A stretch of 51,795 nt of DNA from a virus, in IMG/VR virus record IMGVR_UViG_3300034071_000552, positions 1 through 51,795 of that record. One strand, written 5' to 3'. How positions within the stretch are numbered: position 1 is the stretch's first letter; each line of letters begins with the position of its first letter. The translations under genes and the position numbers were made by a program. Shown here one piece after another: positions 1-51,795 of the stretch. Below the pieces are notes generated by a model that was not told where the DNA came from, did not search any database, and saw nothing but the letters and a program-made list of their open reading frames with translations.

Positions 1-561
1 TTACCAGAAAGAATAGAGGGATTAGAAATTGAGATGGCAGAGAAGGATAACATAGACGAGAAGAACTACATCGCATCAAGGATTGCAAACCTAAAGGGAG
101 GTGTTGCAGTGATTACGGTTGGAGCAAACTCAGACATCGAGCTAAAGGAGAAGAGAGACAGGGTTGATGATGCCGTGTGTGCAACAAAGGCAGCGATAGA
201 AGACGGTATCCTGTCTGGTGGTGGAATAGCCTTGTATGACATCAGTAAAGAGATGACCTACGGAGACGATGAAGACGGTAGGGTTGCTTGGGCGATACTA
301 AGCGAGGCTATGCAGTACCCATTTAGGCAGATACTGATAAACGCAGGGAAGGATGTGAAGAAGGCCGAGGAAGAAATGGTTCTTAGAGACTTAGGGTTTG
401 GATACGATGTGAAAGAAGAGAGGTTTGGGAACATGATGGAGTTCGGGATTATCGACCCAACTAAGGTAACAAAGAGCGCACTAGAGAATGCTGTTAGTGT
501 TGCAACGACTATATTGTCAACAAACTGCATTGTAACAAACGTAAGAGCAATAAATGAGTAA
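1..561 (+). CDS. groEL: Chaperonin GroEL, C-terminal part (5' end outside window)
   Basis: The frame is open from base 1, so the gene enters from the left edge; 186 codons are visible. Group I chaperonin 60 folds proteins in an ATP-driven double ring capped by GroES. Seen: the intermediate and C-terminal equatorial signature, with GGVAVITVGA, then ELKEKRDRVDDAV, then a GILSGGGIAL loop, and near the end DPTKVTKSALENAVSVA. The Asp of RVDDAV matches the catalytic Asp398 of E. coli GroEL. The protein ends in NVRAINE and lacks the Gly-Gly-Met tail of bacterial GroEL. An internal ATG at 34 is not a likely start because homology continues upstream of it. The stop overlaps a small gene starting at 554, and GroES follows. 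A phage-encoded copy is inferred from the virion genes downstream. Confidence 0.95.
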   Translation, partial: LPERIEGLEIEMAEKDNIDEKNYIASRIANLKGGVAVITVGANSDIELKEKRDRVDDAVCATKAAIEDGILSGGGIALYDISKEMTYGDDEDGRVAWAILSEAMQYPFRQILINAGKDVKKAEEEMVLRDLGFGYDVKEERFGNMMEFGIIDPTKVTKSALENAVSVATTILSTNCIVTNVRAINE

Positions 562-721
562 GTTTTTTTTTAAATTCATAGGCGTAAAGCCTGACGGTAA
601 CGGGTTCTATAAGTACAACCCGTTACTTTGGACAATTGTTGTACTAGCAAGTATAGCAAACGGTATTGGCGAGTGTATAGAGTATTTTATAAACAGTAAA
701 AATGAAATCTTAAGTAAATGA
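554..721 (+). CDS. Small single-pass membrane protein between groEL and groES
   Basis: A 55-codon frame starts at the ATG overlapping the groEL stop by 8 nt and ends in TGA inside the ATGA that starts groES. It exactly fills the gap between the two chaperonin genes, which argues that it is translated by coupling. The protein begins MSKFFFKFIGV and has a hydrophobic stretch at about residues 24-37 (LLWTIVVLASIANG), followed by a polar tail. I do not recognise a family. It could be a membrane accessory protein, or a spacer that keeps ribosomes moving from groEL to groES. Confidence 0.65.
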   Translation: MSKFFFKFIGVKPDGNGFYKYNPLLWTIVVLASIANGIGECIEYFINSKNEILSK

Positions 722-981
722 AAGCATTAGGTAAGTACATAGTGATTAAAAAAATAGTAGAGGAGAAGACAAGTAAGTCTGGGTTGGTTTTAACAGCGTC
801 AGACTTGGCCGACTTGAGGTACTCTAAGGGCAAGGTTAAACTTGTTGGAACGGAAATTAAGTACATCAACGAAGGAGATATTGTTTACTACGATAAGGTA
901 GCAGCATTCGATATCAGACTAGATGGTGTAATGCAATCAGTTATAAAGGAGAACGATGTCGTTGTTTGTACTCCTGATTAA
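718..981 (+). CDS. groES: Co-chaperonin GroES (Cpn10)
   Basis: This 87-residue protein has the usual size of a 10-kDa co-chaperonin, the lid of the GroEL folding chamber. Seen: the mobile-loop region KTSKSGLVLTAS (about residues 18-29), a GKVKLVG strand, and the NEGDIVYYDK and ENDVVVC strands expected in the GroES beta-barrel. The start is fixed by the 4-nt ATGA overlap with the preceding small gene. With groEL just upstream it forms a complete chaperonin operon. The family usually helps fold host or phage proteins; helping capsid, fibre or giant-protein folding is an inference. Its last 41 nt overlap the 3' end of the leftward gene 941-1390. Confidence 0.9.
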   Translation: MKALGKYIVIKKIVEEKTSKSGLVLTASDLADLRYSKGKVKLVGTEIKYINEGDIVYYDKVAAFDIRLDGVMQSVIKENDVVVCTPD

Positions 982-1390
982 TTAAAGAAAAGTTATGCCT
1001 GTAGCCCTTAGCTCTTAGGGGTGTAAAGTTTGGCAACACACTATTCCTTTGGTAGAAATCATTTATTGGGGTCTCACCAAGAAGCATTTTATAGAAATCG
1101 GTAACGATTTCTTTTGCTTTTGGGGAAAGTCCATATATCTTAGTCCTCTTAGAGTCGGTGTCCTTAAAAACATAAAGAAGTCCGTTTTTCAGGAGCCATT
1201 TTAGTCTACCAAACCTATATGGAAGTATTTTTTGCGCCTGATTGAAGGTGTCCTCGGTAAAATAAGACTCATGAAACAAGAAGCAGATTAGCCCTAAATC
1301 ATCTTCATTTAAGTCATGTTTTGCTTTTATTGTGGATTTAATTAAAATTATGTACTTTAAGAAATTGTGTTTTTCTTTATCGTATCTCAT
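941..1390 (-). CDS. Winged-helix-like DNA-binding protein, candidate regulator
   Basis: The 149-residue protein starts MRYDKEKHNF. A longer in-frame start at 1513 would run through the next gene and its promoter, so the internal start is preferred; a TATCTTTG box lies 6 nt upstream. The sequence resembles small phage proteins with a MarR-like winged helix: a helical core (DLNEDDLGLICFLF), a recognition-helix-like stretch (RFGRLKWLLKNGLLYVF), then a wing and helix (KIYGLSPKAKEIVTDFY). It is the only leftward gene left of 43.7 kb, is divergent from 1420 and tail-to-tail with groES. It could control the adjacent divergent promoters, which is inferred from position only. Confidence 0.75.
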   Translation of the reverse strand: MRYDKEKHNFLKYIILIKSTIKAKHDLNEDDLGLICFLFHESYFTEDTFNQAQKILPYRFGRLKWLLKNGLLYVFKDTDSKRTKIYGLSPKAKEIVTDFYKMLLGETPINDFYQRNSVLPNFTPLRAKGYRHNFSLINQEYKQRHRSPL

Positions 1391-1396
1391 ATTTGA

Positions 1397-1404
1397 CAAA
1401 GATA
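1397..1404 (-). promoter_or_regulatory. Bacteroidota-type -7 box, TATCTTTG, leftward
   Basis: On the minus strand TATCTTTG matches TAnnTTTG and lies 6 nt before the ATG at 1390, giving an almost leaderless transcript. No TTG -33 element was found at the usual distance. It overlaps the space needed by the rightward promoter at 1408-1415, so the two cannot easily be occupied together. Confidence 0.5.
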
Positions 1405-1407
1405 TCA

Positions 1408-1415
1408 TATATTTG
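1408..1415 (+). promoter_or_regulatory. Bacteroidota-type -7 box, TATATTTG, rightward
   Basis: TATATTTG matches TAnnTTTG and lies 4 nt before the ATG at 1420. The same box with similar spacing precedes genes at 3070, 5417 and 27621. No well-spaced TTG element is visible. Confidence 0.5.
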
Positions 1416-1419
1416 CATA

Positions 1420-1698
1420 ATGTCACTAGGTAGAACAGCAAAATTTTATAGGGATAATCCAGATGCCAGAAAACGACATAGGGAATATCAGGCAGAATAC
1501 CAAAAGTCACCATCTCAGGTAGCGAAGAGAGTTGAGTTAAATAAGTTTAATAGAGAGAAGGGAACGTATGGCAATGGTGATGGTAAAGATGCGGTTCATA
1601 AAAATTCTAAAATAGTCGGCTTCAAGAGTGCGTCTGCAAATAGGGGAGATAAAAATGATAGCGCTGGAGATAGAAGAGCTAGGGGTGGTAAAAAATAA
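1420..1698 (+). CDS. Small basic HNH-like phage protein
   Basis: The 92-residue protein starts MSLGRTAKFYRDN. The ATG at 1420 is preferred over one at 1393 because the promoter box lies between them. It resembles a small protein common in podoviruses, in which a basic helix rich in Arg, Lys and Gln (residues about 9-35) is followed by NREKGTYGNGDGKDAVH and a final Asn/Arg segment (SANRGDKND). The DxxH...NR pattern looks like a reduced HNH finger, but a full set of catalytic residues is not evident. Such proteins are often annotated as structural or HNH-like; its role here is unknown. The Gly/Arg/Lys-rich end could bind nucleic acid. Confidence 0.7.
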   Translation: MSLGRTAKFYRDNPDARKRHREYQAEYQKSPSQVAKRVELNKFNREKGTYGNGDGKDAVHKNSKIVGFKSASANRGDKNDSAGDRRARGGKK

Positions 1699-1719
1699 CT
1701 TAAAAAATAAAAACATAAA

Positions 1720-2442
1720 ATGGCGGTATACAAACAACAATTAACAAGTGGATATTCAAGAGCTAGGGAATGGAACCCTTCAGATACTGAGTTTATATCT
1801 TATCCAGAAAATAAAGAACCATATAAAAAACAGGCATTAGGGGGATTATCAGCAGATATAACTGGAGGCTCTTTAATAAGTGTATCTATCGGGACAGCTG
1901 GTAGAGGCTATATAGTCCCTCCTCAAATTGTTGTAGGAACTCAATGGGCAGCAAGTACTGCAATTACATCTGGAGCTCAAATATTTTATGGAGCTAACCT
2001 ATACACTGTTACTGGAAGTGGGACTACATCAACAACCCCTCCAACTGACACATCAGGTAATCAAATAAATGATGGAACAGCAAGATACAGATGGGTAGGT
2101 ATAGCAGCGAAAGTAAGTGCTGTAATAGGTGGGAATAACTCTAAAAATGGTGAATTAACGCTTGTTATAGACAACGCAGGAGGAGGATATAGCACATTTC
2201 CGACAGTTACAGCTGTTGGTGGAACATTCGACAAAGGAACCCCTGCACCAGCAGCGTTTATTCAGTGTTATAATGCATCTACATATCAAGTAAGAGTAAC
2301 TACAATAGGAGGTGATATTGTAATATTTAATCTTTCTGCTGGGAACCAAACTTTACCAGTACTAGTAACAAAAGTATGGGACACGGATGGGCTAGGTGGT
2401 GTAGGAACAACATCAGGAACAGACATAATCGCAATGTGGTAA
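1720..2442 (+). CDS. Virion decoration/adhesin-like protein with GY-P repeats
   Basis: A 240-residue protein starting MAVYKQQLTSG after an A-rich leader. Two GxGYxxxPxV units are visible (GRGYIVPPQIVVG near residue 62 and GGGYSTFPTVTAVGG near 154). Between them is a module with the pattern W, then G..I.YG.NLYTV, then GT...TPP, then DGTARYRWVG. The same modules recur in the proteins at 15744 and 16713, so they look like interchangeable surface domains of structural proteins. The gene precedes the lysis genes. A capsid- or tail-surface role is inferred; no enzymatic motif is seen. Confidence 0.7.
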   Translation: MAVYKQQLTSGYSRAREWNPSDTEFISYPENKEPYKKQALGGLSADITGGSLISVSIGTAGRGYIVPPQIVVGTQWAASTAITSGAQIFYGANLYTVTGSGTTSTTPPTDTSGNQINDGTARYRWVGIAAKVSAVIGGNNSKNGELTLVIDNAGGGYSTFPTVTAVGGTFDKGTPAPAAFIQCYNASTYQVRVTTIGGDIVIFNLSAGNQTLPVLVTKVWDTDGLGGVGTTSGTDIIAMW

Positions 2443-2443
2443 T

Positions 2444-2677
2444 ATGGATATAAAATTTTCAAACTGGAACAAGGAATCACACACGACACTGGTTGTGTTA
2501 GGTGGTGTGATAGCATCTTTAACGGCATTTATGCCTCAATTTTTAAGTGTACTACACGAAGCTCCATTTACGATAAGTACAGAAGTTGACAATTGGATTT
2601 TTTGGATTTTCAAAATGGCTACTGTGGTACTTGCTGGGTTAAGTATCTTCTATAAATCACCAGAAGAAGCAAAATGA
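2444..2677 (+). CDS. Small two-TM protein, candidate holin
   Basis: The 77-residue protein starts 1 nt after the previous stop. It has two hydrophobic segments, about residues 15-36 (TTLVVLGGVIASLTAF onwards) and 49-68 (NWIFWIFKMATVVLAGL), and a short charged tail (KSPEEAK). This is the size and layout of class II holins, which open the inner membrane to release endolysin. It overlaps the next membrane protein by ATGA, and a CHAP endolysin lies 0.7 kb downstream. Holins diverge too much for firm assignment by eye; an antiholin or pinholin role is also possible. Confidence 0.7.
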   Translation: MDIKFSNWNKESHTTLVVLGGVIASLTAFMPQFLSVLHEAPFTISTEVDNWIFWIFKMATVVLAGLSIFYKSPEEAK

Positions 2678-3033
2678 TTGATGTAGTTATTGAGAAGATT
2701 AAGAATATCACACTTCCAATAGGTGTTATGTGGGGATTAATAGGAGCAAACATATATATATTTGGTTCTAAGAATGCGTTTACAATAGGACAAAAGTTAA
2801 TAATAATATTTAACGGTGTTGCTACAAGTTATCTAACTGGTATGCTATGCGAACATTATCATGTATCTACAGCGATAACAGCAGTTGTTGGATACGCTAG
2901 TGGGATGTTTGGTTATTCAATTGTGGTTCAAGCAATAGAGAACCAAGCCAGCTGGATGCACTATTTTACATTGAAAGCTTGTGACTTAATTGATGCATTT
3001 ATTACTAGACTTAAAAAAATAATATCAAAATAA
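2674..3033 (+). CDS. Three-TM membrane protein, candidate holin
   Basis: The 119-residue protein has hydrophobic segments near residues 13-31 (LPIGVMWGLIGANIYIFG), 41-60 and 67-88 (TAITAVVGYASGMFGYSIVV), flanked by basic residues, with a basic C-terminus (RLKKIISK). The size and topology fit a phage holin. It is translationally coupled by a 4-nt overlap to the preceding two-TM protein, suggesting a holin pair (for example holin and antiholin) acting with the CHAP endolysin at 3356. The specific family was not recognised. Confidence 0.72.
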   Translation: MIDVVIEKIKNITLPIGVMWGLIGANIYIFGSKNAFTIGQKLIIIFNGVATSYLTGMLCEHYHVSTAITAVVGYASGMFGYSIVVQAIENQASWMHYFTLKACDLIDAFITRLKKIISK

Positions 3034-3056
3034 CATTTTATTACAAATCAATGTAT

Positions 3057-3064
3057 TATATTTG
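3057..3064 (+). promoter_or_regulatory. Bacteroidota-type -7 box, TATATTTG
   Basis: TATATTTG ends 5 nt before the ATG at 3070, in the 36-nt gap after the membrane-protein gene. It could give the endolysin segment its own promoter. No clear TTG at -33. Confidence 0.5.
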
Positions 3065-3069
3065 TTGTC

Positions 3070-3354
3070 ATGAACTTAGAAAGAATACATGACAGCGTCA
3101 CTGAAGCAATCGGTGATAAGTATAATGACAAGGATTTATTTGCAAAACACTTCAATATTGCAATACAAAGAGTAAAGCCAAATGAAAATGAAGACTCTAT
3201 TCTGTATTCAGTTTTATATAGCATGCAGAATATGTTAAAAGACTATTCAAACAGCAAACCAAGAACTAAAGGTGGTAAGGTTGCAAGACTAATGGCAAAG
3301 ATAGAGGTTGCAGTATTCCCGTTTTTAAAGAATTTCAAAATTAAAATTAAATAA
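3070..3354 (+). CDS. Unknown protein upstream of endolysin
   Basis: A 94-residue, mostly helical protein (MNLERIHDSVTEAIG...) with a basic C-terminus (KNFKIKIK). It has no signal peptide, membrane segment or motif that I recognise. The start follows a promoter box by 5 nt. It is followed after 1 nt by the endolysin gene, so the two are probably co-expressed; a role in lysis would be guesswork. Confidence 0.7.
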   Translation: MNLERIHDSVTEAIGDKYNDKDLFAKHFNIAIQRVKPNENEDSILYSVLYSMQNMLKDYSNSKPRTKGGKVARLMAKIEVAVFPFLKNFKIKIK

Positions 3355-3355
3355 T

Positions 3356-3832
3356 ATGCAACAGCAATTAAAATTCAATAGCGTTTTAGATATAGCAGTT
3401 TCGCAACTTGGCGTATCAGAGGTGCCAAAAGGAAGCAACTGGGGTGAAGCGGTAAAAAAATACCTAGCTACAGTAGGGATTACATTCCCAGCTAGCTGGT
3501 GTATGGCTTTTGTGTACTGGTGCGTTAACGAATACTGCAAGCAAAACAAAACTAAAAATCCTTTAGTGAAAACAGGTGGAGTATTAGCACAGTGGAATAA
3601 AATCCCAGCAGCAATGAAGGTAAGCACTCCTAAAGCTGGGGATATATTTATCATGGACTTTGGCTCTGGACATGGACATACTGGATTTGTTTCATCAGTA
3701 AAAGGAAGTAGAATAAACACTATCGAAGGAAACTCTAATGACGAAGGAAGCCGTGAAGGTTTTGAAGTTTGCAGAAAGCCTAACGGTAGACTTATAAGTT
3801 CTTGCAAGGGATTTATAAGACTTGCATTTTAA
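3356..3832 (+). CDS. CHAP-domain endolysin (peptidoglycan amidase/endopeptidase)
   Basis: A 158-residue single-domain protein of the CHAP cysteine hydrolase family, which cuts peptidoglycan amide bonds at lysis. Seen: the N-terminal EVPKGSNWG and ASWCMAFVYWC with candidate nucleophile Cys49; GHGHTGFV with His108 as the likely base; and TIEGNSN with Glu124 and Asn126 completing the site. There is no signal peptide, so export probably needs one of the holin candidates upstream. No separate cell-wall-binding domain is present, as in many endolysins of phages of Gram-negative hosts. A structural peptidoglycan hydrolase is an alternative. Confidence 0.9.
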   Translation: MQQQLKFNSVLDIAVSQLGVSEVPKGSNWGEAVKKYLATVGITFPASWCMAFVYWCVNEYCKQNKTKNPLVKTGGVLAQWNKIPAAMKVSTPKAGDIFIMDFGSGHGHTGFVSSVKGSRINTIEGNSNDEGSREGFEVCRKPNGRLISSCKGFIRLAF

Positions 3833-3850
3833 TAAAAAAAATTAAATAAT

Positions 3851-5008
3851 ATGGGTAAATGGACATCGTTTAATAGCGAGATAATTGAATTGCTTCAAGA
3901 AAACGAGGCCATGAGCAATCATCAGTGCGCACAGACAATTTTAAAGACAGATAAGTCAAAGGATGAAAGCATAGATGTTAATAGTTTAACCCAGCATATT
4001 AGAAGACATAGGGCTGAGTTACTAGATAAAAACGAGGGTATTTATAACGCTACAGAAGAGTTAGATGTCCCGAATAGTAAGGTAAAACATCTGTGGGTTA
4101 AGACTAAGAATACATCGTTATTTGTAAAAAACCCAGACTACAAGGACAACGAAGAAAATGATTACGAGTTATTAAGAGCAAAGTTACTAGAAGAGATAAA
4201 AGGATATGCACCTAGTATTGAGAAAATAGAAAGAGTACAAAGCACAGACGAGCACTTATTGGTACTAGACCCAAGCGATTTACATATCGGTAAGCTATGT
4301 TCATCTTTTGAGACAGGAGAAGATTATAACTCCCAAATTGCTGTCAAAAGAGTAATGGAAGGTGTTAAAGGATTACTAAATAAAGCGTGTTCATGGAACG
4401 TGAACAAGATAATTTTCATAGGTGGTAACGATATACTACACGTTGACAATCCGAAAAATACAACGACAGCAGGTACGCATCAGGACTGCGATGGGATGTG
4501 GTATGATAACTTTGTGATTGCAAAGAAGTTATACATTGATATAATATCTATGCTATTAGGTGTTGCAGATGTACACTTTACTTATAATCCTTCTAATCAC
4601 GATTTTTCAAATGGATTTTTCCTATGTCAAGCAATAGAGGCTTACTTCTCTAAGTGTGAAAATATTACATTTAGTATAGATATGAGCCATAGAAAATACA
4701 GCGTATATGGTTCAAACTTAATAGGTACTACACATGGAGATGGTGCCAAGACAGCAGACCTTCCTTTGTTGATGGCACACGAAAGCCCTGAGTGGAGTTC
4801 ATGTAAGCACAGATACATTTATACTCACCATATCCATCACAAGATGAGTAAGGACTATATGAGTGTTTGCGTAGAGAGCTTGAGAAGTCCTAGCGGAACC
4901 GATGGGTGGCATCATCGAAACGGTTACGCCCATGCACCTAAAGCAATAGAGGCATTTATTCATCATAAAGACCACGGACAAGTAGCACGATTAAACCATA
5001 TATTCTAA
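3851..5008 (+). CDS. Calcineurin-like metallophosphoesterase
   Basis: A 385-residue protein. Residues from about 135 carry the two-metal metallophosphoesterase motifs in order: DLHIGK (near 143), GGNDILHVDN (near 191-200), NPSNHD (near 248), GTTHGDG (near 294) and a His-rich YTHHIHH (near 324-330). The family hydrolyses phosphodiesters, in phages often DNA or RNA. The N-terminal ~65 residues (EIIELLQENEAMSNHQCAQ and HIRRHRAELL) look like a small helix-turn-helix region, suggesting a DNA-directed nuclease or phosphatase. It opens a small gene cluster just after the endolysin. Substrate unknown. Confidence 0.88.
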   Translation: MGKWTSFNSEIIELLQENEAMSNHQCAQTILKTDKSKDESIDVNSLTQHIRRHRAELLDKNEGIYNATEELDVPNSKVKHLWVKTKNTSLFVKNPDYKDNEENDYELLRAKLLEEIKGYAPSIEKIERVQSTDEHLLVLDPSDLHIGKLCSSFETGEDYNSQIAVKRVMEGVKGLLNKACSWNVNKIIFIGGNDILHVDNPKNTTTAGTHQDCDGMWYDNFVIAKKLYIDIISMLLGVADVHFTYNPSNHDFSNGFFLCQAIEAYFSKCENITFSIDMSHRKYSVYGSNLIGTTHGDGAKTADLPLLMAHESPEWSSCKHRYIYTHHIHHKMSKDYMSVCVESLRSPSGTDGWHHRNGYAHAPKAIEAFIHHKDHGQVARLNHIF

Positions 5009-5009
5009 C

Positions 5010-5207
5010 ATGACACAATTAACTTTTACAACCGATTGCAAAGAAGAAGCTAAGGTACTTTTAAATGCAGTAGAAAAATCAATAGCTATTGCAGACCTCA
5101 GAAATAATTTAAGATATAAATTAAAAGATACAGACTTTGGAGATTACCAAAACTTTATGGAGGAATTATATAAAGAAATCTGCGAAATAGATAGTATAGG
5201 ACAATGA
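5010..5207 (+). CDS. Small helical protein of unknown function
   Basis: A 65-residue acidic, helical protein (MTQLTFTTDCKEEAK...) starting 1 nt after the phosphoesterase stop and overlapping the next gene by ATGA, so it is in one translational unit. Small proteins of this kind are common next to phage phosphoesterases, but I cannot name a family. Confidence 0.65.
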   Translation: MTQLTFTTDCKEEAKVLLNAVEKSIAIADLRNNLRYKLKDTDFGDYQNFMEELYKEICEIDSIGQ

Positions 5208-5398
5208 TGGTTAGATGTAATAATAAAAAATGCAAAAAGAAGAATGTTTGCATGAGATTTATAGAAGAAAAGAATAGTAAATCTATTGTTATGGAGATAG
5301 AACCAGAGGTTAATGATTCTGAAAATTTCAGGTGTGATAGCATTATTACATTTAAAAAAGACTTCAGAAAATACAGAACTATATTACAATTAAGATAA
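5204..5398 (+). CDS. Small cysteine-bearing basic protein, possible zinc binder
   Basis: A 64-residue protein whose N-terminus holds Cys5, Cys10 and Cys16 among many Lys, with a fourth Cys near residue 44 (FRCDSI). The C-x4-C-x5-C...C spacing could bind zinc, but it fits no finger that I can name. The start overlaps the previous stop (ATGA). It is followed by a promoter box at 5405-5412. Function unknown. Confidence 0.62.
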   Translation: MMVRCNNKKCKKKNVCMRFIEEKNSKSIVMEIEPEVNDSENFRCDSIITFKKDFRKYRTILQLR

Positions 5399-5412
5399 TA
5401 GTCATATATTTG
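5399..5412 (+). promoter_or_regulatory. Promoter with TATATTTG box, 14-nt copy shared with 11989-12002
   Basis: The sequence TAGTCATATATTTG contains the TAnnTTTG box and ends 4 nt before the ATG at 5417. The identical 14 nt occur at 11989-12002, upstream of the scaffold and capsid genes. This identity outside coding sequence supports a real phage promoter used twice. Confidence 0.6.
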
Positions 5413-5416
5413 TAGC

Positions 5417-6079
5417 ATGATAGAAATACAAGATTATCCGATATACACGCCAATACCAAGTGGATGTAAGATTTTAGGCACAGATGAAACTGGAGCTACT
5501 AAGAATTTTTCTATACAGGATGTCATGAAAACTTTAAAGTCTAGCGACTATACGGATAACCCATTGACTACTCCAATACCAAGTGGATGTAAGTTATTAG
5601 GGGCAAATGCATCTGGAGAGACTAAGAACTTTTATATACAGGATGTCATGAAGACTTTAAAGTCTAGCGACTATACGGATGCTCCTATAACTGCAAACTG
5701 TAAACTAATAGGGTCTGACGCTAATGGAGATACAAAAAGTTTCTTATTTTCAGATATAATATCAAGTGTTAATACTAAAGCTGTAAGATTACTTACAACA
5801 TCTAACACATTATTATCATCAGATTCTAATAATATCATATATTTTACTATATCAGCTAATGCAATGTTAGCAATAACTACAAATGCTTTAACCCCTATAC
5901 CTATAGGGACTGAAGTTACGCTTATTAAGCAAGCTGGTTCATTTACGGTAACTATAGCTCCTTCTTTGGGGGTATTTATAAACTCAGGAACTAGTAATGT
6001 ATCTTTAGGGTCTGCCGCTTTTTATGCAGTTTTAACGAAAGTTAGTACAAATGAATGGGTGGTATATCCATTATCATAA
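5417..6079 (+). CDS. Repeat-containing fibre/appendage-like protein
   Basis: A 220-residue protein. Its first half is built of units starting PIPSGCK[IL]LG, then ETKNF.IQDVMKTL, then SSDYTD: two near-identical copies (about residues 12-47 and 53-88) and a third degraded copy (SANCKLIG-like, from about residue 93). The second half (about 115-220) is a beta-rich domain ending VSTNEWVVYPLS. This resembles short phage fibre or head-appendage proteins. It has its own promoter 4 nt upstream. The function as a virion surface protein is inferred from repeat architecture and context. Confidence 0.7.
   Translation: MIEIQDYPIYTPIPSGCKILGTDETGATKNFSIQDVMKTLKSSDYTDNPLTTPIPSGCKLLGANASGETKNFYIQDVMKTLKSSDYTDAPITANCKLIGSDANGDTKSFLFSDIISSVNTKAVRLLTTSNTLLSSDSNNIIYFTISANAMLAITTNALTPIPIGTEVTLIKQAGSFTVTIAPSLGVFINSGTSNVSLGSAAFYAVLTKVSTNEWVVYPLS
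5450..5680 (+). repeat. Tandem 108-nt duplication inside the fibre-like gene
   Basis: Copies at 5450-5557 and 5573-5680, both 108 nt (36 codons), begin CCAATACCAAGTGGATGTAAG-like and share an almost identical second half (from the CTATACAGGATGTCATGAA-like part to CTATACGGAT). The near-identity at DNA level suggests recent duplication or gene conversion. A third, diverged protein-level copy follows from about 5685. Confidence 0.9.
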
Positions 6080-6106
6080 TAAATAAATAAAATTAAATAA
6101 AATATC

Positions 6107-6337
6107 ATGAACGAAAAACTTACAGAAGAAGAATTGGCTCAATTAGTAGAAGCTAGAGAGTCGCTATATGTTTCACAAATGAAGCTAGGCGATGCGCAAT
6201 ACAAAGTGCATTTAGCTACTATGGAGTTTCAGAAATACGCAACAGACATAGAGTCTATTCAAAAAACATTGTACGATAAGTACGGTGATTTTGAATTAAA
6301 TTTAAACACAGGAGATATTATTAGAGATGGAAATTAG
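6107..6337 (+). CDS. Small coiled-coil protein
   Basis: A 76-residue, mostly helical protein (MNEKLTEEELAQLVEARES...) with heptad-like hydrophobic spacing, following a 27-nt A-rich leader. It overlaps the next gene by 11 nt. It could be a small chaperone for the preceding fibre-like protein or an unrelated regulator; no family recognised. Confidence 0.65.
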   Translation: MNEKLTEEELAQLVEARESLYVSQMKLGDAQYKVHLATMEFQKYATDIESIQKTLYDKYGDFELNLNTGDIIRDGN

Positions 6338-6551
6338 AAAAATATCTGTAGGTTTAGATTGTAAAGATGGTGCCATGCATTACATCCACGGGCAGTCTAT
6401 ATTAAATGGCACCCATAAAATACATTTGATAAAAATGGATGAGTACGGGTGTATTGTAATTTGGATTGAAAATGACCATAAAGAAGTAATGCAATGGAAG
6501 TCATTCAACATAAACATGCCAATATCAATTGAATATAATATAAATTTTTAA
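6327..6551 (+). CDS. Small beta-rich protein of unknown function
   Basis: A 74-residue protein (MEIRKISVGLDCKDGAM...) with alternating hydrophobic residues suggesting strands (IHLIKMDEYGCIVIWIE). It overlaps the previous gene by 11 nt and is followed after 3 nt by the GroES-like gene, so it is probably in the same operon. No recognised motif. Confidence 0.62.
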   Translation: MEIRKISVGLDCKDGAMHYIHGQSILNGTHKIHLIKMDEYGCIVIWIENDHKEVMQWKSFNINMPISIEYNINF

Positions 6552-6554
6552 AAT

Positions 6555-7076
6555 ATGCGTTCACCATACTGCTTCATGTGCAGGCCTGTTGGTGGAGTTA
6601 GATATGATTCGGTAAACAAAAGCGGCCTTGTTTTAAGTGCATCTTTAGAAGACCATACTACCACTAATAGACAGGCGGAGATAATCTCACTGCCACTAAA
6701 CTATTCTGGGGAGATACAAGTTGGAGACATCCTTCTAGTGCACCATAATACCTTTAGAAAATATTTTGATATGAAGGGAAGAGAAAAAAGCTCTCCTTCA
6801 TTTTTTAAAGACGATTTGTTTTTAATATTCCCAGACCAATACTTTATGTATAGTAGGGATGGAGTTTGGTATGCGCCAAGCCCTTACTGCTTTATGTCAT
6901 TGTGCGATGAGCCATTGACGGCTATAGTTGAGTATCCAAACATAGACATGATAAATTCAGGAATACTTAAAGGTGATAAGGTGGTATATCAACCAGACTC
7001 TGACTACGAGTTCAGAATAGACGATAAGAAATTGTACAGAATGTTTAATCGAAATATATGCATACAACTGACCTAA
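6555..7076 (+). CDS. Protein resembling two tandem GroES-like folds
   Basis: A 173-residue protein. Residues about 17-75 contain NKSGLVLSASLEDH, then a strand pair, then QVGDILLVHHNTFRKYFDMKG, closely paralleling SKSGLVLTAS...NEGDIVYYDK...DIRLDG of GroES from 718-981. Residues about 115-173 have KGDKVVYQPDSDYEFRIDD and a closing FNRNICIQL strand, again the end of a GroES barrel. The reading is a duplicated Cpn10-like fold, not a standard co-chaperonin. It overlaps the small-terminase gene by 19 nt, so it may serve assembly, but that is inference. It could instead be an unrelated beta-barrel structural protein. Confidence 0.72.
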   Translation: MRSPYCFMCRPVGGVRYDSVNKSGLVLSASLEDHTTTNRQAEIISLPLNYSGEIQVGDILLVHHNTFRKYFDMKGREKSSPSFFKDDLFLIFPDQYFMYSRDGVWYAPSPYCFMSLCDEPLTAIVEYPNIDMINSGILKGDKVVYQPDSDYEFRIDDKKLYRMFNRNICIQLT

Positions 7077-7342
7077 GAGAAGAGATTATAAAAGCTGGAA
7101 GAATAGCTGTAAAGGAATTAATAAAAGTGGCCAAGGAAGCCATTATAACCAACGATGAAGATAATCTATCAGCTGATAAGCTAAAGAGCGCTGCACAGGC
7201 TAAAAGAATAGCAATAGAGGATGCGTTTGCCATACTAGATAAGATAGATGCGCAAGAAAGCGCTATTGGATTAAGTAATAACACTGCCGATAGCAGGATA
7301 GTTGATACTAAGGGATTTGCAGAAAAGAGGTCATCTAAATAA
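7058..7342 (+). CDS. Candidate terminase small subunit
   Basis: A 94-residue helical protein with a pattern seen in small proteins next to TerL in Bacteroidota phages: EIIKAGRIAVKELIKVAKEAI, then SADKLKSAAQAKRIAIEDAFAIL. Its stop overlaps the start of the large terminase by 1 nt. The small subunit normally recognises packaging sites and stimulates the motor. Assignment rests on position, size and helical make-up; no helix-turn-helix is certain. Confidence 0.68.
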   Translation: MHTTDLREEIIKAGRIAVKELIKVAKEAIITNDEDNLSADKLKSAAQAKRIAIEDAFAILDKIDAQESAIGLSNNTADSRIVDTKGFAEKRSSK

Positions 7343-9561
7343 TGTACAAGATAGAAAAAGATATAGTACCATCAAGCATAAAAGCTTCTAGAAATTCTAG
7401 GGGCATGTGGACTTATGGGTACAATAAAGAGTTTGATATAATTGTAATATCTAAGGATGGCACAATTGGAGATATTTATAATATAAATGATTTATTGATA
7501 GCTTTGCCAAAAGAAAAAAAATGCGAAGCTAACGAAGAAGGTACATGGGCTCCTCATGAAATACCAAAAGAATTAGCATCAATAAAGTCTCAAGCAGAAT
7601 GGAATGTTAGAACAAACGAGTTTAAATCAAAATACATAGACTATATAGAAGGCGAGTTTGATAAGAGAGCTAATGGGTACTGGTTTTCAAACAAAGGGAT
7701 ACCAACATATTTAACTGGGAGCCACTACATGTACTTGCAGTGGACTAAGATAGATGTTGGGTTGCCAGAGTTCAGGGAAAGTAATAGGATATTTTACATT
7801 TTCTGGGAGGCGTGTAAGGCTGATAGCAGATGTTATGGTATATGCTACCTAAAGAACAGAAGAAGTGGGTTCTCGTTTATGTCAGGTAGCGAATGCAGTA
7901 ACATTGGAACAATTACCAGAGATGCTAGATTAGGGATATTAAGTAAAACTGGTGCTGATGCTAAGAAGTTATTTACGGAGAAAGTAGTGCCAATGGGGCT
8001 TAATTATCCGTTTTTCTTTAGGCCAATTCAAGATGGTATGGACAGACCTAAAATGGAGATATCATATAGGGTTCCAGCTAGTAGATTGACGAGAAAAACA
8101 ATGTTCAGTACAGACGAAGAAGAGTTAGATGGATTGAATACAGTAATTGACTGGCAGTCTACCACAGACAACAGTTACGATGGTGCCAAGCTTAAATTTT
8201 TGCTTCAGGATGAGTCGGGTAAATGGGTCAAGCCTGAAAATATATTAAATAACTGGAAGGTAACGAAGACATGTTTAAGACTAGGTAAGAATATTGTTGG
8301 TAAATGTATGATGGGTAGTACCAGTAATGCGTTATCGAAGGGTGGAGCTGAGTTTAAGGAGTTATTTGAAAAGTCAAACCCAAGGGTAAGGAACAACAAC
8401 GGACAGACTACCAGTGGGTTATATGCGTTATTTATACCTATGGAATGGAACTTTGAGGGGTATATAGATAAATGGGGGTTCCCTATACTAGAGGTAGCTA
8501 AAGGCAAATCTGTTGAAACTTCAGATGGAGAGTCTGTTTCTATAGGAGTAATAGAACATTGGAATAATGAAGTTGAGTCACTAAAGAATGACTCAGACGC
8601 ATTGAACGAACACTATAGGCAGTTCCCAAGAACAGAGAGTCATGCTTTTAGGGATGAGAGTATAAGCAGCCTATTTAACCTTACAAAAATATATCAGCAG
8701 ATAGATTATAACGAGGGTATGATAGAGGGTAGGACTTTAACTAGAGGATATTTCAGCTGGTATAATGGCGAGAAAGATACAAAAGTTATTTGGACTCCTG
8801 ATAATAAAGGAAGATTTTTAGTATCATGGATTCCTCCAGCACACCTGCAAAATAATGTAGCCGTAAGAAATAATTTAAGGTACCCACTGAATGAGCATCT
8901 AGGTATTTTTGGATGCGATAGTTATGACATATCTGGAGTAGTTGGTGGTGGAGGTTCAAATGGAGCGTTACACGGGCTGACTAAGTTTCACATGGAACAA
9001 GTTCCTACAAACCATTTCTTCCTTGAATACATATCTAGGCCTCAAACAGCGGAGATATTTTACGAGGATGTAATAATGGCAATTCATTTTTATGGGATGC
9101 AAATTTTGGCAGAGAATAATAAACCTAGATTACTATACCACTTAAAGAATAGAGGATATAGGCCATTTAGCATGAATAGGCCAGATAAACCACTGATAAA
9201 ATTGTCAGTAACAGAAAGAGAACTAGGTGGGATACCGAATACGAGCGAAGACGTAAAGCAGGCACACGCAGATGCCATACAGACATACATAGAAAAATAT
9301 GTTGGGTACGACTTAGACGGCACCTATAGAGACTCAGAAGAAATTGGCGATATGTTTTTTAATAAAACACTACAATCTTGGGCTAAATTTGATATAAACA
9401 ATAGAACTAAATTTGATGCTGCAATAAGTAGCGGACTTGCAATAATGGCTGGACAGCGTCATTTGTACGTTCCAAAGACTGAGAATACAAAAATAAGTAT
9501 TAAATTTGCGAAGTATGACAATTCTGGTAGAACTAGTCAGCTATTAAATAATGAGAGATAA
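7342..9561 (+). CDS. terL: Terminase large subunit (DNA packaging ATPase-nuclease)
   Basis: A 739-residue protein of the long TerL type found in Bacteroidota podoviruses. It pumps DNA into the prohead and cuts concatemers. Seen: a divergent Walker A (LKNRRSGFSFM near 170-180), Walker B KFLLQDES near 285-292 with the catalytic Asp-Glu, and an RNase-H-like nuclease domain with FGCDSYD (Asp near 526), a mid-domain PRLLYHLKNRGYRPF, and a late acidic site near FDINNRTKFDAA (about 683-694). The gene is coupled to the small subunit and overlaps the portal gene by 11 nt. The N-terminal ~90 residues are an extension whose role is not clear. Confidence 0.93.
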   Translation: MYKIEKDIVPSSIKASRNSRGMWTYGYNKEFDIIVISKDGTIGDIYNINDLLIALPKEKKCEANEEGTWAPHEIPKELASIKSQAEWNVRTNEFKSKYIDYIEGEFDKRANGYWFSNKGIPTYLTGSHYMYLQWTKIDVGLPEFRESNRIFYIFWEACKADSRCYGICYLKNRRSGFSFMSGSECSNIGTITRDARLGILSKTGADAKKLFTEKVVPMGLNYPFFFRPIQDGMDRPKMEISYRVPASRLTRKTMFSTDEEELDGLNTVIDWQSTTDNSYDGAKLKFLLQDESGKWVKPENILNNWKVTKTCLRLGKNIVGKCMMGSTSNALSKGGAEFKELFEKSNPRVRNNNGQTTSGLYALFIPMEWNFEGYIDKWGFPILEVAKGKSVETSDGESVSIGVIEHWNNEVESLKNDSDALNEHYRQFPRTESHAFRDESISSLFNLTKIYQQIDYNEGMIEGRTLTRGYFSWYNGEKDTKVIWTPDNKGRFLVSWIPPAHLQNNVAVRNNLRYPLNEHLGIFGCDSYDISGVVGGGGSNGALHGLTKFHMEQVPTNHFFLEYISRPQTAEIFYEDVIMAIHFYGMQILAENNKPRLLYHLKNRGYRPFSMNRPDKPLIKLSVTERELGGIPNTSEDVKQAHADAIQTYIEKYVGYDLDGTYRDSEEIGDMFFNKTLQSWAKFDINNRTKFDAAISSGLAIMAGQRHLYVPKTENTKISIKFAKYDNSGRTSQLLNNER

Positions 9562-11971
9562 AAAAAATATATCAATTCCGAAACAACCATTCCCTAGTGC
9601 AAACGTAAAAGATTCAATAAAGGCTACTGAAGAGTATGGATTAAAGATAGGTAAAGCAATACAGCACGAATGGTTTCAAGAGGGCGGAGGTACTTGTAAG
9701 TTTTTTACTAGATGGACAGACTTCCATAACACTAGGCTATATGCTAGAGGTGAGCAGCCTATTCAGAAGTATAAGAAAGGGTTTGGAGAAGACTTGTCGC
9801 ATATAAACATGGACTGGACTCCAGTTCCAATTATCCCAAAGTTTGTTGACATCGTTGTAAACGGTATGTCAGATAGAACCTTTAGTACAAAGGCTAGAGC
9901 TGTTGATGCTATGTCTGCTGAAGGAAGGAATAAGTACCAACAAATGGTTAAGTCTCAAATGGTAGCAAAGCCTTTCTTGCAGTTAATGAAAGATAAGTTT
10001 GGGGTTGATAATTTTAAGGTTCCTCCAGACGAATTGCCAGAAACGAATGACGAGCTTGCTTTGTTCATGCAAATGAAGTATAAGCCGAGGATAGAAATAG
10101 CTGAGGAGACAGCTATTGATACAATATTTGAATTAAACAATTATGAAAATCTAAGAGATAAGTTTCACTACGACTTAACAACTCTTGGTATTGGGATAGG
10201 TAAGCATACATTTAATATTAATGATGGTATTAGAATTGAGTATGTTGACCCAGCAACAGTCGTTCATTCATACACAGAGTCTCCTACATTCTCTGATTGT
10301 TTTTATTGGGGAGAAGTTAAGACAGTGCATGTAAGTGAGCTATTGAAACTAGACCCAGATATGGATGAAGAAGAGTTAGAGGAAGCGGTAAGAGGTGGGC
10401 AGGAATTTGGTGATTACTATATAGGTATGGCAAAATACAGAGAAAGTGTTTTCCAAAAAGATACTGTAACATTACTATACTTTAATTATAAAACAGCTAA
10501 CAGCATTGTTCATAAGAAAAAGAAATTAAATAATGGAGGAGAGAAGGTAGTTAAGAAAGACGATAGTTTTAATCCAGAGCCAAATGAGAATTTTGAAAAG
10601 ATAGACAAAAAGATTGAGGTATGGTATGAAGGCGTAATGACGCTAGGGTCAAATATGCTTATCAAATGGGAGCTTTGCAAGAATATGGTAAGACCAGATG
10701 CCGCAATACAAAAGACATATTCAAACTATGTAGCATGTGCCCCAAGAATTTATAAGGGAGAGATTGAGTCTTTAACTAAGCGAATGATTCCTTTTGCAGA
10801 CTTAATACAGATGACGCATTTAAAGTTGCAGCAGGTATTAAGCAGAATTGTTCCAGATGGTGTGTTTATAGATGCAGACGGTATTAATGAAGTTGACTTA
10901 GGGAATGGGGGTTCATATACTCCAGAGGATGCATTAAACATGTACTTCACAACTGGTAGTGTTATTGGGCGTTCATACACTCAGGATGGTGAATTGAATC
11001 ATGGTAAGATACCTATCCAAGAGTTAAATAGTAACAATGGACAGGGTAAAATAAATAGCTTAACTAGCACTTATAATCATTACTTAGGTATGATTAGAGA
11101 TGTGACAGGGTTAAATGAAGCAAGAGATGCAAGTACCCCTGACCCAAATAGTTTGGTGGGGCTTCAAAAGTTAGCTGCTGCAAATAGTAATACAGCGACT
11201 AGGCACATTCTAAATGCCAGCGTATATATTACAAAGATGTTAAGTGAGGCTATATCATATAGGATTGCTGATGTGTTAGAATACTCTGATAATAGAGAAG
11301 AGTTCGCAATGCAGATTGGTAAGTACAATTATGACATGCTAGATGAGATAAAAGCATTGCCATTGCATAGCTTCGGAATCTTCTTAGAGGTATCACCAGA
11401 CTCAGAGCAAGAAAATCAATTAGAGAATAATATTGGTGTTGCATTGAAAGTAGGGCAGATTAATCTTGAGGATGCTATTGACATCCGAAACATGAAAAAT
11501 ATAAAGCTTGCTAACGAATTGTTGAAGCAAAGAAGAAAGTCAAGAGATAAGCAGCGAATGGATGAGCAGAAGCAGGCTATGGAGCAGCAAACTCAAGGAA
11601 ATATTCAATCAGCACAAGCATCTAGCCAAGCAAAAGCTCAGTCTCTACAGATTGAAGCGCAAGTTAAAATGCAAGTAATTCAAGCTCAATCTCAGGCAGA
11701 CATGGCTAAGATGGAAAGAGAAGCTCAATTAAAACTTGAGTTGATGAACCAAGAGTTTGAAATGCAGATGAGATTGAAGCAAGCAGAGATAGAGTTGGTT
11801 AATGGAAGAGACATGAAGAAGGAAGAAGCTAAAGATAATAGAACAAAAATACAAGCAACACAGCAATCAAAATTAATAGAGCAAAGACAAAACAAAGCGC
11901 CATCTGTAGACTTTGAGTCAAACGAGGATTCTTTAGACGGATTTAGTCTTGGAGAGTTTGAACCGAGGTAG
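9551..11971 (+). CDS. Portal protein
   Basis: An 806-residue protein directly after TerL. The family forms the dodecameric gate at the capsid vertex. Seen: an N-terminal domain with KFFTRWTDFHNTRLYARGEQ, a central part with MIPFADLIQMTHLKLQQVLSR and an Asp/Gly-rich segment (VDLGNGGSYTPEDAL), and RDVTGLNEARD near residue 516, typical of portal proteins in this phage group. From about residue 660 the chain is a long Gln/Lys/Glu-rich helix, as in portal barrel or crown regions, ending in an acidic tail. A separate protease or MuF domain is not seen. The promoter for the scaffold gene starts at its stop codon. Confidence 0.9.
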   Translation: MRDKKNISIPKQPFPSANVKDSIKATEEYGLKIGKAIQHEWFQEGGGTCKFFTRWTDFHNTRLYARGEQPIQKYKKGFGEDLSHINMDWTPVPIIPKFVDIVVNGMSDRTFSTKARAVDAMSAEGRNKYQQMVKSQMVAKPFLQLMKDKFGVDNFKVPPDELPETNDELALFMQMKYKPRIEIAEETAIDTIFELNNYENLRDKFHYDLTTLGIGIGKHTFNINDGIRIEYVDPATVVHSYTESPTFSDCFYWGEVKTVHVSELLKLDPDMDEEELEEAVRGGQEFGDYYIGMAKYRESVFQKDTVTLLYFNYKTANSIVHKKKKLNNGGEKVVKKDDSFNPEPNENFEKIDKKIEVWYEGVMTLGSNMLIKWELCKNMVRPDAAIQKTYSNYVACAPRIYKGEIESLTKRMIPFADLIQMTHLKLQQVLSRIVPDGVFIDADGINEVDLGNGGSYTPEDALNMYFTTGSVIGRSYTQDGELNHGKIPIQELNSNNGQGKINSLTSTYNHYLGMIRDVTGLNEARDASTPDPNSLVGLQKLAAANSNTATRHILNASVYITKMLSEAISYRIADVLEYSDNREEFAMQIGKYNYDMLDEIKALPLHSFGIFLEVSPDSEQENQLENNIGVALKVGQINLEDAIDIRNMKNIKLANELLKQRRKSRDKQRMDEQKQAMEQQTQGNIQSAQASSQAKAQSLQIEAQVKMQVIQAQSQADMAKMEREAQLKLELMNQEFEMQMRLKQAEIELVNGRDMKKEEAKDNRTKIQATQQSKLIEQRQNKAPSVDFESNEDSLDGFSLGEFEPR

Positions 11972-12002
11972 TTGTTTATGTATGATATTAGTCATATATT
12001 TG
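11972..12002 (+). promoter_or_regulatory. Promoter before scaffold and capsid genes
   Basis: TTG at 11972-11974, a 20-nt spacer and TATATTTG at 11995-12002 fit the Bacteroidota consensus TTG-N17-23-TAnnTTTG. The box is inside the 14-nt sequence shared with 5399-5412. The start codon at 12020 is 17 nt downstream, leaving a short A/T leader. It would drive scaffold and major capsid protein expression. Confidence 0.65.
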
Positions 12003-12019
12003 CTAAAATTTAATATAAT

Positions 12020-13099
12020 ATGGAATTTACTAATGTAAAAATGGTTGATGATGAAGAAAAGTCATTATCAGAAAAAGAAGCTGATGTAATAGCTGCTGCA
12101 AAAGAAGAGGAAGTTGCCGTAGAGGCAGAACCTGAAGTAGCAGAAGAAGCTGAGGCGGAAGCAGAGTCAGAACTCAGCGAAACAAGTGTTCTTTCATTTA
12201 TTAAGAATAAGTTTAATAAAGAAGTAAATTCTTTAGAGGATTTATTTAACGAGAAAAAAGAAGCAGTAGATTTACCAGAGGATGTTTCGATGTACATGAA
12301 GTACAATAAAGAAACAGGGCGTGGTTTTGAAGACTTTATAAAAGCGAATAGGGACTTTACAAAAGAAGAACCTACAACCTTACTTAGAGAATACTTGGCT
12401 ATCATGAACCCAGAACTTGATGATGAAGACATGGAGTTTGAGATGGAGAAGTACGAGTATGACGAATTTGATGAAAAAAGAGAAATAGCTGCTAAAAAAG
12501 TAGCTTACAAAAAAGACCTTGCGGAAGCAATTGATTACTTTAATAAACAAAAGGAGCAGTACAAAATACCAGCAGCGTCTGTTGGGACTGGATTGCAAGA
12601 AGAGGAAAAAGAAGCGTATGAATTGTTTAAGCGGACACAATCGCAGGTGGCGACCTACGAGGAAGAGAATAATGCAAAAGTTGAATATTTTAAGCGGAAA
12701 ACTGATGAGTTGCTTAACGAGAAATTTAAAGGTTTTGAATTTCAAATTGATGGCAAAAATTTAGTATACAAGCCTTCAGATATTGCTAAAATCAAAGAGC
12801 AACAATCTAACATTGGCACATTTATTAGTAGCCATGTTGGAGAAAACGGATTGCTTAAAAATGCAGAGGCTTACCATAAAGCGATGGTGATGGCTTCTAA
12901 CCCAGACATGATGGCTAAATTTTTCTATGAGCAAGGGGCAGCAGATGCTACCACAAACTTTGCAAAAGATAGTAAAAATATAGATATGTCAGGAACTAGA
13001 AGTTCACCGCAATCAATTTCAAAGGGTGGCCTAAGTGTTAAAATGGTTGAAGATGACGATGATTATTCTCTGAAAATAAGCAGAAACAGAAATAATTAA
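12020..13099 (+). CDS. Capsid scaffolding protein (candidate)
   Basis: A 359-residue acidic protein between portal and major capsid protein, the usual place for the scaffold that shapes the prohead. The N-terminus is very rich in Glu, Ala and Ser (residues about 10-60), followed by helical, charged sequence (KEEAYELF-like and FKRKTDELLNEKFKG regions), and the C-terminus has a charged segment with a basic end (KISRNRNN). No enzymatic motif is seen. The family is recognised by context and composition only. It shares a promoter with the capsid gene 26 nt downstream. Confidence 0.82.
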   Translation: MEFTNVKMVDDEEKSLSEKEADVIAAAKEEEVAVEAEPEVAEEAEAEAESELSETSVLSFIKNKFNKEVNSLEDLFNEKKEAVDLPEDVSMYMKYNKETGRGFEDFIKANRDFTKEEPTTLLREYLAIMNPELDDEDMEFEMEKYEYDEFDEKREIAAKKVAYKKDLAEAIDYFNKQKEQYKIPAASVGTGLQEEEKEAYELFKRTQSQVATYEEENNAKVEYFKRKTDELLNEKFKGFEFQIDGKNLVYKPSDIAKIKEQQSNIGTFISSHVGENGLLKNAEAYHKAMVMASNPDMMAKFFYEQGAADATTNFAKDSKNIDMSGTRSSPQSISKGGLSVKMVEDDDDYSLKISRNRNN

Positions 13100-13124
13100 C
13101 AATTAAAAACAAAAAACCAAAAAA

Positions 13125-14576
13125 ATGGCAGGTACATTATCATTAACCCCTACTTATGGATTAACGCCAACAGCGCAGAAAATCCCAGTATCAACAAACT
13201 ATATTAAGGATTTCAATTTCCTTAATCAATATTTACCAGAGCAGTATCAAAAAGAATTTGAGCGCTATGGTAACAGAAGCGTAGCATCATTCTTGAGAAT
13301 GTTAAGCGCAGAGATTCCATTTGCATCAGACTTAATCAAATGGTCAGAGCAAGGTCGTTTACACACAAAATACACTGACGTTTGGACTACTTCGGCAGTA
13401 GGTGCAAAAACAGCTGCTGTACAATTTAATGCGCAAACTGGTAAGCCTGTTAATTTCAGAAAAGGTCAAACAGTTTTAATTTCTCAAAACTCAGGTTCAG
13501 CAACAAATAAAGGTATTATTACAGAGGTTGCAGCAAGCGGGTTGACATTTGATGTAGCTTTTTATGAAGCAAGCCAAGCTATTATAGCAGGTACTGCATC
13601 TACAAACTTATGTACTGTATTTGTTTATGGTTCAGAGTTTAGAAAAGGTACTGCTGGGATGGAGGGTAGCTTAGAAGCTAAATCCGATTTCTTTGACAAC
13701 AAGCCAATTATCATTAAAGAAAACTATGAAGTTAGTGGTTCTGATATGGCTCAAATTGGTTGGGTAGAAGTATCTGACGAAACAGGTGGCGGAGGTTACT
13801 TATGGTATTTAAAGTCATCTCATGAAACTCGTACTCGTTTTGAAGACTACTTGGAAATGAGTATGGTTGAAGGTAAGATAGCAGAAGCAAACTCTGGGGC
13901 ATTAAATACTCAGTCAGTTAATGCAGCTGGGTCAAACATTATTACAGGTGGTGGCACTGGTGCAACTAGCGTTGGTACTAAAGGTTTATTCTCTGAAGTA
14001 GAGAACAGAGGTAACGTGTGGAGCGGTGGTAACCCGAACACATTAAATGACTTCGATGCAGTTATCCAAAGATTAGATAAGCAAGGTGCGATTCAAGAGA
14101 ATGCAATTTTCTTAAACCGTCAGTTTAGCTTTGATATTGATGATATGTTAGCAGCTCAAAGCGCAAGCGCTATGGGTGGTTCTAGCTTCGGATTGTTCGA
14201 TAACGATAAGGATATGGCTTTAAACTTAGGTTTCTCTGGTTTCCGTAGAGGTTATGATTTCTACAAAACAGACTGGAAATACTTAAATGACGCTCAAACT
14301 CGTGGAGACTTAGTAGCAGGAGCCGTGAATGGAGTATTAGTTCCAGCAGGTTCAACTAATGTTTACGACCAAGTTTTAGGCAAAAATGCTAAACGTCCAT
14401 TCTTACACGTTAGATATCGTAAGAGTGAAGTTGAGGATAGAAAATATAAATCATGGGTTACAGGCGGAGCAGGTGGCGCATCTAATAGCGATACAGACTC
14501 TATGAAAGTTAATTTCTTATCTGAAAGAGCACTTTGCGTATTAGGAGCTAATAACTTCTTTATCTTTAAAAACTAA
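13125..14576 (+). CDS. Major capsid protein
   Basis: A 483-residue protein after the scaffold gene. It starts MAGTLSLTPTYG and has FLRMLSAEIPFASDLIKW followed by EQGRLHTKYTDV (about residues 56-86), a segment conserved in capsid proteins of crAss-like and related podoviruses, which have the HK97 fold. The middle carries a long loop with beta-rich and Gly/Thr-rich sequence; the C-terminus (FLSERALCVLGANNFFIFKN) is typical of the fold's core. Its start has a very A-rich leader, suited to high expression in Bacteroidota. A strong hairpin follows the stop. Confidence 0.92.
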   Translation: MAGTLSLTPTYGLTPTAQKIPVSTNYIKDFNFLNQYLPEQYQKEFERYGNRSVASFLRMLSAEIPFASDLIKWSEQGRLHTKYTDVWTTSAVGAKTAAVQFNAQTGKPVNFRKGQTVLISQNSGSATNKGIITEVAASGLTFDVAFYEASQAIIAGTASTNLCTVFVYGSEFRKGTAGMEGSLEAKSDFFDNKPIIIKENYEVSGSDMAQIGWVEVSDETGGGGYLWYLKSSHETRTRFEDYLEMSMVEGKIAEANSGALNTQSVNAAGSNIITGGGTGATSVGTKGLFSEVENRGNVWSGGNPNTLNDFDAVIQRLDKQGAIQENAIFLNRQFSFDIDDMLAAQSASAMGGSSFGLFDNDKDMALNLGFSGFRRGYDFYKTDWKYLNDAQTRGDLVAGAVNGVLVPAGSTNVYDQVLGKNAKRPFLHVRYRKSEVEDRKYKSWVTGGAGGASNSDTDSMKVNFLSERALCVLGANNFFIFKN

Positions 14577-14585
14577 TAAATAACA

Positions 14586-14621
14586 AATAATGAGTGGCAG
14601 GTGATTCTGTCACTCATTATT
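14586..14621 (+). terminator. Strong hairpin after the capsid gene
   Basis: Arms 14586-14600 and 14607-14621 form 15 base pairs (one G-T wobble) around the 6-nt loop GTGATT, 9 nt after the capsid stop. No T-run follows, so this may be a partial terminator, an RNA-stabilising or processing hairpin that lets capsid mRNA exceed that of downstream genes, or both. Confidence 0.75.
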
Positions 14622-14638
14622 AAATTAAATTAAATAAA

Positions 14639-15394
14639 ATGAAATCGACAAAAAAAACACAAGTAGGGAAAGACAAAACGTATGTATTGACAGGCAATAG
14701 CTCGCCAATATGTTTCATGTTACAATCAAAAAATAGTAGGAGTTCTCCGTTGCTATACTTCGATGAAGAGACTAACGAAAACAGAGCATTAAGATATGCT
14801 AAAAATCAGAAGAGTCCATTTGAAGATGAGCAAGACGGGAATGCAATATTAGAGCATGTAATGTTTGAAGACGGTTCGCTTCATGTTCCATACACAAACC
14901 CAACACTACAAAAGTTCTTAGACATCCATCCAGCCAACGGTTCCTTATTTAAAGAGTTAGACCACGAGGCTATAGCAAAGGATGAAAAAGATGCTTTATT
15001 AAAGGAGATAGATGCATTGGTAACTGCTAAGGGATTAGAAGTATCAGTGGCAGAATCTGTTTTAAGAGTATATGCTGGAGCAAATGTAGATAGCATGACT
15101 ACGAGTGAAATAAAAAGGGACATATTGATATACGCCAAGAAAAGCCCTAGAGAGTTCTTAGAAGCCCTAGAAGACCCTACGCTAACATTAGACAATACTG
15201 TAGCTAGGTCATTCGCTGAAGGTATATTCATAACAAAAAACAACGGTAGAGATATCTATTACAACTTAGAAAACAACAAGTTGAAGTTATTGACAATACC
15301 TTCTGGGGAAACAGCAGAGCAAGCATTAAGTGCGTTCTTCTTAACAACAAAAGGACTTGAAGTAATGAAGATGGTTGAAAGTAAGTTGAATTAA
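14639..15394 (+). CDS. Conserved-type structural/accessory protein after capsid
   Basis: A 251-residue protein starting MKSTKKTQVGKDKTY. The first ~100 residues look beta-rich (TYVLTGNSSPICFMLQSKN, then FEDGSLHVPYTNPTLQKFLDIHP); the middle is helical and acidic (KDEKDALLKEIDALV); the end resembles a small helical domain. Proteins of this size and layout directly follow the capsid gene in many Bacteroidota phages and are thought to be head accessory or completion proteins. No enzymatic motif is seen; the head role is inferred from position. Confidence 0.75.
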   Translation: MKSTKKTQVGKDKTYVLTGNSSPICFMLQSKNSRSSPLLYFDEETNENRALRYAKNQKSPFEDEQDGNAILEHVMFEDGSLHVPYTNPTLQKFLDIHPANGSLFKELDHEAIAKDEKDALLKEIDALVTAKGLEVSVAESVLRVYAGANVDSMTTSEIKRDILIYAKKSPREFLEALEDPTLTLDNTVARSFAEGIFITKNNGRDIYYNLENNKLKLLTIPSGETAEQALSAFFLTTKGLEVMKMVESKLN

Positions 15395-15404
15395 TATATC
15401 TTTG
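15375..15404 (+). promoter_or_regulatory. Promoter TTG-N19-TATCTTTG
   Basis: TTG at 15375-15377 and TATCTTTG at 15397-15404 have a 19-nt spacer, fitting the Bacteroidota consensus. The box lies just after the stop of 14639-15394, and the next start (15443) is 38 nt downstream, leaving a short A-rich leader. Confidence 0.6.
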
Positions 15405-15442
15405 CATAACAACTTAACAATTTTAAAAAAAAATAAAAAAAA

Positions 15443-15739
15443 ATGAAAAAATTTCTTATATTTACTGTAACAAATACAGGCTCAAAGGTAATGCTTGGTC
15501 TTGATAATATAGCATGGATAAAGGTAGTTAGTGGAACTGTAATGGAGATTTACTACACGGGTAGTGCTACATTAAAGACAACAATAACTTTTACTACTTC
15601 AGATACTACATACTCTGCTCACTATGCAGTTATGCAAGCGATTAGCGATTCCTTAATTTCTGCTAATCAGCCATCAGGAGCATACCCAGTTCCTCCATTG
15701 CCATTAAATAACACAATTACAAACGTAGTATACGCATAA
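15443..15739 (+). CDS. Small virion protein, paralogue of the C-terminus of the next gene
   Basis: A 98-residue beta-rich protein (MKKFLIFTVTNTGSKV...) with GLDNIAWIKV and HYAVMQAISDSL. The same pattern (GLEDITTVEIL...HYAVMQAISNAF) ends the protein at 15744, so this is a stand-alone copy of that domain. The family was not recognised. Its place between head and neck genes, and the fusion of the same domain to surface modules next door, suggest that it binds the capsid or neck. Confidence 0.72.
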   Translation: MKKFLIFTVTNTGSKVMLGLDNIAWIKVVSGTVMEIYYTGSATLKTTITFTTSDTTYSAHYAVMQAISDSLISANQPSGAYPVPPLPLNNTITNVVYA

Positions 15740-15743
15740 TAAT

Positions 15744-16646
15744 ATGAAAGAGTTTTTATCAATCCCAATGTCGTATGCTGGCGGCACATATTGGACAACA
15801 GCAGCATTTACTCCTACAGCGGGCAATATCTATTATTACACACCTGATACTGGGACAACTTACTACGCTTGTATTTGTACAGCATATGGTGGAAATCAAA
15901 CAGCAGGAACTATTCCTACAGCAACAAGTGGCACATTTACATCTGGTGCAGGTAATGCCTTCTATGTAATGGGCATTGTTCCTAGATTATTAGCTGCTAC
16001 TACCGCTTGGTCGGCAACGGCATATAATTTAGGTGACTATGTAACTACAGCAAGCAAATTGTATGTATGTGGAGAAGCAGGTACAGCATCTGCTGCACCA
16101 ACAACTACAACAAAGGGTGTCCTTGATGGAACAGGAGCTAAGTTTTACTATGTAAGCGCTTCCATACTTACTACAAGCAATAATGCTATCCCATTGACAG
16201 GAACTGCATGGACAACTGCATTAGATTTGTATGTTGGAGATATTGTTTATTATGGCCAAGATGTTTATGCTGTTATAAATACAACAGCCGCTTCAACGGC
16301 TACAGCTGCAAAATTGCCTGTACCTTCACCTACAAGTCAATACTATAGATATTTATATACAATAGGTGGTCAGGGGCTAATTGGACTTGAAGATATTACA
16401 ACAGTAGAGATTCTGTCTCCAAGCATCCTTGTAATAAACACTTACAATAATACGGCTAGAATTACTAAGTTGTTTTTCCAATCAGGTGATGATAATTATG
16501 CACCACACTATGCGGTGATGCAAGCTATTAGTAATGCATTTAATTCAAGAAAAAATAATGGAATTTCTTCTACTAAATTATCTGCACTTCCACCAGCTAT
16601 TGGTAAAGCAAACCCTAACTGGGTAGCAACAGTAATTTATTCATAA
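15744..16646 (+). CDS. Virion surface protein with three binding-module-like repeats
   Basis: A 300-residue protein. Its C-terminal ~90 residues match the 98-residue protein just upstream (HYAVMQAIS). The first ~210 residues contain three related modules of the type Y.LGDYV...LYVCGEAGT...PTTTTKG...DGTGAKFYYV, resembling carbohydrate-binding repeats (aromatic W/Y and GD.V positions similar to CBM5/12-type modules). The arrangement suggests a capsid- or neck-anchored head fibre that touches surface sugars. Sugar binding is inference; no catalytic residues are visible. A terminator follows. Confidence 0.75.
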   Translation: MKEFLSIPMSYAGGTYWTTAAFTPTAGNIYYYTPDTGTTYYACICTAYGGNQTAGTIPTATSGTFTSGAGNAFYVMGIVPRLLAATTAWSATAYNLGDYVTTASKLYVCGEAGTASAAPTTTTKGVLDGTGAKFYYVSASILTTSNNAIPLTGTAWTTALDLYVGDIVYYGQDVYAVINTTAASTATAAKLPVPSPTSQYYRYLYTIGGQGLIGLEDITTVEILSPSILVINTYNNTARITKLFFQSGDDNYAPHYAVMQAISNAFNSRKNNGISSTKLSALPPAIGKANPNWVATVIYS

Positions 16647-16667
16647 CACTTAAATAATTACAACATT

Positions 16668-16697
16668 AAAGCCCCTATTTTTATAGGGGTTTTTTTA
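16668..16697 (+). terminator. Intrinsic terminator
   Basis: CCCCTAT (16672-16678), loop TTTT, ATAGGGG (16683-16689), extended by AAAG...TTTT pairing and followed by a run of seven T. This is a standard Rho-independent terminator after the surface protein gene, immediately followed by the promoter box at 16699. Confidence 0.88.
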
Positions 16698-16698
16698 T

Positions 16699-16706
16699 TA
16701 TCTTTG
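16699..16706 (+). promoter_or_regulatory. Bacteroidota-type -7 box, TATCTTTG
   Basis: TATCTTTG ends 6 nt before the ATG at 16713 and directly follows the terminator T-run. The pair would close the head transcript and restart transcription for the neck, tail and cargo genes. No TTG is seen at the expected -33 position. Confidence 0.55.
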
Positions 16707-16712
16707 CTGTCT

Positions 16713-17816
16713 ATGATTGATAAAGTTAGACAGTCCGTATTGTATATCCTAAATAAGGATAACAACGGGTATATTACTCCACAGGAGTTCAATCAATATG
16801 CAGGCATGGCACAATTGGATATTTTTAATAAATATTTTGTTGACTATGAAGAAGCAAAACAGCTATTAAAGAATGGTAAGGCAAGCGATAATTATGCTGA
16901 TACTGTTAGAAAAATAGAGTATAACATAAATGTTTTTTTAGAAAATATATTAATAAGCAAAGAATCAGATACAGCTACTGCGATTGCTGCAATAAATGCA
17001 GGCACAGTATCAAGTATAGCTTTAACAAATAGTGGTGGAGGGTATTCTTCAGCACCAAATGTATTTATTGGTAGTTCTGGCTCAGTGGCGTTTGCTGCAA
17101 ATACGAGTGTTGCAAAGGGCGCAATGTTATCTAGTGGAACGAATTTTTTCATCGTAATTACAGCAGGAACTACAGGAGCCAATATCACAAGTTTTGATAA
17201 GAATAATAACTTTACAAATGGTTCAGCCGTATTAAAATATGTAACGGTTTCAAATGGAGCTGGTTCAGGAGCGTTAGCAACTGCAAGTATTGATACAAAA
17301 GGAAATATTTCAAATATTATAATAACAAATGCTGGTTCTGGTTACACATCGGTTCCTACGGTTATTATTGCAGCAACAAGTGTAGGCAAAGGGTATGCAT
17401 TACCTTCTGACTGGTTTTTTATTGACAACATATTTATAGGCAATAACGAAATTCAAAAGGTTAGTACTAGAGAATTAGCTTTATTGTTAAAGTCTCCAAG
17501 TGTGTACCCATCGCTTGAGTTTCCAGTGTATAACCAGAAGGCATCTTTAGTGGAGGTTTATCCTAGTTCTATAGTATCCGACATAGAGTTAAACTACATT
17601 AGGTATCCAAAGTATCCAAACTGGACTTACACCTCTATTGCAAACGGAGAACCTATATACAACCCATCTATTTCAGGGTTCCAAGATTTTGAATTATACG
17701 ATGAAGAGTTTACTAAGTTGGTTACAATTATATTGCAATATGCAGGTGTACAGATAAGAGAGACACAGGTAGTGCAACTAGAGGCACAGCGTGAAGCAAT
17801 GTTAAACAAAAAATAA
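16713..17816 (+). CDS. Neck/ring-type connector protein with inserted adhesin-like module
   Basis: The 367-residue protein starts MIDKVRQSVLYILNKDNNG. The ATG at 16713 is chosen because the promoter ends 6 nt before it and because an upstream TTG start would overlap the box. Outer segments look like a connector or ring protein of Bacteroidota podoviruses: GYITPQEFNQYAGMAQLDIF (about residues 16-35) and, near 230, GYALPSDWFFIDNIFIG, then YPKYPNWTY. Residues about 100-225 are an insert with GGGYSSAPNVFIG and GSGYTSVPTVIIA units and a GTTGA...NGSAVLKYV module, as in 1720-2442. The insert probably projects from the neck. Ring function is inferred from order (head to tail). Confidence 0.78.
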   Translation: MIDKVRQSVLYILNKDNNGYITPQEFNQYAGMAQLDIFNKYFVDYEEAKQLLKNGKASDNYADTVRKIEYNINVFLENILISKESDTATAIAAINAGTVSSIALTNSGGGYSSAPNVFIGSSGSVAFAANTSVAKGAMLSSGTNFFIVITAGTTGANITSFDKNNNFTNGSAVLKYVTVSNGAGSGALATASIDTKGNISNIIITNAGSGYTSVPTVIIAATSVGKGYALPSDWFFIDNIFIGNNEIQKVSTRELALLLKSPSVYPSLEFPVYNQKASLVEVYPSSIVSDIELNYIRYPKYPNWTYTSIANGEPIYNPSISGFQDFELYDEEFTKLVTIILQYAGVQIRETQVVQLEAQREAMLNKK

Positions 17817-17822
17817 TAAAAA

Positions 17823-18692
17823 ATGCAAGATTCAGTATATTATGGAGATAGTTCAAATTTTGGGAGCTATCAATACCTACCACTAACCGAAATAGTTTCT
17901 AATTTCCTGTTGCAAAGTACAGGAGATAACTTCATCATTAACAATACGAGCAGATTTAGCGTAGTATTTTGTGCAAAAAGAGGGATACAAGAGTTGCACT
18001 ACGATGCAGCAAAAGAAACATTGTCATTTGAGGGAGAGGTATCTTCTTCATTGAAAATGGTTATGCCATCTGATTTTGTAAATTACATAAAGGTTTATAG
18101 AGAAGTAAATGGTAATCTAATCCAGCTTGAAGAGTCTAATTCAGTGATAAGCGCTAGAGCAATGCTGAGGGACTCTAAGGGTGATACAATTTACGACTCA
18201 AACGGTAACGCTGTTTTAGTAGATAGCGACTTAGACTTAGCTAGGATTAATGGTGACGCTCAACAGATGTCTCCAGAAGGGTATTTAGGGTGGTTCATTA
18301 ATAATGAGTGGTATTACCCATACAACTATCCTTTGCTTGGCATTGACATGGCTAAGATTGACTTTAACCCTACGTTTAGATTAGACAAAAAAGCTGGAGT
18401 AATTAACTTCTCTAGTGGCATGTCTGGAGAAAAAGTAGTTATAGAATACTTTAGCGATGGGATGAAGGCAGACGATGCTGACATAATGATTCATAAAATG
18501 GCAGAGGAATATCTGTACATGTATATAAAGTGGGCATTGTTAAATGGAAAGAGCGGTATTCCTGAGTATGTTGTGAATAGAGCTAGGAGAGATAAGATGG
18601 CCGCATTAAGAAACACTAAAATAAGATTAGGTAACAATAGCCCTAGTAAGTTGAAAAAAGCTTTAAGAGGTGCTTTAAATTGGATAAAGTAG
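17823..18692 (+). CDS. Tail connector/ring protein
   Basis: A 289-residue protein of a type regularly found before the muzzle/stabilisation protein in crAss-like and related phages. Seen: FIINNTSRFSVVFCAKRGIQEL (17-20 residue core near residue 39), KMVMPSDFVNYIKVYREV (near 80), a GYLGWFINNEWYYPYNYP aromatic segment, and the C-terminal VVNRARRDKMAALRNTKIRL. These resemble the second neck/ring protein in the series. Its start is 6 nt after the previous stop. No enzymatic motif. Confidence 0.8.
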   Translation: MQDSVYYGDSSNFGSYQYLPLTEIVSNFLLQSTGDNFIINNTSRFSVVFCAKRGIQELHYDAAKETLSFEGEVSSSLKMVMPSDFVNYIKVYREVNGNLIQLEESNSVISARAMLRDSKGDTIYDSNGNAVLVDSDLDLARINGDAQQMSPEGYLGWFINNEWYYPYNYPLLGIDMAKIDFNPTFRLDKKAGVINFSSGMSGEKVVIEYFSDGMKADDADIMIHKMAEEYLYMYIKWALLNGKSGIPEYVVNRARRDKMAALRNTKIRLGNNSPSKLKKALRGALNWIK

Positions 18693-18693
18693 T

Positions 18694-21600
18694 ATGAATA
18701 CAGTAAATACATTTACAGGAGCAAGAATGAACAAGGATATTGACGCTAGGTTAATTCCTTCAACAGAGTATATAGATGCACTGAATGTAGATGTTATAAA
18801 TTCTACTGATGGTAATAAGAATGGAGTTTTACGAAATTCAAAAGGTAACAGAAGGCTAGAAACGCCAACTGGCACAACGATAGATGTAAAAACAGTGGCA
18901 GGTGCAGCATTGACAAACCCTGTAGTAATAGGAGTTTGTAAGTATGAGCCGAATAATGCTATTTATTGGCTCATAGCCTCCGATACAGAGGATATAATTG
19001 TTGAGTACATAGACAGACCAGATACAGTAAGCGCTGTAACAGCTGGCCTTTATGGCGTTGTTGGAGATATGACTGTGATACTTCGTGCCGCCAAGGCTTC
19101 CCCTACGACAGCTAGCTTATTGGGGTTTAATAAGAACTACTTAATATCAGGTATAAACTACTTTAATGGGTTCCTATTATGGACAGATAATCTATCTGCA
19201 CCAAAAATGGTAAACATTGCAGATGCTAAAAACTGGACTGCAACAAACTTTGCTTGGAACATAGATGACATTATTGTTATTGTCAAGCCTCCTGTAAGTG
19301 CGCCTTCATTGTTTTTAAAGAATGATACAAATATAAAAACTAATACAAAGAATAAGTTCTTATATTTTTCTTATAGATACAAGTATGCAAATAGCCGATG
19401 GAGTTCTATGGCACCATTTAGCAAGGTTGGGTTCTTCCCATCTGCATTTGCTTACGACCAAAATGCAGAAGCTAATGTTGGGATGCAGAATATATACAAC
19501 TCTGTTGATATAACTGTAAATACTGGTAGTAGACAAGTAACAGATATACAGATATTGTTTAGAGATACGTCATCAAACAATGTTTATATAATTGAGACGA
19601 TAAATAAAGCTCACCCAATATTACAAACAAGCACAATACCAAATGACTCTACGTTTACATATAAGTCTTTTGATAATAATAAAATATACACTGCACTACC
19701 AAGCAGACAACTTACTAGATTGTTTGATAATGTTCCTATAAAAGCATTAGCACAAGACATTATAGGCGGCAGATTAATTTATGGTAACTATACTCAATTC
19801 TATGATTTAAAAACAGATTTTAATAGTTTAGTATTGCCTAACTATACTGTATCTATAAACTCTACCACTATAGCAACTACTGCTCCGCCTGAACCAAGCT
19901 TAAAGACAGGTAGAGATTACGAAATAGGACTAATGTATTTAGATGACTATGGCCGTATGAGTACTGTCTTAACATCGCCAAAGAATACAATCCATTTGCC
20001 ATATAGTAAGGCTGGGAATAAAAACTCATTAATTCTTGATATAGCACATTTCCCTCCGAAATGGGCTACTAAATATAGGGTTGCAATTAAGCAGTCCAAA
20101 GATTCATACTATAATATATACCCAAGAGTGGCATATTTAGACGGAACTGGTACTTGGTTTAAGATAAGCAATAGCGATGTAAATAAAGTAGCAGTAGGAG
20201 ATTATGTTATTATAAAAACATTGTATACTGGAGTAAGCGGAGATAGCAAGGAATATAAAGTGCTAGAAATATCTGCAAAAAACTTTGGAGAAATAGTAGC
20301 AAATTCCAGTCTTGCAGGTACATACTTAAAGTTAAACTATACACAAGCGATAACAAATACTGGTGAATATAGCTTTAGTACTCCAACACCTATCTATAAC
20401 ACAATGAACCCGTCTGCTATATCTGGGAATAATGCAGTTGGCTCTTCGTGGTTAGTTGCATCTACTAAAACAAATATAGATTCATCTCCATGTGTGTTCT
20501 ATAAAGCTAATGGCACTTCTTTTAAGGGGTCGCTGTTGAGTGGGGCTACATTCACTCCTGTTAATTCAAACCCATCAAGTAGGGATATAAGGTATATAGT
20601 TGAATATGCTGGAATATTTTCAGGAAACCACTGTGTAAATATTAGACAGTTCCCAAGTCAGACGAATATAAATTCAGTTCCAGTAGCATTTAGAAATGTT
20701 TCATCGGGGACTGTTACTTCTATCCCATTGACTTCATCATTCCAGTCAGGAATAATAGGATACCTGTATATTGACCAAACATTTACAGTACAAACTGGTG
20801 ATTCTTGGAGGGTTAATGTGTATTCAAAATTCTTAGGGCAAACTATAGGTGGAAATGGCATTAATAGGCTTGGAGTTGTAATTAATACAGATACTGTTAA
20901 ACAAGAAATATCAGGAGGAACTTTAATAGAATTTAAACGTATGTATGATGGGACTATTGGCAGTGGAACAACCGCTCAAACGCCTCCACAATCTTTTATA
21001 GCTACTAAAACGTATGTAGATATTCAAGAGTGGTTTTGGGAAGATGGCGCATATTTAACATTTAATCATTTATACCTAAATAATACATCATTAGGATATA
21101 AAAATGTATTTTTTAGGAATGCATTACCAAATACAAGTACTATTACTACTCCAATAAATGGTAACAGAATATCTGCTGCTACAAGTGGAACTACAAATGC
21201 AAATGTATTTATGATAATAAGCAGTGGTGGGGCTGGTGTATTTTCTGGAAGCAATAATAGCACTGGGAATGGCTCTATGAGCGTTGATGTTAAAATAACC
21301 TACCAAAAAAATGTGTTATGCTTAGAAACCACGCCTAAAGATACTGACAGCAAAATATTCCATGAGTGCAGTGAAGATTTCCAAATCTATCAGAATGGGA
21401 ATAACAGATGCCACACAGGGGATATTCAGAATCAAACAGCAATACAACGTGCTAGATTGACTTTACCATTGACATTTAATTGTTTTGCATTTGACAATGG
21501 TGTTGAGTCAAATAGAATTAGAGATGACTTTAACGCTCCAACTATGGAGTGGTCTCCTAGGGTTAATGGCGTATCTGAAGATTATGGCCAACAAGTGCAA

Positions 21601-22233
21601 TCTGAAAGTTTAACTTACAGCGGTGTGTATAGAGCTGATAGTAATGTAAATAACTTAAATGAGTTTAATTTATCTATTGGCAACTTTAAAAACCTAGAGA
21701 AATCATTCGGTTCCATCCAGAAAATTAAATCAAGAGATAATGATTTGATTGTAATACACGAAGACAAAATAACAAAGGTATTATTTGGTAAAAACTTACT
21801 AAGCGACTCAACGGGTGGTGGCACTGTGTCTTCCGTTCCAGAGGTTTTAGGGACACAGATATCATACGAAGGCAACTACGGGATAAGCAAAGACCCAATG
21901 ACGTTTAGTGAGTATGCTGGTGACATGTGGTTTAGTGACGTTCAGAGAGGTGTGTTACTAAGACTAAACAATCAAGGCTTATTCCCAATAAGTAAAAATG
22001 GTATGCAATCATTTTTCAATACTAGGTTTGCTGCTGATTACTCTACTAAGAAAATTGGCGGATTTGACCCAGTAAACAAAAGGTATATGTACACCGATAC
22101 ATCTATAAAAATAACTAAGCAACCAAACACTATAATTATTAATTCACCTGTAGTTGACGCTATGGGAAGTTCATTGCCTAACTTTTTGAATAATCCAGTG
22201 CTGTCATCTTCAAATAACAATCCAACCCCGTAA
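18694..22233 (+). CDS. Tail stabilisation (muzzle-type) protein
   Basis: An 1179-residue, beta-rich protein beginning NTFTGARMNKDIDARLIP, then ALNVDVINSTDGN, a start typical of the long 'phage stabilisation' proteins of Bacteroidota podoviruses (distantly like P22 gp10), which build the tail tube or muzzle. The later segments SKDPMTFSEYAGDMWFSD and NTRFAADYSTKKIGGFDP are the usual propeller-like repeats. In relatives the chain normally continues with a module containing an FY.FKNG...FYG pattern; here that module is missing and a separate gene (26828-27610) has it. The last residues are a Pro/Asn-rich tail. It overlaps the fibre gene by 1 nt (TAATG). Confidence 0.85.
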   Translation: MNTVNTFTGARMNKDIDARLIPSTEYIDALNVDVINSTDGNKNGVLRNSKGNRRLETPTGTTIDVKTVAGAALTNPVVIGVCKYEPNNAIYWLIASDTEDIIVEYIDRPDTVSAVTAGLYGVVGDMTVILRAAKASPTTASLLGFNKNYLISGINYFNGFLLWTDNLSAPKMVNIADAKNWTATNFAWNIDDIIVIVKPPVSAPSLFLKNDTNIKTNTKNKFLYFSYRYKYANSRWSSMAPFSKVGFFPSAFAYDQNAEANVGMQNIYNSVDITVNTGSRQVTDIQILFRDTSSNNVYIIETINKAHPILQTSTIPNDSTFTYKSFDNNKIYTALPSRQLTRLFDNVPIKALAQDIIGGRLIYGNYTQFYDLKTDFNSLVLPNYTVSINSTTIATTAPPEPSLKTGRDYEIGLMYLDDYGRMSTVLTSPKNTIHLPYSKAGNKNSLILDIAHFPPKWATKYRVAIKQSKDSYYNIYPRVAYLDGTGTWFKISNSDVNKVAVGDYVIIKTLYTGVSGDSKEYKVLEISAKNFGEIVANSSLAGTYLKLNYTQAITNTGEYSFSTPTPIYNTMNPSAISGNNAVGSSWLVASTKTNIDSSPCVFYKANGTSFKGSLLSGATFTPVNSNPSSRDIRYIVEYAGIFSGNHCVNIRQFPSQTNINSVPVAFRNVSSGTVTSIPLTSSFQSGIIGYLYIDQTFTVQTGDSWRVNVYSKFLGQTIGGNGINRLGVVINTDTVKQEISGGTLIEFKRMYDGTIGSGTTAQTPPQSFIATKTYVDIQEWFWEDGAYLTFNHLYLNNTSLGYKNVFFRNALPNTSTITTPINGNRISAATSGTTNANVFMIISSGGAGVFSGSNNSTGNGSMSVDVKITYQKNVLCLETTPKDTDSKIFHECSEDFQIYQNGNNRCHTGDIQNQTAIQRARLTLPLTFNCFAFDNGVESNRIRDDFNAPTMEWSPRVNGVSEDYGQQVQSESLTYSGVYRADSNVNNLNEFNLSIGNFKNLEKSFGSIQKIKSRDNDLIVIHEDKITKVLFGKNLLSDSTGGGTVSSVPEVLGTQISYEGNYGISKDPMTFSEYAGDMWFSDVQRGVLLRLNNQGLFPISKNGMQSFFNTRFAADYSTKKIGGFDPVNKRYMYTDTSIKITKQPNTIIINSPVVDAMGSSLPNFLNNPVLSSSNNNPTP

Positions 22234-25200
22234 TGAGTAAGATAATATTAGATACTGATGTATCGTGGAGAATAGAAACTAATGTTGGATGGGTAACAGG
22301 GCTGCCAAAGGTAGGCACTGGGTATTTTGAATACACTCCAATTTTTACCGAGAATGCGGGTGCTCTTAGGAGTGGCAATATAACTATAACATACTATACT
22401 CCAACGCCAACAATTGAGGTTATCCCAGTTACACAAACTGGGGTAGGTGGATATCGTAATGCTAAAATATTTGTAGTAGGGCTAGAAGAAGACAGCGAAC
22501 TTCCTGTAAGAATAAAAACAACTGTTGGTGAGTATCAAAATATATTCTCCCCAAATTGTAATACAGAATTAGATATCAGTGGGTTCATGGGCAGCCAGAC
22601 AATCCCATCAGATAATGAAAACCTTACAATAACACTATATTATATGGGGGATAATGGATATAAACCATTCCTCCATCAATTAAATTCAGTATTATTTGTA
22701 GAAACAAATGTGCTATGCAATGACTATATAGATGCTATTGCTGAAGGTGCAACTGCTGTAACATTAACGGATAATGGTATAGATGGATATTCTGGAAATG
22801 CGCAATTTAACGCAGGTAATGATTACGCATACTTTGTTTTAGACTACAGAAATATAATAGCTAATTCAACTTTAAATATAGACAATTTAAGCGCATCACT
22901 TGTTACTAACTTTAGACTAGGGCAAAACAATAGCGGAGCTGTAGTATTCAGCAGCATAGCAATAACCTCATTTACGACTGAGTCTATTAAGGAAGTAAAC
23001 TATGATGGGCAACAGGTATTTAAAGAAGAGAGTGATTTAAACAATACAATCATACTTACTAACATAAATACAGAAAATCCTTATTCTACCTTATCAATAT
23101 CTCCGCCAACTGGGACTTCTTTTTATGAGTGGACTCCTAGGATAGTATTAAATACATATCCATGCAGTACAACCACAATTAGTAATACTAAAAGAGATTA
23201 CTACTACGATTGTTTACCTGATACGCCAGTAAATAGTTATCGTCATACAAATTATTATTCAGCAACTCCAGATGTAGGTACTCAATTATTAAACAGTACT
23301 ACATACAAGCCAGTAACATTTATAGCAGGATGGTATAGAAACTCAACTTACGCATTCAACTTAAACTCAGCAGGGGTAGTTATAGAAAGAAGACTATTAG
23401 CTTGTTCAGAAGCTGGAATCCCTGTATTAACAGCAGAAACTTTTAATATAGAAAATGGAAGTGATGTTGAGTTTAAGATAGTAGCAACGAATAATCCATA
23501 TAAATATAGGATAACAAGCGTGTACACGGATGTGTCTGTATTAGGCGGAACGACAGGTGGAAGTTGGAACTATACAGATACAGAGGGGGCTACTAGTATA
23601 GTTAATGTGGGGATAGGAGAGACCGTTATCGTTGCGGGTAACTACAGTACGTTTACTCGAACTAGAGGAAGCGACTCAACGATAGTAAATGGAGGCCAAG
23701 CAGCATTAGATGGGATATTTGTGACGGATGATGGTGTAATAAAAATAGGCTCAGATGTAGGAGGGACATTTAGCGCTGTTGTGGTCGCAACAAACTGCGT
23801 AGGGAATAGTGCTAACAGGACATTTACGTTTATTGTTAGTGCTCCACCAGTAGTGCCACCTACTGATGTGTGTTGTACTTCAGGTATTCCAATAGGTGGG
23901 ACAGCAGGGCAAATACTTTCTAAGATAGATGCCACTGATTACAATACACAATGGATTGATGAAGCACCAGCAGCGTCTTTCACATCGACAGTTAAGCATC
24001 AGGTGAAACTAGGTTTAGCTATTGCTAAAGGGCAAGCGGTGTATGTAACAAGTGCCGATGGGACTAATATGGTTGTTGGTAAAGCTAGTAATACTAGCGA
24101 AGCTACTAGCAGTAAAACAATGGGATTGCTTGAAACAGGTGGAAGTACAAATGCACAAGTAAACGTAATTACAGAAGGTTTACTTACTGGGCTAAATACA
24201 TCTGCTGCAACTATTGGCGACCCTGTATGGCTAGGGGTTGGTGGTGCATTAATTTATGGACTTGTAAATAAGCCATACGCACCAGCACATCTAGTTTTTA
24301 TAGGAATAGTAACTCGTGTAAATTCTAGCAATGGTGAGATATTTGTAAAACCACAGAACGGATTTGAACTAAAAGAGATACATGACATTGATTTGATTAC
24401 TACAACTCCTATAAATGGTCATCTATTAGGTTTTGATGGGACTTTATGGGTGAATAAAACTATTGCAGGTTGGTTAGGATTTACACCACAACAACAATTA
24501 ACACTTACAACAACTGGAACAAGCGGTGCGGCTACATTAGTTGGTGCAACATTGAACATCCCACAATATAGTGGCGGTGGCACTTGGGGTAGCATTACAG
24601 GTACGCTTTCTAGCCAAACAGATTTGCAAACAGCATTAAACGCCAAGCAAAATACTATCACAAATAGTGATAGCATTACGCAGGGCACTACTAATTTGTT
24701 TTTAACAAGTGCAGAAAGAACTAAGTTAACCAATACTAGTGGCACTAATACAGGTGATAATGCGGTGAATAGCCTATATAGCGGACTAGCTGCAAGTAAA
24801 GAAGATACGGCTAACAAGCAAACAGATTTAACTGCAAGTGCAACTAAGTTTCCAACTGTAAACGCAGTAAACACAGGATTGGCTACCAAAGAACCTACAA
24901 TTACAGCAGGCACAACATCTCAATACTATAGGGGTGATAAGACATTCCAAACACTTGATAAGACAGCCGTTGGACTTGCAAACGTAGATAATACATCTGA
25001 TGCTAATAAGCCAGTAAGCACAGCTCAGGCAACAGCAATTGGACTAAAATATGATGCAACTAATCCAAGTGGTTATATTTCTAACATAAATGCATTAATT
25101 TCGCAGGGTACAAATATAACAATAACAGGAAGTGGAGATATTGCATCTCCTTACGTTATAAACGCAAGTGGTGGCGCAGGTGGCGGTGAACCAGCAATAC

Positions 25201-25241
25201 GAAAAGCACAACCAAGAATAACAAGAGAAACTTATTATTAA
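22233..25241 (+). CDS. BACON-domain tail fibre
   Basis: A 1002-residue protein. Residues about 5-70 are a BACON-type domain (W.I.TNVGWV, then GTGYFEYTPIF, then GNITITYY, then IPVTQTG), a domain found in Bacteroidota surface proteins and crAss-like phages. Next comes a long beta-rich region, then near residue 557 GGTAGQILSKID...TQWID, then a conserved fibre module (GQAVYVTSADG), and near 913 VGLANVDNTSDANKPVST, the repeat of many fibres. The C-terminus is Gly-rich and basic. There is no S74 chaperone domain. It is coupled to the stabilisation protein and probably carries receptor binding; mucin or glycan binding is inferred. Confidence 0.88.
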   Translation: MSKIILDTDVSWRIETNVGWVTGLPKVGTGYFEYTPIFTENAGALRSGNITITYYTPTPTIEVIPVTQTGVGGYRNAKIFVVGLEEDSELPVRIKTTVGEYQNIFSPNCNTELDISGFMGSQTIPSDNENLTITLYYMGDNGYKPFLHQLNSVLFVETNVLCNDYIDAIAEGATAVTLTDNGIDGYSGNAQFNAGNDYAYFVLDYRNIIANSTLNIDNLSASLVTNFRLGQNNSGAVVFSSIAITSFTTESIKEVNYDGQQVFKEESDLNNTIILTNINTENPYSTLSISPPTGTSFYEWTPRIVLNTYPCSTTTISNTKRDYYYDCLPDTPVNSYRHTNYYSATPDVGTQLLNSTTYKPVTFIAGWYRNSTYAFNLNSAGVVIERRLLACSEAGIPVLTAETFNIENGSDVEFKIVATNNPYKYRITSVYTDVSVLGGTTGGSWNYTDTEGATSIVNVGIGETVIVAGNYSTFTRTRGSDSTIVNGGQAALDGIFVTDDGVIKIGSDVGGTFSAVVVATNCVGNSANRTFTFIVSAPPVVPPTDVCCTSGIPIGGTAGQILSKIDATDYNTQWIDEAPAASFTSTVKHQVKLGLAIAKGQAVYVTSADGTNMVVGKASNTSEATSSKTMGLLETGGSTNAQVNVITEGLLTGLNTSAATIGDPVWLGVGGALIYGLVNKPYAPAHLVFIGIVTRVNSSNGEIFVKPQNGFELKEIHDIDLITTTPINGHLLGFDGTLWVNKTIAGWLGFTPQQQLTLTTTGTSGAATLVGATLNIPQYSGGGTWGSITGTLSSQTDLQTALNAKQNTITNSDSITQGTTNLFLTSAERTKLTNTSGTNTGDNAVNSLYSGLAASKEDTANKQTDLTASATKFPTVNAVNTGLATKEPTITAGTTSQYYRGDKTFQTLDKTAVGLANVDNTSDANKPVSTAQATAIGLKYDATNPSGYISNINALISQGTNITITGSGDIASPYVINASGGAGGGEPAIRKAQPRITRETYY

Positions 25242-25253
25242 AAAAATTAAACA

Positions 25254-25664
25254 ATGGCAGCAGGAATAGACCCAATATATGTAGCAATCCCCAAGATAGG
25301 GTTTGGAACAAACTTAACCACAGCTAATACAGCAACAGATGGAACTGGAACAGTATCTACTTTAATGACCGCAGGTACTAATGGTGCATTTGTTGAAAAA
25401 GTATTAGTAAGACATTTAGGAACTAATGTGCAGACTGTACTGCGTATATTTATAAATAATGGTAGTACTAATGGAACTGCTGCAAATAACAGATTAATTA
25501 GAGAGGTTACAGTGCCATTAAATAATATAAGTCAAACATCTGCAAGTTTAGCAACAGATGTCCCTATTAATATTCCATTACAAGCAGGATATACTTTAAT
25601 AGCAACAGTAGGAACAACCATAGCAGCAGGATTAGCATTAACCACAATATACGGAGATTACTAA
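25254..25664 (+). CDS. Small fibre-associated protein
   Basis: A 136-residue beta-rich protein (MAAGIDPIYVAIPKIG...). The pattern TLMTAGTNGAFVEKVLVRHLG, RIFINNG, LIREVTVPL and AGYTLIATVG up to the GDY end is common in small phage tail-fibre accessory proteins. It follows the fibre after 12 nt and its stop overlaps the next start. I infer a tip or adaptor protein; an assembly chaperone is less likely given the beta-rich sequence. Confidence 0.75.
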   Translation: MAAGIDPIYVAIPKIGFGTNLTTANTATDGTGTVSTLMTAGTNGAFVEKVLVRHLGTNVQTVLRIFINNGSTNGTAANNRLIREVTVPLNNISQTSASLATDVPINIPLQAGYTLIATVGTTIAAGLALTTIYGDY

Positions 25665-26539
25665 TGATAGGACTAACTTATAAAGATAATTTTAGTAGAG
25701 TTTTTGATTACACAGGGGATGTTGAAGCCTTTGTAATTCCTAAAAATGCTACCATGTTGCATATTTGGGCAATTGGTGCAGGTGGTAATGGTGGTGCAGG
25801 TGCATCAAGAGCCGCAGGAACAGCAGGCGGTGGCGGTGGCGGTGGTGCAACAGGTGCAATAGTTACTATACTAGTACCTACAAGATTTTTACCACCAATT
25901 CTATATATAATAGTTGGGAAAGGCGGTGGTACTATAGCCGATGGATTTACTAAAGTAATGTTTAGAAGGGGTGATGCCCTAAATAACATAGTAGCAGATA
26001 GTTTATTTTTGGCTAATGCAGGGAATAATGCAGTTGCAGGAAGTAGTATAAGTGCAGGCACAGCAGGAACGGTTACAAGTTATAATTTACAAAATAATGC
26101 CTATGCAGGGTTATCGACTTTAACAATTACAGCAGGACAAGCAGGTGAAGCAGGGGGTGCAATAACTGGTGCTTCTGGTCTTAATAAAAATCCAGCATTT
26201 ACATTTGGTATGCCTTTTTCAGGTGGCGCAGGGGGTGCAGGATGCACAAGTGCGGACTTTTCAGGTGGTAGCATAATTCCAAATAGTAATGCTCAACAAC
26301 AATTAGGGATTACATTGGCAGGTGGTGCAGTAGGTGGCGGTAACGGCTTAAATGGATTACAATTTGATGAGCCGTTTACTTGCTATGGTGGTTCTGGTGG
26401 TGGTTCTAATAATAGTGGTGTTGGTGGCAAAGGTGGCGATGGTGCTATTGGATGCGGTGGCGGTGGCGGTGGCGCAGGAGTAACAGGTGGCGCAGGTGGT
26501 CGTGGTGGAAATGGCAGAGTGGTTATAACATGGTTTTAA
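25664..26539 (+). CDS. Glycine-rich adhesin (receptor-binding) protein
   Basis: A 291-residue protein with a short N-terminal attachment domain (MIGLTYKDNFSRVFDYTG..., ending near ATMLHIWAIGAGG) and long Gly runs (GGGGGGGATG near residue 57, GGSGGGSNNSGVGGKGGDG near 245, GGGGGGAGVTGGAGG near 264). Such runs form polyglycine-II helix bundles in adhesins like T-even gp38 and appear in fibre-tip proteins. The Gly-rich loops in those proteins contact the receptor, so this is a likely host-range determinant. The role is inferred from composition and from its place after the fibre. Confidence 0.82.
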   Translation: MIGLTYKDNFSRVFDYTGDVEAFVIPKNATMLHIWAIGAGGNGGAGASRAAGTAGGGGGGGATGAIVTILVPTRFLPPILYIIVGKGGGTIADGFTKVMFRRGDALNNIVADSLFLANAGNNAVAGSSISAGTAGTVTSYNLQNNAYAGLSTLTITAGQAGEAGGAITGASGLNKNPAFTFGMPFSGGAGGAGCTSADFSGGSIIPNSNAQQQLGITLAGGAVGGGNGLNGLQFDEPFTCYGGSGGGSNNSGVGGKGGDGAIGCGGGGGGAGVTGGAGGRGGNGRVVITWF

Positions 26540-26564
26540 AATAATAAAAAATAAATATACAAAA

Positions 26565-26828
26565 ATGGAAACATTACAGTACCAAAAAGAAGTAGGCAAT
26601 TACATAGACAATTTAGTAATCAAGTTACAAAAGGATTGTCCTGAAAAAAGCATCTCAAGAAACCAATTTAAAGATGCAGTTTTGACTTTTACAAGCGAAA
26701 AAGAATTAAATGATTACTTAGTTTTTTCAGCAACGCAATCTGTATCAATCAAAGATGCATTTATTTGTGCTGATGCTTTTTTTGAATTAAGATGGGCAAA
26801 ATTAGTTGAACTAATAGATAGTATTTAA
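26565..26828 (+). CDS. Small helical protein after adhesin, unknown
   Basis: An 87-residue helical protein (METLQYQKEVGNYIDNL...) whose stop overlaps the next start. No family recognised. Small helical proteins after adhesins are often assembly chaperones (as for T-even gp57A-type partners), but nothing in the sequence proves it. Confidence 0.68.
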   Translation: METLQYQKEVGNYIDNLVIKLQKDCPEKSISRNQFKDAVLTFTSEKELNDYLVFSATQSVSIKDAFICADAFFELRWAKLVELIDSI

Positions 26829-27610
26829 TGGCATATACAGTAGCATATCAGCCCTCGGTAGATGGATTTACTTCGTTCTATAGTGGCATACCAGAGATGA
26901 TGATTGGTATGAATAATTATTTCTATACCTTCAAGAACGGCCAAATATGGAAAGAGTATATGGGCATAAGGGGAAACTATTATGGAACTCAGTACGGAAG
27001 CTCTATCAGAATATCACAAAACAATTCACCAAACGAGGTGAAGATTTTTAAGACTATATCTTTTACGGGTGATATTACAGAGGGAGAAATATCGTCATCG
27101 TTAATGACTGCATATCTTGGCGATAGGGCATACACAGGGTCTATCTCTGCAAATGAGTTTGTGAACAAAGAAGGTGAGCTATTTTGTAGTATTAGAAATA
27201 ACTCTGAAGGCACAGCAGAGACTGGGTCAACAATGATTGATAAGGGTGTCGGTGTATTAGCTGCAATAAAGGCAACTAACTCATACGAGATTATTACCAA
27301 TGAGTCATTGACTATTATAACTGGTATCAACTCAACTTCTGGCACTGCACTATTTTACTATAGTGGAACAACGCTTAATGTCATAGGGTATATATCTAGC
27401 ATTGAAAAAACGAATAGTGGTTATATCATAAACACTTACGCATCTGCATTAACCCCAACGGTAGGAAGCATTATCGGAACACGGGTAAGTTCAAAGATTG
27501 AAAGCTATGGACTTAGAGGCAACTACAATATATTAGATATAAATATCAACTCCACAAATGCAGTGGAATTATTTTCTGTTCAGGCAAATATAATCAAATC
27601 TTTTCCTTAA
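26828..27610 (+). CDS. Tail protein with a displaced muzzle-type C-terminal module
   Basis: A 260-residue beta-rich protein. FYSGIPEMMIGMNNYFYTF, KNGQIWKEY and GNYYGTQYGSSI, with the following FKTISFTGD, strongly resemble the last module of long stabilisation proteins (in relatives 'NFYSFKNGQLY...FYG'-type segments). The same module is absent from the protein at 18694-22233. So the original muzzle protein seems to be split, with fibre, adhesin and small genes between the parts. The function as a tail or muzzle component is inferred from this similarity. The last codons hold the promoter box for the next gene. Confidence 0.78.
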   Translation: MAYTVAYQPSVDGFTSFYSGIPEMMIGMNNYFYTFKNGQIWKEYMGIRGNYYGTQYGSSIRISQNNSPNEVKIFKTISFTGDITEGEISSSLMTAYLGDRAYTGSISANEFVNKEGELFCSIRNNSEGTAETGSTMIDKGVGVLAAIKATNSYEIITNESLTIITGINSTSGTALFYYSGTTLNVIGYISSIEKTNSGYIINTYASALTPTVGSIIGTRVSSKIESYGLRGNYNILDININSTNAVELFSVQANIIKSFP

Positions 27611-27615
27611 ATTTG
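27608..27615 (+). promoter_or_regulatory. Bacteroidota-type -7 box, TAAATTTG
   Basis: TAAATTTG begins at the stop codon of the preceding gene and ends 5 nt before the ATG at 27621. The spacing matches other boxes in this genome. No TTG was found at the expected distance. Confidence 0.48.
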
Positions 27616-27620
27616 CAGGA

Positions 27621-28025
27621 ATGTACTCCAGAAAATTACAGCTTGAAGATTACGAGGTGTTGGTTAAATGGTGGAAAGAGTGGGGATGGACAGTAGCGCC
27701 ATCTCTTGAAATGCTTCCTCCGTTAAACACACATGGCGTAATGATATGTGACGAGGATGGCTGTATCTGTGCAGGGTTTGTTTATGAAACTAATTCAGCG
27801 TTTTGTTGGTTTACATTTCCTATATCAGACCCATCAATCAGAGGGTTTAGAAGAAAGAGCGGAGTACGTCATTTAATAATAGCCTGCGAAGAATTAGCTA
27901 GAGAACTAGGATTTGCTTATATTTACAGTAGTATTAGAAATCCAAATATGATAACACTACAAAAACAGCTAGGTTTTTCAGAAGGCGGAATAAATCACAC
28001 AGAATTAATAAAAAAAGTAAATTAA
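27621..28025 (+). CDS. GNAT-family N-acetyltransferase
   Basis: A 134-residue protein with the GNAT layout: an N-terminal strand (MYSRKLQLEDYEVL), VMICDEDGCICAGFVYET, then the acetyl-CoA loop region FRRKSGVRHLIIACEELAREL, and YSSIRNPNMITLQKQLGF at the end. Length fits the family. Acceptors of phage GNATs are unknown in general; modification of a virion protein, a host protein or a small molecule are all possible. It has its own promoter and precedes the two internal-virion genes by 1 nt, so it may modify cargo proteins (inference). Confidence 0.85.
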   Translation: MYSRKLQLEDYEVLVKWWKEWGWTVAPSLEMLPPLNTHGVMICDEDGCICAGFVYETNSAFCWFTFPISDPSIRGFRRKSGVRHLIIACEELARELGFAYIYSSIRNPNMITLQKQLGFSEGGINHTELIKKVN

Positions 28026-28026
28026 A

Positions 28027-28608
28027 ATGGGAGTAGAAGTAGCATTAGGAGTCGCTGGTCTTGGATTAAGTGCAATACAAGGAGTCGCTGGATTAGTCCA
28101 AGAAAAGAAAGCTAGACAAGCCGCAGAGGCAGCATATAATAACTTAAAGAATATGCCGAAACAAGCCAACGCTATGAATGCAGTTGGCGTTCCTGTAAAC
28201 ATGTACGACCAAGCACAGGCTAATATCAACCAGCAATCAGCCAACATGGTAGATGCTGCTAGAGAGTCTGGTGCTGCTGCTGTGTTAGGTAGTGTTGGAA
28301 CTATTCAGGGTGGTATAAAAAACGCTGAGATGGACTTAGCAACCAGAAAGGCACAAGATGCACTTAATTTAAGCTTAGAGAAGCAAAAGACTCAACAGCA
28401 AATAGATAGCGATTATTATAATTTCCAAAGACAGCTAGAGGCTTCTCAAATGGAAGGTGCTCAAACAGCCGCAGCTCAGGGGGCTACTCAGTTCCAACAA
28501 GCTCTTGGTGGAGCTGCTCAAAACCTAACGTCTTTAGGCGTTGCATCATATACTGGTAAAGGTAAAAAAGGTGGCGGTAAAAAAGATAAGACTACAATAG
28601 AAGGATAA
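28027..28608 (+). CDS. Internal virion protein (ejection protein), gp14-like
   Basis: A 193-residue protein with an N-terminal hydrophobic Gly/Ala zipper (EVALGVAGLGLSAIQGVAGL, residues 4-23), then a long Gln/Ala-rich helix (QQQIDSDYYNFQRQLEAS) and a Lys/Gly-rich tail (KGKKGGGKKDK). This matches small ejected pore-like proteins of podoviruses (T7 gp14 type). Two more candidate cargo proteins follow. The family call is by architecture; a membrane-channel role after ejection is inferred. Confidence 0.8.
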   Translation: MGVEVALGVAGLGLSAIQGVAGLVQEKKARQAAEAAYNNLKNMPKQANAMNAVGVPVNMYDQAQANINQQSANMVDAARESGAAAVLGSVGTIQGGIKNAEMDLATRKAQDALNLSLEKQKTQQQIDSDYYNFQRQLEASQMEGAQTAAAQGATQFQQALGGAAQNLTSLGVASYTGKGKKGGGKKDKTTIEG

Positions 28609-28612
28609 TAAT

Positions 28613-30010
28613 ATGACATACGCAGGATATAAACCAAATGAAACAGCAAGTCTAGGGGCAATAACTGCATCTGGTCTTGACGCTATTACTAAAATAAACT
28701 TAGAGAGAGAAAAGTTAGATGCTGCAAGACAGGTTAAGAAAGATGCCTTAGCAGCCAAAGCTGCTCAGGATAAGGAAAAGCAAGCCGCAAAAGAAGCAGC
28801 TGAATTGGAGAAAGAGAAAAACTCTACTAAAGAGAAACTTTCTAAAAATGAGGGGAAAACCCCATTTACCATAAACTTACAAGCAAACATGGGGGAAGTT
28901 GGGGTAAAAAATATAGACTTAGACCCATCTTCACAGAATGCGCTACTTGGTCAGGCAAGCACATGGCATGCAATGCTGGGTAACATGGACGCAACTACAG
29001 CATCATTAGCAGAAAATAAAAATCCTTCCATGCAGTCAGTTTGGGTATTTGAAAGAACTGTTGGCAATTTTCAGAAACAAACAGTAAGTACTATTGTTGA
29101 GGGGAAAGGTAACGATGCTAAGTTTATTTTCAAGAATGATAAAGGAGAAACTTTATCAATAGATGGAACTTTAAATATAAAGAATAATGTAAAGAACACA
29201 ATGCCTAACTTAGATGAGGATTATAATAAATGGTATGCCCAAATAGGTGAACAGCAAAAAGAAGTTGGTAGAACCAGTAAGCTTGATGTAGGAGTTCAAG
29301 AAAATTTTACAGCTAAAAAAGATGAAATTAAGAGTTTGATTCTTTCAGACAGAGATAACCTTGGGAATAGAGCTTATTTAGTATTTCAAAAAAATGGTAA
29401 GACTCCAATATTCTATAGTGAAGGCGATGACCAAAAAGAATTATTAGCTAAATCTGGCGTTATTGAATCAAATGCTGAGTTTATAAAAATGGTAACAAAC
29501 ACAAACGGTGAGACCTATGCTGAATTAACTCAAACCCAAAAAGATGCAATGAAAAAAGATGTAGACGATGAGCTTGCTATAAGAGTTAAAAAGAGTCAGC
29601 ATACACGACCAGAGGGAGGAGGTAATATAACTATTACACAACAGATTGGAGAGGCTAAAACTAAAGAGGCAGGGAAATATTATGATAAGGTAATAAAAGG
29701 GAATAATCCTACAGAGGCGCAATTTGTTAGGGGAGCACAAGCAGCTGGGAATATATTAGCAGGGAATACTGCTCCATACTATGACCCTATTACAAAAACA
29801 ACTAAGGACACTCCAGTATATCAAAATGATGGTAAAGGGAATATAAAGATACTATATGAAGATAAATCTGGTAATATAGTACAATATAAATCAGACCCAA
29901 GTATGACTAGAGAGGAGCTAGTAGCAGACTTAGAACAATTTTATTCTTTTAGTAAAGTAAAGAGTGGGGCAGAAGCTGTTGCTACAACTCAAGCAGTAAC
30001 AGGTAAGTAA
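28613..30010 (+). CDS. Internal virion/cargo protein
   Basis: A 465-residue protein, 4 nt after the previous stop. The N-terminal region is coiled coil with many Lys, Ala and Gln (residues about 30-90), the rest is mixed and polar with a Gln/Ala/Thr tail ending TTQAVTGK. No known motif. Its place between a gp14-like protein and the giant polyvalent protein, and its low-complexity helical start, fit a packaged cargo protein ejected with the DNA. I do not know its exact family. Confidence 0.72.
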   Translation: MTYAGYKPNETASLGAITASGLDAITKINLEREKLDAARQVKKDALAAKAAQDKEKQAAKEAAELEKEKNSTKEKLSKNEGKTPFTINLQANMGEVGVKNIDLDPSSQNALLGQASTWHAMLGNMDATTASLAENKNPSMQSVWVFERTVGNFQKQTVSTIVEGKGNDAKFIFKNDKGETLSIDGTLNIKNNVKNTMPNLDEDYNKWYAQIGEQQKEVGRTSKLDVGVQENFTAKKDEIKSLILSDRDNLGNRAYLVFQKNGKTPIFYSEGDDQKELLAKSGVIESNAEFIKMVTNTNGETYAELTQTQKDAMKKDVDDELAIRVKKSQHTRPEGGGNITITQQIGEAKTKEAGKYYDKVIKGNNPTEAQFVRGAQAAGNILAGNTAPYYDPITKTTKDTPVYQNDGKGNIKILYEDKSGNIVQYKSDPSMTREELVADLEQFYSFSKVKSGAEAVATTQAVTGK

Positions 30011-30031
30011 TAATAAAACAAACAATAAATA

Positions 30032-33000
30032 ATGGAATTACAAGACGGAGAAGATTTCCCTAAAGGAAACACAAAGCACAACGAGAGTGATGTATTACTT
30101 TACAATAAGTTGACATCTGAGTTGCCAGATTTAAAAATAGCACCTGTAAAGAATGCAGATGAAATAGATGACAACAATTTCAATTTCTTACAGTATAAGA
30201 AAGCTAAGTCTAATTTTGCTGATATGCCTGATGTGGCATTACCTACAGACATAACTCCAGAGCACATGGCAGCAGTTGCCAAAGCTTCATCAAATAGTTA
30301 TTTTAACAGCTTACTTGACAATGCAAAGGATGATAAAGATGTTAAAAAAAGAGGCTTTAAGAAATTAACATATACTGATGTTATTAATCCAGATGACGAA
30401 AGTTATTTAGAACAAAAAAATGCAGATATAATAAGCGAAAAGGCTACTAAATTAGGGAAGTCAGTAGGGATTGACTATATGGAAGCCATACCTACTGCTG
30501 GTACCCAACAAAAAAATCCTTTAGCATATACTAATTATGGTCAATTAAATCAAATAAATGAACGACTTACTGAAAAAGCTAATAATAAAAATTTAGCAAT
30601 TGTAAATTCTAAGATAAAAAAAATAAATGCATCTCTTCCTAAAGAGGAAAGGATGCAAGAATTGACTTCTTTTAAAGAGTATGAATCTCAAGAACCTATA
30701 ATAAAAGAAAAAGCTAAAAGAGCAGATTTATTAAATACTAAAAAGAGTAATGATATATTTTTAAAAGGAGTAAATGAGGCTGCTAAAAAAAGTGGTATAC
30801 GTCAGTTCGTAGATATTGCAGATTATAATAAAAACTATGAGCCAGAAACACTAAAAAATATAAATAAGGAAGCAAAGAAAAATGGCACTCGTGAATATAC
30901 ATCGATTGAAGATTATAACAAAAATTTCGAGAAAGAAACACTAAAGAGTATAAATGATAAAGCGAAGAAAAATGGCACTCGTGAATATACGTCACTTGAA
31001 GAATACAACAAAAGTGTATCGGTAAAAATAGTACCTAAAAAAATTGTTTATTCTAGGGAAGAACAGAAAAAACAAATAGTAAAAGCTGGTAAAGCTTCTG
31101 GTACTATCCCAAAATGGGTATCTGAGAAAGATGCAGTAAAAATGTTATCAAAATATGAGGGGAACTTTACCTCTACTCAGGTTGGGGCTATTGCAGAAAC
31201 AGCAAGAACATTTAATGAAAATATAACAAAAAAAGAAGCAGCTAGGAAACTAACAAAGCCAGTGCCAAGTTTAAGTGAAACATTACAATTTGGTTTTGCT
31301 TCAGTTAATCCTATTAACATAAAAGCTCCAATCCCCCCTCCCCCTGACCAAAGAATCGCCCCTAAGCGTGTATATTCTGAGGAAGATGTAAATATGGCAT
31401 TTCTTGAATCGGGGAGATTGTCTGGGGTTATCCCAAAAGGATTATCTAATAAAGATGCATTAAAATTAATAGCAGAAAAAAGACTCCAACTTGACCCAAA
31501 AACAAAAGATATTATTTCTGAAGCAGTAGTAACATCAAAGGAAAAAAGAAAAGAGATAGCTACTGCTTCACATGAAGAAATATTAAATAATGCAGCATTT
31601 AGAACACAAGAGTTATTAAGTGCTGATACTCCAACTCAAAATCTTTATAAGCAAAGTAGAGAAGGTAAGGTTGCGGATATTATCAATAGAATACAAAGCG
31701 GCCTTCAAGGAGAGGTAGGCAATGAGACTGTTTCTGAAGCAGAGTGGAAATACCTAAAAGAAGTTGCTCCAAAAGCAGCAGAATCATTATGGAAAGAAAT
31801 TAATCCTAATAATAGCAATAAATTAAGCGATGTAATTGCTGTCTATAAGGATAAAGAAAAAGCCTATAAAGTTACATCAGCTAACTCTAGGGCAAAGTCA
31901 ATATTTGCAGCATTGCCTCAAGATTGGCTTGATGAGAATGGGCAAATATCTGAGGCTAGCTTATTGGAGAAGCATAAAGAATTTAATGATAACTATGCTC
32001 AATCTCTTATTGCTTTGGAAGGAAAGTATCCTATGCAATATGCTGAAATAAAAACAGCAGATGGGATGCAGAATAGACCAATAGGTAGAGGTTATGTGTA
32101 TGCGGCAGAAAAAAGAGAATTAGAAAATAGAAGGGCGGAAGTAAATAATATTATTGCAGAAGCTAATGGGGTAATGATTGTTAGACAAGTTGATAAAAAA
32201 ACTGGGAAACAATTAAGTGCTTTATTAAGCCCAGATGCAATAGGTGAAAAAATATTTAAAGTACAATCACCTGACATATATAAAGTATATGTAAAAGGTG
32301 GAAAGACAGACAGAGGTACAAAAGAAGAGATTAAAAGATTAGGTATTAACGCATTATATGCAAGTAATGATAAGAATGCTATTGAGCTAGCGTATGTAGA
32401 TGAAAGAAAACTAAATGAAACAAGTTTAGATTTAGAAAAAGAGACCTATAATAGGATGGGGGCAGAGATTTATAAGCAAAGTGGTTGGGGAAAATACATA
32501 GGCACTCTTATGAGAGATGTAGATGAACTAGATAAGATAGCAGAGCAATTGCCATATCAGAATAGAAAAATGTGGTTTGGGAAATTAAGGGCTATAGAAG
32601 AAAATAAAACATTTGGAACTAATATTCCTGTGGGGGGTGCCATAAATAGTGCACTATATGGCTTTGGTAAAACAGCAGCATCTACAGTAAATACATTATC
32701 TGGGGCAGTTGGGTTCAGGACTGATAGCGATATAGCAAATGATGCACTTGCTGGACAAGATAATAAATATTCAGTTGTCGGAGAAACAAAAGAAGCTCAA
32801 AAAATAAAAGCACAATTAGAATATAAATTAAGTAATAAAGAACAGCTAACATATAGTGAATTACAGAATTTAGAAAATGCAAAAAATTTACTAGGGACTA
32901 AGACATTTACATCAAAATTCATAGATAAAGGATTTGAATTAGTAGGTCAAGTTACATTCCAAGCTGTTGTCGCAAGAGGGCTTGGTGGGTTGTCTGCTGG

Positions 33001-36000
33001 TGCATTAGGGGAGATAGGCTTGCTATCTGAAGCAGGATTGATATCTGAAGAAGCAGCAATTGTTGCTGGGTCTGGAGAATTTGGAACAGCGATGTCAGGA
33101 GCAACTACCATAGGTGAAATAGGTGTTAGTAAAACAACTCTTGATACTTTAGCAAATGCTTATGTAGCTTATGCTTCTAGTTTAGACCAAGCAAAACAAG
33201 AGGCAGTGTTATTAATGCCAGATAGTAAAGTTAAGCAAGAAATATACGCAAATGTTGTAGGATTATTAAATGCAGCAACAGCACATATATTCCCAGAACA
33301 AAAGTTATTTGACCCTTTTAAAAAAGAAATGTCTGCAACTATTACAAATATTGTTAATGATTTATCTGCATCAAAACTTAGTAAGGAAGCATTATCTGGT
33401 TACGTTAAAAAAGCATTATTAGCATCGAAGAGTTTTGGCATAGCAGTAATAAAAAATAACCAAAAGGAATCAGCTGAAGAGGTCGCAGGGCAAATAGGTA
33501 CAAGTATTGCATTAGCAATATTAGCACCAAATAAATTTAATAATAAAGAAGAGTTTGATAAGATTTTAGATACATACGTTCAAACTACAGTAGATGGTAC
33601 TTTATTATCACTATTTGCTGGAGGGAAAGAATATTTTTCAAATGTAGTAGGAATCCCTTTATTATCAAAAGTAGGTACAGATGAAAATGTATATAATAAA
33701 GTAATACAAGGTATTAATTCCCAAGTATCTAATAAAGAAATAAGTGAAGCAGAGGGAGAAGAAAAAAAATATATAGCTAATACGATTAGATATATATATA
33801 AAAAATCAATACCTAAAGTTGCTGAACTTTCACCTAATTTAAAAGAAAGAGATATACAGAAGTATGCAATAGTATTAGCAAATGAATACGTTGTTAGAAA
33901 AAAGATAGATACCGAATCAGACCCTGTTATAAAAGCTAAATTAGAGGCTCAAGTAAAGGATAGTGAAGCTAAAAGAGAAGCTATAATAGATGAAAAACTA
34001 ACAACTGTTAATAACTATGAATTAGTTACAATTGAGGAGGCAAATAAGATAGCAAAAGCTGAAGCAGATAATGGCCAAATAGTAATTACTAACGCAGATG
34101 GTACTGTAACAACAACGCCTACTAAAACTATAGATGGTGTAGGTACTTATGAGTTTGATAATAAATTATATGTTCAAGATAAAGATGGTAATATAACCTA
34201 TGAAAATGGTGTTATGGCACCAATAGCAGAGCAAGAAAAGGTTAAAAAAGAAGGATTATTTACTCCGCAGACAGCTACGACTAAAATAGCTGATATAAAC
34301 AAGGAGTTGGCAACATTGACCATTGGAGCAAACGAGACTAAAGAAGAAATAGATGCAAAGAATGCAAGGAAAGTTGAGTTGCAATCTGAACTTAAAACAT
34401 TAGAAGCGGAGGTTATTACTGATGCTATTGCTAAAAAAGCTGCTAAAAATGGCACTACAGTTGAATTTGAGACTAAGAAAGCTGATATAGAAAAAAGAAG
34501 AAAAGAAGAGCTATCTACCAGCGATTATAAAAAGCAAGTAGGTCTAAATTTCAGTAATGGCAAGTATCAGATAAGTACATTTGATGGAGAAGAGGATAGT
34601 TTTTCTCAAGATGTAGAGCTTACAAAAGAAGAGAAAAATGAGTTAAGCAAAATAGATGCAGACTCAAAAGCTGATGGAGATAGCCCTAGCATAGCAGCTA
34701 GAAAGGCTGAATTATCTGAAAAAATTATAAATAGGTTGGGCATTTATGGTGTTACAGCTACATCTCCTAATATAATCAATGCTAAGTATGACAAAGAATT
34801 AGCTACACTAGAAACTTCTGTTAACCCTGCTGCCATATCTGCATTAAAAGAAGTAGAAGTATTAAGAACTGAAGAGCAAAAAGAACTTGATACTAAAATA
34901 GAAAATGCAGAGCAGTATAGAGTAGATGGTAAGGTAGATAGAACTAAGCTTACAAGCGATGCAGATAGAAAGGCGTTTGATGAGGTTTATGCTAAATATG
35001 ATAAGTTAATTGCCCCATTATTAGAGAAGGCAAAACCTAAGATAAAAACAAAACTAGAGGCTTTACCAACAGGGACAAGAGCTTCTGATGGGGAAGCTGC
35101 TAGAAAGGTTCATGCACCTTTATTCTCAGCTGCAAAAAGAGCATTAAAAGTATTAAATCAATTATTCCCTAGTGTAGATATACATTTCCATGATAACAAT
35201 GAAGATTTCCAAGAAGTTTTGAATGTTACAGCAGGAGGGAAGCCAGCTAGAACTACTCAAGGTAACTTTACATATTCAAAGGATGGTAAAACAATTCGTA
35301 TTGATATAAATTTAGCTAGTGGGGCTACAACAGAAACGGTTGTACATGAAGCGGCACATGCTATACTATTCAAGGCATTTGGAGATACCCCAAGACTTTT
35401 TAAATACTTTAAAAATCAAGTAGCAAGAAATATTGGTTTTACTAAAAGCGCAAAATTAAAAAAGTTTATAAGGAACTATGAAGATATAGAAAAGCCTGAA
35501 GAGTACCTTGTACAATTAGGAGCCATTTTAAAAGATGGAGAGAATATAGAGCCTACTGTATTTAGACGTATAGCCGAAGCTATTAATAAGATAGTTTTTA
35601 AATATACAGGCGGCAAATTTAAACCGTTTGAAGATGTAAAGAAGAGTAACGATAAAGTTAGATATTTTGCTTCTTTAGTAAATGCCATTAAGACTGGTGA
35701 TTTAGGCAGCATAGACATTAATTCACAGTCACAATTTAGGAGAAATCAAACGGGTGGTTCCAAGCAATCAAGAGGTGGTATTACTGCAACTGATATGAAG
35801 TCTATGACGGTTGCCGACAATGGTGATTTATTATTCTTTCATTACGGTGACATTAAGGGGTCTAAAATAGACGCAAGGAAAGGAACACCAAAAGCATATA
35901 CAACCGACAAGCGTGTATATACAGCTAACTACTACTACACTAACGAGAGCGATAGAGAAGGAATGGTTGGCGGAAAAGTAAATGTTGTAAGAGTTCCAGC

Positions 36001-39000
36001 CGATAAAGTATATAATTTTAATAAAGATGTTTTAGGATTATTTGATGAGGCTAAGAAAAACTCAGAGGCTCATTCAAAAGGCCAAGCATTTTCTCCTAAT
36101 AGACAGGCAGATTTTATTGCTCAATTAGCAGCTAAGAATGGTTTTGATATGGTTGTAGCTAAGTGGGGCAATGGGTACCGTGCTGAGTCTCCTAAGGCTC
36201 TTCCTATTGACGCAGCACTAACCAAGCAGATGCGAACCAATGGAAGCCTATCAACTGCCGCTGTAGATGATAAATTAAACCAAGACATATACAATGCAGC
36301 TGCATCTAAAGCAAATGGGAATAGTGAGAAGTACAGAAGCGCATTTTATGGGATAAAAAATATTACCGCTAAGGACATTATGGAGCATCCTATTTTGTCA
36401 AGAGGTATTCCTAAAAAGTTAGCAGATAAATATAATGGTGGACAGATTAGGTCTAAGCAGAGCTTAAAGGCTGGAGACAAGGTTAAAATAGAAGGGGTAA
36501 GTGTAACGATTCCTAGTGAAGTACAGCAGGATTTATTAAAGCAAGAAAGAACCGCAAAGAGTTACTTTGATGAAAAGGTAAGGTTAATGGAACCTTCTCC
36601 ATTGTCAAAAGAAGAGATTAAGTCTATTTTAAATAGAGATGATATAGCTATACTTACGGGAACAAACCCTGATGGGAATGCTGTTGCCGATAATACTAAT
36701 AATCTATTAAATAAAAAAGCAGAGGATTGGCTTAAAAGAAATGGGTATACATACCATCAGGTTACTGGGAAGTATGGACAGACAGAGTCGTCATTTCTTG
36801 TAGAGGGGATGACAGGTAATGTAGCCTTAGAGTTTGCTAAAATATTCAAGCAAGACAGTGTCCTTCAATCTGAAGGGTTAATATATAGGGAAGGTACTAT
36901 AGAAAAAAGAATCGCTGATGGTGATGCCTTTGGTCTTGATGTAACAGAGCCAGAAGCCGATTATGTAAGCGCAATAAAAACTAATACTGGTGAGGTTGTA
37001 GGTTTCCAATTTGGTCTCGATTTAGGGAATAAGGTGCAATATGAGGTTAAATCTAAGCAGTCTAAAACTGAGGATGCGTTGAAGATTAATAGCATTGAAG
37101 ATACATACGGAAAATATCACGTAGCTCCTGAATCAGGACATACAAAAATAGATGTCACAGGAAGCGAGCCGATAAAAAAAGGAGAAACATTTGGAACGGT
37201 AACCTATTCTAATAAAGAAGAAGGAGATGTTGTAGTGGATTCTTTTTCTATTAATGATATTGATAAATTATCAAAATCGAGTTCAGGATTTATAACAACC
37301 GCAATAAACCTTGGAAGAGGATTTATTTATTCTAAACCATCCCCGAAGGAAATAACTGAACAATTATTCGGTAAGGGGAAAAAATACAAAACCCTTTCCG
37401 ATGAAAACAAAGCAAAAGTAGATAAGGAAAGGGCAAAACAAACCACTAAGTTTAATTTGCCTTGGTCAAATAAAAAAGCAGGAAAAACTCTTTTTAACTA
37501 TGTAGAGAGATACAGAGACAAGAGACCTAGCGAAAATAAAATAGCAGATGAATTATTTAAAAAGGGTATAGTTAAGGGAGTAAAATACAAAGAACTTTCT
37601 GTAGACGACAAAGCAAAGGTAAGAGCCGAAAGGAATGAACAAAGTAAGTCAATAAAGGTTGAACCAAAGCCATCCGATTATTACGATGTAGTTAAAAAGA
37701 AATCAAAGGATATAATAAATTCTTTTAAGGAAGAGGTGAAAAATAATCTTCGTGCGTTATATAATAATGTATCTGAAGATTTTAAAGAAACATCAAGACA
37801 GTGGTATGATGGAGCAAATAGATTAGCACAGGGTATATCAGAATCGTATGGGATATCTCTTGAGCAATCTGCAGGTATACTTGCTGCTTTAAGTCCTAAG
37901 AATAATTGGTTTAATAATATCTCTGCTGCGGAGAGAGTTATACGTGCTTGGGCAGACCATCAGGACACTACTGTCACTAAAGAGATGGTTGCTCGTACTA
38001 TTGCTTACATGGAACGCAATGGGGACGCTCCGTTTGCAAAAGATATCAGAGCTGTATTCTCTGATACTAAAGGCAAGCCAATCTCTGAACTTGTGGAGGA
38101 GTATAAAAAAACTGGTAATGCTAAGGTACTTACTCAGATTGGTATAACAATGAGAATAATTGACCAATCTGAATATAGCCCAGTTGTTTATTCTGTATCA
38201 CCAGAAGGTTTTATTGATGGAAAATATGGTGTAATTGGTTGGTCAGGTGGAGCAGCATTATCAAATGCTGTAAGTATGCTTATTGACCCTAGTATGGAAA
38301 ACATAAGTTCAAGACTTGGTAATGGTAACAAAGTTCGTAACTTTTATGGAAACATTGCTGACCCTCAAAATCCTGATTTCTTAACGGCAGATACACACGC
38401 ATTTGCCGCTGGGCTAATGTTGCCAGCTTCCGCAAACGATGCTCAAGAATTTGGTATTTTTGATGGAGGAATGTCTGTGGAATATGCAATTTTTAAAGAT
38501 GCATACACAGAAATTGCAAAAGAATTTGGTATCTTGCCAAGAGAATTACAATCAATAACATGGGAAGCTGTAAGAGGTAGTATTAATACCGATAACAGGA
38601 CACCATCTATGGTGAATGAAATTAATAGAATATCTGAAGAATTTTTAACTAATGGAAAATCAAATGAAAATAGAACAAATGGAATACTCAAAAAATACCC
38701 AATCAATTTTTCAAGGGGAGAATGGTCTAACAAACGAGGAATTGAGGCTCAAAAAGGAATTTCTGGGACAGATGGAGGCGTTTCACAAAAAGCCGACACA
38801 GGAGGAAGCCCTTCAGTACTTGGAGACTTACGAGGGCAAAACGCCCAAGTGGGTAGCAGAACTGCCACAGTAGGCAGTAATGAAATTAAATCTAAGCAGT
38901 CAAGAACTGAAGATGCTAAGTCTGCATACGAAGCTAAGCTTGAGGAGAACTTAGAACAGCTAAGAGATGCTTATGGTAATGCAAGAAAGGCTGATACTGG

Positions 39001-42000
39001 TGTAAGAAAAATAAAAGAAGATAGCCCTACAAGCGTAGGGAACTTTATAAAAAGATTAATCAACGGAGCAACGCCTGAAGCAGCTGCTGAAGCAAAAGCT
39101 AAGTTGGTAGAGATGCAGCGCAAGTATCGTAAAGAGAAAGCTGAAATGAGAGCAATGTTGCCAAGAGAAAGAGGGGTTAATTTTGTAATCGAAAAGATAA
39201 GCAGAGCAGCAAGGAATGGTGATATAACACAAGATGAAGCAGATTTAGCTATTGACCTTTTAAGAAAGTCACCTAGTTTATTTGGCGACTTAGCTATTAG
39301 TATTACAAGTGGGAATAAAAAAGCTAATGGCGATGGTGTTCAAGGGTGGTATCGTGCCGCAGATGAATTAGTGAAAATATTCAAGAACCCTAAAGACCCG
39401 CTAACGGTTACCCATGAACTACTTCACCACACAGAAAGATTTCTTCCGCAAGAAGTAAGGGATGGCATCATAAAAGAATGGCATGCACAAGTACAAAGAC
39501 AGGCCGCTGATATTGCTAGTAAGCTAAAAACAGAAACAGACACTGACACTAGACAGCAACTAACACAGGCATTGCTTTACTTAGGTCTAGCAGAAGCAAG
39601 ACAGTTAGAGCCAGACTTTTTTAATGCCATGGCTATGGAGAACATCATGAAGAAGTACTTATCAGACCATACAGACAGTAAGGGTAACTTCAATAAAGGT
39701 CTTGGTGATTCTTGGTATCAATTATACAATCCTTCTGAATGGTGGGCGGTTAATGCAAGCAAAATTTTTAGAGACGCAAAAAATAAACCAGAGTTAAAAA
39801 CTTGGGCAGATAAAGCAAAGGCATTTTATAATTATTTAATTGACAGTATAAAGAAAGTATTTAAAGGCAATCCAATAGCTAACGTAGAGAAAGGTCTAAA
39901 AGCAATACTAGAAGGAAATACTCTTGAAAACATGGAAGGCAATATGCTTGCCAACTCAAAACAATCGTTAAACATTAAACAAAAAGAAAGTTTTGAACAG
40001 CGGAATTTCCAAGCTGAAGAAGGACAGCAGATATTTTCTAAACAGTCAAAAATTTCTAGCACAGAAGCTACTAAATTAAATGATGAGATAAACTTAAATA
40101 TTAATAATATTAATAATGGAAAACTGACTAATAAGGAAGCAGTAAAAAATATATTAGATTTAATAACAGGATTATTAAATGATAATAAAATATCTGAGAA
40201 GTCTGCTAATTCATTAAAGAAAAGATTTAAAGATATAAATGCAGCTTATAAAAATTCTGTAGATAGATTATTAGAATATGCTAATAAGATATTTAAAGAT
40301 GGGAAATATGCAGATAAAATATCTGAAATAAAATCTCTTAATAGAGCATTTAAGAAGGCTGCAAAAAATGATAAGATTCCTGTTAAGACTAGACAATTAG
40401 CTAGTTTATTTGCTAAGATAAATCCAGAAAGCATATCTGATATTAATGCTCATTTAGATATGGCAAAAAATATTGAAAAGGCAATTAAACAAAGCAAAAG
40501 AGAAAATGCAGAAGTAAAACTTAGGACACCTATAAAATTAGATAATGCATTCAAGTATGTTGAAGCAGCTACTAAAGAAGCTAAAGATTATGAAGCAAAA
40601 AATCCTCCTTTAATAAAAGTTGTAAATTCATTTAATGATGAAGAAAAAGCATTACAATATATTTCTGATAAATACAAAGAGTTTCAAGATGCTATAAAAA
40701 ATATTATTTCAAATGTAGTATTAACAGATGCAGAGATGGCTCAATTGAAAAACTTCTTGAAGTTATCTATTGATGATTTTGAGACTATGGAGGAGAAGAC
40801 ATCGGCAGTAGAAGCACTTGAGCACTTTGCGACCAATGAGGATATGGGTAAGATACCATTCCTTTTAAACAACCAGCAGGTAAATGCAAATATCAAAAAA
40901 GGGGTAGAAGTAATATTGCCTAAACTTAAATCAGTTAGTTTAATGTGGTTTAGTGAACAGAAAGCTAAGATAAGAGGTTGGGTTTATAATAAATTCCTGT
41001 ATGGTAATACTATTGATTATAATAAGGAACTAGCATACTTCATGAATCAATCGATTAGAAGAATAGATAATCTAATTGGTAATTTAAAAACCTATGAGGT
41101 ATTTGACAATACATTTAAGGCAATGGCCAGTGGGTATTCTAAATACATATTTAAAATAAAGTCAATGGATGCTGATGTTATCTTCCAAAAAGTATTATCA
41201 TCATTTAATGGAGATATGGAACAAGCGGTGAAGCATTGCTATAAGATGACAATGTACAAGCTACAACTAGAGTATGAATCTAACATTGGCAACATAGAAG
41301 TAATACCTGCAATAAAACATCTTAATGAAACATTGAAATCTGGTAATTTAACTAAAAAAGATAAGGCTGAATTAAGAAAATTAATTGATGAATTTTCTAC
41401 AATAGATGCGACTACTGGGGAGCAGAATATAGATACAACTAAAATATGGGATAGTTTTAATGAAGTTGAACAACAAGCAGCTGTATCACTTGCTGAACAC
41501 TATGCAAAGCTAACACCATACGCTCAACATGTTGCGGTATCTCTTAGGAATGTTCCATTTAACCCAAGAGCAAATTACATGATGTTAAATGTTGTAAGTA
41601 CTAGTCAATCTTTATCTGCTTTACCTCCAAGCGCTTCACAGGTTCTAACAGGTAGGGGGTCTACTGAAGCACAGACTATTAACCCAAGAGACGGAAACCC
41701 TCATCCAATTTCTCTCGACCCGTATAATACATTCAATACTGCAAATAGAGATATTATGATGGACTATTGTTTATTGAATCCAATTAAAACTGTTGAGGCT
41801 ATATTTGAGAAGTTAGTAGAAGATACAGCTGGGGATAAGCAAGCTAATGATGCTGCTAAATCACTACAGCTTATTTTTAAAGAAATAACACAGTCTGTTA
41901 TAAACAGAAGCATTGTAAATTCAGATAAAATAACAGATGGTATCATTAGTTATATAAAGAAAGTTGGTGCTAGGTATATGCTTTCTAGACCAACAAAAGC

Positions 42001-43708
42001 CACAGGGGAGTTTGGTGGTAACTTATCGTATGCTATTACTAGGTATGGCGAAAATCTAATTGAAGGAATGAAAAATAATTCCCTTCAGAGAAACTTTAAG
42101 TTGACAACAGTGATGGAAGTATTAAACAGTTATAGTCTTGATAGATTGTATCCACATAAAGGTGAGTCTGGAGCATTCTTAGACCCAAATAGCTTTGATA
42201 TAGATGTAAGAGATAAGAAACACTTCATTGATGGATTTAGTAATGCTACGCAAATAGCATATTATAATTCTTTATTGAAGGCGCAAAAAGGCGGAGAGTC
42301 TATTTCTGATGCATTGATGTCAGTCCCAGATTTATCTATTGGTAGATTTGCTTGGGAAGGAACATTTAGATTAACATTTAAGAAAGAGACTGGATTGGAT
42401 ATCGATATGGATAAAATAGCAGCAAAAGATTATGATTATTTAGAGAAATATAAAGATGAATTAGAGAAAGCTACAACAGAAGCCGACAGAGTTGTTGCAG
42501 AGATTGCTAATACAAGAAACCCATTTGTAGGTATTGCTAAAGAGGGCGCTTGGAGAGGAAAGATGTCAGAAATATTAATAATTAATAACTATATGACATC
42601 ATTTACAAAAACAGAAAATCAAAATGGTATTGATGCGGCTTATGCAGTAGCCTATGGTGGTAAAATAAGTAGAATTGATGGCATTAGAACAATAGCAGCA
42701 ATACTAGTTCGTAGTGGGGTGTATAATGTTGTAAAATATAAAGCTCAGTTAGCTTTATTAGCTATAGGATATGGACTTCTTAATGCCATAAAAGGTGGTG
42801 ATGATTCAGAAGAAAAACGTAGAAGAAGAGCTAGAGGTATATTAAAATACAATACAGTTGAGAATCCTGAAATTCAAGGAAGCATTACAGGCATAAAGGA
42901 TGCTGTAACTATGGGCAATGCTATACAAACATACGATAGCGCATGGTTAAAAAAGGCAAATCAATATGTAGCTCCAGAAGAATCAGCTTCACATTCATTT
43001 ATGAAAGGCATGGCTCAGGCAGGTGCAGGTATTATATTAGGAAGAAGTTCTGGAGGATTTTATAATAGCTTAGTTACTGCTCCACTTGTTGAATACGCTA
43101 ATGAAAAGTATATACATCCAGCAATATCATCTGACCCTTACAATAAGTATAGAGACGGTATAATGTACTCAAAAGTATATGACCCTAATAGACAAGACCC
43201 AGAACTTAATTTTATAGTAGATAACTCTGGAGCATTTCAGCCATTCATGAGAGCCTCAATATCAGCAGTAAGAACTTTTTATGATAGGTATGGTAGTGAG
43301 CTTGCTAAGGTTGAGAAGAAAATAGAAGACCACGAAAGAGGCGTATCTATGACAAGAGAGGATGCTACAAAGGATAAGTACTATGAATTAGTTAAAAGAA
43401 GAGATGCCTTGAAAGAAAAAGAAAAATCAATGAAAAGCATGACTTTGAAAAATATAATTGTCGGTGTAGGTACATCAACTGGAATATTGCCAGCAGGGAA
43501 AGATATTGATTTTGTTGGAGATAAGATTCTTAAAGATGAATCAGTGCCGAAAGATTGGAATGAAATAGTAGAGAAGTTTAAGGATTCACGAAACTATGAT
43601 GAGGGGACAATGAATCGTAGAAATAGAAACTACAAAGACATGGTTCTCCCAGAAGTATATCAACAACATGTATCACAAGGATATCCAATACCAGCGAAGA
43701 AGCCTTAG
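30032..43708 (+). CDS. Giant multidomain polyvalent protein (virion cargo candidate)
   Basis: A single 4558-codon frame, about a quarter of the window. In order: 30-residue repeats (254-330), a Pro-rich linker (near 432), two similar blocks with AGKASGTIPKWVSEKDA / SGRLSGVIPKGLSNKDA, a Gly/Ala-rich hydrophobic stretch (near 980-1035), a zincin (HEAAH 1772-1776; candidate third ligand Glu1823 or 1824), a possible ADP-ribosyltransferase-like domain (LFFHYGD near 1937), a DUF3293-like domain (2150-2335; AILTGTNPDGN), a helix-hairpin-helix-like phage domain (about 2560-2850; WYDGANRLAQGISES, LSPKNNW, NFYGNIAD), a second zincin (HELLHH 3128-3133; NPSEWWA Glu3236), a long helical region, and a C-terminal hydrophobic segment near 4235. 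SKQS occurs at domain borders (1910, 2141, 2341, 2954, 3309, 3336). Iyer, Burroughs and Aravind named this class 'polyvalent proteins'. No RNA polymerase or lytic transglycosylase motif was recognised. Ejection with DNA is inferred. Confidence 0.85.
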   Translation: MELQDGEDFPKGNTKHNESDVLLYNKLTSELPDLKIAPVKNADEIDDNNFNFLQYKKAKSNFADMPDVALPTDITPEHMAAVAKASSNSYFNSLLDNAKDDKDVKKRGFKKLTYTDVINPDDESYLEQKNADIISEKATKLGKSVGIDYMEAIPTAGTQQKNPLAYTNYGQLNQINERLTEKANNKNLAIVNSKIKKINASLPKEERMQELTSFKEYESQEPIIKEKAKRADLLNTKKSNDIFLKGVNEAAKKSGIRQFVDIADYNKNYEPETLKNINKEAKKNGTREYTSIEDYNKNFEKETLKSINDKAKKNGTREYTSLEEYNKSVSVKIVPKKIVYSREEQKKQIVKAGKASGTIPKWVSEKDAVKMLSKYEGNFTSTQVGAIAETARTFNENITKKEAARKLTKPVPSLSETLQFGFASVNPINIKAPIPPPPDQRIAPKRVYSEEDVNMAFLESGRLSGVIPKGLSNKDALKLIAEKRLQLDPKTKDIISEAVVTSKEKRKEIATASHEEILNNAAFRTQELLSADTPTQNLYKQSREGKVADIINRIQSGLQGEVGNETVSEAEWKYLKEVAPKAAESLWKEINPNNSNKLSDVIAVYKDKEKAYKVTSANSRAKSIFAALPQDWLDENGQISEASLLEKHKEFNDNYAQSLIALEGKYPMQYAEIKTADGMQNRPIGRGYVYAAEKRELENRRAEVNNIIAEANGVMIVRQVDKKTGKQLSALLSPDAIGEKIFKVQSPDIYKVYVKGGKTDRGTKEEIKRLGINALYASNDKNAIELAYVDERKLNETSLDLEKETYNRMGAEIYKQSGWGKYIGTLMRDVDELDKIAEQLPYQNRKMWFGKLRAIEENKTFGTNIPVGGAINSALYGFGKTAASTVNTLSGAVGFRTDSDIANDALAGQDNKYSVVGETKEAQKIKAQLEYKLSNKEQLTYSELQNLENAKNLLGTKTFTSKFIDKGFELVGQVTFQAVVARGLGGLSAGALGEIGLLSEAGLISEEAAIVAGSGEFGTAMSGATTIGEIGVSKTTLDTLANAYVAYASSLDQAKQEAVLLMPDSKVKQEIYANVVGLLNAATAHIFPEQKLFDPFKKEMSATITNIVNDLSASKLSKEALSGYVKKALLASKSFGIAVIKNNQKESAEEVAGQIGTSIALAILAPNKFNNKEEFDKILDTYVQTTVDGTLLSLFAGGKEYFSNVVGIPLLSKVGTDENVYNKVIQGINSQVSNKEISEAEGEEKKYIANTIRYIYKKSIPKVAELSPNLKERDIQKYAIVLANEYVVRKKIDTESDPVIKAKLEAQVKDSEAKREAIIDEKLTTVNNYELVTIEEANKIAKAEADNGQIVITNADGTVTTTPTKTIDGVGTYEFDNKLYVQDKDGNITYENGVMAPIAEQEKVKKEGLFTPQTATTKIADINKELATLTIGANETKEEIDAKNARKVELQSELKTLEAEVITDAIAKKAAKNGTTVEFETKKADIEKRRKEELSTSDYKKQVGLNFSNGKYQISTFDGEEDSFSQDVELTKEEKNELSKIDADSKADGDSPSIAARKAELSEKIINRLGIYGVTATSPNIINAKYDKELATLETSVNPAAISALKEVEVLRTEEQKELDTKIENAEQYRVDGKVDRTKLTSDADRKAFDEVYAKYDKLIAPLLEKAKPKIKTKLEALPTGTRASDGEAARKVHAPLFSAAKRALKVLNQLFPSVDIHFHDNNEDFQEVLNVTAGGKPARTTQGNFTYSKDGKTIRIDINLASGATTETVVHEAAHAILFKAFGDTPRLFKYFKNQVARNIGFTKSAKLKKFIRNYEDIEKPEEYLVQLGAILKDGENIEPTVFRRIAEAINKIVFKYTGGKFKPFEDVKKSNDKVRYFASLVNAIKTGDLGSIDINSQSQFRRNQTGGSKQSRGGITATDMKSMTVADNGDLLFFHYGDIKGSKIDARKGTPKAYTTDKRVYTANYYYTNESDREGMVGGKVNVVRVPADKVYNFNKDVLGLFDEAKKNSEAHSKGQAFSPNRQADFIAQLAAKNGFDMVVAKWGNGYRAESPKALPIDAALTKQMRTNGSLSTAAVDDKLNQDIYNAAASKANGNSEKYRSAFYGIKNITAKDIMEHPILSRGIPKKLADKYNGGQIRSKQSLKAGDKVKIEGVSVTIPSEVQQDLLKQERTAKSYFDEKVRLMEPSPLSKEEIKSILNRDDIAILTGTNPDGNAVADNTNNLLNKKAEDWLKRNGYTYHQVTGKYGQTESSFLVEGMTGNVALEFAKIFKQDSVLQSEGLIYREGTIEKRIADGDAFGLDVTEPEADYVSAIKTNTGEVVGFQFGLDLGNKVQYEVKSKQSKTEDALKINSIEDTYGKYHVAPESGHTKIDVTGSEPIKKGETFGTVTYSNKEEGDVVVDSFSINDIDKLSKSSSGFITTAINLGRGFIYSKPSPKEITEQLFGKGKKYKTLSDENKAKVDKERAKQTTKFNLPWSNKKAGKTLFNYVERYRDKRPSENKIADELFKKGIVKGVKYKELSVDDKAKVRAERNEQSKSIKVEPKPSDYYDVVKKKSKDIINSFKEEVKNNLRALYNNVSEDFKETSRQWYDGANRLAQGISESYGISLEQSAGILAALSPKNNWFNNISAAERVIRAWADHQDTTVTKEMVARTIAYMERNGDAPFAKDIRAVFSDTKGKPISELVEEYKKTGNAKVLTQIGITMRIIDQSEYSPVVYSVSPEGFIDGKYGVIGWSGGAALSNAVSMLIDPSMENISSRLGNGNKVRNFYGNIADPQNPDFLTADTHAFAAGLMLPASANDAQEFGIFDGGMSVEYAIFKDAYTEIAKEFGILPRELQSITWEAVRGSINTDNRTPSMVNEINRISEEFLTNGKSNENRTNGILKKYPINFSRGEWSNKRGIEAQKGISGTDGGVSQKADTGGSPSVLGDLRGQNAQVGSRTATVGSNEIKSKQSRTEDAKSAYEAKLEENLEQLRDAYGNARKADTGVRKIKEDSPTSVGNFIKRLINGATPEAAAEAKAKLVEMQRKYRKEKAEMRAMLPRERGVNFVIEKISRAARNGDITQDEADLAIDLLRKSPSLFGDLAISITSGNKKANGDGVQGWYRAADELVKIFKNPKDPLTVTHELLHHTERFLPQEVRDGIIKEWHAQVQRQAADIASKLKTETDTDTRQQLTQALLYLGLAEARQLEPDFFNAMAMENIMKKYLSDHTDSKGNFNKGLGDSWYQLYNPSEWWAVNASKIFRDAKNKPELKTWADKAKAFYNYLIDSIKKVFKGNPIANVEKGLKAILEGNTLENMEGNMLANSKQSLNIKQKESFEQRNFQAEEGQQIFSKQSKISSTEATKLNDEINLNINNINNGKLTNKEAVKNILDLITGLLNDNKISEKSANSLKKRFKDINAAYKNSVDRLLEYANKIFKDGKYADKISEIKSLNRAFKKAAKNDKIPVKTRQLASLFAKINPESISDINAHLDMAKNIEKAIKQSKRENAEVKLRTPIKLDNAFKYVEAATKEAKDYEAKNPPLIKVVNSFNDEEKALQYISDKYKEFQDAIKNIISNVVLTDAEMAQLKNFLKLSIDDFETMEEKTSAVEALEHFATNEDMGKIPFLLNNQQVNANIKKGVEVILPKLKSVSLMWFSEQKAKIRGWVYNKFLYGNTIDYNKELAYFMNQSIRRIDNLIGNLKTYEVFDNTFKAMASGYSKYIFKIKSMDADVIFQKVLSSFNGDMEQAVKHCYKMTMYKLQLEYESNIGNIEVIPAIKHLNETLKSGNLTKKDKAELRKLIDEFSTIDATTGEQNIDTTKIWDSFNEVEQQAAVSLAEHYAKLTPYAQHVAVSLRNVPFNPRANYMMLNVVSTSQSLSALPPSASQVLTGRGSTEAQTINPRDGNPHPISLDPYNTFNTANRDIMMDYCLLNPIKTVEAIFEKLVEDTAGDKQANDAAKSLQLIFKEITQSVINRSIVNSDKITDGIISYIKKVGARYMLSRPTKATGEFGGNLSYAITRYGENLIEGMKNNSLQRNFKLTTVMEVLNSYSLDRLYPHKGESGAFLDPNSFDIDVRDKKHFIDGFSNATQIAYYNSLLKAQKGGESISDALMSVPDLSIGRFAWEGTFRLTFKKETGLDIDMDKIAAKDYDYLEKYKDELEKATTEADRVVAEIANTRNPFVGIAKEGAWRGKMSEILIINNYMTSFTKTENQNGIDAAYAVAYGGKISRIDGIRTIAAILVRSGVYNVVKYKAQLALLAIGYGLLNAIKGGDDSEEKRRRRARGILKYNTVENPEIQGSITGIKDAVTMGNAIQTYDSAWLKKANQYVAPEESASHSFMKGMAQAGAGIILGRSSGGFYNSLVTAPLVEYANEKYIHPAISSDPYNKYRDGIMYSKVYDPNRQDPELNFIVDNSGAFQPFMRASISAVRTFYDRYGSELAKVEKKIEDHERGVSMTREDATKDKYYELVKRRDALKEKEKSMKSMTLKNIIVGVGTSTGILPAGKDIDFVGDKILKDESVPKDWNEIVEKFKDSRNYDEGTMNRRNRNYKDMVLPEVYQQHVSQGYPIPAKKP
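30791..31018 (+). repeat. Three 30-codon tandem repeats in the giant protein N-terminus
   Basis: Units begin at 30791, 30881 and 30971, exactly 90 nt apart. Each has the form [SN]G.R[QE][FY]..I.DYNK..E.ETLK.IN..AKK. The second and third share the identical GGCACTCGTGAATATAC. The third copy is incomplete and merges into unique sequence. Confidence 0.88.
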
Positions 43709-43726
43709 GGTTTCTTTGCTTGGTAT
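43688..43726. terminator. Inverted repeat at convergent gene ends, candidate bidirectional terminator
   Basis: Arms 43688-43704 and 43709-43726 pair over 17 positions with two G-T wobbles and one bulged T (43721), enclosing the loop TTAG (43705-43708), which is the overlap of the two opposing stop codons. Either strand can fold it. No long T-run follows on the plus side, so it may act with Rho or by RNA stability, not as a classic terminator. Confidence 0.75.
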
Positions 43727-43890
43727 CTTTCTGATAGTGTGGTTAGTTTCTTTTGCAGGATAGATATTGACTTCAACAATGACTTGTCATCCATGTCTGC
43801 TAATGACTCGTATATACAGTCAGTGCTTGCATTAATCTCTGCCATCTCTGCGTTTACCCAGTTGATAAATTTGTCCATGTGTTTATTCAT
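43705..43890 (-). CDS. Small helical protein, convergent with the giant gene
   Basis: A 61-residue protein (MNKHMDKFINWVNAEMAEIN...) that is acidic and helical, with a basic end. Its stop overlaps the giant gene's stop by 3 nt, and both proteins end in AKKP because the ends lie in one inverted repeat. TAATTTTG at 43895-43902 sits 4 nt before the ATG on this strand, the same spacing as other promoters here. No family recognised; the coding call rests on position, promoter and composition. Confidence 0.6.
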   Translation of the reverse strand: MNKHMDKFINWVNAEMAEINASTDCIYESLADMDDKSLLKSISILQKKLTTLSERYQAKKP

Positions 43891-43891
43891 A

Positions 43892-44317
43892 CTACAAAAT
43901 TATCTCTTTATTATAAATGTTTGCATATCCTTTTGGTAAAATTATGTTATTAAGCTTTATTGCCTCTTTGAATAGATAGGCAAAGTATCTCCTATCATAT
44001 GTCTTCCTTGACGTTCCAAATGGTGACAATAGGAATGTTATATGCGGATGTTTTTTAGCGAAAGAAATAAATCTTTTGATATGCTTCTTCACAATCATAG
44101 GGTGTAGCCTATGGAACCTATGGGTAGAGTATGTAGGTATCCCATATCCTCTGCCCGATAGTTTGTTTATGGCACCGTATGCTACACCGTATGATATGGC
44201 CTTTATGCCTTGTGGGAGGTCGTGGTTACCATCGTTGTCTGTCTCGAACACCAGCACCTCTGAGTTCTTTAGCCTGCGTATTTCTTTTGGTAGTATCCTG
44301 CTTGCTGGTATTATCAT
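43892..44317 (-). CDS. A1S_2505-like phage non-structural protein
   Basis: A 141-residue protein resembling the A1S_2505 family of phage non-structural proteins: SEVLVFETDNDGNHDLPQGIKAI (compare EIFVFGSN..GRHG.GAAK), SYGVAYGAINKL, GRGYGIPTYST, and IKRFISFAKKHPHITFLLSPFG. The usual Gly-rich FGSN and GCG..G positions are altered (FETDN, PFGTS), so ligand binding may be changed or lost. The family has a macro-domain-like pattern, but its function is unknown. The stop is followed after 1 nt by the small gene at 43890, and it overlaps the upstream gene by 4 nt. Confidence 0.75.
   Translation of the reverse strand: MIIPASRILPKEIRRLKNSEVLVFETDNDGNHDLPQGIKAISYGVAYGAINKLSGRGYGIPTYSTHRFHRLHPMIVKKHIKRFISFAKKHPHITFLLSPFGTSRKTYDRRYFAYLFKEAIKLNNIILPKGYANIYNKEIIL
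43895..43902 (-). promoter_or_regulatory. Bacteroidota-type -7 box, TAATTTTG, leftward
   Basis: On the minus strand TAATTTTG ends 4 nt before the ATG at 43890. It lies in the last codons of the upstream gene, so this small gene may be made on its own transcript as well as by read-through. No TTG at -33. Confidence 0.4.
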
Positions 44318-44733
44318 ACCTCCCTACTGATTAAGTCTGATTTAAAAATGTTTGTGGTAAGCGTGTTCCATAGTGGCTTATTAAAGTGCCTTAGGTTGAT
44401 ACATGCACCAATCGTGCTAAGGCTATCTATACCTACGATTACCATTGCCTTAAACAAGTCGTGACAATTATTCACGGCATCAATTAGGTTTACTTGCGAT
44501 TGGCCATACTTATTAAACTTTAAATAGAATGTTTCTAAGACTGGCCTGAGTTGCTTTAGCTTTACCTTCAATTCTTTCTGAACCAATGGCTTGCCGAATA
44601 CTGTAACCCTTTCGTCTCCCATTAAGTCTAGCGTTGCCTCTAGTGCTAACGCTTGGATGTATGCCAGCTGTAAAATCTTATCTCTGTTTGTTTCATCAAA
44701 CTGTGCCTCTGGTATTTCTACTTCTCTTAACAT
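44314..44733 (-). CDS. Helical protein of unknown function
   Basis: A 139-residue protein (MLREVEIPEAQFDETN...) that is mostly helical, with a central VQKELKVKLKQLRPVLETFYL segment. It overlaps both neighbours by 4-7 nt and so belongs to the leftward operon next to the DnaA-like gene. No family recognised; a partner of the replication proteins is possible by position only. Confidence 0.68.
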   Translation of the reverse strand: MLREVEIPEAQFDETNRDKILQLAYIQALALEATLDLMGDERVTVFGKPLVQKELKVKLKQLRPVLETFYLKFNKYGQSQVNLIDAVNNCHDLFKAMVIVGIDSLSTIGACINLRHFNKPLWNTLTTNIFKSDLISREV

Positions 44734-45080
44734 GTAGGTACTGGGTGTGGTGTTAGTGTTATGCTTTTACTTCTTACCATTAAGTAAGAATTTATTTTTT
44801 CTTTAGCTGCAAAATACAATGCAGACTCTGATGGCTGCATATCCCTAGTGCTGATAAAGTCATCCATAGTTTGAACTCCGTGTATAATACTTGAGTGGTG
44901 TCTTCCGCCTAGCATCATGCCAATAGTCGCAAGACTATCATTTGTATACTCCCTTGCAAGCTTCATCATCGCAAATCTAGGGTATATTATTTCTTGTTTC
45001 CTAGATGAGCCGATTATTTTCTCTATTGGCTCGTTAGATAGTTCGCTAACTATCTCTAATATTCTTTCTGATGTTATCAT
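44727..45080 (-). CDS. Stand-alone DnaA domain IV (DNA-binding) protein
   Basis: A 117-residue protein matching the C-terminal domain of the replication initiator DnaA: EIVSELSNEPIEKIIGSSRK, PRFAMMKLAREYTNDSLATIG, then GGRHHSSIIHG at residues 58-68 (the DnaA signature GGRDHSTVLHA with Asp replaced by His). There is no AAA+ ATPase part. The domain normally reads DnaA boxes. It lies in the replication block between the helicase and small genes. A role as origin binder or as a competitor of host DnaA is inferred. The Asp-to-His change could alter box preference. Confidence 0.88.
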   Translation of the reverse strand: MITSERILEIVSELSNEPIEKIIGSSRKQEIIYPRFAMMKLAREYTNDSLATIGMMLGGRHHSSIIHGVQTMDDFISTRDMQPSESALYFAAKEKINSYLMVRSKSITLTPHPVPTC

Positions 45081-45083
45081 ATT

Positions 45084-45179
45084 TTAGTTTATGTTTAGGT
45101 TAATACTGCTTATGTGAATACACGCTGCTGATAGTAGTAGTGCAATAACTATTACTATTGCTTCTTTATGGCTTCTCAT
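45084..45179 (-). CDS. Tiny membrane/lipoprotein-like peptide
   Basis: A 31-codon frame whose ATG touches the helicase stop (TAA at 45182-45180). The peptide begins MRSHKEAIVIVIALLLSAAC and then has 11 polar residues. The hydrophobic stretch followed by LSAAC is a lipobox (Cys at residue 20), as in bacterial lipoproteins. It fills the otherwise empty 100 nt between helicase and DnaA-like genes. If real it would be a lipid-anchored peptide, perhaps for superinfection exclusion; that is speculation. Confidence 0.45.
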   Translation of the reverse strand: MRSHKEAIVIVIALLLSAACIHISSINLNIN

Positions 45180-46787
45180 TTAATTTAATTTATATTTAGT
45201 TCTTAATTCTTTTTGCCACTCTGGGTAGTTATGTATACCACTATATACTGTTACTGCGTCTTCTGTTATTGTTACATGCTTAGATATATGCTCTATCGCT
45301 AAGTAGACATGATACACGCTGTAGCAAATAAAGTAAACAATGTTATGGCTTGACATCTCTGGGAGTGTTACCTTTTGGTATTCAGTAAGCCTACCATTTG
45401 GCATCTTTAACTCTAGTCCAAAAAAGAAAGATGTATTATTAAAAAAAGCAGAATTATCTGGAAGTCCATTTTTAGATGCGAAGTGTATCCACCTCCCATC
45501 CTTAAACATCTTTCCGCTATTCTGTCTCCACCAATAGTACCCAGTCTTTTTAAGGAAGTTGTTTACATCCTCCTGAAGCTCTGACTCATCTCTGTAAATT
45601 TTACCTTCATATAAGTCAAGCAAAGATGATATCTTTTTTAGATATATAAGTTTTTCTTTTGTTATACTGTTTTTTATTTCAGCTACATTGTCTTCTATGC
45701 TCTTAATCCCAATCTCTCTATCTATAACCCTTCCAAGCTGCTTCTTATGCTTAAACTCCTTACGCTTGTCTGGCATGTCATGCTCTTCGACATTCCCACA
45801 GAAATCTAATAGAATGCAGTCTTTCTTCCCATCGCTTAACCTGATGCCTCTACCAGCACATTGAATGTATTTACGCCATGATTTAGTACCCATCGCTAGG
45901 ATTACACACGATATCGTTGGCTCATCAAACCCAGCGGTAAGTATCTCGATACTGAACACACCTTTTATCTTTCCTTGCTTCAGCTGTTTTAATATTAATG
46001 CTCTATCAGTGTCGTTGGTTTCAGATGTTATAACAGCAGATGGTACCCCAAAGGAATTAAACATAGAGCATAAATCAATGCAATGTTTTTTATTAACCCC
46101 GAAGCCAACAAACTTTCTACCTGATGCGTATTCCAAATAGTTTGAAAGTATACTATTATTGATGTCATCCTTATTGATAACGCCCTCTAACTCTTCTGCG
46201 TTATAATCTGAGCCGCTTACTTTAACGCTGCTTAAATCAATCCTAAATGGTGCTAATACAACGAATGGAGTAAGCCAACCCAGAGATATTAAGTCTCCTG
46301 TTTGGTACTTACTTACAATCGAGTCAAACCCTTCTAGCAAATACCCATCAGATGTAACTGGCGTTGCAGATAGGCCAATAAATATAGCATTCGGAAACCT
46401 ATCAAACAAAGACTGCGTTAAGTTACCTTCGTAGGAGTAGTGAACCTCATCTATTATCACAATGTCTGGGGCATCTATATCCGTATCAATCACCGTCTGT
46501 AGTGTTGCAACTAAGCATTTGTAATTTTCATGCTCTTTAGTTGAACCTTGTAGGTAAGATACTGGTAAGCTACCGAATACATCTCTTGACTGTTGTGCTA
46601 ATTGTATTCTATGGTTAGTAAATAATACTCGCTTACCTTTCTTAACAGCTCCATCTATCATTGAGTAGCTTATAATAGTCTTCCCAAACCCAGTTGGCGC
46701 ATGTACCAATATCTTTTTGTCTCCAGCAGATATCCTTTCCCTTATTAGGTTCAGGATATCTACTTGCGGCTCTCTTAAATTATACAT
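45180..46787 (-). CDS. SF2 helicase fused to a VRR-NUC-like nuclease
   Basis: A 535-residue protein. Residues 1-335 carry the superfamily 2 motifs: Walker A APTGFGKT (30-37), DEVH (113-116), SATP (140-143) and QCAGRGIR (309-316). Residues about 400-490 look like a VRR-NUC-type PD-(D/E)XK domain: KNGLPD (Asp444), GLELK (Glu459, Lys461), and GRLTEYQK (Gln471). SF2 helicases unwind DNA with ATP, and VRR-NUC domains cut branched or flap DNA. The two together suggest repair, recombination or origin processing. It is 3 nt from the primase-helicase. Confidence 0.9.
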   Translation of the reverse strand: MYNLREPQVDILNLIRERISAGDKKILVHAPTGFGKTIISYSMIDGAVKKGKRVLFTNHRIQLAQQSRDVFGSLPVSYLQGSTKEHENYKCLVATLQTVIDTDIDAPDIVIIDEVHYSYEGNLTQSLFDRFPNAIFIGLSATPVTSDGYLLEGFDSIVSKYQTGDLISLGWLTPFVVLAPFRIDLSSVKVSGSDYNAEELEGVINKDDINNSILSNYLEYASGRKFVGFGVNKKHCIDLCSMFNSFGVPSAVITSETNDTDRALILKQLKQGKIKGVFSIEILTAGFDEPTISCVILAMGTKSWRKYIQCAGRGIRLSDGKKDCILLDFCGNVEEHDMPDKRKEFKHKKQLGRVIDREIGIKSIEDNVAEIKNSITKEKLIYLKKISSLLDLYEGKIYRDESELQEDVNNFLKKTGYYWWRQNSGKMFKDGRWIHFASKNGLPDNSAFFNNTSFFFGLELKMPNGRLTEYQKVTLPEMSSHNIVYFICYSVYHVYLAIEHISKHVTITEDAVTVYSGIHNYPEWQKELRTKYKLN

Positions 46788-46790
46788 AGA

Positions 46791-49148
46791 TTAATTATTA
46801 AATATTATGTGTCTACCTAGATGGTCTCTTGACTCTGTAGGTTCTTTTTTGTATTTGAATATAGCGAATACACTGAGCCACTTATAGAATTTTTGTTGCG
46901 ATAAACTTTGTCTACCTCTAACAGAAAAGTCTGGGTACTCTTCAACGAAATTATTGAACAGCTGTGACTTACTAATTTTTATATTAGGTATGATTGGGTC
47001 TAGTGCATCGTCTCTTAATTTATCCATAATCCACTCGTAAAATGAATGGTCTGTCTCCGATATAAACTTTCTTGTCTCGATATTATTAAAGCTGCTTGTT
47101 ACAAGACCTCTAGTTAAGAATAGTTGTAAACAACCTATCATATAGTTATCAAACTTAATCCAGTCTTCTTTATCCCAACTAGCAAATAACATCCTACCAA
47201 AGTCTTGCTCAGGGGTAAACGACATGTTATAAAACTGTTTGAACTCTAACTCCCATCTTCTTCTGTTATTAGAATTACCATTACCCTTGATTGCATAGTT
47301 TGTGGTTATGATAATCTTAGGTGACTTATCCATTGGTATCTTAATGGCATCTTTATTTTTCTTCTCCAACGTAATACCCTCTGTAACAATACTAAACAGT
47401 CTTTCAAACTCAAAGTTTTTTCTTACATCATCGAATATTAGTAGCTGCGTATCTGCGCTTACTAATTGGTATGGGAATGTTTTATCGAACGCAAACGCCT
47501 TACCATCTATAACTACACCCTTCTTCATCTTGTTTAATGCAGCAACAAAGATACCTTTACCAGTACCGCCTTCTGGATGCTCACTGATAACTTCATCATT
47601 GATTATCACAGCAGGGCAGTATCCTAAACTCTTATGGCTGTGTAACAAAAATCCTATGGTTGATTTTATAGATGACTCTCTGTCGTCTCCACCTGAAATA
47701 TTTGAAATAAACCTTCGATAGTCACAGTCAACATCTTCGCTTATAAAGAAGTCTCTGTCTATTATCTGCTCCTTCCATACATGGCTCCCTAAGTCTATGT
47801 AGTCAATTATATCAATTGAGTTTTTCCCTATTTTTGTAACGCAGTTTTTAAAGTATAGGAATGCGTAGTCTTTGGTATCCTTAGCAAACTCTGGTCTAAT
47901 CGTAGCAATCATGTTAAGGAAGTCATCCTTAAAGAACCTTGTGTTGTCGGCAAAGTAGTTGTAGATAGACATATCCTTTCTATTCATCAAATAGGCAAGA
48001 ATAAAGTCTTTTATTTCATCCTCAGAGGAGTTGTATAGTATGTTATTGATAAGCCTTACATACACATAGTTGTTGCTCCCATCAGGATAGTACTTGAAGA
48101 ACCCATTCTCTTCGATGAAGCTCTTGAATAGGTTGTGCGTAATCTTTAGTGCACCCTTGTCTGTCTTAGACCAGAACACATTGCACTCCTTCTCAGCCGT
48201 TTCGATTACGTTGTTAATCTCCTCATCAGAAATGTCAGCCTCTTGTAACTTAGCTCTAACCTCTTTCTTTGGAGCACCACTGTCTAAGATAGCCTTTACT
48301 TCGTTTACCTTTTTTGTGTCCTCAAAGAACTTGGTGTTGTTTACATCCGTCTTCCTATATGCGCTCGTAATGGTTGACTTTATCTCAGCGATAGAGAAGT
48401 CTTGTTGAGTATAGTTGCCCATCGCATACTCAGCTAGACTCTTATCTATGCCAAACTCATTAAACGCCATCGCTAGAATGTAGATGTTTTTATTACGCTC
48501 TCCCTTGACTAATCCGTACTCTCTCTCCCACCATATCTTTAGCCTCCTGATAATCTCCGAAGAGTCATTTAACCTTATTGACTGGCTGTCACTTGTATGG
48601 ACTGCGTATTCTTTTTCTGCTTGTTCCTCCCATACACTGCTGTTTTGGTTTATGTGAATGTTTGGGTCATACGACTCGTAACATACCCTAGATATGTTGC
48701 AGCTAGACACATCAAAGTTATGGCTATTGTAGTGTCGTTTTAGCGCATTGAAATACAACTTGTGGTTCTCTATGTCCTTTGGTATCCTGACGAGAACCTT
48801 GAGCCCATCACCACTAGGAGAGACGAACACGGAGAATGTATACGCATCCTCCTTTAGTTCCTCCATGTACATTTCTAGTGCCAGTGTAGACTCAAAGTTA
48901 TCGAAGTCAAGACATACAAATCCGCTGTGAGCCGTTACCGACTTATCGTTCCGTTTAGTAAACTCTCCGCAGAAGCAAATGGCAGGTAATCCTTTTTTTA
49001 ATAAGTCCCTGACCTCTTTATCTGCTTCGGCTCTAATTTTTTCTACCAAATCTTTCGACTTGCCAGATTTAATTCTATCCAAAACATCCTCGACATTTCT
49101 GTAAAAAGGCGTAGACGTGTCACTTAATGTTTTGAATATAGTTACCAT
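46791..49148 (-). CDS. Primase-helicase with VirE_N-type domain
   Basis: A 785-residue protein. Residues about 40-175 match the BT4734/VirE N-terminal family (SGFVCLDFDNFES, VSPSGDGLKVLVRIP, and SCNISRVCYESYDP), a primase-like fold common in Bacteroidota elements. Residues about 205-270 look like a primase C-terminal linker. The C-terminal part is an SF3/D5-like AAA+ helicase: Walker A GGTGKG (Lys531), LLIFDDV (Walker B), and KIIITTNYA with RRRWELEF (arginine finger region). It would prime and unwind phage DNA. The start overlaps the upstream small gene by 7 nt. Confidence 0.9.
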   Translation of the reverse strand: MVTIFKTLSDTSTPFYRNVEDVLDRIKSGKSKDLVEKIRAEADKEVRDLLKKGLPAICFCGEFTKRNDKSVTAHSGFVCLDFDNFESTLALEMYMEELKEDAYTFSVFVSPSGDGLKVLVRIPKDIENHKLYFNALKRHYNSHNFDVSSCNISRVCYESYDPNIHINQNSSVWEEQAEKEYAVHTSDSQSIRLNDSSEIIRRLKIWWEREYGLVKGERNKNIYILAMAFNEFGIDKSLAEYAMGNYTQQDFSIAEIKSTITSAYRKTDVNNTKFFEDTKKVNEVKAILDSGAPKKEVRAKLQEADISDEEINNVIETAEKECNVFWSKTDKGALKITHNLFKSFIEENGFFKYYPDGSNNYVYVRLINNILYNSSEDEIKDFILAYLMNRKDMSIYNYFADNTRFFKDDFLNMIATIRPEFAKDTKDYAFLYFKNCVTKIGKNSIDIIDYIDLGSHVWKEQIIDRDFFISEDVDCDYRRFISNISGGDDRESSIKSTIGFLLHSHKSLGYCPAVIINDEVISEHPEGGTGKGIFVAALNKMKKGVVIDGKAFAFDKTFPYQLVSADTQLLIFDDVRKNFEFERLFSIVTEGITLEKKNKDAIKIPMDKSPKIIITTNYAIKGNGNSNNRRRWELEFKQFYNMSFTPEQDFGRMLFASWDKEDWIKFDNYMIGCLQLFLTRGLVTSSFNNIETRKFISETDHSFYEWIMDKLRDDALDPIIPNIKISKSQLFNNFVEEYPDFSVRGRQSLSQQKFYKWLSVFAIFKYKKEPTESRDHLGRHIIFNN

Positions 49149-49360
49149 TGTAGTTCGTTTATTTTGTTTATTAAAATTTCTGCGTAATTGCCTTTTATAA
49201 TGAATGCATATTCATCTGTCTTAAATAGGATATAGTTAGTAGTACTTATCTTCGTAACTAACACGTCTAGGTTTAACTCTTGTGCTAATCTTTCTACGAT
49301 GGAGACTACCTGCTGAGACCTCTTCGCTGATATTCTCTTTATTTTTAATTCTAAACTCAT
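49142..49360 (-). CDS. Small protein, overlaps the next gene by 125 nt
   Basis: A 72-residue protein (MSLELKIKRISAKRS...) with two helices and two strands (VTKISTTNYILFK, YAFIIKGNYAEIL). It overlaps the primase by 7 nt and lies in a different frame inside the 3' part of the gene 49236-49544. One explanation is true overlapping genes; another is that the upstream gene continues into this frame by a shift. No family recognised. Confidence 0.6.
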   Translation of the reverse strand: MSLELKIKRISAKRSQQVVSIVERLAQELNLDVLVTKISTTNYILFKTDEYAFIIKGNYAEILINKINELQW

Positions 49361-49544
49361 TTTTAATTCTGTTGTTTAATAAGTTAATTTTTACAGCCAG
49401 CTCCATCTTAGCCAGTCGTCTATTTGTTGACAGACCTATTATCGGACACTTCATCCATCCGTCTTGGTAGATGTATGTGTGGTATCCGTTGTCGTTTATG
49501 TAGTCGACAACCAAGATACTCTCAATGTCTTTATAGCTTACCAC
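49236..49544 (-). CDS. Small protein with basic tail
   Basis: A 102-residue protein. The first ~65 residues (MVSYKDIESILVVDYINDN...) are compact and look folded; the last ~40 are charged and Ser/Arg-rich (SLHRRKISTRVKPRRVS), and lie in the overlap with 49142-49360, so that part may be a frame read by chance. It overlaps the upstream gene by 14 nt. Function unknown. Confidence 0.6.
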   Translation of the reverse strand: MVSYKDIESILVVDYINDNGYHTYIYQDGWMKCPIIGLSTNRRLAKMELAVKINLLNNRIKNEFRIKNKENISEEVSAGSLHRRKISTRVKPRRVSYEDKYY

Positions 49545-49875
49545 ACTCTATCTCTCCTAAAATGTAACCAATGTTTTTTAGCTGCCTTCTCATCTTTGGG
49601 ATGTTAGACTCTGACATAAACTTAGCCTTTCTGTTCTCTATCTTTACGGCAGGGTTGCATATCCAAGAAAGCCAATACTCATAGCTGTTTAGCTCTGCGT
49701 TTATCTTTCTGTTAAGCTTCTCTATCTCCAATCGTAACTTAGACTCATCAGGCTCTGTTAGCATATACATCCTTAGCTCTCTCAGGAGCATTAGTGTTCT
49801 GTACGAATTGTTGTCATCTTGCGCAGTTTTTTCTAGCTCAGATATATCTGAATCAATTTTATCTAAACTAATCAT
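49531..49875 (-). CDS. Helical protein of unknown function
   Basis: A 114-residue protein (MISLDKIDSDISELEKTAQ...) with long charged helices, including IEKLNRKINAELNSYEYWL, and a C-terminus ending GYILGEIECGKL. It overlaps both neighbours (14 and 8 nt), consistent with a tightly packed early operon. No motif recognised. Confidence 0.68.
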   Translation of the reverse strand: MISLDKIDSDISELEKTAQDDNNSYRTLMLLRELRMYMLTEPDESKLRLEIEKLNRKINAELNSYEYWLSWICNPAVKIENRKAKFMSESNIPKMRRQLKNIGYILGEIECGKL

Positions 49876-50167
49876 TGTTTATTAATTTTATTAATGTTAG
49901 CAAGGACTCATTGTTTATGGTATCAAAATCTATAGTCACACCAGTGTCAACTTCCCCTTTAAATATTTTGTTTTGCTTAAATGTAAGCCCATTTTTTATT
50001 AATAGCTTTTCTCTACTATCAACCTGCTTGTCCATTGCCCATGTTAGAATCCTTTCAAACTGCTCAGAGCTGTATGTTGAGTAGTCTATACCCTTCTTAT
50101 CGTCAGGTATAGACTCCCAATATACGTTTAGCAGTTTCCTCCTAGAATGGTAAGTCTGCGTCATCAT
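49868..50167 (-). CDS. Small protein overlapping the end of the SSB gene
   Basis: The 99-residue protein starts MMTQTYHSRRKLLNVYW. I chose the ATG at 50167 because it sits in a tandem ATGATG inside the end of the SSB gene (26-nt overlap). A start at 50197 is possible. The sequence shows a mixed helical and beta pattern (EQFERILTWAMDKQVDSREK). No family recognised; it is in the replication operon. Confidence 0.65.
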   Translation of the reverse strand: MMTQTYHSRRKLLNVYWESIPDDKKGIDYSTYSSEQFERILTWAMDKQVDSREKLLIKNGLTFKQNKIFKGEVDTGVTIDFDTINNESLLTLIKLINND

Positions 50168-50444
50168 TACCTTGCTGATTATTGCTAGCAGGTGCACTAG
50201 AGCCTTGTGTCTCTTCGTACTTTGTTACCTTGCCATCAGTCCAGAACACTCGACCATTACCATAGTACTTTCTAGGCTCTTTCGCCTTAGACTCTTCTGC
50301 TGATTGCTTCTGGAACACCGATACGTTGTTCCCATTTAAAGGTGCATCGTTTACAGACATGGTTAGGGCTAAGTACTTGCCATCCTTTAATGACGCTCTG
50401 TCTATCTTTGAGCAGTCGATTGAAAATGATATTAAACTTGACAT
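50142..50444 (-). CDS. ssb: Single-stranded DNA-binding protein (SSB)
   Basis: A 100-residue protein: an OB-fold-like N-terminal ~70 residues (SLISFSIDCSKID, GKYLALTMSV, and GRVFWTDGK), a Ser/Ala/Asn/Gln-rich linker and an acidic tip DDADLPF. Bacterial SSBs end in a DDDIPF-like tip that recruits repair and replication proteins; here the Leu-Pro-Phe end is conserved. It would coat phage ssDNA and may bring in the exonuclease and helicases of this operon. It is shorter than host SSBs, as in many phages. Confidence 0.87.
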   Translation of the reverse strand: MSSLISFSIDCSKIDRASLKDGKYLALTMSVNDAPLNGNNVSVFQKQSAEESKAKEPRKYYGNGRVFWTDGKVTKYEETQGSSAPASNNQQGNDDADLPF

Positions 50445-50531
50445 TTTATTTATGGCTTTTTAAAGTAGCCGAACTTTTAAGGGTTGTAAAATTAATTGTT
50501 TTTTCTTGATAACAAATTAAATTATGTTATT
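50445..50531. other. Non-coding gap between SSB and 50532-50789
   Basis: This 87-nt gap holds A/T-rich sequence and a weak inverted repeat near 50464-50478 (AAAGT, 6-nt loop, ACTTT). No TAnnTTTG box on the minus strand was found. It could be the SSB leader. Confidence 0.5.
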
Positions 50532-50789
50532 TTATTGTTTCTCTAGCTGCTCTATTCTAGCTTTTAGTGCTCTAATCGTTTTAGTTACAGCATAATCATA
50601 TACCCATCTCGGGTCGTTTATGTTCTCCAACTCTATTGCTATCCTTTCATTCATGTTCAGGTCGTACAGCATTGAATCAGCGTCTTGGTTTATAAAGTCA
50701 TCTAACTTTATTGTTCTTAGGTCTCCCCAGTTTTGTACCAATACGATATTCCCTTGCTCGTATTGCTCTATTATTTTATCTTTCATCAT
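50532..50789 (-). CDS. Small acidic helical protein
   Basis: The 85-residue protein starts MMKDKIIEQYEQGN. The ATG at 50789 is preferred over an upstream in-frame ATG at 50870 because it lies 1 nt after the previous gene's stop (50791). A GNIVLVQNWGDLRTIKLDDF strand region is followed by acidic helices (NMNERIAIELENIND) ending in a coil (IEQLEKQ). No family recognised. Confidence 0.68.
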   Translation of the reverse strand: MMKDKIIEQYEQGNIVLVQNWGDLRTIKLDDFINQDADSMLYDLNMNERIAIELENINDPRWVYDYAVTKTIRALKARIEQLEKQ

Positions 50790-50790
50790 T

Positions 50791-50991
50791 TTATTTGTTT
50801 TTAAATTGTTTGTTATAATATTGTTCTGCGTATGCAAATGGGGGTATTTGTTGTCTATAGTTATATGCATCCATTATCTGCTCTTTCTCCATTTCCATTG
50901 CTCTTATAAAGGCAGTGGTGTTTTTAATGTCTGCATGACCATAGTACCTTTCAAGCTGTGTAGTCAACCAATCTACTGCTGTAATTTTCAT
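50791..50991 (-). CDS. Small phage protein with EQYYN end
   Basis: A 66-residue protein from ATG 50991 (MKITAVDWLTTQLERYYG...). It fits a small family in Bacteroidota phages of pattern AV.WL...LE, then ..A.EMEKEQI.DAY, then AEQYYN..F. An earlier in-frame start at 51069 would overlap the exonuclease by 68 nt and is less likely. Function unknown. Confidence 0.75.
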   Translation of the reverse strand: MKITAVDWLTTQLERYYGHADIKNTTAFIRAMEMEKEQIMDAYNYRQQIPPFAYAEQYYNKQFKNK

Positions 50992-51001
50992 CTTATTTGT
51001 T

Positions 51002-51730
51002 TTAAAGTATTTCGTTAATATAATATTGTTCAACATCATCTGTCTTATTCTCTCCGAAGAAACGCTCATACACAGTCATCGCTTCTAAAACCTTCTGCTT
51101 ACCCATCGATAAGAAATCTTCGCTAGGAGTAAACATCCCCATCCTATTTGTTACCTTCTCGATTACTAGGAAGACCAAAGGCTTCTTGAATAGCTCGCCA
51201 TAGATGTATGCCTGAGAGTCATAGTTGTACTCCTTAGCACTCCACTTGAACTTATCTATGTTGGTCGTTGTCTTGATGTCGTATAAACATTTAGCACCAA
51301 CAATATCAGCCTTACCCTTCCACGGTAACCCAAATAGCTCACCTACATTTGGCACCTCGTATTGATTTCCGTCTGCATAGATTAGGTTATAGAAGTCCAT
51401 GTTACCCATCAGCGCATCCTTCATTGACTCAGCCTCTTCTGCTTCTTTGTTTAGTATGCCTATTACCTTGCCACCATTCGTAGCATCCTTATAGATGTTT
51501 GTTGTTCTAGTGGATGAGTATACTATTAGGCACTCCTTAGCCTTCTCAGGCTCTAATACAAGCTTGTGGAAGTAGCTACCAATAGCCATCGCTGTGGTAG
51601 TCTCTTGCTCTTGCTTAAACATTCTAGGGTTCTTCAATAAGTCCCCAATGTCTGAGTTACTAAGGTATGTCTTACCAATACCGCTGTAGTACTCGTTGTC
51701 GTCTTTTAATTTTTCTATTACTGATTGCAT
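51002..51730 (-). CDS. PD-(D/E)XK exonuclease, RecE/lambda-exo-like
   Basis: A 242-residue protein of the RecE/PDDEXK_1-type nucleases that digest DNA ends for recombination. Seen: YLSNSDIGDLLKNPRMFKQ, GSYFHKLVLEP with His55, GKADIVGAKCLYDIKTT with Asp142, Asp151 and Lys153 as the PD-DxK metal site, then DSQAYIYGELF (Gln173). The adjacent SSB fits an exonuclease-SSB recombination set; a partner annealing protein (RecT type) was not seen in this window. Its start overlaps the gene to the right by 13 nt. Confidence 0.87.
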   Translation of the reverse strand: MQSVIEKLKDDNEYYSGIGKTYLSNSDIGDLLKNPRMFKQEQETTTAMAIGSYFHKLVLEPEKAKECLIVYSSTRTTNIYKDATNGGKVIGILNKEAEEAESMKDALMGNMDFYNLIYADGNQYEVPNVGELFGLPWKGKADIVGAKCLYDIKTTTNIDKFKWSAKEYNYDSQAYIYGELFKKPLVFLVIEKVTNRMGMFTPSEDFLSMGKQKVLEAMTVYERFFGENKTDDVEQYYINEIL

Positions 51731-51795
51731 AGCTCTGTTATTTTGTTTTTAGCTGCATCTGTCAATGCACTCTTGGTTGACAATAATTCGATTAA
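51718..51795 (-). CDS. C-terminus of an unidentified leftward gene (partial)
   Basis: Reading leftward from the window edge, a frame of 25 codons (starting LIELLSTKSALTDAAKNK) ends in TAA at 51718-51720 inside the exonuclease start. The helical, charged sequence and the short overlap fit a neighbouring gene in the same operon. Too little is visible to name it. Confidence 0.5.
   Translation of the reverse strand, partial: LIELLSTKSALTDAAKNKITELCNQ

What the first reader, a model, noticed from the sequence alone, without database searches (positions are those of the whole stretch)
30032..43708. A 4558-residue polyvalent protein with two separate zincin motifs and many phage domains
The chain has HEAAH (1772-1776) and HELLHH (3128-3133), each followed by a candidate third ligand (Glu1823/1824 and Glu3236), separated by a possible ADP-ribosyltransferase-like domain, a DUF3293-like domain and a helix-hairpin-helix-like domain. 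Two metallopeptidases in one probably ejected protein suggests cutting of host proteins, or of the protein itself. It follows internal virion genes, so delivery with the DNA is the simplest reading. Domain names beyond the zincin motifs are tentative.
Basis: partly seen in the sequence, partly recalled or inferred. Interest (0 to 1): 0.82.

Follow-up and report, generated by a model that had tools for sequence, protein, structure and literature searches.

The report
Giant phage-delivered protein with two zincins
A short-tailed phage, related to phages of marine and freshwater Flavobacteriia, encodes one 4558-residue protein that is very probably injected with its DNA and carries two intact metal-protease domains among other swappable domains; it is a large, well-preserved member of a known class (polyvalent proteins), and its near-total lack of cysteine matches the ejected proteins of short-tailed phages T7, P22 and N4.

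Summary
ORF 30032-43708 (+) encodes 4558 aa with exactly two HExxH motifs (0.03 expected): HEAAH 1772-1776 and HELLHH 3128-3133. Each heads a conserved domain. In 71 Zn1 sequences H1772, E1773, H1776, E1823 and E1824 are invariant. In 45 Zn2 sequences HExxH is in 44 and E3236 in all 45. The two profiles are related (hhalign 92.5%), pairing E3236 with E1824; Zn1 also matches zincin IrrE (E 0.0017). Order: Zn1, ART-like, DUF3293, DUF7178 (helix-hairpin-helix), Zn2, C-terminal regions. Relatives at the same locus permute or replace these modules. The ART label is unproven: no ART family matches, and the usual catalytic Glu is mostly Gln.

Delivery is supported indirectly. It is the last gene of the virion operon. 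A same-position protein of Cellulophaga phage phi40:1 was found in virions by MS/MS, though without detectable homology. It has 2 Cys in 4558 residues (27.6 expected), like the Cys-free ejected proteins of T7, P22 and N4.

This is a polyvalent protein in the sense of Iyer et al. 2017, who already report multi-zincin cases and propose self-processing. Novelty: new member. Host-cutting versus self-cutting is undecided. Structure searches were inconclusive.

The parts
30032..43708 (+). Giant polyvalent ORF, 4558 aa, last gene of the virion operon
30032..30931 (+). N-terminal region 1-300 with about 30-aa repeats, shared with G018, G020, G021
34847..35041 (+). Conserved segment 'C' (1606-1670), shared with G013, G020, G021, elemoF
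35120..35698 (+). Zincin 1 (1697-1889)
   Evidence: 71 unique sequences with invariant HExxH and EE; IrrE profile match E 0.0017; related to zincin 2
35345..35359 (+). HEAAH motif (1772-1776)
35501..35503 (+). Third zinc ligand candidate Glu1824
   Evidence: E1823 and E1824 71/71; E1824 aligned with E3236
35780..36250 (+). ART-like domain (1917-2073); H1937 69/70, Y1969 70/70; assignment tentative
36440..37048 (+). DUF3293-containing domain (2137-2339)
   Evidence: Pfam 6.8e-8; G014, elemoF
37697..38599 (+). DUF7178 domain (2556-2856), predicted helix-hairpin-helix; invariant K2767, R2769, T2785, D2787, H2789
   Evidence: Pfam 1.9e-26; 72 unique sequences; model pLDDT above 85 for most of 2590-2780
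39149..39931 (+). Zincin 2 (3040-3300)
   Evidence: Erwinia Pavtokvirus DarB-like giants 30-31% over 98%; 45-sequence alignment
39413..39430 (+). HELLHH motif (3128-3133)
   Evidence: HExxH 44/45, E3135 44/45
39737..39739 (+). Third zinc ligand candidate Glu3236 in SExWAVN
   Evidence: 45/45
40145..40870 (+). Conserved region M (3372-3613), found in 9 giants
42293..42931 (+). Conserved C-terminal region T2 (4088-4300), shared with elemoF gp18 and G008
28613..30010 (+). Upstream 465-aa virion-operon gene with no Cys, predicted co-ejected; same position as phi40:1 gp100

Best explanation
The ORF encodes a polyvalent protein packaged in the head of a short-tailed phage and ejected into the cell with the DNA. 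It has shared N- and C-terminal regions (packaging/ejection role inferred) and a swappable middle set of enzyme-like modules. Both zincin domains are probably zinc-binding and active. The likeliest use, about 45%, is post-entry self-processing that frees modules; cutting of host proteins is next, about 35%. Shown: domains, ligand conservation, gene position, module shuffling, purifying selection, Cys depletion. Inferred: packaging, ejection, catalysis and substrate.
For: Invariant ligands in two large families. Zn1 and Zn2 profiles related and Zn1 to IrrE. Purifying selection against near relative G018: dN/dS about 0.12 for Zn2 and DUF7178, dN 0 for the ART-like domain, 0.62 in the linker. Last gene of the virion operon, as in elemoF, phi13:2, phi40:1 and ctfjg026. 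phi40:1 gp101 annotated from MS/MS of virions. Homologous elemoF gp18 annotated 'structural protein', basis not stated. Cys 2/4558 against 27.6 expected, matching T7 gp15/16, P22 gp7/16/20 and N4 gp50/51, all Cys-free. Polyvalent precedent: PMC5512222.
Against: No proteomics on this phage. phi40:1 gp101 has no detectable homology to it. P1 DarB, also virion-borne, is not Cys-poor, so the Cys argument may hold only for short-tailed phages. Foldseek found no significant PDB match. Some giants at the same locus lack HExxH (G001, G008, G013, G017) or have a broken motif (G004 HEAWE), so the zincin is not needed for packaging.
Confidence: 0.72

Rival explanations
1. Both zincins are host-directed effectors: after injection they cleave host proteins such as defence or regulatory factors, and the giant is not self-cut.
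For: Zn2 is a swap-in domain, absent from other giants of this phage group but present in unrelated giants; N4 vRNAP carries a zincin yet is packaged unprocessed (PMC5512222); zincin order relative to other modules is not fixed.
Against: No host target known; Iyer et al. favour processing as a common role because zincin is the hub domain.
Confidence: 0.35
2. Zincins act before packaging, trimming the protein during head maturation as proposed for P1 DdrB.
For: P1 DdrB (HELGHH) is reported to be processed before packaging (PMC5512222; motif seen).
Against: Giants with no HExxH sit at the same locus; similarity of Zn1/Zn2 to DdrB is only motif-level.
Confidence: 0.15
3. The giant is a purely structural internal virion protein and the zincin domains are inactive remnants.
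For: Some relatives lost the motif (G004 HEAWE); position among virion genes.
Against: Zinc ligands invariant over 71 and 44-45 diverged sequences; dN/dS near 0.1 in Zn2.
Confidence: 0.08

Closest known systems
Phage-type polyvalent proteins (Iyer et al. 2017, PMC5512222)
   Same: Unrelated enzyme-like domains in one giant protein encoded with virion genes; zincin as common domain; one to five zincins reported, about 8% of zincin-bearing ones with more than one
   Different: These two zincin families, the ART-like domain and DUF7178 are not matched by the Pfam models of that work
DarB-like giants of Erwinia phages PEp14, Pavtok, Stean (4914 aa in PEp14)
   Same: Carry the same Zn2 domain (30-31% over 98%), follow a virion structural gene; PEp14 giant Cys-free
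   Different: The PEp14/Pavtok giants are annotated with methylase, helicase and transglycosylase; no such domain was found in the window protein
Elemovirus gp18 (Flavobacterium phages)
   Same: Same locus; shares C, Zn1, ART-like, DUF3293, T2
   Different: DUF3293 lies before Zn1; no DUF7178; no Zn2
N4 virion RNA polymerase
   Same: Giant, Cys-free, ejected, contains HExxH
   Different: Contains an RNA polymerase; zincin similarity is only motif-level
P1 DdrB/DarB
   Same: Head-packaged; DdrB has HELGHH
   Different: Myovirus; DarB not Cys-depleted; no significant sequence similarity of the zincins

Membership tests
Polyvalent protein (phage type) | Several unrelated domains in one polypeptide | tested here: met
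Polyvalent protein (phage type) | Encoded with virion or packaging genes | tested here: met
Polyvalent protein (phage type) | Packaged and injected | not testable with these tools
   Indirect only: positional MS/MS counterpart, Cys depletion
Zincin metallopeptidase, Zn1 | HExxH plus downstream Glu ligand, conserved | tested here: met
   71/71
Zincin metallopeptidase, Zn1 | Zincin fold | tested here: inconclusive
   Helix/strand/HExxH helix/Glu helix order in the model, IrrE profile match, no significant Foldseek hit
Zincin metallopeptidase, Zn2 | HExxH plus downstream Glu ligand, conserved | tested here: met
   HExxH 44/45, E3236 45/45
Zincin metallopeptidase, Zn2 | Zincin fold | tested here: inconclusive
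   HExxH and E3236 in helices, sheet region low confidence, no Foldseek hit; profile related to Zn1
ART-PolyVal (PF18760) | Profile match | tested here: not met
   No match in G000 at E up to 1, none in 28 homologues
ART superfamily (H-Y-D/E) | Catalytic triad | tested here: inconclusive
   H1937 and Y1969 conserved; acidic position is Gln in 62 of 70 at 2052; D1999 invariant but its role is unknown
HhH-GPD DNA glycosylase | Profile or fold match | tested here: not met
   No PDB sequence match, hhalign to EndoIII negative, no Foldseek hit; only K2767/D2787 spacing and a predicted HhH resemble it

The most novel reading that the evidence does not exclude
Near-absence of cysteine is a general mark of proteins ejected through short tails, and this locus is an ejection slot in which modular enzymes, including two related zincins that free the modules after entry, are swapped between phages.
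Probability: 0.35. Interest if true: 0.62.

Novelty: new member of a known kind. Interest (0 to 1): 0.45.

Why it matters
It gives two well-bounded zincin families with no Pfam model found here, ready for a simple test of whether polyvalent zincins cut the carrier or the host. The cysteine pattern (0 in T7 gp15/16, P22 gp7/16/20, N4 gp50/51; 0.015% in giants with Zn1 against 0.65% in neighbouring ORFs) could become a cheap predictor of ejected proteins in short-tailed phages. The invariant residues of DUF7178 make it a candidate for an undescribed enzyme or DNA-binding domain.

Tried and rejected
HhH-GPD glycosylase reading of DUF7178: suggested by K2767...TxD2787TH, but PDB profile search, EndoIII hhalign and Foldseek were negative. 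ART as ART-PolyVal: not met. Homology of phi40:1 gp101 and phi13:2 gp127 to this giant: not detected, so they count only as positional counterparts. Homology of Zn1/Zn2 to P1 DdrB or N4 zincins: motif-level only. Multi-domain alignments A6, A8 and A9 were discarded because rows fell on the wrong domain; A5 and A7, used for the models, still hold some misplaced rows, so the models are weaker than their depth suggests. Search for literature on DUF7178: none.

Full report
OBSERVATION. ORF 30032-43708 (+) is open for 4558 codons. It has exactly two HExxH motifs, HEAAH at 1772 and HELLHH at 3128; a composition shuffle gives 0.03. Pfam finds DUF7178 (1.9e-26, curated threshold passed) and DUF3293 (6.8e-8, passed) and a sub-threshold SprT-like match over zincin 1.

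CONTEXT. The window is a virus record of 51795 bases. PHROG matches give terminase (7342-9561), portal (9551-11971), virion structural proteins and tail proteins on the + strand, then helicase and primase/helicase genes on the - strand. By terminase the relatives are ctfjg026 (64.5%), Flavobacterium Elemovirus (43.5%), Maribacter Panino, Cellulophaga Baltivirus/Callevirus and Tenacibaculum Gundel_1. In Elemovirus, phi13:2, phi40:1, ctfjg026 and Panino a large gene (1691 to 3859 aa) closes the same operon; the phi40:1 one is annotated from MS/MS proteomics. A near-identical relative (G019, 62470 bp) has its giant gene split by the contig ends, so the phage genome is probably circularly mapped at about 62 kb and the window is incomplete.

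ZINCIN 1. Residues 1697-1889 are found in 15 sequences of giants of this phage group, HExxH intact in 14 (G004 reads HEAWE). In 71 unique sequences H1772, E1773, H1776, E1823 and E1824 are invariant (these were collected with a pattern that includes HExxH, so the HExxH count is partly by construction, the EE count is not). A profile matches IrrE, an M78-type zincin, across the strand-turn-HExxH segment (E 0.0017). The model shows N-terminal helix, strand, helix, hairpin, HExxH helix, and E1824 in a later helix, the order described for zincins in PMC5512222; Foldseek gave only weak hits, among them a putative zinc peptidase (4l7a) and MATCAP.

ZINCIN 2. Residues 3040-3300 occur in this phage group only in the window and its near-identical relatives, but match Erwinia phage DarB-like giants over 98% of the domain, and 80 viral and 5 genome loci. 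HExxH is kept in 44 of 45 sequences and E3236, in SExWAVN, in 45 of 45 (the viral loci were picked by SExWAVN or by a second, N-terminal pattern, so the E3236 count is partly by construction while the HExxH count of the viral loci is not). Profile comparison of the two zincin families gives 92.5% probability, E 4.8e-7, with E3236 on E1824. So the second domain is a distant relative brought in from another phage lineage, not a recent duplication (inference). A 2855-aa giant (L270) carries the two in the other order.

OTHER MODULES. ART-like 1917-2073: H and Y conserved in 69 and 70 of 70; the last motif is R-A-Q/E; no Pfam ART match. DUF7178 2556-2856: 72 unique sequences with invariant W2591, Y2592, K2767, R2769, N2774, P2778, T2785, D2787, T2788, H2789, W2844, E2845; model with pLDDT above 85 over most of 2590-2780 and a helix-hairpin-helix at about 2755-2776. 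Stand-alone DUF7178-like ORFs of 206-225 aa occur in relatives and Panino. Elemovirus has DUF3293 before Zn1; G020 shares Zn1-ART-like (79%) and the C-terminus (60%) but replaces the DUF3293-DUF7178-Zn2 block, and has a sub-threshold ART-PolyVal match there. Between window and G018, dS ranges from 0 (Zn1) to 0.86 (3301-3620), a recombination mosaic, and dN/dS is about 0.12 in Zn2 and DUF7178.

DELIVERY. No proteomics exists for this phage. Besides gene order, composition speaks: 2 Cys in 4558 aa where the other virion genes predict 27.6 (P 4e-10); 170 giants with Zn1 average 0.015% Cys against 0.65% in other 500-900 aa ORFs of the same loci (relatives and overlapping loci are not independent). 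Controls: N4 vRNAP 0/3500, N4 gp51 0/644, T7 gp15 0/747 and gp16 0/1318, P22 gp7, gp20, gp16 0/1309 together, while most portals, terminases and tail proteins of those phages have Cys; some short non-ejected proteins (N4 major head, P22 gp8, gp26) also have none; P1 DarB has 9/2255. That the T7 and P22 proteins and N4 vRNAP are ejected is established knowledge; for N4 gp51 it is assumed from its position. The upstream 465-aa gene also has none. A likely reason (inference): passage unfolded through the tail and an oxidising periplasm selects against thiols.

MECHANISM. Packaging and ejection are inferred as above. The zincins are probably active. Self-processing after entry is put first because zincin is the commonest domain of such giants and Iyer et al. 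propose it; host cleavage is close behind. Obligatory processing before packaging is less likely since giants without any HExxH occupy the same locus.

NOVELTY. PMC5512222 already described the class, its zincins, multi-zincin members and the self-processing idea. New here: the two families and their relation, the module shuffling at this locus, and the Cys pattern with controls.

Noticed in passing
28613-30010 and 30032-43708, and L472-L476: Near-absence of Cys in proven ejected proteins of T7, P22 and N4 and in these giants, but not in P1 DarB: a possible general signature of ejection through short tails.
   Followed up: partly
37697-38599: DUF7178 has over a dozen invariant residues in 72 diverged sequences and a predicted helix-hairpin-helix; K2767 to D2787 spacing resembles DNA glycosylases but profile tests were negative.
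   Followed up: partly
30740-31020 (residues about 236-330): About three 30-residue tandem repeats (KKNGTREYTSxEDYNKNxExETLKxIN type) near the N-terminus.
   Followed up: no
35080-35731 against L138: 218 codons of Zn1 are nucleotide-identical to G018 while neighbouring stretches differ: recent recombination.
   Followed up: partly
L087 442-12021 (ctfjg026): Giant annotated 'reticulocyte binding/rhoptry protein' has two HEFGH motifs (1615, 2500), perhaps a second two-zincin design; the Panino giant is annotated 'tRNA methyltransferase'. Both names look like misannotations.
   Followed up: partly
window ends: The near-identical G019 contig is 62470 bp with the giant gene split by its ends, so the 51795-bp window probably lacks about 10 kb of the genome.
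   Followed up: no
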